32,080 bases of DNA from contig JAIFNI010000277.1 in NCBI GenBank assembly GCA_020047785.1, forward strand, positions 1-32,080. Direction: 5' to 3'. The position numbers were made by a program, and so were the translations under genes. The stretch comes from Clostridia bacterium (GTDB lineage: Bacteria > Bacillota > Clostridia > DSM-8532). The notes beneath the pieces are model-generated. The model was given only the letters and a program-made list of their open reading frames with translations, was not told where the DNA came from and searched no databases. This document shows, in pieces, positions 1 to 32,080 of the stretch. Each line of letters starts with the position of its first letter. The first letter of the stretch is position 1.

Positions 1-261
1 GTCGTCAAAAGCGCCGTCGCAGTCCTGCTTCTGACCATGCTTTCCAATGGGCTCAATTGCTTCGGCGCAGGATACGAGGTACAGATTCTCGCCAGCGGCA
101 TGGTGCTTTCGGTCGTCGTGCTTTATGAAGCATTCGTTCTCTACAAGCAGGGCAAACTGAAGGGCATGCGGCCTGAGCTTCTACACTCGGCGATTGAACC
201 GACGGACCGGCATTCGGCTGGTTCAGGGGCAAGTCCTGATGCGATGTCGAAGAGTGGATGA
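1..261 (+). CDS. Sugar ABC transporter permease (RbsC-like), C-terminal end
   Basis: This is the 3' end of a gene whose start lies outside the window; the frame is open from base 1 to the TGA at 259-261. The residues 'TMLSNGLNCFGAGYEVQ' followed by a hydrophobic stretch ending in 'VVLYEAFVLYKQGK' match the last two membrane segments of ribose/xylose-type ABC permeases, where a 'LSNGLNLLG'-like motif is characteristic. Such permeases form the membrane channel for monosaccharide import. The roughly 30-residue hydrophilic tail after the last helix is longer than usual. A pair of sugar-binding lipoproteins follows on the same strand, which supports a complete sugar importer whose ATPase lies upstream. 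The family call is fairly secure; the substrate cannot be read from this fragment. Confidence 0.75.
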   Translation, partial: VVKSAVAVLLLTMLSNGLNCFGAGYEVQILASGMVLSVVVLYEAFVLYKQGKLKGMRPELLHSAIEPTDRHSAGSGASPDAMSKSG

Positions 262-499
262 AGCCGGAAGAAAAAGCCTGATACAGAAAACCGGTTATAC
301 AGGGAACCTCAAAAAATGCAGAAGAAGCATCCGGTCCACAACAGGGCGGCAGCACAACGGCAGCATGTCGGAGGCGGCGGACGGCAGCGTACACCGGAGC
401 CTACATCCAGCGGGCACTCCGAGCCTGCATGAAAAGGGCATTTCAGATACGGTTCAACACATCACACGAACGAAATCAAAAACCAGGAGGAATTGTCGA

Positions 500-1705
500 A
501 TGAAAAAGAAACTGTTGTCCTTTGCCGTCATCCTCTGTCTGCTGACCCTGATGCTGGGTGGATGCGGCACAGCCGCTCCAGCCGCCGAATCCGCCAAGGC
601 GTCCGCTGCACCTGCGGAAAATACAGGTGCCAAGGAAACCCTCGCCGTCGACCTCTCCAAAATCATGGGCTCCGACGGTCAGCCGCTGCTGGTCATCGGC
701 GACAAGAAGGATGTTCCGGCACGTCCCGCGGACCCGAACGCACTGCCCGACACCGACCCCCTGCACTGGTGGGACATGGAGTACGCTGGCTGGACAACCG
801 TCAAGGCAACCATGCCGAAATCCCCCGGGGACGGTGCCAAAGGCAAGAAGGTCACCCTGATCGTTCATGGCGACCATCCGTGGACAACCGCCTACATCGC
901 CGGAGCCCAGAAGGCTGCCGAAGCCTATGGCATCGTCCTGAAGACCATGTCTCCGAACTGGGACCTCAATGTCCAGAACCAGATGATCGACCAGGCCATC
1001 AACGAGAAGCCGGATGCCATCGCCCTGATTCCAATCGATTCCAAGGCTGCGGTCCAGCAGTTCAAGAAAATCTATGATGCCGGCATTCCGCTGGTTGCCA
1101 CCAACACCTTGTCTGTCGATGAAGCGATGAAGTACACCATCGGCTGGTCCGGACCGGATGACTGGGGACAGTTCCGCATGCTGACACAGGAATTCGCGAA
1201 GAAGATGGGCAACAAGGGCGGATACGCCTGCATCTCCCACAATCCCGGCGGTTCCCCCTTCTTCGCCCGCACGGACGGACCGATTTCCGAATTGGCAAAA
1301 ATCGCGCCGGACATGAAACTGCTCGATCGCCAGGCACCCGGATTTGACGCCGCAAAGGTCACCCAGCTTGTTTCCGACTGGATCACCAAGTATGGGGACG
1401 AACTCAAGGGCATCATCGCCGCGGACGATTCCGCACAGCTCATCGGCATTGTTGACGCGCTCAAGAAGGCTGGCCGCACCGACATCGTCGTCGTGGCCGC
1501 CGGCAACAGCAAGGCCGGCATGGATGCATTGAAGGCCGGCGACTGCTTTGCCATCACCTACCAGACAACGGAAGGCGACGGTGCCGCCGCCATGCGTACC
1601 GCAGCCCTCTTCTTCGCCGGTGCTCCCATCGACCCCGTCACCTATCTGCCCAAGCACATCATCACAAAGGATGATGTGGACAAGTTCATGCCGGCACAAT
1701 GGTGA
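500..1705 (+). CDS. Sugar ABC transporter substrate-binding lipoprotein (first of two paralogues)
   Basis: This is a 401-residue periplasmic-binding-protein-like protein (Peripla_BP_4/ribose-binding type). It starts at the ATG at 500, nine bases after an AGGAGG box at 485-490; the frame is open upstream to 194 but that part is not protein-like. The N-terminus is a lipoprotein signal with a lipobox 'LGGC', so Cys22 should be lipidated and the protein held on the outer face of the membrane. The fold shows as 'VTLIVHGDHPWTTAYIAGAQKA', 'SPNWDLNVQNQMIDQAI' and 'DAIALIPIDSKAAVQQ', typical of class I sugar-binding proteins. It follows the permease end by about 240 bases and is followed by a close paralogue. 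The ligand is unknown; the nearby mutarotase suggests a deoxy-sugar. The coding end lies inside a tandem duplication. Confidence 0.88.
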   Translation: MKKKLLSFAVILCLLTLMLGGCGTAAPAAESAKASAAPAENTGAKETLAVDLSKIMGSDGQPLLVIGDKKDVPARPADPNALPDTDPLHWWDMEYAGWTTVKATMPKSPGDGAKGKKVTLIVHGDHPWTTAYIAGAQKAAEAYGIVLKTMSPNWDLNVQNQMIDQAINEKPDAIALIPIDSKAAVQQFKKIYDAGIPLVATNTLSVDEAMKYTIGWSGPDDWGQFRMLTQEFAKKMGNKGGYACISHNPGGSPFFARTDGPISELAKIAPDMKLLDRQAPGFDAAKVTQLVSDWITKYGDELKGIIAADDSAQLIGIVDALKKAGRTDIVVVAAGNSKAGMDALKAGDCFAITYQTTEGDGAAAMRTAALFFAGAPIDPVTYLPKHIITKDDVDKFMPAQW

Positions 1706-1767
1706 GCATTCGACAGCTGTTCATGCCGACAGGCACAATGGTGAGCATTCGACAGCTGTCCATGCCG
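1693..1767 (+). repeat. Tandem 36-bp repeat, two copies at 39-bp spacing, spanning the stop of the first binding protein
   Basis: Copies at 1693-1728 and 1732-1767 differ at one position. Each starts GGCACAATGGTGAGC and contains a CAGCTG palindrome (GACAGCTGTC complete in the second copy). The first copy includes the last codons and the TGA of the upstream gene, so the gene end itself was duplicated. Confidence 0.9.
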
Positions 1768-1862
1768 CATCTGGCATGGGTGTCCTCGGAATGATATCAT
1801 GGAACGGGGGGTGGTCCGATGGACTGCCTCCCGGTTCCGCGTTTCCGGTCTTTGCGGGGGTA

Positions 1863-3083
1863 ATGATGAATCGTTCAAAAGCGGGTTCGGGAAGTCTTCT
1901 TGCCGTTTTTCTGCTGGCCGGCATGCTGGGTGGTTGTTCGCAGACGGCCGTACCCGGATCCTCCGTCTCAGCCGTTCCGACCGTTACGGAACAGCCGGGT
2001 GCAAATCTTGCGGAATCCCTGCAGGTTGATGTCAGCGGACTCAAGTCCGGGGACGGTCAGCCTCTTCTGCTATACATGGAACAGAAGGAAATCCCGGAAC
2101 GCCCGACGGATCCGGACAAGCTGCCTCTGGAAGAGGCACTCCACTGGTATGACCTCGAATATGCCGGCTGGAACACCGAAAAAACCGGCATGCCGGCATC
2201 TCCCGCCGATGGGGCGACAGGAAAACAGGTCATGGTCATCATCAACGGAGACCATCCTTATCTCACAGCCTACGGCATCGGCGCGAAGAAAATCGCCGAC
2301 GCCTATGGCATGAAACTGCGCATCTATTCGCCCAATTGGGATCTGAACGTGCAGAACCAGCTGCTCGATCAGGCCATCAATGCAAAGCCGGATCTGATCG
2401 TGCTGATTCCGTTGGATGCAAAAGCCTCGGTGCAGCAGCTTCGAAAGATCAATGAAGCCGGCATTCCCTGCATCGCCAGCAACATGGTTCCCTATGCCGA
2501 CGGATTTCGCTATGTCATCGGCTGGACAGGGCCGGACGATTGGGGACAGTTCCGCATCCTGGCCAGGGAACTCGCCAAAAAACTCGGCAACGAAGGCGGC
2601 ATCTGCTACCTGCGCCATGCTCCGGGCGGTTCTCCCTTCTTTTCGAGGACATACGGCATGATAACCGAGCTGGAAAAGGTTGCGCCACATATCGTCACAC
2701 TCGACATGCAGGCGCCGGGGTTCGAAGTGGAGAAAACGACGCAGGTCGTCTCCGACTGGATTACGAAATACGGCGATCAGTTGAAGGCCATCTGCATCGC
2801 GGACGACTATACCCAGCTGACCGGTGCCCTCGATGCCTGCCGAAAGGCGGGACGGGAGGACATCATCCTGGTGGCGGCCGGAAACAGCCGGGTGGGCATG
2901 GATGCGGTCAAGGCAGGAAAATGCTTCGCCATCACCTACCAGTCCGCCGAGGCGGATGGCGCGGTGCCCATCAAGATGGCGGCCGACTGGTTCAATGGAT
3001 TGTCTGTAGAATCAGTCCGTTATCTGCCCAAGCATATCATCAAACAGGACAATGTGGACTTGTTCCTGCCGGCGCAATGGTAA
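1863..3083 (+). CDS. Sugar ABC transporter substrate-binding lipoprotein (second paralogue)
   Basis: This is a 406-residue protein from the ATG at 1863 (a second ATG directly follows at 1866). A GCGGGGG stretch at 1854-1860 is the likely ribosome binding site, rather close to the start. The frame continues upstream to 1548 without protein-like content. After a short basic start the sequence has a hydrophobic core and lipobox 'LGGC' (Cys24 counted from 1866), marking a lipoprotein. It is colinear with the gene before it across the whole mature length, sharing 'SPNWDLNVQNQ', 'LHWYDLEYAGW', 'WTGPDDWGQFRIL' and the C-terminal '(V)DLFLPAQW'. It is therefore a tandem duplicate. Differences cluster in the signal peptide and linker; binding-site divergence cannot be judged without a structure. 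It probably serves the same permease, perhaps with altered specificity. Confidence 0.87.
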   Translation: MMNRSKAGSGSLLAVFLLAGMLGGCSQTAVPGSSVSAVPTVTEQPGANLAESLQVDVSGLKSGDGQPLLLYMEQKEIPERPTDPDKLPLEEALHWYDLEYAGWNTEKTGMPASPADGATGKQVMVIINGDHPYLTAYGIGAKKIADAYGMKLRIYSPNWDLNVQNQLLDQAINAKPDLIVLIPLDAKASVQQLRKINEAGIPCIASNMVPYADGFRYVIGWTGPDDWGQFRILARELAKKLGNEGGICYLRHAPGGSPFFSRTYGMITELEKVAPHIVTLDMQAPGFEVEKTTQVVSDWITKYGDQLKAICIADDYTQLTGALDACRKAGREDIILVAAGNSRVGMDAVKAGKCFAITYQSAEADGAVPIKMAADWFNGLSVESVRYLPKHIIKQDNVDLFLPAQW

Positions 3084-3181
3084 GGTGCCGGAGTGAGCAG
3101 GTTATTTCTTTCCAAGCCAAGGCACCGGCAGGTACAAATCATTCAGATGAAAATACCGACCAAACTCATCAAGTGTGTGTA

Positions 3182-3210
3182 TGGTTCTATGCAGACGGAT
3201 TTTCTATAAT
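3182..3210 (+). promoter_or_regulatory. Possible sigma-70-type promoter before the mutarotase gene
   Basis: A perfect TATAAT lies at 3205-3210. The -35 position 17 bases upstream (TGGTTC, 3182-3187) matches the consensus poorly. The site lies 46 bases before the mutarotase start, in the 172-base gap after the second binding protein. Confidence 0.3.
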
Positions 3211-3255
3211 GTTCTCAGGATATGGCAAGCAGTGAAATATCGGGAGGAACCCATC

Positions 3256-3579
3256 ATGAAACGATATGGACAGCTCATTGGCGTCAGGGCGGAGAAACTG
3301 GCGGAATACAAAAAGCTTCATGCTGACGTCTGGCCTGATATTCTGGAGATGATTACGGCCTGCGGCATCCGGAATTACTCCATTTACGAAATGAACGGAC
3401 TGCTGTTCTCCTACTTCGAATATGTCGGGAACGATTTTGAGGCGGATATGGCAAAAATGGCCGCAGACCCGCGCACGCAGGAATGGTGGGATGTCTGCAA
3501 GCCCTGTCAGGAGCCGGTTGAAGGCCGGGCTCCGGGAGAGTGGTGGGCCACCATGCAGGAAGTGTTCCATTACGACTGA
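3256..3579 (+). CDS. rhaM: L-rhamnose mutarotase family protein
   Basis: This 107-residue protein has the length of the RhaM (DUF718) family, which interconverts alpha and beta anomers of L-rhamnose in the cytoplasm. The ATG at 3256 follows GGGAGGAA (3242-3249) and gives the expected N-terminus. Family landmarks are visible: 'EYKKLHADVWPDI' with the conserved His and Trp-Pro, 'IRNYSIY', the paired Trp of 'EWWDVC', and the ending 'MQEVFHYD', which corresponds to 'LQEVFYL' in E. coli RhaM. The catalytic His and Tyr appear to be present. The gene lies between sugar-binding proteins and a URO-D-like gene, so it points to a 6-deoxyhexose as substrate; fucose or another pyranose is also possible because the family is broader than its name. 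Confidence 0.85.
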   Translation: MKRYGQLIGVRAEKLAEYKKLHADVWPDILEMITACGIRNYSIYEMNGLLFSYFEYVGNDFEADMAKMAADPRTQEWWDVCKPCQEPVEGRAPGEWWATMQEVFHYD

Positions 3580-3629
3580 ATTCAGTGGAACAGAGATGAA
3601 CCCGCGGGACAGGAAGTGATGCCGGAAGA

Positions 3630-3754
3630 CGGTCACATCGACAGGACCGGCGATGCTCAGCTCGAAAGGGATCGGTAACGTTCAGATCGAAAGGGACCGG
3701 CAGTGTTCATATCAAAAGGGACCGGCAATGTATGGAACGAAAGGGGAACACATA
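3630..3754 (+). repeat. Five-unit 25-bp tandem array between the mutarotase and URO-D-like genes
   Basis: Units begin at 3630, 3655, 3680, 3705 and 3730, exactly 25 bases apart. The middle units share a GTTCAnATCnAAAGGGACCGG core; the first and last are more diverged. The last unit has become the ribosome binding site (AAGGGGA) just before the ATG at 3754, so the array supplies the leader of the next gene. Confidence 0.85.
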
Positions 3755-4917
3755 TGGGTAAGGCCAATGAGAAAATCCAGCGCCTGAGGGCGGTTCTCTC
3801 GCATAAGGAGGCTGATCGGGTCCCCATCAGCGATTTCTTCTGGACCGGACACTTGCTGAAATGCCGTGAAAAATTCGGCCCGGATTTCGATCCGTACCGG
3901 ATGTATGACCTTGACTATATCATCATCACGCCGAATATGGATCCGAAAATCCAGCCGTTCGAGATCCTTCTTGAAGAAGGCGCCGACATCATCCTGAAAA
4001 CAGGATTCGGTGCGACTATCAAGCGCTCCGGCACAGCGCCGATGCCTCATTTCGACAAGTTCTCCGTGGAAACGCCGGAAGAAATGGCGGATTTCACCTT
4101 CGAGGATCCTGCCGATCCGCGTCGCTTTCATCAGAGCGGTGAGGACCAGATCAATTGTGTCGGGGACGCGCTATCCAGAGGCATTCCGGCCTGGACTGAA
4201 CGTGTGGACGCATACAAGGACGACTTCGCCGTCTTCGGTTCCGTCACGGAGGTCTATGAATACCTGTGGCGCTGCATCGGCACGGAAAACGCCATGTACT
4301 GGATGCTCGAGGAGCCGGAGATGTTTGCGGATTTCGTCGGCCGCATCGGAGATTTTCTGTACACATTCGCCGAGGCCCAAGTGAAGGCGGGAAAAGGACG
4401 ACTTTCCGGCATGTACATCTGGGGCGATGTTGCCTACCGCAATGGCATGCTGTTTTCTCCAGCCATCTGGCGCAAACTGTTCAAGCCCCAGGTGAAGCGG
4501 CTCATCGATCTGTTCCATGCCAACGGTCTGATGGTCGTTTACCATGGGTGCGGCAATGCGACCCCCATCTATGATGATTTCGTTGAAATCGGCCTGGACG
4601 CCTACAATCCGCTGGAGGTGAAGGCGGATCTGGACGTTGTGAAGATTGGCCGTCAGTATGAAGGCCGCCTTGCCTTTGTCGGCAATGTCGATGTGCGCTG
4701 CATGGAAAGCGGTGACGCGGACACCATTCGTCGGGAGGTTCTCTACAAGCTTCAGGCGGCACAGGGTGGGGGATGGGTCTGCCAGTCCGACCATTCGGTC
4801 AGCAGTGATGTTTCGCCGGAAAGCTATGCCCTCATGGTGGAGACCCTGCGGGAGTTCGGAACCTATCCGCTGGATATGGCGCGCATCGCTGCAGAGTTGG
4901 CAATTCTGGACAAGTGA
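3754..4917 (+). CDS. URO-D superfamily protein (cobamide methyltransferase-like)
   Basis: This 387-residue protein starts at the ATG at 3754 behind AAGGGGA. It resembles the uroporphyrinogen decarboxylase superfamily, which includes haem enzymes and the MtaA/CmuA-type methyltransferases that move methyl groups between corrinoid proteins and thiols. The N-terminus 'KIQRLRAVLSHKEADRVPISDFFW' and the C-terminal 'GGGWVCQSDHSVSSDVSPESY' are typical of the methyltransferase-like branch. 'VVYHGCGN' around His264/Cys266 gives the His-x-Cys zinc site expected of thiol methyltransferases and absent from true URO-D. No haem genes or corrinoid protein are nearby. The context of sugar transport suggests catabolism, possibly handling of a methylated sugar, but the reaction is unknown. 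Confidence 0.8.
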   Translation: MGKANEKIQRLRAVLSHKEADRVPISDFFWTGHLLKCREKFGPDFDPYRMYDLDYIIITPNMDPKIQPFEILLEEGADIILKTGFGATIKRSGTAPMPHFDKFSVETPEEMADFTFEDPADPRRFHQSGEDQINCVGDALSRGIPAWTERVDAYKDDFAVFGSVTEVYEYLWRCIGTENAMYWMLEEPEMFADFVGRIGDFLYTFAEAQVKAGKGRLSGMYIWGDVAYRNGMLFSPAIWRKLFKPQVKRLIDLFHANGLMVVYHGCGNATPIYDDFVEIGLDAYNPLEVKADLDVVKIGRQYEGRLAFVGNVDVRCMESGDADTIRREVLYKLQAAQGGGWVCQSDHSVSSDVSPESYALMVETLREFGTYPLDMARIAAELAILDK

Positions 4918-4925
4918 CCGGGCAT

Positions 4926-5009
4926 CTGTGGTGGCATAATTTGTGGCGGTGGCGGCATAAAGACGCACTGCGGTGGCATGATAACGGTCTGCAGTGGCAC
5001 GATGTTCTT
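4926..5009 (+). repeat. Four-unit 21-bp tandem array after the URO-D-like gene
   Basis: Units start at 4926, 4947, 4968 and 4989. The consensus is close to CTGCGGTGGCATGATAACGGT, with the second unit the most diverged. The array begins nine bases after the URO-D-like stop codon and fills the gap to the convergent Rpn-family gene. Confidence 0.75.
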
Positions 5010-5016
5010 CTGCGAC

Positions 5017-6075
5017 TCATTGTGACGCTGTCAGGGCTTTCTCCACTTCTTCCCATGAGAGGGAAAGCAGGGAAATAATCTGCTCGATGGACGCCCCGCC
5101 TGCACTCAACCTGCGGATCAATTCGATGCGCTCCTGCCTGCGGCCTTCCTCGCGGCCCTCCTCACGGCCTTTTTCACGGCCCTGGTCCAATGCCTCCGAA
5201 ATCCGGGAACGTTCATCCAGGAGTTGTTTTTCCCTAGCTTCATAAACACGCCTTGTCTGCTCATCCATGCCGGCAACTTTCAATTCGTGAAAGGCATATG
5301 CCAATGTTCTGTTCTTCCTTGCCATCAATTCCAGCTCCTCCCGGGTTTCGGCACGTATGAAATTCAACCAGTCCCACAAAGAGACGTCTGCATCGCTTGT
5401 GCTGGATGGCTCAATGATCGTTTCGTCTTCATCATCCGTCAATTCGGAGCGTAATGCAAGATCGATTCCTTCCATTCCGTTCGCTGCTCGTGGCCGATTT
5501 CCATCGTGCAACGACATAGAGGTCGGGAGATCATCGATTTTTGGCAGCTCGAAAAAATGGATCTGCAGAACATTATCCATCAGATGTCCAGTTGCATCAT
5601 CCCGAAGGCGGAAGAGAGAATGAACCTGGTTCATCGGGAAGCAGATGAAATCAACAAGATTGATGACGATGCATGGTTTGAGTTCGCGGTACTCCATGGA
5701 ACCGGAAAGTTGGTCCGTGTACAGTCTGCTCCAGTAATAGAGGCTGCGTCTGGGCATGGATGCAAACGGCGCAACCTGTATCTCGATATTGATCTCTTCG
5801 CGACCGGCTGTTCGGGCACGTACGTCAAGTACGCTTAGTTTGTCGGTTGCGTGCTGTCGCAGCAAATCCTTGTCGAGTAACTCAAGATTATCGAAATTAA
5901 GTACCCCATTTCCGAGGATGGCTTTGAGCAACGAGACAAGCAAGTGTTTGTGCTGTTCGGTTCCGAACAGAAGCTTGAAGGCCATGTCGATTTTTGGTCG
6001 CATGATGAAAGCATCATCCTCATCAACACGTGGTCTTGAAAATTTGTCATCAGGCAGAACTTTTTTCCTTCTCAT
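5017..6075 (-). CDS. Rpn family recombination-promoting nuclease / PD-(D/E)XK transposase-like protein
   Basis: This is a 352-residue protein on the minus strand with AAAGGA upstream of the ATG at 6075. 'IMRPKIDMAFKLLFG' near the N-terminus and the nuclease core with Asp84 ('SVLDVRA') and Glu98-Ile-Gln100 ('INIEIQ') identify the PD-(D/E)XK family known as Rpn or TIGR01784. These proteins cut DNA and promote RecA-independent recombination; many are carried in multiple copies like mobile elements. The C-terminus has the usual charged run 'GREKGREEGREEGRR' followed by a helical tail 'ASIEQIISLLSLSWEEVEKAL'. The catalytic residues look intact. It has no functional link to the neighbouring sugar genes, and its position between two URO-D-like genes suggests insertion, though no terminal repeats were seen. 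Confidence 0.85.
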   Translation of the reverse strand: MRRKKVLPDDKFSRPRVDEDDAFIMRPKIDMAFKLLFGTEQHKHLLVSLLKAILGNGVLNFDNLELLDKDLLRQHATDKLSVLDVRARTAGREEINIEIQVAPFASMPRRSLYYWSRLYTDQLSGSMEYRELKPCIVINLVDFICFPMNQVHSLFRLRDDATGHLMDNVLQIHFFELPKIDDLPTSMSLHDGNRPRAANGMEGIDLALRSELTDDEDETIIEPSSTSDADVSLWDWLNFIRAETREELELMARKNRTLAYAFHELKVAGMDEQTRRVYEAREKQLLDERSRISEALDQGREKGREEGREEGRRQERIELIRRLSAGGASIEQIISLLSLSWEEVEKALTASQ

Positions 6076-6255
6076 GCGTAATTTCCTTTCATGTTCTGAC
6101 GACTGGTCACAGAAAACAAAGTGCCGAAACCTGCAACCACCTCATCATGACACAAAAAGAAAGGAAAACGATAAGCTGCCAGCCTACCAGGACTGTTTTT
6201 ATGGGATTTATTACCGGTGACTTAGGGCTTGGAATAAAATAACCTCCTCTCTGAA

Positions 6256-6296
6256 TTCCCGAAAACAATGGCCAAACCTGCCATTCTATTCGGGAA
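6256..6296. terminator. Two-tier stem-loop between the second URO-D-like gene and the Rpn gene
   Basis: Outer arms TTCCCGAA (6256-6263) and TTCGGGAA (6289-6296) enclose inner arms AATGGC (6267-6272) and GCCATT (6280-6285) with a seven-base loop. It lies just downstream of the URO-D-like stop at 6324 on the minus strand. No long T-run follows directly, so termination or mRNA protection is plausible but unproven. The rest of the 6076-6323 gap shows no gene. Confidence 0.4.
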
Positions 6297-6323
6297 AAGA
6301 GCATGTAATTTTCTTCCCACGCC

Positions 6324-7409
6324 TTACCCGGCGGTGCTTTGCCCGTAAACACCGTGCTTGTGTGCCGTCTCGTACAGCGCCAGCACGTTCTCGAGCGGTG
6401 AATTGTCCTGAAGCGCATGGGTCGGGGAAAAACAGTAACCGCCTCCGGGCATCAGCACAGTCAGTTTCTCCCGAACATCCGCCACCGTTTCATCCACCGT
6501 GCCGAATGCCACAGGCCCGGCGGTCGAGATGCAGCCGTGCAGGACAAGGCGGCCGCCGAATTGCTTTTTCAGGGTGACCGGGTCCATTCCTGCGGCTTCG
6601 GGCTGCAGCGTGTCGGCCGCCTTCAAACCGAGGGCGATGTAGTCTTCGTATGCCCAGCTGCTCGATCCGCACGTGTGCATCATGACGGGCAGTCCGTATT
6701 CCCGGGCGAGTTCGAAGAAGGGGACATGCCTGGGAAGTATGTTCCGCAGAAAGAGGTCCTGCGAAATGAGGGGCCCTCTTTGGGAACCCAAATCTTCTCC
6801 CAGCCACAGAAAATCGATCCGGTGTCCGATGCGTGCAAGGACCCTTCTGGTGACTTCCAGATGCAGTGCAAGGATTCGGTCGATCAGCAGGAGCCCGGCC
6901 GGGTCGTCCAGGGCGAGGTCCAGAAATGTCTGTTCCATGCCGCGCAGAAAGCCTGCCGTGTTCATGATGCAGGCGAGACCGGGATTGCCGTGATACAGGG
7001 CATAATCCTGGAACGTATCGCAGTCCTGTTCGAGTTGGCTGTAATCAAAATCGTCCGCCGAGGGGAGCGGCCAGGCCGCCACTTCCTCCTCATCGGCATG
7101 CATCAGCGGAAAGTCGCAGTAGTCCCAATACTTGCCGGAGGCATGGTTCACTTCGCGAAGATGCCAACCATATTGGGGGTCAACGATTCTGTCGGACTGT
7201 TCCGCGTGCAGACGCGGGCCGGCATAGGGAGCGCCGATGGCGCGGAAATCCACACCGAGACGCTTGCGCAGACCTTCGGCGTCACCCGGGGCAAGACCGA
7301 AATGCGCCTTGAGTTTCGCATCGATGCCGGGGTTGGCGTCGTAATCAATCGGGATGCGGTCGGGGATCCCCCCGGCAAAGACAGTGCGGACACGTTCACG
7401 TGAATTCAT
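6324..7409 (-). CDS. URO-D superfamily protein (second, diverged paralogue)
   Basis: This 361-residue protein is read from the ATG at 7409, divergent from the AraC-type regulator. 'MNSRERVRTVFAGGIPDRIPIDY' is a typical N-terminus of the methyltransferase-like branch of the URO-D superfamily. 'VMMHTCGSSSWAYEDYIALGLKAADTLQP' contains the His-x-Cys zinc-type motif and the following conserved segment, and 'GRLVLHGCIS' and 'GGYCFSPTHALQDNSPLENVLALYE' complete the pattern of the C-terminal half. It differs clearly in sequence from the URO-D-like protein at 3754-4917, so the two are not a recent duplication. The shared upstream region with an AraC regulator suggests substrate-induced expression. The reaction and methyl donor are unknown; no corrinoid protein is encoded here. 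Confidence 0.8.
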   Translation of the reverse strand: MNSRERVRTVFAGGIPDRIPIDYDANPGIDAKLKAHFGLAPGDAEGLRKRLGVDFRAIGAPYAGPRLHAEQSDRIVDPQYGWHLREVNHASGKYWDYCDFPLMHADEEEVAAWPLPSADDFDYSQLEQDCDTFQDYALYHGNPGLACIMNTAGFLRGMEQTFLDLALDDPAGLLLIDRILALHLEVTRRVLARIGHRIDFLWLGEDLGSQRGPLISQDLFLRNILPRHVPFFELAREYGLPVMMHTCGSSSWAYEDYIALGLKAADTLQPEAAGMDPVTLKKQFGGRLVLHGCISTAGPVAFGTVDETVADVREKLTVLMPGGGYCFSPTHALQDNSPLENVLALYETAHKHGVYGQSTAG

Positions 7410-7552
7410 GCAATGATTCCTTTCTCCGATTTATCCATGCATTTGCAGAAAAGCGATGTGAAAGCTACACTGGAAGAGGAACACGTGCGATGCTTTCTGT
7501 TGCGCATGAAGCAGTTGCAATTCCATTCTGACAGAAGGGAAAGCCGGTTGCG
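7410..7552. promoter_or_regulatory. Divergent control region between the URO-D-like and AraC-type genes
   Basis: These 143 bases must hold the promoters of both divergent genes and probably the AraC-type binding sites. A partly repeated ATTTGCAGAAA motif occurs at about 7441-7451 and again just inside the regulator gene near 7566-7576 in the same orientation, a possible direct-repeat operator. No convincing -35/-10 pair was identified by eye. Confidence 0.4.
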
Positions 7553-8470
7553 ATGCATGAATACGGCGATGATTTGCAGAAATCCGATATGACCGGACAG
7601 GTGATTGTGCCGCTGGAAGATTGCGCACCCCATCTCCGGACCATCAATCTTTTTCCCTGCAGTTCCGGGTTTGATACGGGAGAACGGGTGCTGTACAATC
7701 CATACCTTCTTTATGTCCATTCAGGTCGGGGCATGTTCCGGATCGGAGAGAACCAGTATGACGCGGAACCCGGGGATCTGTATTATTGCCCGGCGGGCGT
7801 CACGCAGCAGATTCAGGCCGACCGGCTGGATCCTTTTCTTCTGACGGGCATCGACTTCGACCTGACCAGCCATCATCGTTCCCGCAGTCTGCCCCATCAT
7901 ACGACACCGGAATCATTCAGGGAAGAAGATATCCCCCTTCCTTCCTACCGGCTGGACCCGCCTGGTCTGTCTGAGGTCATGCGAAGACCCGGTGATGGGG
8001 ACCTCCGCGAAATGCTGCTGAACCTGCTGGCACAGCATGACGGGCGTGCCGTATATTGGGAAGCGCAGGTCAGCGGTCTGTTGAAATCACTGCTTGCCTA
8101 TCTGCTGCGGTTGCGGATGCTGCCCCCTGATGCCAGATCCGAATCGAACCGCCTGTCTGCCATCATCCGGTATCTGGCGGAAAATCATGGAGCGGGAGTC
8201 ACCTGTGGCAGCATTTCCGCCATGTTTCATTATCATCCGGACCACCTGAGCCGCCTGATGAAGCTGTATGCAGGCATGACGCTGAAGCAGTACCTGACCG
8301 GACTTCGCATCCGGGAGGCACTTTCGCTGCTGCGGTATTCGGACCTCCCGCTCACGGAAATCGCTGAAAAAACCGGCTTTTGCAGCCAGTCCCATTTCTC
8401 CCGGGTATTCAGGGAGAAAACAGGACATCCTCCTTCCAAGTATGCGGTGAATACAACAGGCAAATCATGA
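7553..8470 (+). CDS. AraC family transcriptional regulator
   Basis: This 305-residue protein begins at the ATG at 7553, with GAAGGGA about a dozen bases upstream. The N-terminal half contains a cupin-like sensing domain ('LLYVHSGRGMFRIGENQYDAEPGD' followed by 'LYYCPAGVTQQIQ'). The last hundred residues form the double helix-turn-helix of AraC/XylS proteins, ending 'LPLTEIAEKTGFCSQSHFSRVFREKTGHPPSKY', which matches the family signature well. AraC proteins with this layout usually activate catabolic genes when a sugar binds the cupin domain. The divergent URO-D-like gene is the obvious target. Full length, no anomalies. Confidence 0.92.
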   Translation: MHEYGDDLQKSDMTGQVIVPLEDCAPHLRTINLFPCSSGFDTGERVLYNPYLLYVHSGRGMFRIGENQYDAEPGDLYYCPAGVTQQIQADRLDPFLLTGIDFDLTSHHRSRSLPHHTTPESFREEDIPLPSYRLDPPGLSEVMRRPGDGDLREMLLNLLAQHDGRAVYWEAQVSGLLKSLLAYLLRLRMLPPDARSESNRLSAIIRYLAENHGAGVTCGSISAMFHYHPDHLSRLMKLYAGMTLKQYLTGLRIREALSLLRYSDLPLTEIAEKTGFCSQSHFSRVFREKTGHPPSKYAVNTTGKS

Positions 8471-8479
8471 TGCTGGTGT

Positions 8480-8551
8480 AACTCGCTTTTGCGAGTTGTC
8501 ATGCAGGATTCCTGAAGAATTCTGCATGAAAAAGTTGAAAATCGACTTTTT
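8480..8551 (+). terminator. Three consecutive stem-loops after the AraC-type gene
   Basis: Hairpin 1: AACTCGC (8480-8486) with GCGAGTT (8491-8497), TTTT loop. Hairpin 2: ATGCAGGATTC (8501-8511) with GAATTCTGCAT (8517-8527), one mismatch, five-base loop. Hairpin 3: AAAAAGTTGA (8529-8538) with TCGACTTTTT (8542-8551), one mismatch. The third, with A and T runs on its two sides, resembles a bidirectional intrinsic terminator. The 170 bases from there to the next start at 8721 show no clear gene. Confidence 0.6.
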
Positions 8552-8720
8552 AGCACCGGAATCAATTATGAAAACGATAGATATGTTCGATGAGCAGGGC
8601 TTCCAGGGCTGTTCTCCGTGCCGAAGAAATGGACCCAGCCGGGGATTTGCTGTTACAGATGACAGATGCTGGGTAAATCTATCAAAAAGCAGGTCATCCA
8701 TCCCACGGAAGGTGCGTGCC

Positions 8721-9938
8721 ATGGTCATCGCGCGGCAACCGATATTTGACGTCGACAACCGGGTATACGGATATGAACTGCTGTACCGGGAACTGGGACA
8801 GAACGCCTATTCCTGTGAAGACGGCGACGTGGCCACCTCGCATGTCATCGCCGGGAATTTTCTTTCGTTGGATCTTGTATCGCTTACAGGAGACAGAAAG
8901 GCATTCATCAACATTCCGGGCAGTCTTTTGACAAAGGATATCGCCACCCTGTTTCCAGTCGAGTACCTGGTGATGGAAGTGCTCGAATTCGATGAGAACC
9001 TGGAGGATGTCGTCACATCATGCAGGACCATGAAGGCGAACGGCTATCTGATCGCTTTCAACGACAGGATATTGAAACAGGCCATTCGGGAATTGATTGA
9101 CCTCGCCGACATTGTGAAGGTGGACTTTCTTTCCGCAACCGAGGCGGAAAAGCGTCAATTTGTCAGCCGGTTTGCAAATGGGAGAATCAGATTTCTCGCG
9201 GAGAAGGTGGAAACCCGTCAGGATTTTGAAAAGGCGAAGAAGTTGGGCTATTCCTACTTTCAAGGGTACTACTTCGCAAAACCGGAGATTCTTTCCTCCT
9301 CGACCCTGTCCCCCAGCAAAATGAACTTCCTTCGTCTGCTCAACGCCATACAGGACGTTGAACCTGATTTTGTCAGACTGGCCGACATCATTGAAATGGA
9401 TGCTTCCTTTTCCTATGAAATCCTGCGCATCGTCAATTCGGCCTTTTTCAGCAGAGGCCAGCGCATCGGGTCCATCAGACAGGCTTTGGTCACGCTGGGA
9501 CTGGATGAAGTCAGAAAGTGGACATACATCGCTGCCCTCAGAAAACAGAACGCAGGCGGAAACGGAGAGGTCGTCAGTTTCAGCATGATACGCGGAAAAT
9601 TCCTTGAGATGTTCTCCCGGGTGGTCGGGATGGAACGCCAGCATTCGGCGTTCATGACCGTGGGTATTCTTTCCATGCTCGATGTGCTGGCGGAATGCAG
9701 CATGGATAGAATTCTGCAGGAGATTCCCCTTTCGCCTGAAGTGAAGAGGGCTTTGCTTGGAACACAGGAAGAAACAGTACTTTCAAAGAGCTTTCAGCTG
9801 ATTTTGGCTTTGGAAAGGGGCGATTGGCGGAATGCCGTCGTGCTGGCGAGAGAATTGGGTGTTGAGATGGATGTCGTGGCAGGCATCCACAACGAAGCGA
9901 TGAAATGGGTCATGAATCTGGAACAGGTGGTATTCTGA
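8721..9938 (+). CDS. EAL-HDOD signalling protein (YuxH/CdgJ-like), EAL degenerate
   Basis: This 405-residue protein has its start at the ATG at 8721, with GGAAGG at 8707-8712; the frame is open to 8496 but that part overlaps hairpins and is not protein-like. The N-terminus 'MVIARQPIFDVDNRVYGYELLYRE' is the hallmark of YuxH-type proteins, in which an EAL-like domain (about residues 1-200) is joined to an HDOD domain (about 200-390). The EAL signature is replaced by 'MEVLEFDE' and other catalytic residues are not evident, so c-di-GMP hydrolysis is unlikely. HDOD is a non-catalytic HD relative used in signalling, and V. cholerae CdgJ of this layout affects motility. A phosphatase gene starts 16 bases downstream, so the two are probably cotranscribed. 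Confidence 0.85.
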   Translation: MVIARQPIFDVDNRVYGYELLYRELGQNAYSCEDGDVATSHVIAGNFLSLDLVSLTGDRKAFINIPGSLLTKDIATLFPVEYLVMEVLEFDENLEDVVTSCRTMKANGYLIAFNDRILKQAIRELIDLADIVKVDFLSATEAEKRQFVSRFANGRIRFLAEKVETRQDFEKAKKLGYSYFQGYYFAKPEILSSSTLSPSKMNFLRLLNAIQDVEPDFVRLADIIEMDASFSYEILRIVNSAFFSRGQRIGSIRQALVTLGLDEVRKWTYIAALRKQNAGGNGEVVSFSMIRGKFLEMFSRVVGMERQHSAFMTVGILSMLDVLAECSMDRILQEIPLSPEVKRALLGTQEETVLSKSFQLILALERGDWRNAVVLARELGVEMDVVAGIHNEAMKWVMNLEQVVF

Positions 9939-9954
9939 CGACTGGAGGGGAGAT

Positions 9955-11160
9955 TTGAGCGATCATACGTTTTTGCTTGTGGATGACAGCGATATTGACG
10001 GCCGGATACTTGAAGCCATCCTGAAGTCTGCCGGATACAGTCGTTTTCGCCATGCGAAAAGCGCGGAAGAAGCACTTTCCATTCTGGAAGGACAGGTGGC
10101 GGAGGATGGCGGAAAACGCCGGGATGAAACGGGAACCCTCGTCGATATCGTGCTGACGGACCTGTCCATGCCGGATATGAACGGGATAGAGCTTTGCAGG
10201 AGGATACGGGGTTCACCGAATCATGCCGGCATGCCGGTGATCATGATGACCGCTTCGGAAAATGTGAAGGATATCGAAGAAGCCTTCCGGGCCGGAGTCA
10301 TGGATTACATCACCAAGCCTTACAGCAGAGGCGTTGTCCTTTCCAGGATCAAGGCCACCCTGCGTCTGTATGAGGAAATGGGGAAAAGGGAGGACCGGGA
10401 AAGGGAACTGGCCGCCTACAACAAGAACCTGACAGATGATCTCGGCATTGCCAGACACCTGCAGCGTCAGCTGCTCCAGGCGCCTGTCGCGACCGGACAG
10501 ATCTCCATCAACGGGTTCTACCTGCCCGTCGCATTCCTCGGCGGGGACTTGTATTATTGGCAGCGCATCAGCGAAGACGAATTCTGCATCATCCTGCTGG
10601 ATGTCATGGGACACGGCACGGCCACCTCGCTGATCTGCATGTATATCCGGGCAAACCTTCCGGAGCTGGTGCTGAGGAGTGCCGGCGCGGCTGACCTTGC
10701 CAGGGGCCTGAACAAAATCGTCATAGAACTCAACCGGAACCTTGCACAGGATGAATACTACTGTGCGGCATTCTTCATGACGGTCAACACCAGGGAACGC
10801 ACGCTTGAATACGTGAATGCGGGACAACCTTCCTCCGCCTTCATCGGGCAGGATGGAAAAACACGGTGGCTTGACAAGGGCTGTCTTCCCTTGGGTGTTT
10901 TCGGGGAAATGACCGTTCTTCCGGAAAAGATCGGCTATGTCGGGAAATCAAGCATATTTCTGTACACAGACGGCCTGTTTGAACTGTTCAAAAAGAACAC
11001 AATCAGCATCGAGTACCTTCTGAATTACACCAAGGTATATGGAAAATCAACCGAAAGCGGATTCGTTGTGGTCGAGAAGTTGTTCAGTCTGATCGAGCAG
11101 CTTCCCCGTGAAGATGATGTGTCGCTTGTTTACGTGGAACTGTATCCGGGCGGGGGATGA
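9955..11160 (+). CDS. Response regulator fused to SpoIIE-type PP2C serine phosphatase (RsbU-like)
   Basis: This 401-residue protein starts at a TTG at 9955, clearly set by GGAGGGG at 9944-9950. Residues 1-125 form a receiver domain with the acidic pair Asp10/Asp11, phosphoacceptor Asp69 ('LTDLSMPDMNG'), Thr99 and Lys121. A short helical linker leads to a PP2C/SpoIIE phosphatase with metal-binding 'GGDLYYW' (Asp198), 'DVMGHG' (Asp216) and the C-terminal 'EDDVSLVYVEL'. Such proteins, when phosphorylated by a histidine kinase, dephosphorylate STAS antagonists. The next gene encodes an anti-sigma-like kinase and a STAS protein lies further down, so the cognate partner-switching set is present. 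The kinase that phosphorylates Asp69 is not encoded here. Confidence 0.92.
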   Translation: MSDHTFLLVDDSDIDGRILEAILKSAGYSRFRHAKSAEEALSILEGQVAEDGGKRRDETGTLVDIVLTDLSMPDMNGIELCRRIRGSPNHAGMPVIMMTASENVKDIEEAFRAGVMDYITKPYSRGVVLSRIKATLRLYEEMGKREDRERELAAYNKNLTDDLGIARHLQRQLLQAPVATGQISINGFYLPVAFLGGDLYYWQRISEDEFCIILLDVMGHGTATSLICMYIRANLPELVLRSAGAADLARGLNKIVIELNRNLAQDEYYCAAFFMTVNTRERTLEYVNAGQPSSAFIGQDGKTRWLDKGCLPLGVFGEMTVLPEKIGYVGKSSIFLYTDGLFELFKKNTISIEYLLNYTKVYGKSTESGFVVVEKLFSLIEQLPREDDVSLVYVELYPGGG

Positions 11161-11164
11161 CGGG

Positions 11165-11584
11165 ATGTGCATGATGCGGTTTGAATGTGCTGCCTGCTTG
11201 GCGTATGTGTCGGTCATCGACCAGATCGTCGAGAATCTTCTCCTTCACGAAGGCGTGAAGGAGTTCGAGAAGTTCTGCTTCGCGACCCACGAACTGGTCA
11301 TCAACAGCGTGGAAGCCATGCAGACCCGGAAGGCTCCCGATGACCCCGGCAACATCACCATGGACCTGAAGATTTCCGATCATGAACTCATGTTTTCCAT
11401 CAATGACAAAGGAGGTGGCATCCCGATTATGCCGGAGGAGTCGGACGAAGGGACGGAAACCCGGGAAATCTCGCTGGAAGACCGCGGGCGTGGGCTTTCC
11501 CTGATCAGGCTGTTTTCGGACCTTTTCGTGATGAAGGCCGAAACGGACGGAAGCCATACCTACACAATAACCAAGGCAATCTGA
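11165..11584 (+). CDS. Anti-sigma-factor-like serine kinase (SpoIIAB/RsbW-type HATPase)
   Basis: This 139-residue protein has an ATG at 11165, four bases after the previous stop and behind GCGGGGG, so translation is probably coupled; in-frame ATGs at 11171 and 11174 are alternatives. The GHKL ATP-binding motifs are complete: N box 'HELVINSVEAM' with Glu43 and Asn47, G1 box 'NDKGGGIP', and G2 box 'RGRGLSLIR'. In this family the ATPase binds a target (classically a sigma factor) and inactivates STAS antagonists by phosphorylating them. No sigma factor is encoded nearby, so the target may be something else. The phosphatase upstream and the STAS gene at 13835 complete the module. Confidence 0.88.
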   Translation: MCMMRFECAACLAYVSVIDQIVENLLLHEGVKEFEKFCFATHELVINSVEAMQTRKAPDDPGNITMDLKISDHELMFSINDKGGGIPIMPEESDEGTETREISLEDRGRGLSLIRLFSDLFVMKAETDGSHTYTITKAI

Positions 11585-11635
11585 AGAAGCAGGGTTCTGT
11601 GTGATATCAAGAACAAGATGGAAACGATGGCATTC

Positions 11636-11665
11636 TGTGCAACCGTACGTCTTTTGTCATATAAT
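11636..11665 (+). promoter_or_regulatory. Possible promoter before the chemoreceptor gene
   Basis: A perfect TATAAT at 11660-11665 lies 75 bases before the chemoreceptor start. The -35 candidate TGTGCA (11636-11641, spacing 18) is weak. An imperfect direct repeat (ACGATTTTTCACGAA and ACGATTTGTCACAAA) follows between 11687 and 11720 and could be a regulator site. Confidence 0.35.
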
Positions 11666-11739
11666 GCAAGTCATAAGCAAGTCGTCACGATTTTTCACGA
11701 ACCAATACGATTTGTCACAAATCACAGGAGGATATCCGG

Positions 11740-13740
11740 ATGCCGTTGATCAATTTTTTCAGAAAAAGGCTCAATGTCAAGTTCGGCGCACTGGTGATAT
11801 TGGTTTTGTTCGTTTTGGTCGGACTGTATACGGTCAAAACAAACCAAGACGAAAAGGACCTCATGGCTGCCTATGAAAAGATGAAAGTCAGTGAAACGGA
11901 AGTGGGAATCAGCAAAACACTTCAGGCACAGTACACCCTCCTGAAGGTGGGCCTTGTTCCCATTCTGAGCGGCGAAGCGATTGTTGATGCTTTTGCCGCC
12001 AGAGACAGGGAAACCTTGCTGAAAATTACGGAACCGTTCATGAAAAAATTCAATGCATATGGCATTGACCAGTTTCAATTCCATCTGCCGGACCACACTT
12101 CCTTTCTCAGGGTTCATAAGCCGAAGCAGTTCGGGGATGACCTGACCAAAATCCGTCCGCTGGTTGTGCAGGCCATCAATACACAGCAGGTCGCGTTCGG
12201 ACTTGAAAATGGGGTGGCCGGGATTGGGTTCCGGTATATCTCTCCGGTTGTCAAGGATGGTGAATTCATTGGTACCGTTGAACTTGGCCTCGGTCTGAAC
12301 AGTACGATGACTGCCAGGCTGCAGGAACAGTATCCCGGGGAATGGTATGTTTTCGGTCTGGATGGGGATAAGGCCGTATTCCTGTTCGGAACGGCGGATG
12401 AAAATTATGCCATCGGATTGACCGAGTCGCAAATCGCAACCGCGCAGACTGGGAAATTCTTCACGTTTCCTTCCGGGAAATGTGTGGTTTATCTGTCACC
12501 GATACTGGACTCGGCGGGGGAATCAATCGGGTATTTTCAGGGGGTTTATGATAACACGGTCATTGTCGATCAGGTTGATGACCAGTTGAGGAACAACCTG
12601 ATCATGGGCATTCTCGTTGCCCTGGTCGGCGTCCTGTTCAGCAGCGGCACCATATACCTTCTGTTGAAGCCACTGGGCAAGATTAAGAATGAATTGAACG
12701 CGCTTGCCTCAAACGGCGGAGATCTGACGCAGAGGCTGCATGTCGGAAGCATGGACGAGGTCGGTCAGCTGGGGCATGCGTTCAATCGTTTCATCGAGAC
12801 TGTGCAGGGGATCATACAGCAGGTGAAGGCTACATCCGGAAATGTTGTGACACTCTCCGGAAAAGTGGCGGAATCCGCCGAGGCGAATGGCAATGTGGCC
12901 AGACAGGTTGCTTCAGCTACCAATACGATGGCAGAGGGAGCCTCGCAACAGAATGGACATGTCAGTGAAATCCTGCAGCAGATCAAGTCCAGTTCGGACA
13001 AAGTGCAGGAGGGGTTCGACAACGCTAATGGTCTGGTGGATCTTTCCAAGCAATCCACGGAGATTGCCACTAACGGAAAAGACTATATGACCGAAGTCAT
13101 CGAACAGTTCACCTGGGTCAGCAAGACCGTTGAATTTGCAACCGAGTCCATCCAAAACCTCGGGAAACGGTCGCTGGAGATCAGCAGTATCAGCAATGTC
13201 ATTACCGGGATAGCTTCGCAGACCAATCTGCTTGCGCTGAATGCGTCCATTGAGGCAGCCAGGGCCGGTGAGCACGGGAGGGGATTCTCCGTCGTTGCCG
13301 AAGAAATCCGAAAGCTTTCACAGAGCACGGGTGTCGCTGCCAAAGCGATAACCGAACTGATTCGGGATACCCAGTCGGAAACCGATGTGACCGTGAAAAC
13401 CATGGAAACAAACCTTGAAAAGGTGAATACACAAATCGGTGCAATCCAAAAGGGTGGAGAGGCGCTCGAAACCATTGTGGGCATGGTCCGCAGAACGGAA
13501 AACGGAGCTTTGGCCATCCATGACATATACCGGCAGATTCAAAGCAAGACCGAGGTCATATCGAATTCCGTACTGGATATTTCCGGCGTCATCAGCAGCA
13601 ACGCAGCCTTTGCCGAGGAGGTCGCCGCTTCCTCACAGGAACAGTACGCCTCCATGGAAGAAATAGCAAGCCGGGCCGCGGATTTGGCTGTATTGGCCGA
13701 ATCCCTGCAGGGAGAAGTCAGCAAATTCAAGTCCGCCTGA
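11740..13740 (+). CDS. Methyl-accepting chemotaxis protein with double Cache sensor
   Basis: This 666-residue membrane receptor starts at the ATG at 11740 after CAGGAGGA. One membrane segment lies at about residues 15-34 and a second at about 286-308, enclosing an extracytoplasmic sensor of some 250 residues. The sensor segment '[18 protein letters not shown]' and '[28 protein letters not shown]' match the dCache_3 type, which binds small ligands. A HAMP region follows, then a long helical signalling domain whose hairpin tip, at about residues 489-526, contains '[20 protein letters not shown]', nearly invariant in chemoreceptors. It would control CheA/CheW, which are not in this window. Its position between the anti-sigma-like and STAS genes ties it to that module. 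Confidence 0.95.
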
Positions 13741-13834
13741 GTGAGAGAGGCCGAAAGAATCCGGACTTCTTCATTCCGGAAGGTCTGATTCCATCCGTTC
13801 AAGGCAGTACCTTCGGTCATGAAAGGAAATTATA

Positions 13835-14209
13835 ATGATAAACAGCATGGACAAAGACCAAATCGAAGTAACCCGGAGTGTGAACGGGAAGTGTCAGATT
13901 CTTTCTGTCAGGGGACTGCTGGTCTATCAGCATGTGCAGACCGCCAAGGCTATGGTCAACGAGCTTTTTGTCGAAACGTCAGAGTATATCCTCGATTTCA
14001 CCGAAACGAAAAAAATCGACAGCACCGGATTCGGCTTGATTTTCAACATCTTCAAGCGAAAACCGAAGGATGCGCGGCTTGTCGCAGTTGTTCCGGACAC
14101 TTTCATCCGGGAATTGTTCAGCATCACGAAGATTGATCAAATCCTGCCTGTCGTCGGCAGTGTCCGGGAAGCGCAGGAATTGCTGGCTGCCAGCCCAGGG
14201 GCCGATTGA
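13835..14209 (+). CDS. STAS-domain anti-sigma factor antagonist (SpoIIAA/RsbV-like)
   Basis: This 124-residue protein starts at the ATG at 13835 seven bases after AAAGGA. It has the SpoIIAA/RsbV fold signature: the beta-strand 'CQILSVRGLLVYQHVQTAKAMVNEL' and the phosphorylation loop 'KKIDSTGFGLIFNIFK' with Ser63 as the expected phospho-site. In partner switching the unphosphorylated protein binds the anti-sigma kinase and frees its target. The cognate kinase-like protein (11165-11584) and phosphatase (9955-11160) are encoded just upstream. It follows the chemoreceptor by 94 bases. A 16-bp repeat array starts 12 bases after the stop codon. Family assignment is solid; the output controlled is unknown. 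Confidence 0.9.
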   Translation: MINSMDKDQIEVTRSVNGKCQILSVRGLLVYQHVQTAKAMVNELFVETSEYILDFTETKKIDSTGFGLIFNIFKRKPKDARLVAVVPDTFIRELFSITKIDQILPVVGSVREAQELLAASPGAD

Positions 14210-14220
14210 AGCGGTTCGGT

Positions 14221-14316
14221 GTGCTGCTTGTCCGGTGTGCTGCTTGTCCAATGTGCTGCTTGTCCAATGTGCTGCTTGTCCAATGTGCTGCTTGTCCAAT
14301 GTGCTGCTTGTCCGGT
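14221..14316 (+). repeat. Six-unit 16-bp tandem array after the STAS gene
   Basis: Six units of GTGCTGCTTGTCCAAT start at 14221, 14237, 14253, 14269, 14285 and 14301. The four inner units are identical; the outer two end in GGT in place of AAT. The array starts 12 bases after the STAS stop and lies about 110 bases before the next gene. Confidence 0.97.
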
Positions 14317-14425
14317 CTGACGTTTACAGATTGTTCACATTTGACTGCTCATTCGTTTTACAGGTGGCTTGTATCATCAAGGTACAGGCGCAATGCCCAG
14401 TAATTGACGAAGAGGAGTATCGAGT

Positions 14426-15058
14426 ATGAAAAAGGCAGTCGCAATATTCACAGTTGTGGTACTGGTTCTGAGCATGACAGTAGGTTCCTTCGCGGCGGAA
14501 AACAACAGGCGTGGCAGCATGAACGCCTCCTCGCAGGGGATTCTCGGCATGACGGTCGCAACCGTTCTGGAAGACGGACAAAACAGGGCAGAGGCCATCG
14601 GAGACAACGCCGGAAAAGCAGAACGGATGGCGTTCCGGTCAGCATTTGCAGAAAAATTTCAGGAATTGGAAGCCTTGCGTGTCACCAGCAGGGAAAACTG
14701 GGCAGCGATCAAGGATTTGAATGATGAAATCAGAACTGCAGCAAAGGAACTGCGTGTAAAGAATATAGAGCTTGATGAAAAAGACATGAATGATATCAAA
14801 GTTGCAAGGGCGGCTATTGAAACAGTCCGTACCCTAATCAGTGAGTGGCAGAGTGACAAAAAAGAGTTATGGAAGGAATTCAAAGATGCTGTGAAGGCGA
14901 AAAATACGGAAGATGCCGAGGCTGCAATCGAATCGATTCTGTTACTGAAGCAACAGATTATTGACAAGCAAGCAGCGATGATTCCACTCAAGCAAGATCT
15001 TCTGAAAATACTAACTGATTTTCAAGTCCGGACGACACCCGCTGCTTCAGCCTTATAA
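14426..15058 (+). CDS. Small exported helical protein of unknown function
   Basis: This 210-residue protein begins at the ATG at 14426, preceded by GAAGAGGAG. A clear Sec signal peptide occupies about residues 1-23 ('MKKAVAIFTVVVLVLSMTV', likely cleavage near 'SFA-AE'). The mature part is rich in Ala, Glu, Lys and Asp with heptad-like spacing, e.g. 'DLNDEIRTAAKELRVKNIELD' and 'AIESILLLKQQIIDKQAAM', and is predicted to be largely helical, perhaps coiled-coil. It has no Cys after the signal and no recognisable catalytic motif. Spy/CpxP-like chaperones have a similar helical size class but their signature was not found. A strong hairpin follows, so the gene ends its transcription unit. Confidence 0.8.
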   Translation: MKKAVAIFTVVVLVLSMTVGSFAAENNRRGSMNASSQGILGMTVATVLEDGQNRAEAIGDNAGKAERMAFRSAFAEKFQELEALRVTSRENWAAIKDLNDEIRTAAKELRVKNIELDEKDMNDIKVARAAIETVRTLISEWQSDKKELWKEFKDAVKAKNTEDAEAAIESILLLKQQIIDKQAAMIPLKQDLLKILTDFQVRTTPAASAL

Positions 15059-15081
15059 TCATTCATCATGGGGTTCGGAAC

Positions 15082-15110
15082 AGGCAGACCGCATATTTTG
15101 CGGTCTGCCT
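15082..15110. terminator. Perfect 12-bp hairpin between convergent genes
   Basis: Arms AGGCAGACCGCA (15082-15093) and TGCGGTCTGCCT (15099-15110) flank a TATTT loop. On the plus strand TTTA follows, giving a weak U-tail. The right arm abuts the stop codon of the convergent sulfatase gene (15111), so the element probably serves both the exported-protein gene and the end of the sulfatase operon. Confidence 0.75.
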
Positions 15111-16511
15111 TTACGGCTTCCTCACCGGCAGAATGGCCTGCACCTCAAGACGCCATGCTTCAAGCTTTCGATGCATTTCCACTACGCGGTCCGGCAGGAT
15201 GGCAGCAAGATCGCGGATTTCCCCGATATCTTCCTCTAGATTGTACAAAGAACAACGTCCGGTTTCAAAGGTTTCCACCAGCTTCCAGGGACCGTCGCGC
15301 ATCCCGGAGCAGGGCGTGCCTCCTTGATTGCCATAGTGGGGATAATGCCAGAATATCGGACCCCGCTCCCACGATTCCGAACGCAGCAGCGGCAGAAAAC
15401 TCACCCCGTCCTTATGCTGTTCCGGTCGCAAGGGAAGTCCGGCCGCTTCCAGAAACGTCGGATAGAAATCAGGACTCGTCACAGGGGTCTCACAAAGGCT
15501 TCCGGTGGATACAACTCCCGGCCAGCGGACCAGCAGCGGTTCACGCACACCGCCTTCCGTCATCCAGCCCTTGCCTTCGGAAAGCGGCGCATTGCACGTA
15601 GGGGAGCCTTCGGCAGTCGCCAATCCCCCGTTGTCCGAAGTGAAAACAACCAGTGTGTTCTCCAGCAAACCCTCTTCCTGCAACACCTTCAGCAATTTCC
15701 CCGTATTTTCATCCAGATTGCGGATCATCGCGGCATAACCGGGATCGGATTGAAATCTGCGTCTGGTCACACGGAGATGCTGCTTATGGATGAATGGGAA
15801 CGGCTCCCCTTCTTCCAGTGCCTGCCGGGAGTCCAGACCCATCATCCTGGCTTTTTCCTCGAAATATGCGATATCTTCCTCCTTCGCCTGAATCGGGGTA
15901 TGGACCGTGTAGTGCCACAGATTCAGGAAAAAAGGACGTTCCGGCTCCTTCTTCCGGATCAACCCGATGGCCTCGTCGGTCAACCGGTCCGTCAGGTATT
16001 CCCCTTCCGGTCCATCCGGCAGGGTGACAATTCCATAAGGGCAAAAATACCCCTGCGGAGGATGACCCCAATGGCAACCGCCAATGTTCACATCAAACCC
16101 ATGTGTTTCCGGGTAGTGGGATTCCATACCCAGATGCCATTTGCCGACATGCCAGGTCTGATATCCCCCTTCGCGCAGCGCTTGCGCCACGCTGACTTCC
16201 GAATGGGGAAGCTGTTTGCGGTACGGCGCGTCCACCAGTTTCCCGCAACATGGATGATAGTTTCCGCCATGATCAATCCAGTCTGTCACCCCTACACGCG
16301 CAGGATACTTTCCGCTCATCAGGCTGGCTCTCGTTGGGGAACAGACCGGACAGGCCGCATAGGCATCGGTAAACCGCATGCCTTCCCGTGCCAGCTTATC
16401 CAGCACAGGCGTTTCATAAAAGCGGCTGCCCTGACACCCGAGATCCATCCAGCCCATGTCGTCGACAAGGATGAACAGGATATTGGGCTTTGCAGCATGC
16501 TTTCCCATCAT
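15111..16511 (-). CDS. Cys-type sulfatase 1 (last gene of the sulfatase operon)
   Basis: This 466-residue formylglycine-dependent sulfatase starts at the ATG at 16511, overlapping the stop of the gene before it by four bases (ATGA) with GGAGGAGG just upstream. The N-terminus 'KPNILFILVDDMGWMDLGC' supplies the paired metal-binding Asp (17, 18). Cys57 in 'CSPTRASLMSGKYPARVG' is the residue oxidised to formylglycine. 'VVFTSDNGG' and 'GKGWMTEGGVREPLLVRWPG' are the distal metal and substrate-side motifs of the arylsulfatase-like branch. No signal peptide precedes the core, so it should act in the cytoplasm. It removes a sulfate ester from an unknown, probably carbohydrate, substrate. The SDNG form and the GGVREP motif separate it from the other five. 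Confidence 0.93.
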   Translation of the reverse strand: MMGKHAAKPNILFILVDDMGWMDLGCQGSRFYETPVLDKLAREGMRFTDAYAACPVCSPTRASLMSGKYPARVGVTDWIDHGGNYHPCCGKLVDAPYRKQLPHSEVSVAQALREGGYQTWHVGKWHLGMESHYPETHGFDVNIGGCHWGHPPQGYFCPYGIVTLPDGPEGEYLTDRLTDEAIGLIRKKEPERPFFLNLWHYTVHTPIQAKEEDIAYFEEKARMMGLDSRQALEEGEPFPFIHKQHLRVTRRRFQSDPGYAAMIRNLDENTGKLLKVLQEEGLLENTLVVFTSDNGGLATAEGSPTCNAPLSEGKGWMTEGGVREPLLVRWPGVVSTGSLCETPVTSPDFYPTFLEAAGLPLRPEQHKDGVSFLPLLRSESWERGPIFWHYPHYGNQGGTPCSGMRDGPWKLVETFETGRCSLYNLEEDIGEIRDLAAILPDRVVEMHRKLEAWRLEVQAILPVRKP

Positions 16512-18136
16512 GCCTCCTCCGGCCAACCGAACGGCGCTCTCTGAAATGCTTGAAGAGGACCTGCATACGGCGCATGTTCGAAGTGGCAGACTTCCTGTCC
16601 TCCTTGCGTGAATAGAAACGGGCTGCTGGATGGATCTTTCTTCCTCGCGACAGCATCTTTCGGTACGCGCGGATCTGCCTGCTCCCCAAGAACCGCAAGC
16701 AACCGCTCCTCCAGCGAGCGTCGGACGACCGCATATGCCGCTTCTTCCGCCACATTGTTCATTTGCGCAGGATCCCGTTTCAAATCATACAACTCGACAA
16801 ACGGACGCCTCCCGAAGGCAAGAGAGAACGTCTCCCGCCACTGGGCCTGTTCCCGGTTCCAAATCATCCACGCCTTGGTAGGTCCGGCATCCATGTCGGC
16901 ATACACCACATGGGTATCCCCTTCCAGATGCGCATAGGGGATGGGATTCCCCCCTTCGGCCAGTATGCCCGGATCGCCCATGGGATACCGATCTGGCGCG
17001 AAGTTGACGACCAACAGATGATCCCCGGTACGGATAGCCCGTTGCGGATACGGCAAAAATCCTTCACGGGCACTGTCCACGTGCCGCTCCCGACCGGTGA
17101 CCACAGAGGTGCGCGTTGCATCCACCCACCCCTGGTCAACTCCGGAAAGGACCGGCCAAAGACTTTTCGCCGTCATGCCTTCGGGGAGGGGCACACCGGC
17201 CGCATCCAACAGTGTCGGGGCCAGGTCCATCAGGTTGACGAAGTCATGCACCACGCGTCCCCCTTGCACGCCATTCGGCCACCGGATGGCAAGCGGCACC
17301 TCCAGTCCGATGTCATACAGGTTGCATTTGGCCCGCGGCATGCCGGGAATTCCATGATCCCCGCTGACGACAATCAGGGTATTCTCCAGCTCCCCATTTT
17401 CCTCCAGGCACTGCAGCAGCACCCCCAGCCCCGCGTCCACGGCCTGGCACTCACCCAGATAGTCGTTGAAATCCTCCCGCACTTCCGCCACATCCGGCAA
17501 AAACGGCGGAAGCAGACCGGACAGTTGGTCGGGTTCCAGTCCCCAGACGGATTTTCCCGATCCCTTGTCCCAGGTCCGGTGTGTGTTGGTGGGTCCCCAC
17601 CAGTAACAGAAGGGTTGATCGGCCGGACGCGCGTCCAGAAAGGATTGGAAGTTGGCACGGACCTCTTCCAGCAGTTCCGTTTTCGCGGCGTCCATGCCAA
17701 CCTCCGGCGCCCGCCGGACCGCTTCATGGGAAAACCGGTTGAACCGGACCCCGGCTCCCTCATAGGAGGTGCGCCGCCCGCCATATGGCGCGTTGTAGCT
17801 CTTGCCTGGGCACCAAACCTTGTACGTATGGCCGATGAAGTATCCATGCTTCTCCAATTCCAGCGGAAAGGTGGGAATGGCATCATCCCATACGGCACCG
17901 AGCAGGATGGCTCCCAATCCCGTCTGCCAGAAAAAACGGCCGGACAGCAGGGAACTGCGGCAAGGGGTACAACTCGGCGCGGGAACAAAAGCGTTGTCAA
18001 ACAGGACGCCTTCAGCCGCCATCCGGTCAAAGTGCGGGGTCTCCAACAACCGGCACACACCGCCAAAAACCCCCTTGTCGGCATAGGCTCGGGCATACCG
18101 GCCCCAGTCATCGGCAAAGGCGAATAGAATGTTCAT
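16508..18136 (-). CDS. Cys-type sulfatase 2
   Basis: This 542-residue sulfatase starts at the ATG at 18136 behind AAAGGAAG; the open frame to 18199 lacks a better start. 'MNILFAFADDWGRYARAYAD' carries the metal-binding Asp9/Asp10 at the very N-terminus, leaving no room for a signal peptide. Cys56 in 'CTPCRSSLLSG' is the formylglycine site, with Cys in place of the more usual Ser at the fourth position. 'VVSGDHGIPGMPRAKCNLYDIGLEVPLAIRWP' gives the second metal site and the following conserved loop. It is longer than sulfatase 1 and has a distinct C-terminal region. The gap to the preceding operon gene is 74 bases, and its end overlaps sulfatase 1. Substrate unknown. Confidence 0.92.
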   Translation of the reverse strand: MNILFAFADDWGRYARAYADKGVFGGVCRLLETPHFDRMAAEGVLFDNAFVPAPSCTPCRSSLLSGRFFWQTGLGAILLGAVWDDAIPTFPLELEKHGYFIGHTYKVWCPGKSYNAPYGGRRTSYEGAGVRFNRFSHEAVRRAPEVGMDAAKTELLEEVRANFQSFLDARPADQPFCYWWGPTNTHRTWDKGSGKSVWGLEPDQLSGLLPPFLPDVAEVREDFNDYLGECQAVDAGLGVLLQCLEENGELENTLIVVSGDHGIPGMPRAKCNLYDIGLEVPLAIRWPNGVQGGRVVHDFVNLMDLAPTLLDAAGVPLPEGMTAKSLWPVLSGVDQGWVDATRTSVVTGRERHVDSAREGFLPYPQRAIRTGDHLLVVNFAPDRYPMGDPGILAEGGNPIPYAHLEGDTHVVYADMDAGPTKAWMIWNREQAQWRETFSLAFGRRPFVELYDLKRDPAQMNNVAEEAAYAVVRRSLEERLLAVLGEQADPRVPKDAVARKKDPSSSPFLFTQGGQEVCHFEHAPYAGPLQAFQRAPFGWPEEA

Positions 18137-18210
18137 CCCTGCTTCCTTTCTGAACTCCATGCAAACCAGCATGGCCGCATTTTTCCACCGGGTTGCCACA
18201 TATCTGCATA

Positions 18211-19740
18211 TCAGTGCAATACATCAATCTCGTAATGGGTGGAATGCAGTCCGGGGAAGCTCTCATTCTTTCGGCAGACCGGGTCTGCTGCCTGATCCAC
18301 CCACGCACCGGTCACATCCAAATCCGTATGGCCGACCGCCCGCAAACGATGTTTGATCTCGGCTTCCAGCCGATTGCGTTCCCCGTCATACCGGATATCC
18401 TCAGTCAGATTGGTCAATTCCTTCGGATCCGTCTGCAAATCGAACAGCAGGGTCTGCCCGCCGTTGAGATGGTGGATGTATTTCCACCGGCCATCCGTGA
18501 TGAAGTGCTTGGGATGGTCGCCGGAGACTTCACCCATCGCGTATCGGACAGGGTCTCCAAGTGCATGCCGTTCCATTTCCGTCGGCACCAGCAGGGTGAG
18601 GACATTGATCCCATCCGTCGGCACATCGTGCCGGACAAGAGATACGCCGGCCACCCCCATCACCGTGGGCAGTACATCACATAAGCCGACCGGGATGGCG
18701 CAACGGGTGCCCGGCTGCCAGCCGAACGGGGCTGCAAGCGGCATCCCCTCCGAAGAAGGGGCGGACTCCTTGTTTCCGATGGATTTTGGCGGTTTGACAA
18801 TGAACGGGACATGGGCGCTGCCTTCAAAGAACATGGCCTTGCCGTATCCGTGGTGGTCGCCGAACATCTCCCCATGATCCGAGGTCAGGAGGATCATGGT
18901 TTCCTCCCAGATGCCCATTTCATTCAAGCGCGCGAACAGACGGCCCAGGTTGTAGTCGATTTGGGTAATGAGGCCATAGTAGGCCCGAAGCGCGTCATCC
19001 CGGACATCACGGGGCAGGAAATCCTCCGGGTGTCCGCGATCATCCCAGATATGGCCGGCTTTGTCGTTCAGACCTTCCGTCCAGTCCCCCACGGCCGGTT
19101 CAGGCACCTGTTTGTCCCGATACATCGAGTAATAGGGCTCCGGCGGATCCAAGGGAGGGTGCGGCTTTGAAAAACTGGTCCAGAGAAAGAACGGACAGGT
19201 GGGGTCGCGCGTTTCCAGAAAATCGATGGATTCGTCCACTGTCCAGGCGGTCAGGGTCTGCGGCTCCGCCACTGTGGCCATGGCGGGATACATCTCATTC
19301 TGTCCGATGCCATGCATCATCGGCCGGCCAAGGTGCGGGTGTTTCTCCATGTACCGGTAATAATCCCTGGGAAGACGGACGGAATCGAACCCGTACCTGG
19401 CTCGTTCCGGCCAGAAATGCATCTTGCCGACCGCATGCGTCTGATAGCCCGCGCCGGAAAGCAATCCGGGCAGGGAACGTGCCGGATCCACCGCCAGCGG
19501 CTCCCGATCCTGATAGTAGGCATGCTGGTAGCTGGCAGCCCTCAGCCCGTTCATGAGTGTCCACCGTGCCGGAATGCAGACAGGACAGTCCGAATAGGCA
19601 CTGGTAAACGCAATGCCGTTCCGCACAAGATGATCGATGTGCGGAGTGCGGATTAAAGGATTTCCCAGCGATCGGATGGTGTCAAACCGCTGCTGATCCG
19701 TCGTGATGAGCAGAATGTTGGGACGTTTTTTCATTTCCAT
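18211..19740 (-). CDS. Cys-type sulfatase 3
   Basis: This is a 509-residue protein. I chose the ATG at 19740 because AAGGAGG sits five bases upstream; 19734 and an upstream start at 19785 are less well placed. 'KKRPNILLITTDQQRFD' provides the N-terminal metal site and Cys55 in 'CIPARWTLMNG' is the formylglycine site. Its context differs from the common C-x-P-S-R by Ala at the fourth position and Trp-Thr after the Arg, yet Cys, Pro and Arg are kept. 'LLTSDHGEMFGDHHGYGKAMFFEGSAHVPFIV' is the distal metal motif. No signal peptide is visible. It resembles the DQQR group of sulfatases together with sulfatase 6. Substrate unknown. Confidence 0.92.
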   Translation of the reverse strand: MEMKKRPNILLITTDQQRFDTIRSLGNPLIRTPHIDHLVRNGIAFTSAYSDCPVCIPARWTLMNGLRAASYQHAYYQDREPLAVDPARSLPGLLSGAGYQTHAVGKMHFWPERARYGFDSVRLPRDYYRYMEKHPHLGRPMMHGIGQNEMYPAMATVAEPQTLTAWTVDESIDFLETRDPTCPFFLWTSFSKPHPPLDPPEPYYSMYRDKQVPEPAVGDWTEGLNDKAGHIWDDRGHPEDFLPRDVRDDALRAYYGLITQIDYNLGRLFARLNEMGIWEETMILLTSDHGEMFGDHHGYGKAMFFEGSAHVPFIVKPPKSIGNKESAPSSEGMPLAAPFGWQPGTRCAIPVGLCDVLPTVMGVAGVSLVRHDVPTDGINVLTLLVPTEMERHALGDPVRYAMGEVSGDHPKHFITDGRWKYIHHLNGGQTLLFDLQTDPKELTNLTEDIRYDGERNRLEAEIKHRLRAVGHTDLDVTGAWVDQAADPVCRKNESFPGLHSTHYEIDVLH

Positions 19741-19781
19741 GGGTTCCTCCTTCATTTCCGAGCTTCCGGAATGCTGCAGGT

Positions 19782-21269
19782 TCACCCGCGCATGTCCGGC
19801 TGGTGAGGCACCACGTCGCCTGTTTCCAGAAAAAAGGTGAGCATCCGTTCCTTCAGTTGCATCAGGACCTCACGCAAGGCGGGATCTCCGATGCGGTTGT
19901 GCAGTTCTCCCGGGTCCGCAACGAGATCATACAATTCGTCCGACTCATACAGGCGGCGCACATACTTGTGGGTCTCCGTCCGAACCATGACCGCCTTCGT
20001 ATGCTCCGGCCCCTCGGATTGCTGCAGGCTGACACGCGGCCAATACAGGTTGTCCGGGTTCTCGATGCCATGTTCCATGCAATGGGTTTCCCCATGTATG
20101 CGGCCGCCTTCGCAGAATACGGCATCCCGATGCGTTTCCGTTTCTTTGGCCAGAAGGGGCAGCAGTGATCTGCCAAAATGGGTATGCGCAGGCTTGATGC
20201 CGCACAACGCTTCCACAGTGGCAGGAAAGTCCACCAGTTCCACCAGCGCGTCCCGGATGCCCGGCTGCAAAGCGGTTCCCGCCGGCGGCTTGATGAGGAA
20301 GGGAACGTTTGTCAGGCAGTCTTCGAAGGTATTCTGCGTTTTCTCCACCAGTCCGTAATCGCCGGTGAAATCTCCATGGTCACTGAAGACGAACACCGCC
20401 GTATCGTCATAAATGCCCTTGCGCTTCAATGCGTCCATCAGCAGGCCGAACTGAGCATCAATCCGGCTGCACATGCCGTAATAGGTGGCGCGGAGCTCGC
20501 GGAAACGCTCCGGGGTCCATCCCTGCAGGCGCTGGCGTTCCCGGATGCCCTTGAGCAAAGAGGGTTTTCCGATCCAGCCTTCCGGTACCTGCAGCGGCAT
20601 GGGCACCTTCTCCCGGTCAATAGCGGAAAACCATGGCTCTTCCACCCCATATGGTGGATGCGGGTACAACAAAGGCAGATACAAACACAGCGGCTCGTCT
20701 TCCGGCGCATTCCGGATGAAATCGATGGCGCCCAGCACATGGTCCCAGTCCGAATCTGGATAGTGATCCGGGATGTTGTGTTCTTTGTCGCCCTCCACAA
20801 CATCCGTCAACCGGCCAGCAAGGAAGGAGAACCAATTGTCGCCCTCCTTGTCACCCCGCCAGGCCAAATCCCGGTGCAGGTTTCGCGCGGTCGGCTGTCC
20901 CGGATGCTTGATGTCGCAGAACGCGCCATACCCGTCCTGCCCCGGCACCAGATCGTTCTTGCCTCCCCACCAGACTGTGTACCCTTCCTGCTTGAGGGTT
21001 TTCAACAGGACCGGCTCATCGTCGTGCAGCATGTGAAACATCGTACGATGCCCGTTTACATGCGAATACCAGCCGGTCATGAAGCTGCAGCGGCTGGGCG
21101 TGCACACCGGATTCTGGCAGAAGGCATTCCGGAAGGAAACCCCGTCCGTATGTGCCAGCCTGTCCAGATGCGGGGTCACCGCGGCTGGATTGCCCAAATG
21201 ACCCAGGGCATCCGCCCTGAACTGGTCCGGGTTGAAAATGAGGATATGCGGACGTTTTGACTTACCCAT
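19782..21269 (-). CDS. Cys-type sulfatase 4
   Basis: This 495-residue sulfatase starts at the ATG at 21269, seven bases after AAGGAG; the frame extends to 21308 without another good site. 'KRPHILIFNPDQFRADALGHLGN' holds the N-terminal metal ligand region, and Cys56 in the canonical 'CTPSRCSFMTGWYSHVNGH' is the formylglycine site. The distal motif reads 'VFVFSDHGDFTGDYGLVEK'. The 'NPDQFRADALGH' start is characteristic of a sulfatase group related to choline and glycan sulfatases, but I cannot name the substrate. No signal peptide. A 34-bp tandem repeat lies in the 108-base gap before its start, and 41 bases separate it from sulfatase 3. Confidence 0.93.
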   Translation of the reverse strand: MGKSKRPHILIFNPDQFRADALGHLGNPAAVTPHLDRLAHTDGVSFRNAFCQNPVCTPSRCSFMTGWYSHVNGHRTMFHMLHDDEPVLLKTLKQEGYTVWWGGKNDLVPGQDGYGAFCDIKHPGQPTARNLHRDLAWRGDKEGDNWFSFLAGRLTDVVEGDKEHNIPDHYPDSDWDHVLGAIDFIRNAPEDEPLCLYLPLLYPHPPYGVEEPWFSAIDREKVPMPLQVPEGWIGKPSLLKGIRERQRLQGWTPERFRELRATYYGMCSRIDAQFGLLMDALKRKGIYDDTAVFVFSDHGDFTGDYGLVEKTQNTFEDCLTNVPFLIKPPAGTALQPGIRDALVELVDFPATVEALCGIKPAHTHFGRSLLPLLAKETETHRDAVFCEGGRIHGETHCMEHGIENPDNLYWPRVSLQQSEGPEHTKAVMVRTETHKYVRRLYESDELYDLVADPGELHNRIGDPALREVLMQLKERMLTFFLETGDVVPHQPDMRG

Positions 21270-21295
21270 GCCGGTCTCCTTTTTATCCTGTCTTT

Positions 21296-21363
21296 GCGAA
21301 ACAATCAAAAGTCTCTGCTGATGCTTCCCGCGAAGCAGTCAAAAGTCTCTGCTGGTGCTTCCC
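21296..21363. repeat. Tandem 34-bp duplication between sulfatases 5 and 4
   Basis: Copies at 21296-21329 and 21330-21363 share GCGAA-CA-TCAAAAGTCTCTGCTG-TGCTTCCC with three differences; a few bases of a third copy follow. The second copy carries GAAGCA and TGCTTC arms that could pair. The array ends 14 bases downstream of the sulfatase 5 stop codon on the minus strand. Confidence 0.9.
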
Positions 21364-21377
21364 TCGAAGTATCATGT

Positions 21378-22838
21378 CTATTCGAACTCACGGGGATGGC
21401 GGCGCTTGAGCTCGGGAATGGCGTACCCGCGCCCTGTTTTCTCCAGATATTCGCAATAGGATTTCAAATGGCCACGGGCATGGTAGGGACCGCCTTCCTG
21501 CAGGACAATCCGCATGGGGTCCGTCGGGTTTTCCATTGTCCGCATCATTTCATCGTGCCAGCCGGTCAGCCGGTACACGGCCTCCAGGCAGACATCCCTG
21601 CGTGCCTCGGCCAGATTGACCTGTTCATGCGGATCTTCAATGAGGTTGAACAGCATCTCTTCCGGAAACAGATGGAAGCCGTCGTGATAGGTCCGGATGT
21701 ACAGCCAGTCGTCGAACCGGACGCTTCTCTGGCAGACATGCGCGTTCTGGCTCAGCACCAGATGGCTTCGGCCGCAATCGGCTCCGGTTTGCAGCGCATC
21801 GGCAAAGCTTTGACCGTCCCAGCTCTTCATGCGGGGCTGCCCAAACAGATCCGCCAGCGTCGGGGCCAGATCGAGATTGTAGTGCAGTCCATTGTCCACA
21901 TGGCCCTGCTTTGCGCCCGGCCAGCGGATAATCATGGGTATGCGGCAGGTGATCTGGTCCGCCGTGCCATGTTCCGCATACATACCCAACTCTCCAAGGT
22001 TCTCGCCATGATCGGCCGTGACGATGATGGCCAGATCCTCCAGCACGCCCTTGCGCTCCAGCGCTTCGAGCAACTGTCCGATATGTCCGTCCATATAACG
22101 GATGCCGCAGTCATAGCCATCGATCACACGCCGCAATCCCGCCTGATCCCGCGCCTCTCCGGGTTGGCGGGGTAGATTGGGATTTTCCTTGTTGTCATAC
22201 ATGCTGATTTCCAGGGACCCGTGCGGGCCGACTCTCCGGTTGTGGTCCGCCAGCACCTCATCCGTCAACCAGGCAGGCAGCGGATCATCCTGGAACGGAT
22301 CGCCGAATTCGGCAGGTGCCCGGTACGGGGTATGGGGGTCCCAGTAATTGATGTGCAGGAACCAGTCTTCCTGGTCCGCGTTTCGTTCTATCCAGTCCAA
22401 CGCGACAGGGGTGATCTCCTCAGCGGATTCGCCGCCGCCCTTGCCCGTGTTGTGCATTTCCGTGAACCCGGCATAAAAGGTCCAGGCCGAGTGCCTTTCC
22501 GCAAAGGGACTGATGGAAGCTGTCCGATACCCGGCTCGCCGGAAGACGGTGGGCAGGCTCTCAAAAGCCAGCGTATCCCGGAAATCGCGCGGGGGGCCTT
22601 CCAGCCTGAAATCTGCGGTGGTTCCGCCATGCCCGATTGCACCGGTGTGAATGCCGAACCGGCCGCTCATCAACGCGGCGCGGGAAGGCAGACAGGGCGC
22701 GTCCGAACAGTAGTAGTTGTCGAACCGGACTCCTTGCGCGGCAATCCGATCGATGTTCGGTGACGTGTTTCTCGGATAGCCATAGCAGCCGAGGTGGTCG
22801 GGACGCAGAGTGTCGAGGTCCAGAAACAGGATTCTCAT
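21378..22838 (-). CDS. Cys-type sulfatase 5
   Basis: This 486-residue sulfatase has its ATG at 22838 eight bases after AAGGAGGG. 'MRILFLDLDTLRPDHLGCYGYPRNTSPNIDRIAAQG' starts directly with the metal-binding Asp7/Asp9, so no signal peptide is present. Cys49 in 'CLPSRAALMSGRFG' is the formylglycine site and 'IIVTADHGENLGELGMYAEHG' the distal metal motif. The 'LDLDTLRPDHLGCYGY' start is typical of the heparan-sulfamidase/glucosamine-sulfatase-like branch, but the substrate class here is only suggested. Downstream lies a 34-bp repeat; upstream, a 198-base gap holds a 30-bp array and a dispersed palindrome, making this the loosest joint in the operon and a possible internal promoter position. Confidence 0.92.
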   Translation of the reverse strand: MRILFLDLDTLRPDHLGCYGYPRNTSPNIDRIAAQGVRFDNYYCSDAPCLPSRAALMSGRFGIHTGAIGHGGTTADFRLEGPPRDFRDTLAFESLPTVFRRAGYRTASISPFAERHSAWTFYAGFTEMHNTGKGGGESAEEITPVALDWIERNADQEDWFLHINYWDPHTPYRAPAEFGDPFQDDPLPAWLTDEVLADHNRRVGPHGSLEISMYDNKENPNLPRQPGEARDQAGLRRVIDGYDCGIRYMDGHIGQLLEALERKGVLEDLAIIVTADHGENLGELGMYAEHGTADQITCRIPMIIRWPGAKQGHVDNGLHYNLDLAPTLADLFGQPRMKSWDGQSFADALQTGADCGRSHLVLSQNAHVCQRSVRFDDWLYIRTYHDGFHLFPEEMLFNLIEDPHEQVNLAEARRDVCLEAVYRLTGWHDEMMRTMENPTDPMRIVLQEGGPYHARGHLKSYCEYLEKTGRGYAIPELKRRHPREFE

Positions 22839-22883
22839 GTGTTTTCCCTCCTTGGTTCGTAACGCGTGATTCCTTCGGATTCC

Positions 22884-22927
22884 TTCATGGCCACTCGCAA
22901 AAGCGAGGGGTCACACCGGAATCATCC
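22884..22927. repeat. Dispersed palindromic element, copy 2
   Basis: ACTCGCAAAAGCGAG forms a hairpin with an AAAA loop. The flanks (TTCATGGCC before; TCACACCGGAATCAT after) match, in reverse complement, the sequence around the first hairpin at 8480-8497 (GCATGACA before; ACACCAGCATCAT after). The two copies are about 14 kb apart in opposite orientation. Confidence 0.55.
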
Positions 22928-22930
22928 TTT

Positions 22931-23020
22931 CATAGTCCGTAGTTGTTTGCTCGCTGTTGTCATAATCCGTGGTTGTTTGCTTGCTGTTGTCATAATCTGT
23001 GACTGTTTACTTGCTGTTGT
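22931..23020. repeat. Three-unit 30-bp tandem array between sulfatases 6 and 5
   Basis: Units at 22931-22960, 22961-22990 and 22991-23020 share CATAATC-GTG--TGTTTGCTTGCTGTTGT with a few differences each. On the minus strand the array starts 16 bases after the sulfatase 6 stop codon (23037) and lies between two operon genes. Confidence 0.93.
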
Positions 23021-23036
23021 CAGACCAAACGCTGCG

Positions 23037-24461
23037 TCAATAGGCTGCCGTCTTTTCCCTGCAGGGATAAGCAGCCTCACGCGTCCGAATCAGCATCCGC
23101 CTGCGCATTTCCGAAAGAACGGACAGCATGGATGCATCCATGACTTCGGGGTGGAGTGGTGACAGTTCCTTCGGATCCGCCTTCATGTCAAACAACATTT
23201 CTCTCCCCTCCGCATCCAGGCAGTACTTGTATTCCTCTGTCCGGAGCATGGTCTGATGCCCTCCGTGCGGCTCGAAAAACTCGACCAGAACATCCTCGCG
23301 ATGCCATTTCGTCGCGTTCACCAGCAAACCGGCCATGCTTTTCCCCTGCACAAAGGACGGGCTCTGGATTCCGCACCAGTCCAGTATGGTTGGAACCACA
23401 TCAACCCCCTCGCACAGCGCGTCGACATGCTGATTGGCAGGTATGCGTCCCGGATGCCGCAGGATCAGGGGAACATTCACAATGCAGTCATGCCCCGGCA
23501 TGCCTTTCTGAATCCGGCCATGGTCCCCCAGGTATTCCCCGTGGTCGCTGGTGAAGAGGACGAGGGTGTCCTCAGACCGTCCAGCCGCTTCCAGCGAATC
23601 GAGAATGCGCCCGACACAATCATCCACATGAGAGACGAGGGCCAGATAGTATGCGGCCACGTGCCGCCATTCCTCCTCGGACAGCGCGGCAAGATTCCGG
23701 GTCCAGGGTTCCTCCAGCCCTTTTACAGGAAGCGGAAGTTCCGCGGAATCATACATATCCACAAAACGCTGCGGCGGATTCACCGGTGTATGCGGCGCGT
23801 AAAAGCCCGCGATGGCGAAAAAGGGTCGCCCATCACGCGTCGTTTCAAGAAAACGGCAGGTCTCCGCTGCCACGAATGCGCTGTGTGTCAGGTCTTCATC
23901 ACCGGCAAACGGGTAGGGTTCATGGGTTTCCCGACCCACATCGCTGTAGACGGGCCGCCCATATTCCAGTGCAGCAGGGGGCAACGCGGTTCGCACCTTT
24001 TCCACCTGATCAGGCGCTATCGATTGAACCCAGCGGGTATAGGCATCATCATAACACCCCGGCTCATCCGACAGCACAAAGGTTTCAAACCCGTAATCCG
24101 GATGCGGGTCCCGATGGTCACGCCGCGCATGCGGCTGGAAATGCAGTTTCCCGATCTGGGCGGTTCGATAGCCGTAGGGCCGCAGGATTTGCTGGATGGA
24201 CACCGCATCCTCCGGGAAAGGGATGCCGTTGGTTCCGATTCCCAGAGAGGAGCAGTATCGGCCGGACAGCATCGACATTCTGCTGGGCATGCAGACCGGG
24301 TTGTTCACAAAATACCGTGAGAACCGGGTGCCTTCCTGCGCGAGCCGGTCCAGATTCGGAGTTTTCGCATACGGACTGCCGAAGCATCCCAAAGAATCCA
24401 GCCGTTGCTGATCGGTATAAATCAACAGGACACTGGGACGTTCAAAGGTTCTGGGTTTCAT
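23037..24461 (-). CDS. Cys-type sulfatase 6
   Basis: This 474-residue sulfatase starts at the ATG at 24461, inside the last 20 bases of the maturase gene, with GAAGGAG about nine bases upstream. An ATG at 24479 is a less likely alternative, and the long open frame to 24842 is only a shadow of the maturase gene. 'ERPSVLLIYTDQQRLDSLGCFGSPYAKTPNLDRLAQEG' gives the metal site, Cys57 in 'CMPSRMSMLSGRYC' the formylglycine site and 'VLFTSDHGEYLGDHGRIQKGM' the distal motif. The C-terminal 'RTEEYKYCLDAEGREMLFDMKADPKEL' is typical of the DQQR sulfatase group. No signal peptide. The overlap with the maturase suggests translational coupling of enzyme and activator. Confidence 0.93.
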   Translation of the reverse strand: MKPRTFERPSVLLIYTDQQRLDSLGCFGSPYAKTPNLDRLAQEGTRFSRYFVNNPVCMPSRMSMLSGRYCSSLGIGTNGIPFPEDAVSIQQILRPYGYRTAQIGKLHFQPHARRDHRDPHPDYGFETFVLSDEPGCYDDAYTRWVQSIAPDQVEKVRTALPPAALEYGRPVYSDVGRETHEPYPFAGDEDLTHSAFVAAETCRFLETTRDGRPFFAIAGFYAPHTPVNPPQRFVDMYDSAELPLPVKGLEEPWTRNLAALSEEEWRHVAAYYLALVSHVDDCVGRILDSLEAAGRSEDTLVLFTSDHGEYLGDHGRIQKGMPGHDCIVNVPLILRHPGRIPANQHVDALCEGVDVVPTILDWCGIQSPSFVQGKSMAGLLVNATKWHREDVLVEFFEPHGGHQTMLRTEEYKYCLDAEGREMLFDMKADPKELSPLHPEVMDASMLSVLSEMRRRMLIRTREAAYPCREKTAAY

Positions 24462-25584
24462 GCGGAGCACTCCTTCCATACAGGGCTGCGACCTGTCGCA
24501 ATCCGGGCAGGGCATGGGCAAAAAATATCCGGTAGGCATCACAATGCAGATTCTTTCCGGGCATGCCGTTCTGGAAGGGTTCCCGATAGCGCCGGCAGCC
24601 CCCGCGGCACAGCGTCCGCCATTCGCAGCATGCACAGGCGGGATCCTCAGGCAGGGAATCCTCGATGAAACGTTTGGCAGGTTCAGACTCGCGCATTTCA
24701 ACAAAGCCATCGGTGAGGATGCTCCCGATTTTCCACGCGTCCAGCACATAGAAATCACATGGGTAGACACCGCCGTCCGCCTCCACGACAAATTGGCAGG
24801 TGCAGCGGCCCGACATGCCGCAGGCTTCAGGTGGTGCGCCAAGCATCATGCCGGCCAGGTTGTCGAACCACCGGATGCTGACAGGGGTCCGCTTCAAAGC
24901 GTCTTCCTTCCATAGGTCAAACGTTGTGATGAGGAAGGCTGCATACCGTTCCGGCGTCAAGGAATGCGCCCGGGTGAACGGTGTTTCGCCAAACGGATCC
25001 AGGCAGGGGATGAACTGCAGATATTCAAAACCTTCCTGCTTGAAGAAACGGTAGATCTTGGCCGCATGCCGTGCGGACCAGCCGGTTACGACGGAGAGGA
25101 TGTTGAATTCCGCACCGGCTGTCTTCAGGTTCCCGATGGCTGCCATCACACGGTCAAAAGACCCTTTCTCTTTTGCATCAACCCGGTTTGCGTCATGAAT
25201 GTCCCGCGGTCCGTCCAGGGAGATGCCAGTCAAAAAATGGTTCTTTGCGAGAAAGCGTGCCCACGATGCATCGATGGCGATGCCGTTGGTCTGGATGGCG
25301 TTGTGGATATGCACTTTTTTTATGTTGTACTGCTGCTGCAACGCCACGACACGCTCGAAGAAAGGAAGTCCGGCCACTGTCGGTTCGCCCCCCTGAAACG
25401 CGAACGTGCAGTCGCCGTCCGCGAAGGCCAGGGCCTTGCGGACAAGCGTCTCAAGCGCTGCCTCGTTCATGATGCCGTGTGAAGGCGTGGCGCGGTTTTC
25501 CGCGACATCATGATAGAAACAGTAGCGGCAATCCAGGTTGCACAGGCTGGAGGCGGGTTTGATCAGCAGACTCAGCGGTGGCAT
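24442..25584 (-). CDS. Anaerobic sulfatase-maturating enzyme (radical SAM/SPASM)
   Basis: This 380-residue protein starts at the ATG at 25584 behind AAGGAGAG. The radical SAM cluster motif is 'CNLDCRYCFY' (Cys15, Cys19, Cys22), and 'FAFQGGEPT' and 'SLDGPRDIHD' are the SAM-binding and Asp-containing segments of anSME proteins. The C-terminal SPASM region has 'CGMSGRCTCQFVVEADGGVYPCDFYV', then 'CACCEWRTLCRGGCRRY' and a final 'LHCDAY', enough Cys for two auxiliary iron-sulfur clusters. anSME oxidises the sulfatase active-site Cys (or Ser) to formylglycine without oxygen. All six sulfatases encoded after it are Cys-type, so one maturase can serve them all. It lies 12 bases after the second CHR gene. 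Confidence 0.95.
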   Translation of the reverse strand: MPPLSLLIKPASSLCNLDCRYCFYHDVAENRATPSHGIMNEAALETLVRKALAFADGDCTFAFQGGEPTVAGLPFFERVVALQQQYNIKKVHIHNAIQTNGIAIDASWARFLAKNHFLTGISLDGPRDIHDANRVDAKEKGSFDRVMAAIGNLKTAGAEFNILSVVTGWSARHAAKIYRFFKQEGFEYLQFIPCLDPFGETPFTRAHSLTPERYAAFLITTFDLWKEDALKRTPVSIRWFDNLAGMMLGAPPEACGMSGRCTCQFVVEADGGVYPCDFYVLDAWKIGSILTDGFVEMRESEPAKRFIEDSLPEDPACACCEWRTLCRGGCRRYREPFQNGMPGKNLHCDAYRIFFAHALPGLRQVAALYGRSAPHETQNL

Positions 25585-25596
25585 GCGTTCTCTCCT

Positions 25597-26214
25597 TCAC
25601 CAGGTTGTTTGAATGTATGACAGCAGAAGCGGCAGACCGGCGTACAGCAGGATGCCGGATACTGCCGCCACCGCAATGAGCAATACCGGGTGCAGCTTCC
25701 AGCGGACCAGCAGGAACAGAAAAACCGCGAACAAGGCCAATCCAACCCAATCCACCGCGGCGAAAGGATTTGCGGTAATTGCGGACCAGAGCGGCGTATG
25801 CTCGGGTACGCGAAGCAGCGCGGTCCTGGAGATGGAGATGGCGGCGGCTGCGATCAATCCGGTCACGGTCGGACGGATGCAGTGGAAAATGGATTTCTGA
25901 AGCGGATGGGTCCGAAACTTGAAGAAAAATGCGGACAAAAACAGGATCAGCAACACGGAAGGCATAGCCACGCCCAAAGTTGCCACGAGGCCGCCGAAAA
26001 AGCCGGAAACGCGGAAACCCACAAAGGTGGCCGCATTGACGGCAATGGGACCGGGTGTCATTTCCGAGATGGCGATGATGTCCACGAACTGGGCGGCCGT
26101 CAACCAGCCATGTGCTTCAAGTTCATGCTGAATCAGTGGGATCATGGCGTATCCACCGCCAAAACTGAAGAGTCCGATTTTGAAGAAAGTGGTGAACAGC
26201 AGCAGGAGGTTCAT
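25597..26214 (-). CDS. Single-domain CHR family transporter, second half (ChrA-like)
   Basis: This 205-residue membrane protein starts with an ATG at 26214 that overlaps the previous stop by four bases (ATGA). 'FFKIGLFSFGGGYAMIPLIQHEL' and 'ISEMTPGPIAVNAATFVGFRVSGFFG' are the two signature segments of CHR (chromate ion transporter) domains. Several hydrophobic helices follow. Short CHR proteins are normally encoded in pairs and work as heterodimers, and here the partner is the gene before it. The classical role is chromate efflux, with sulfate as the natural analogue. Being cotranscribed with six cytoplasmic sulfatases, sulfate is the more likely cargo here. The transport function is established for the family; the cargo is inferred. 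Confidence 0.88.
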   Translation of the reverse strand: MNLLLLFTTFFKIGLFSFGGGYAMIPLIQHELEAHGWLTAAQFVDIIAISEMTPGPIAVNAATFVGFRVSGFFGGLVATLGVAMPSVLLILFLSAFFFKFRTHPLQKSIFHCIRPTVTGLIAAAAISISRTALLRVPEHTPLWSAITANPFAAVDWVGLALFAVFLFLLVRWKLHPVLLIAVAAVSGILLYAGLPLLLSYIQTTW

Positions 26215-26978
26215 GGTTTGGTTCCCCCCTTCTGATGTTCCGCTTCGGAATCCGGAACGGCTGATGAAGTTTCCGCAACTCCGTCCGGAAGGTTCCGGTC
26301 CCCAGGCAACGGTGTTTCATCCATGTTTCTGTCTTCATCCGGCTGCAGCTTTTTGTCATGCTTCATCAACCGGCTCATCCAGGAAGGAGCTGCAAAATGC
26401 AGAACCAACCCCAGTGCCGCAGAACCGACAATTGCATACAGGGCATGCACACGCAGCACCACAACCAGAAAAACTGCGGAGATGGCCAGCAGCCATCCCA
26501 CCCAGTCCCGGACAGCGCTTTTCCCCACTTTCCATACCGCCAGCACCATCAAGGCGGCAACTGCCGGGCGGATTCCAAGGAAGGCCGCCTGAACAACCGG
26601 CTCATCCTGAAACCGGGCGAAAAAGGCGGCGATGAGGGTGATGGTGACAAACGAAGGCAGGATCACACCAGCTGTGGCGGCCAAAGCACCCGGTGTCCCG
26701 CGCAGCCGCCGACCGATCAGGGTGGCCGCGTTGATGGCAATGGCACCGGGAACAGTCTGGGCAAGCGCCAGAACATCGACAATCTCCTGATCCTCTATCC
26801 ATCGCCGATTCTCCACCATTTCACGGTGAATCAGCGGAATCATGGCGTATCCGCCACCGAACGTGAACAACCCGATCTTGAAGAAAACGGAAAACAGTTC
26901 ACCGCAGTCAGGCAGGGTCTGCAGGATGTCTGGCTCGGGATTCGTTTGTTTTGATTTATTCTGGATTTTCCTGGTCAT
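26211..26978 (-). CDS. Single-domain CHR family transporter, first half (ChrA-like)
   Basis: This 255-residue protein starts at the ATG at 26978, overlapping the ROK gene stop by four bases, with AAGGAT upstream. After a hydrophilic 30-residue N-terminus the CHR core shows 'FFKIGLFTFGGGYAMIPLIHREM' and 'ALAQTVPGAIAINAATLIGRRLRGTPGALAA', close to those of the partner gene. About five hydrophobic segments follow. The last 50 residues are hydrophilic and charged, unlike the partner, and may be cytoplasmic. The pair is arranged as in known short-chain CHR systems. The four-base overlaps at both ends indicate tight translational coupling with the ROK regulator and the second half. Confidence 0.88.
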   Translation of the reverse strand: MTRKIQNKSKQTNPEPDILQTLPDCGELFSVFFKIGLFTFGGGYAMIPLIHREMVENRRWIEDQEIVDVLALAQTVPGAIAINAATLIGRRLRGTPGALAATAGVILPSFVTITLIAAFFARFQDEPVVQAAFLGIRPAVAALMVLAVWKVGKSAVRDWVGWLLAISAVFLVVVLRVHALYAIVGSAALGLVLHFAAPSWMSRLMKHDKKLQPDEDRNMDETPLPGDRNLPDGVAETSSAVPDSEAEHQKGGTKP

Positions 26979-28276
26979 GACGCACCATCCTTCTTTTTCA
27001 GGAACAAGTCTAACACATAGGCGGCTGCCCCGGTTGCAATCGCCCATTCCCCCATATGTCCATCCCGTTCGAACCGCACCGGTTTTTCCGGGTTCGTCTG
27101 AAGGAGACGTTGCGCGGATGCGACCGCTGTTCTGTAGAACCGGCCGGAACGCCTGACAAGCGGACCGCTTAGAATGACCAGCCTGGTATTGGTCATGCGG
27201 ACAAGATTGACCAGACCGACGCCAAAAGCGGCTGCAGCCCTGTCAAGACGCGCTGCCATCTCCAGCCCGGTCGTATTGTCCGGATGCGCCGTGTGTATGT
27301 CGCCCTGCGCGATTGTTTTCGTGCCGATCCGGGTGCCGCCCTGTAGCCTGTCATGCTGATGCTGTTCATCTTGCCTGTCGATTGTCTCCAGCAAGTCTCC
27401 AACGGACTGGATATCCATTCGTTTTTCCGCATTTGTGTTTTTTGAAAGAATTTCTGCCATAGCGGGGAGTGTCGCGAAGGTTTCCATGCACCCATGATTT
27501 CCGCACGAGCAAAGCGTTCCGTTGAGGTCGACAGACAAATGGCCGAACGCATCGGGCTGTTCACCTATGAATCGAAGGATTTCCCCTCTGGACAGGATGC
27601 CAGTCCGTATGCCCATGCCCAGATGGATGCATACGAGCGTGCCGCAACCCTGACCGCTTCCGGCAAGCCGTTCCGCGAGCACTGCCAGGTTTGCGCCATT
27701 GTCCATATGCACCGGGATGTCCAGGCGTTCCGACAACATGCCTGATATCGGTACATCCTGCCATCCTTCATGTAAGAAACCTGTTGAACTTCGGATAATC
27801 CCCCTGGCGCAGTCAAGCGAACCGACCGTGCCCAGGCCGATTCCCGGTATGTCGGCCGGCAAAACGCCCTGACGGGCCATCGCCTCGTGCATGCAGCACG
27901 AGATTTTATCCGCAGTCTCATCCGGCCCATAACCCGCATCGAGTGGAAACCGGATCTGTTCGACCGGTTCCAGATCGGGGCGGCAAAAGAGGATGCGAAC
28001 CTCCGTTCGGGACAATTCAACGCCGACCAGCAGTCCTGCGTTCTTTCCGATGCCGTATAAAGCAGGTCTTCTGCCTCCACCGGACAGGTCTGCGCCCATC
28101 TGGGAGATCAAACCGTTCTGCTCAAGGCTGCCTGTCAAACGGTGCATGGAACTTGAAGAAAGACCCGTTTTCTCCTGCAGACGCTGTCGGGTTGCGGGAC
28201 CGTTGTACCGCAGCAGGGTCAGCAGCGCACGTTCATTTACATCCAATTGTTGAAGACGTTCGGGAAACGTCGGCAT
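26975..28276 (-). CDS. ROK family transcriptional regulator (NagC/XylR-type)
   Basis: This 433-residue protein starts at the ATG at 28276, eight bases after AAGGAG; an upstream in-frame start at 28321 has no such site. The N-terminal 70 residues form a winged helix ('LTLLRYNGPATRQRLQEKTGLSSSSMHRLTGSLEQNGLI'). The rest is a ROK sugar-binding domain with 'GIGLGTVGSLD', the ligand/ATP-type segment 'HMDNGANLAVLAER', and the zinc motif 'CSCGNHGCMETF'. ROK regulators of this layout usually repress sugar catabolic operons until a sugar or sugar phosphate binds. As first gene of the sulfatase operon it probably controls its own transcription. A segment around residues 290-340 is unusually hydrophilic and His/Gln-rich for the family. 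Confidence 0.92.
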   Translation of the reverse strand: MPTFPERLQQLDVNERALLTLLRYNGPATRQRLQEKTGLSSSSMHRLTGSLEQNGLISQMGADLSGGGRRPALYGIGKNAGLLVGVELSRTEVRILFCRPDLEPVEQIRFPLDAGYGPDETADKISCCMHEAMARQGVLPADIPGIGLGTVGSLDCARGIIRSSTGFLHEGWQDVPISGMLSERLDIPVHMDNGANLAVLAERLAGSGQGCGTLVCIHLGMGIRTGILSRGEILRFIGEQPDAFGHLSVDLNGTLCSCGNHGCMETFATLPAMAEILSKNTNAEKRMDIQSVGDLLETIDRQDEQHQHDRLQGGTRIGTKTIAQGDIHTAHPDNTTGLEMAARLDRAAAAFGVGLVNLVRMTNTRLVILSGPLVRRSGRFYRTAVASAQRLLQTNPEKPVRFERDGHMGEWAIATGAAAYVLDLFLKKKDGAS

Positions 28277-28529
28277 TTCAAGACTCCTTACAGGATTTCC
28301 TGGTGATTCGCCGCGAAGCAAGTTGAGTTACCCGTGAATCGGTGAGATTGAGCAGGCGCAATAAGGAAGCACACCGCAAGCTTGACGCACGTCATTTCTT
28401 CAGTTTAGCGACTTATTCCCAAAATGGCAAGAAGAAAAGAAAACGGGTGAACACCATGATGGACGCGTACCCGGCCCGTACAGCAGTTGTAAAAGGAAAA
28501 CATCGAGTTGGTTCGTGCCGCTAACCAAC
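28277..28529. promoter_or_regulatory. Upstream region of the sulfatase operon, otherwise without a gene
   Basis: This stretch lies between the ROK start and the Fic remnant. It holds the promoter candidate at 28402-28430 and, at 28306-28316, a near-palindrome TTCGCCGCGAA about 30 bases before the ROK start that could be an operator. At its right edge AGTTGGTT (28506-28513) pairs with AACCAACT (28523-28530). I see no coding sequence here. Confidence 0.4.
28402..28430 (-). promoter_or_regulatory. Candidate sigma-70-type promoter of the ROK-CHR-sulfatase operon
   Basis: On the minus strand TTGCCA (28430-28425) and TAAACT (28407-28402) are separated by 17 bases, matching the consensus at five and four of six positions. 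It would give a leader of roughly 120 bases before the ROK start. Confidence 0.45.
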
Positions 28530-28737
28530 TGAGGTTGGCACAATCAAAGGCTTGCAGCAGATTCACGATTATTTTGGCGGGCTTTATGACTTTGCTGGGA
28601 AAATCAGAGATCACAATATCGCAAAGAGCAGGCTTCAATTTGCCATGGTGCGGTTCTTGCCAGAAACCCTGAGAGAAATGGAGAAGATGCCTGAGAGCAC
28701 GTTTGATGATATCGCCAACAAGTATGTTGAGAAAAAA
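28530..28737 (+). pseudogene. Remnant of a Fic family protein gene
   Basis: Frame 1 from about 28530 reads '[33 protein letters not shown]' and continues to '[15 protein letters not shown]', which is the well-known segment of Fic-domain AMP transferases that precedes the catalytic HPFxxGNGR motif. The catalytic motif is missing: after 'KYVE' the sequence turns into the end of the minus-strand MBL gene. At the other end a TAA in frame and a strong hairpin mark the break, and the N-terminal part of the gene is not found upstream. The piece therefore cannot encode an active Fic enzyme. It is a relic, perhaps of a toxin-like gene, left by a deletion or rearrangement. The similarity call rests on motif recognition. 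Confidence 0.75.
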
Positions 28738-28758
28738 TGCAGAACCAATGTCACAGCA

Positions 28759-29568
28759 TCAAGTTCCGGAAGTGGGCCTGGCGAGTTCCTCCATCAGGAA
28801 GGCAATGGTTTTCCCCTTTGTCTCCGGCTCATCATGTCCTGGAAGCGTATGTGTAAAATCAAGACTTTCAAGCGCATGAAGCAATGCAGTCAGCTTTTCC
28901 TTGTCATAACAGCCGTTGTTGAAGTAATGGTCAGCCCCGTCGGCATCCCCGAGGAACAGTGCTTTTTCTTCCGGGATGTATATAATGACGCTGTCACTTG
29001 AATGGGGACCCCCGACGTGAATCAAAACGGCGTGAACGCCGCCAAGGTCCAAGGTCAAGGTGCCTTCGAAAGCCATAATGGGAGGCACGACGCGGATGGT
29101 GCTTCTATCGCGCTGCAAGGGGTCTTTCATCACACTGGGGTGATTTTCTTCCCCTGTGTGTGGCTGGTCGGGATACTCAAGTCGGATGCAGGCATCACAA
29201 AAAGCAATATCCTCTCCGTTTACAAGCCGGGCATTCATGGCATCATCCGTCCAATTCCATGTGGCTACTTTCCGGAGCATCTGGTCGGTCCCCCGGCTGG
29301 CGATCGTCATGCCTGGAACAGCATGCATGCCGAACGTATGGTCCCAATGCCAGTGTGTGATGACGGTAAAAGTGGGACACGGAAGTTTTTCAGCGTCAAG
29401 ACACTCGGCGAATCTGGCAGCGTGGGCCGCGGAATTTCCGGCATCAATGGCAAGAGAAAATCGGTCACCGCGAACATAACCCAGAATTGGTCTGTCAAAC
29501 TGGTCATCATGTGCCAGCCAGAAAATCCGACTTGTCAATCGGTTGAGCTTCTGCGAATCATCATTCAT
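28759..29568 (-). CDS. MBL-fold metallo-hydrolase
   Basis: This 269-residue protein starts at the ATG at 29568 after AAGGAGAT; an ATG at 29589 and a frame open to 29871 exist but the latter runs through a tandem repeat. The metallo-beta-lactamase motif is '[10 protein letters not shown]' (His72, His74, Asp76, His77). Later metal ligands are in '[26 protein letters not shown]' and 'TLPGHDEP'. The fold binds two metal ions and hydrolyses esters, lactones or phosphoesters; the closest general type is the glyoxalase/lactonase-like group. It is not linked by spacing to the sulfatase operon, and lies head-to-head with the PHP gene. A lactonase role in sugar oxidation is possible but not shown. Confidence 0.87.
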
Positions 29569-29658
29569 GGAGATCTCCTTGCGGTTCATGTCTGTCAAAA
29601 AGAGCCTATCACGTTTGGTCACGCAGCAGAAGGGAAGATTTATTTTGTCCAGGGAAAC

Positions 29659-29757
29659 GATGCAGAATCTGTCTGTTCCCTTGTGGAACAGGATGCGGAG
29701 CCTGTCTGTTCCCTTGTAGAACAGGATGCAGAGCCTGTCTGTTCCCTTGTCGAACAT
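29659..29757. repeat. Three-unit 33-bp tandem array between the MBL and PHP genes
   Basis: Units at 29659-29691, 29692-29724 and 29725-29757 share GATGCAGAGCCTGTCTGTTC followed by CCTTGT-GAACAG, with few differences. The unit length is a multiple of three, so on the minus strand an open frame through it gives an 11-residue repeat with the core KGTDR. The array lies in the divergent gap, 91 bases from the MBL start and 59 from the PHP start. Confidence 0.95.
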
Positions 29758-29816
29758 CATGCGAACCCGCGAGGCGAGGCGGTCACAACGCCAGCACAGG
29801 AAATGAGGACCGGGAT

Positions 29817-30572
29817 ATGAGCTTGTTTCAATCGGATCTCCACAATCACTCTGCCCAAAGCCGGTGTTCACGGCCGGAAATGACCGTCGAAGCCATGGTT
29901 TGCCGGTTTGATGAACTCGGCCTTCGGATTGCCGGCATCAGCGACCACGTGTATCCGGACGGCAAGGCAATCGAGCGATACCGTCAGACGAAAAGGGAGC
30001 TGGCGGATTTGTCCTGTACAGCCCGCATATGGGTCGGCGCAGAGGTGGATGTGCTCTGGCCGGGCCGGTTTGACGCCACGATGGAGGAGATTGGGACATT
30101 CGATTACGTCCTGTTTGCCTGCACCCATTACCAGAACCGGACGGTTCCGGCACCGATTGCGTCAAGCGACGAGGCTATCGCGCAAAATGCGGTGGATATG
30201 ATGACGTACGCGGCCTCGCTTCCGTTTGCGGACGTCATTGTCCATCCCTTTCACATCACCGGCATGGAGCGTTATCGGGATGGATTTTCTGCAGCCGCGG
30301 CCATCCAACTTATCCCGGACGAATCTTTTACAAGAATTGCGCGGGATATGGCGAAAAACAGAATTGCCATCGAGCTGAATGGCGTTCTGGAGGAGGCGGA
30401 TTATGCGCAGGCCATGATCCGGTTCTATCGCATCTGCAAGATCGAAGGCGTAAAATTCTCACTGGGCAGCGATGCGCACTGGCTCGCCGGGATGGGTTCC
30501 ATTATGCATCATCAAGCATATGTGGAGGCACTGGGTGTGACGGAAACGGACATCTGGGTGCCGGAAGGATGA
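29817..30572 (+). CDS. PHP-domain hydrolase
   Basis: This 251-residue protein begins at the ATG at 29817 after GAGGA. The PHP metal-binding motifs are all present and in order: 'DLHNH' (Asp7, His9, His11), 'SDH' (43-44), 'GAEVD' (Glu76), 'CTHYQ' (His104), 'VHPFH' (His143, His146) and 'GSDAH' (Asp219, His221). These would hold a trinuclear metal centre. The family includes histidinol-phosphatase-like and polynucleotide phosphoesterases; this one has the size of the HisK-like group. No histidine biosynthesis genes are nearby, and another PHP-like protein follows on the same strand, so a phosphoesterase in sugar or nucleotide metabolism is a reasonable guess. Confidence 0.88.
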   Translation: MSLFQSDLHNHSAQSRCSRPEMTVEAMVCRFDELGLRIAGISDHVYPDGKAIERYRQTKRELADLSCTARIWVGAEVDVLWPGRFDATMEEIGTFDYVLFACTHYQNRTVPAPIASSDEAIAQNAVDMMTYAASLPFADVIVHPFHITGMERYRDGFSAAAAIQLIPDESFTRIARDMAKNRIAIELNGVLEEADYAQAMIRFYRICKIEGVKFSLGSDAHWLAGMGSIMHHQAYVEALGVTETDIWVPEG

Positions 30573-30720
30573 TTCATGCTGCAGATGGCGTTGCCAGGGC
30601 GCGAGGTGAGTTTGGAGGATGAATCAAGCTGCGAATCGTGCTGCCCATGTCATACGAAGCAAGCCCGGAGGACACGGAGGGGATGAATCATGCTGCTGCG
30701 GATAGAGGTCAGGGATGAAT
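30567..30720 (+). repeat. Irregular GATGAATCATGCTGC repeats between the two PHP-like genes
   Basis: Similar segments begin at about 30567 (GGATGATTCATGCTGC), 30617 (GGATGAATCAAGCTGC) and 30681 (GGATGAATCATGCTGC), with a short fourth match at 30714 (GGATGAATC). The first overlaps the PHP stop codon; the third contains the start codon of the next gene. Spacing is uneven, unlike the other arrays. Confidence 0.6.
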
Positions 30721-32080
30721 CGGGAGAGCTCGTTCCCTGCAGGATTCAAGTCAAAAAAGTTGAAATGGGTCCTGACGGATTGGAAATGGATCTGCCTGCG
30801 ATGCAAGAGGGTGCCGCTTTCGCATATCGGAGTATCCGGCCCATTCGCGACGTGTCCGGCATTCTGGACATGAGCCCGCATCAAATGGCTTGCTGCCTGG
30901 GAACGCATGTGTTCGCCGTGCCGGAAGGAACCTATGAGGTGACGGCTGCCCGGGGATTGCTGTATCAGCCTGCCAACCGCAGGATTGAGGCATCCGGCAG
31001 CGCGGTGTCGCTTGAACTGCGCTTGATTCGGTTGTTTGATCCGAAATCCTGGGGACTCTGGTCTTTTGACGGGCATTCCCATGTTTCCCGGGATGATGCC
31101 TCCACCGCCGGCACATTGGCCGGTGCAATCCTGGCAATGCGCTGCGAGGATTTCAATTTTTTCTTTCCAGGCGCGCCCTATGACGTGGAGAACCACTGCC
31201 AATATCTCAGCGGAAATTTCCCTCAGACGATTCCTTATCGCACGAAATATGAAAGCGTGCTGAACAGCATGCGTACGGCCGATTTCATACCGGATATCGG
31301 CAATGAGCTCTACAAGGGGCGGTATGGACATGCCTTCCTGATGAATTTCACGCAATATCCGCCATACAGCCGGTATTACGATGAAACCTATGATGTGTGG
31401 CAGTTCGGAAAAGTTGGACGGGAGCCCGCTCTGGAGATTCCCTATCTGCATGAGGCCATGCTGGCGGAACGAACCCCGCATTCGGTGGCTGTTCTGGCGC
31501 ACCCCACAAGCTGGTGGACCGACCAGGGTCAGTTCATCACGAACATTGCCACCACCGTCGGCTTCGATGTGCTGGCGGGAACTGTGGATGCGCTGGTTGT
31601 GCTGGGTTACCGGCGGGATTGTCCGCAGTATCAGGCCCTGTGGTTTGAACTTCTGAACAACGGTTACAGGATTCCCGGAATTGCCGAGACGGATGAGGTG
31701 TTCGATCGGCCGCCGGAAGGGAAAATTCGGTTCAAGACCTACGCCGTGGCCAATGGGGAAGGAGCATCCGCCCCTTCCCTTGATGTGCTGTGCGAGGCGA
31801 TTCGTGCCGGACAGTGCATCGCATCCTCCGGCCCGGTGCTTTCTGTGAAGGTGGATGGTCACCTCCCGGGGTCGACTTTGCCTCTGGGCGAGGGGCGAAC
31901 CATACACATAGAGGCTGCCTGCCGGGCTTGCTGTGAGGGTCCTCTGACCCGGCTGCAGATAATCCGGAATGGCATCGTGACCGACGAGTATCCATTGACC
32001 GGGAATGAAGCCTCTGTCACCCATGTTGTGCGGATGGAACAGAATGGCTGGATTCTGGCGAAATGCCTGGATGCCGCCGG
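30690..32080 (+). CDS. CehA/McbA-type PHP-like metallohydrolase, 3' end outside the window
   Basis: The frame is open from the ATG at 30690 to the end of the window, 463 codons without a stop; GGAGG at 30676-30680 fits the start. The first 115 residues look like a beta-rich accessory domain ('VFAVPEGTYEVTAARGLLY'). 'GLWSFDGHSHVSRDDAS' (Asp127, His129, His131) is the first metal motif of CehA/McbA proteins, followed by 'PDIGNELYKGRYGHAFLMNF', 'VAVLAHPTSWW' and 'GYRIPGIAETDEVFD'. Near the end 'LCEAIRAGQCIASSGPVLSVKVDG' and a beta-rich segment are also typical of the family. There is no signal peptide, so it is probably cytoplasmic. CehA-like proteins hydrolyse esters or phosphoesters; the substrate here is unknown. 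A minus-strand frame covering the same bases is a shadow. Confidence 0.82.
   Translation, partial: MLLRIEVRDESGELVPCRIQVKKVEMGPDGLEMDLPAMQEGAAFAYRSIRPIRDVSGILDMSPHQMACCLGTHVFAVPEGTYEVTAARGLLYQPANRRIEASGSAVSLELRLIRLFDPKSWGLWSFDGHSHVSRDDASTAGTLAGAILAMRCEDFNFFFPGAPYDVENHCQYLSGNFPQTIPYRTKYESVLNSMRTADFIPDIGNELYKGRYGHAFLMNFTQYPPYSRYYDETYDVWQFGKVGREPALEIPYLHEAMLAERTPHSVAVLAHPTSWWTDQGQFITNIATTVGFDVLAGTVDALVVLGYRRDCPQYQALWFELLNNGYRIPGIAETDEVFDRPPEGKIRFKTYAVANGEGASAPSLDVLCEAIRAGQCIASSGPVLSVKVDGHLPGSTLPLGEGRTIHIEAACRACCEGPLTRLQIIRNGIVTDEYPLTGNEASVTHVVRMEQNGWILAKCLDAA

Follow-up and report, generated by a model that had tools for sequence, protein, structure and literature searches.

What does a pair of proteins of the chromate transporter (CHR) family do between a sugar-type regulator and a set of sulfatases? 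The question is raised by ten genes that occupy much of a 32,080-nt stretch of DNA (hereafter the window) and that encode a ROK regulator, two CHR proteins, an anaerobic sulfatase-maturating radical SAM enzyme (anSME) and six sulfatases. The first-pass annotation had read the locus as a self-contained operon for desulfation inside the cell and had given the CHR pair no role, although this pair is the operon's most informative part. The reading that we favour, and hold to be rather likely, is that of a cytoplasmic desulfation operon repressed by the ROK protein, in which the CHR pair exports the released sulfate. In this best explanation, the host is an anaerobic, Clostridia-like bacterium.

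The families of the ten genes and their common orientation were borne out by gene calls and by Pfam and NCBIfam matches, all ten being confirmed in place and strand (28276 to 15111, minus strand; Table 1; gene starts and ends are likely calls). From 5' to 3', the order is ROK, CHR1, CHR2, anSME, S6, S5, S4, S3, S2, S1. As had also been noticed, the junctions are mostly short gaps or overlaps: the overlap is 4 bp at ROK/CHR1, CHR1/CHR2 and S2/S1 and 20 bp at anSME/S6, and the remaining gaps measure 12, 41, 74, 108 and 198 bp. All ten genes are presumably carried on a single transcript. No Rfam match was found. The window contains short tandem repeats, mostly intergenic, with 2 to 6 copies of units of 16-39 bp (22930-23022, 21296-21369, 14220-14313, 29669-29763, 3633-3745 and 1684-1767); two of them lie within the operon, one in the S6-S5 interval and one in the S5-S4 interval.

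Table 1. Genes and putative control elements of the operon, in the direction of transcription
Feature	Position	Strand	Remarks
25-bp palindrome, candidate ROK operator (ACTTATTCCCAAAATGGCAAGAAGA on the + strand)	28411..28435	-	common to other ROK/CHR loci
Putative promoter, TTGCCA-17-TAAACT	28402..28430	-	consensus match; overlaps the operator; same layout in L082, L084, L150
ROK regulator, N-terminal winged helix	26975..28276	-	PF00480, E=1.5e-26; HTH_24
CHR1, short CHR (chromate transporter family) subunit	26211..26978	-	PF02417, E=8e-55; member of the anSME/ROK-linked CHR clade
CHR2, second short CHR subunit	25597..26214	-	PF02417, E=4e-50; charge bias opposite to CHR1
anSME, anaerobic sulfatase-maturating radical SAM enzyme	24442..25584	-	above NF010321 and TIGR03942 cut-offs
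Sulfatase S6, motif CMPSR	23037..24461	-	PF00884; no signal peptide predicted
Sulfatase S5, motif CLPSR	21378..22838	-	PF00884; no signal peptide predicted; near relatives in L154, L097, L085, L137
Sulfatase S4, motif CTPSR	19782..21269	-	PF00884; no signal peptide predicted
Sulfatase S3, motif CIPAR	18211..19740	-	PF00884; no signal peptide predicted
Sulfatase S2, motif CTPCR	16508..18136	-	PF00884; no signal peptide predicted
Sulfatase S1, motif CSPTR	15111..16511	-	PF00884; close solved relatives 6ust, 9fo1
Perfect 10-bp hairpin, putative transcript end	15083..15109	-	read from the sequence; directly 3' of the S1 stop; no T-run

By domain and motif, S1 to S6 are assigned to the S1-type, formylglycine-dependent sulfatases and are predicted to hydrolyse sulfate esters. 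They match PF00884 with 100 to 187 bits (cut-off 25; E=1e-28 to 1e-54), and all six carry the formylglycine motif (C/S-x-P/A-x-R) in its Cys form, which fits maturation by anSME. Pairwise identity among them is mostly 22-28% over long alignments, and this low mutual identity makes it likely that they differ in specificity. The match of S3 to S6 with the structures of PehA and phosphonate monoester hydrolase is good, and the GK(W/M/L)H segment is missing from S5 and replaced by GKND in S4, from which one could argue that some of the six cleave phosphonate or phosphate esters and that the operon is not purely one of desulfation. We consider this quite unlikely: every one of the six is far under the PehA cut-off, each carries the Cys-type formylglycine motif and is encoded in one operon with anSME, and for S1 there is a very close relative among solved sulfatases (6ust, 630 bits over 457 residues; 456 bits with the S1_16 carrageenan sulfatase 9fo1).

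The sulfatases of the operon, taken as sulfate-ester hydrolases, begin some 1-10 residues ahead of the first catalytic strand, and the original statement that they start at the catalytic core without a signal peptide stands. Alternative starts do not change this. The in-frame extensions upstream of S1 to S6 reach a peak hydropathy of -0.3 to 2.0, against 2.7-3.3 for the lipoprotein signals of the window; by this comparison, no hydrophobic signal-like segment was found in any extension reachable from ATG, GTG or TTG, the upstream peak of S2 (1.98) lying 5' of its first possible start. That these enzymes lack export signals is a sound prediction, and neither signal peptides nor SusCD or other import genes, which mark an exported, Bacteroides-type glycan sulfatase locus, are found in the operon. 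The contrast that had been drawn with exported sulfatases holds against the periplasmic enzymes of Bacteroides (PMC9067506), but not against the organism's own relatives. Nearly all of the ~80 sulfatases read in the sampled related genomes begin at the catalytic core, and those with a clear signal or anchor segment come only from L091, L107 (two), L108 and L140. A missing signal peptide is normal among these relatives.

Enzymes of the anSME family activate sulfatases without oxygen. The one in the operon, with radical SAM (PF04055) and SPASM domains, scores 466.8 bits with NF010321 (cut-off 441) and 388.3 bits with TIGR03942 (cut-off 349.45). It is the only anSME copy in the source assembly (3.92 Mb, 332 contigs, 75% complete), which holds 15 matches to PF00884, 13 of them at E<=1e-25. 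Therefore, as far as this 75%-complete assembly goes, the single anSME would serve more than the six sulfatases whose activation had been ascribed to it. Maturation by an FGE was rejected for this genome, since no match to PF03781 was found in the 75%-complete assembly. Nor can the operon be called self-contained, Pfam and NCBIfam finding no importer and no glycosidase among its ten genes. GH88 genes are present elsewhere in the genome; a link between them and the operon would be guesswork, and they were not adopted as partners. The second CHR locus of the genome (L016), also lying elsewhere, encodes a fused protein of ~413 aa. Within the window, two tandem paralogous lipoprotein sugar-binding proteins (PF13407) are encoded at 494-3083, with no permease genes after them in the window, and a gene for a transposase/nuclease of the PD-(D/E)XK family (PF12784; 5017-6075, minus strand) is flanked by two URO-D family genes. 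In G001, a genome of the same genus, an anSME 73% identical to the window's is directly followed by an S5 ortholog (L012, 5743-7460), which is 79% identical at its start but whose reading frame is interrupted by deletions and a stop codon; ABC-2 efflux genes lie upstream of this anSME, and ROK and CHR genes are absent there.

The CHR proteins form a short-chain pair: CHR1 (255 aa) and CHR2 (205 aa) are adjacent and have one PF02417 domain each. A simple positive-inside count of K and R (13:4 for CHR1, 1:6 for CHR2) supports their insertion into the membrane in opposite orientation, and the opposite bias is seen in most, not all, relatives. Sequence searches turned up no solved CHR relative, and since the structure modelled for CHR2 with AlphaFold2 (mean pLDDT 77) was without a neighbour in the PDB, the model is silent on the substrate. 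A search of named genomes with CHR1 returned only two distant CHR loci, both without sulfatases.

More is learned from the neighbourhoods of anSME genes. These were sampled blind to CHR in 61 close relatives, 391 class genomes and 399 phylum genomes, and ~85 loci were read. A same-strand CHR pair lies within 3.5 kb of anSME in seven loci besides the window, where the density of CHR pairs predicts 0.13 (Poisson P ~1e-10 with the window left out, an estimate that ignores relatedness); ~77 of the 85 loci have no CHR alongside. The order is ROK-CHR-CHR-anSME, as in the window, in L082 and L084, CHR-CHR-anSME in L083, anSME-CHR-CHR in L081, PTS-sulfatase-anSME-CHR-CHR in L152 and PTS-sulfatase-anSME-ROK-CHR-CHR in L150, while L154 has anSME, a divergent ROK, CHR-CHR, FGE, AraC and a sulfatase. 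The seven loci belong to five other families (six with the window), and the CHR-linked anSMEs are scattered across the anSME tree. Six families, varied gene orders and scattered anSMEs point to a functional coupling rather than to a single inherited block. This coupling is frequent, not obligatory, since CHR proteins of the clade described below occur without anSME in some genomes and the anSME of the congener stands without ROK and CHR. Of the gene order as first described, the ROK-CHR-CHR-anSME part recurs in related genomes, but the coupling is absent from most anSME loci, that of G001 included.

Several loci were left out of this count. G032 (L003) appeared linked when judged by distance, but has opposite-strand genes between anSME and CHR. 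CHR genes near sulfatases without anSME (L057, L077, L080, L085) were kept out of the statistics; two of these genomes carry 17 and 31 sulfatases, which makes chance proximity sizeable. Long fused CHR proteins directly adjoin a sulfatase in L080 (900-3975) and L085 (2024-5049), and in L077 (3028-10033) a fused CHR lies in a region with a sulfatase, ABC permeases and a NagA-like deacetylase; the three fused proteins are ~490-515 aa long. L154 (3231-10513) clusters both maturases, FGE-type (PF03781) and anSME, with ROK, the CHR pair, the AraC regulator and an S5-like sulfatase.

The regulator is a ROK protein (PF00480) with an N-terminal winged helix (HTH_24), below the NagC and Mlc equivalog cut-offs and 28-35% identical to the CHR-adjoining ROK proteins of L082, L084, L150 and L154. 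Eight clade members have a 25-bp palindrome with the consensus ACTTATTNCCAAAATGGNAATAAGT upstream of their ROK or CHR genes: the window, L035, L082, L084, L150 and L154, with two additional, weaker cases in L070 and L025, the latter brought to light by the scan. The six top-scoring sites in the 2.57 Mb scanned are the six upstream of ROK/CHR genes, in six different genomes, with leave-one-out scores of 27.9-33.1 against 24.6 for the best unrelated site; no such operator was found upstream of other sulfatases in these 2.57 Mb of loci. The palindrome is likely the binding site of the ROK protein. In four of the loci (the window, L082, L084 and L150), the -35 element of a putative promoter of the form TTGCCA-17-TA...T lies within the palindrome. 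Scans for promoters and terminators gave counts no higher than in shuffled sequence, so that the evidence for the promoter is its layout conserved across genomes.

When 59 CHR pairs were concatenated for a tree, the pairs of the window and of six of the seven linked loci grouped in one 12-member clade (UFBoot 97), that of L152 lying just outside it, in a 14-member clade with a support of 60. A profile of the clade was searched in the 391 class genomes with a line at 240 bits, an approximate value drawn from leave-one-out scores. At or above this line are 17 of the 391 genomes, with anSME in 11, as against 51 of the 374 others (Fisher P=4e-6); when the five genomes that entered the profile through linkage are removed, anSME is found in 6 of 12 clade-positive genomes (P=0.004).

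The same clade suggests another history, in which the CHR pair would be an exporter of more general use, for anions or for chromate/sulfur homeostasis, controlled by a ROK that responds to sugar, the ROK-CHR unit being ancestral and anSME and sulfatases later passengers that profit from its promoter. L025 (8676-11343) and L070 (998-3490) have ROK, the CHR pair and the operator with no anSME or sulfatase nearby, and a unit that stands alone in this way hints at a wider role of the clade. The absence of anSME from 6 of the 17 clade-positive class genomes and the regulation of CHR pairs with sulfur status in other Clostridia (PMC5640608) agree with this history. It has to explain, however, why the adjacency to anSME is repeated in differing gene orders and why the clade is enriched in genomes with anSME, and we judge it unlikely. 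G009 has ROK, CHR and operator with no above-cut-off anSME and no sulfatase match; together with the six anSME-less genomes and the congener G001, it indicates that the module exists, or once existed, independently of sulfatases and that other exporters may serve elsewhere.

A dedicated exporter would complete the following scheme. Judging from its family, the ROK protein on its operator would block the promoter until a sugar ligand arrives, and a sugar derived from the substrate would probably free the palindrome over the -35 element. One transcript would then give anSME and the six sulfatases, and anSME would convert the motif Cys of the latter to formylglycine in the absence of oxygen. Sulfated compounds, probably sugars, would be brought in by importers whose genes lie elsewhere; PTS importers adjoin sulfatase, anSME and CHR in L150 and L152. 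In the cytoplasm the sulfatases would release sulfate, which the CHR pair, its subunits presumably in opposite orientation, would expel. The ROK ligand, the importer and the sulfatase substrates are part of this proposal. The idea of an intracellular desulfation module, put forward at the outset, is supported, as one with a single maturase and one likely regulator-driven promoter, and its ROK-CHR-CHR-anSME part recurs in other genomes; the import of sulfated sugars that came with it is conjecture.

Since the CHR pair recurs beside anSME in other bacteria, it probably pumps out the sulfate released. The choice of sulfate as the substrate follows from its similarity to chromate, which enters cells as a sulfate analogue (PMC8940164), from the view that YwrBA of B. 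subtilis co-extrudes sulfate (PMC8940164) and from the genomic coupling. The direction of transport is unreadable from sequence and the operon has no other transporter, which could mean that the CHR pair works inward and supplies the pathway with an anion, either sulfate or some small sulfated compound. This seems very improbable to us: L150 and L152 already have PTS importers beside the same CHR-anSME-sulfatase set, chromate efflux is the function of those CHR proteins that have been studied (PMC8940164, PMC5640608), and a cell importing sulfate would find desulfation pointless as a source of it.

Whether sulfate export by the window's pair can be generalized, such that in Bacillota-type anaerobes the paired short-CHR clade serves the sulfatase pathways of the cytoplasm as their dedicated exporter of sulfate, under a related ROK acting through the 25-bp operator, is in our estimate evenly balanced. 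If true, CHR proteins would gain a physiological role besides chromate resistance, and the missing waste-disposal step of intracellular desulfation would be supplied. This would bear on the role of CHR transporters in anaerobes that rarely meet chromate, and on the way in which cells that desulfate in the cytoplasm dispose of sulfate. The operator sequence and the gene set could serve as markers for intracellular desulfation pathways in such anaerobes, where exported sulfatases are not the rule.

Every protein family of the operon is already known, and the new part is the ROK-CHR-CHR-anSME arrangement; among 5.39 million open-access papers searched by text, a set that leaves most subscription papers outside, none was found to link CHR transporters with sulfatases or anSME. 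The glycosaminoglycan and mucin sulfatase loci (PULs) of Bacteroides likewise combine several S1 sulfatases with a regulator for glycan desulfation (PMC9067506), but with periplasmic or surface sulfatases and SusCD importers, whereas none of the window's sulfatases is predicted to be exported and its operon has no importer. Closer to the CHR pair are YwrB and YwrA of B. subtilis, with their regulator ChrS: paired one-domain CHR proteins from adjacent genes, of opposite topology, with a cognate regulator and an efflux thought to include sulfate (PMC8940164, PMC5640608). Theirs is an Lrp-type regulator and a function in chromate resistance, whereas the window has a ROK, anSME and sulfatases in one operon. 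From the chromate equivalogs ChrA and ChrB (NF053760, NF053759), the pair is set apart by scores of 70-94 bits, far below the cut-off of 250. The anSME matches over its full length, with 409 bits, the solved anSME 4k36/4k37, which we take, with the whole series 4k36-4k39, to be that of Clostridium perfringens. Both have to do with Cys-type sulfatases, and the window's differs in sharing an operon (co-transcription being presumed) with a CHR pair, a ROK and six sulfatases. Finally, exporters also occur in organosulfur catabolism, an example being the sulfate exporter that Rein et al. (2005, cited in PMC12890257) reportedly described in the dissimilation of sulfolactate by Paracoccus. There, as we propose for the window, catabolism would come with an exporter dedicated to the inorganic sulfur anion that it frees, the Paracoccus pathway being one of a sulfonate and the window's one of sulfate esters.
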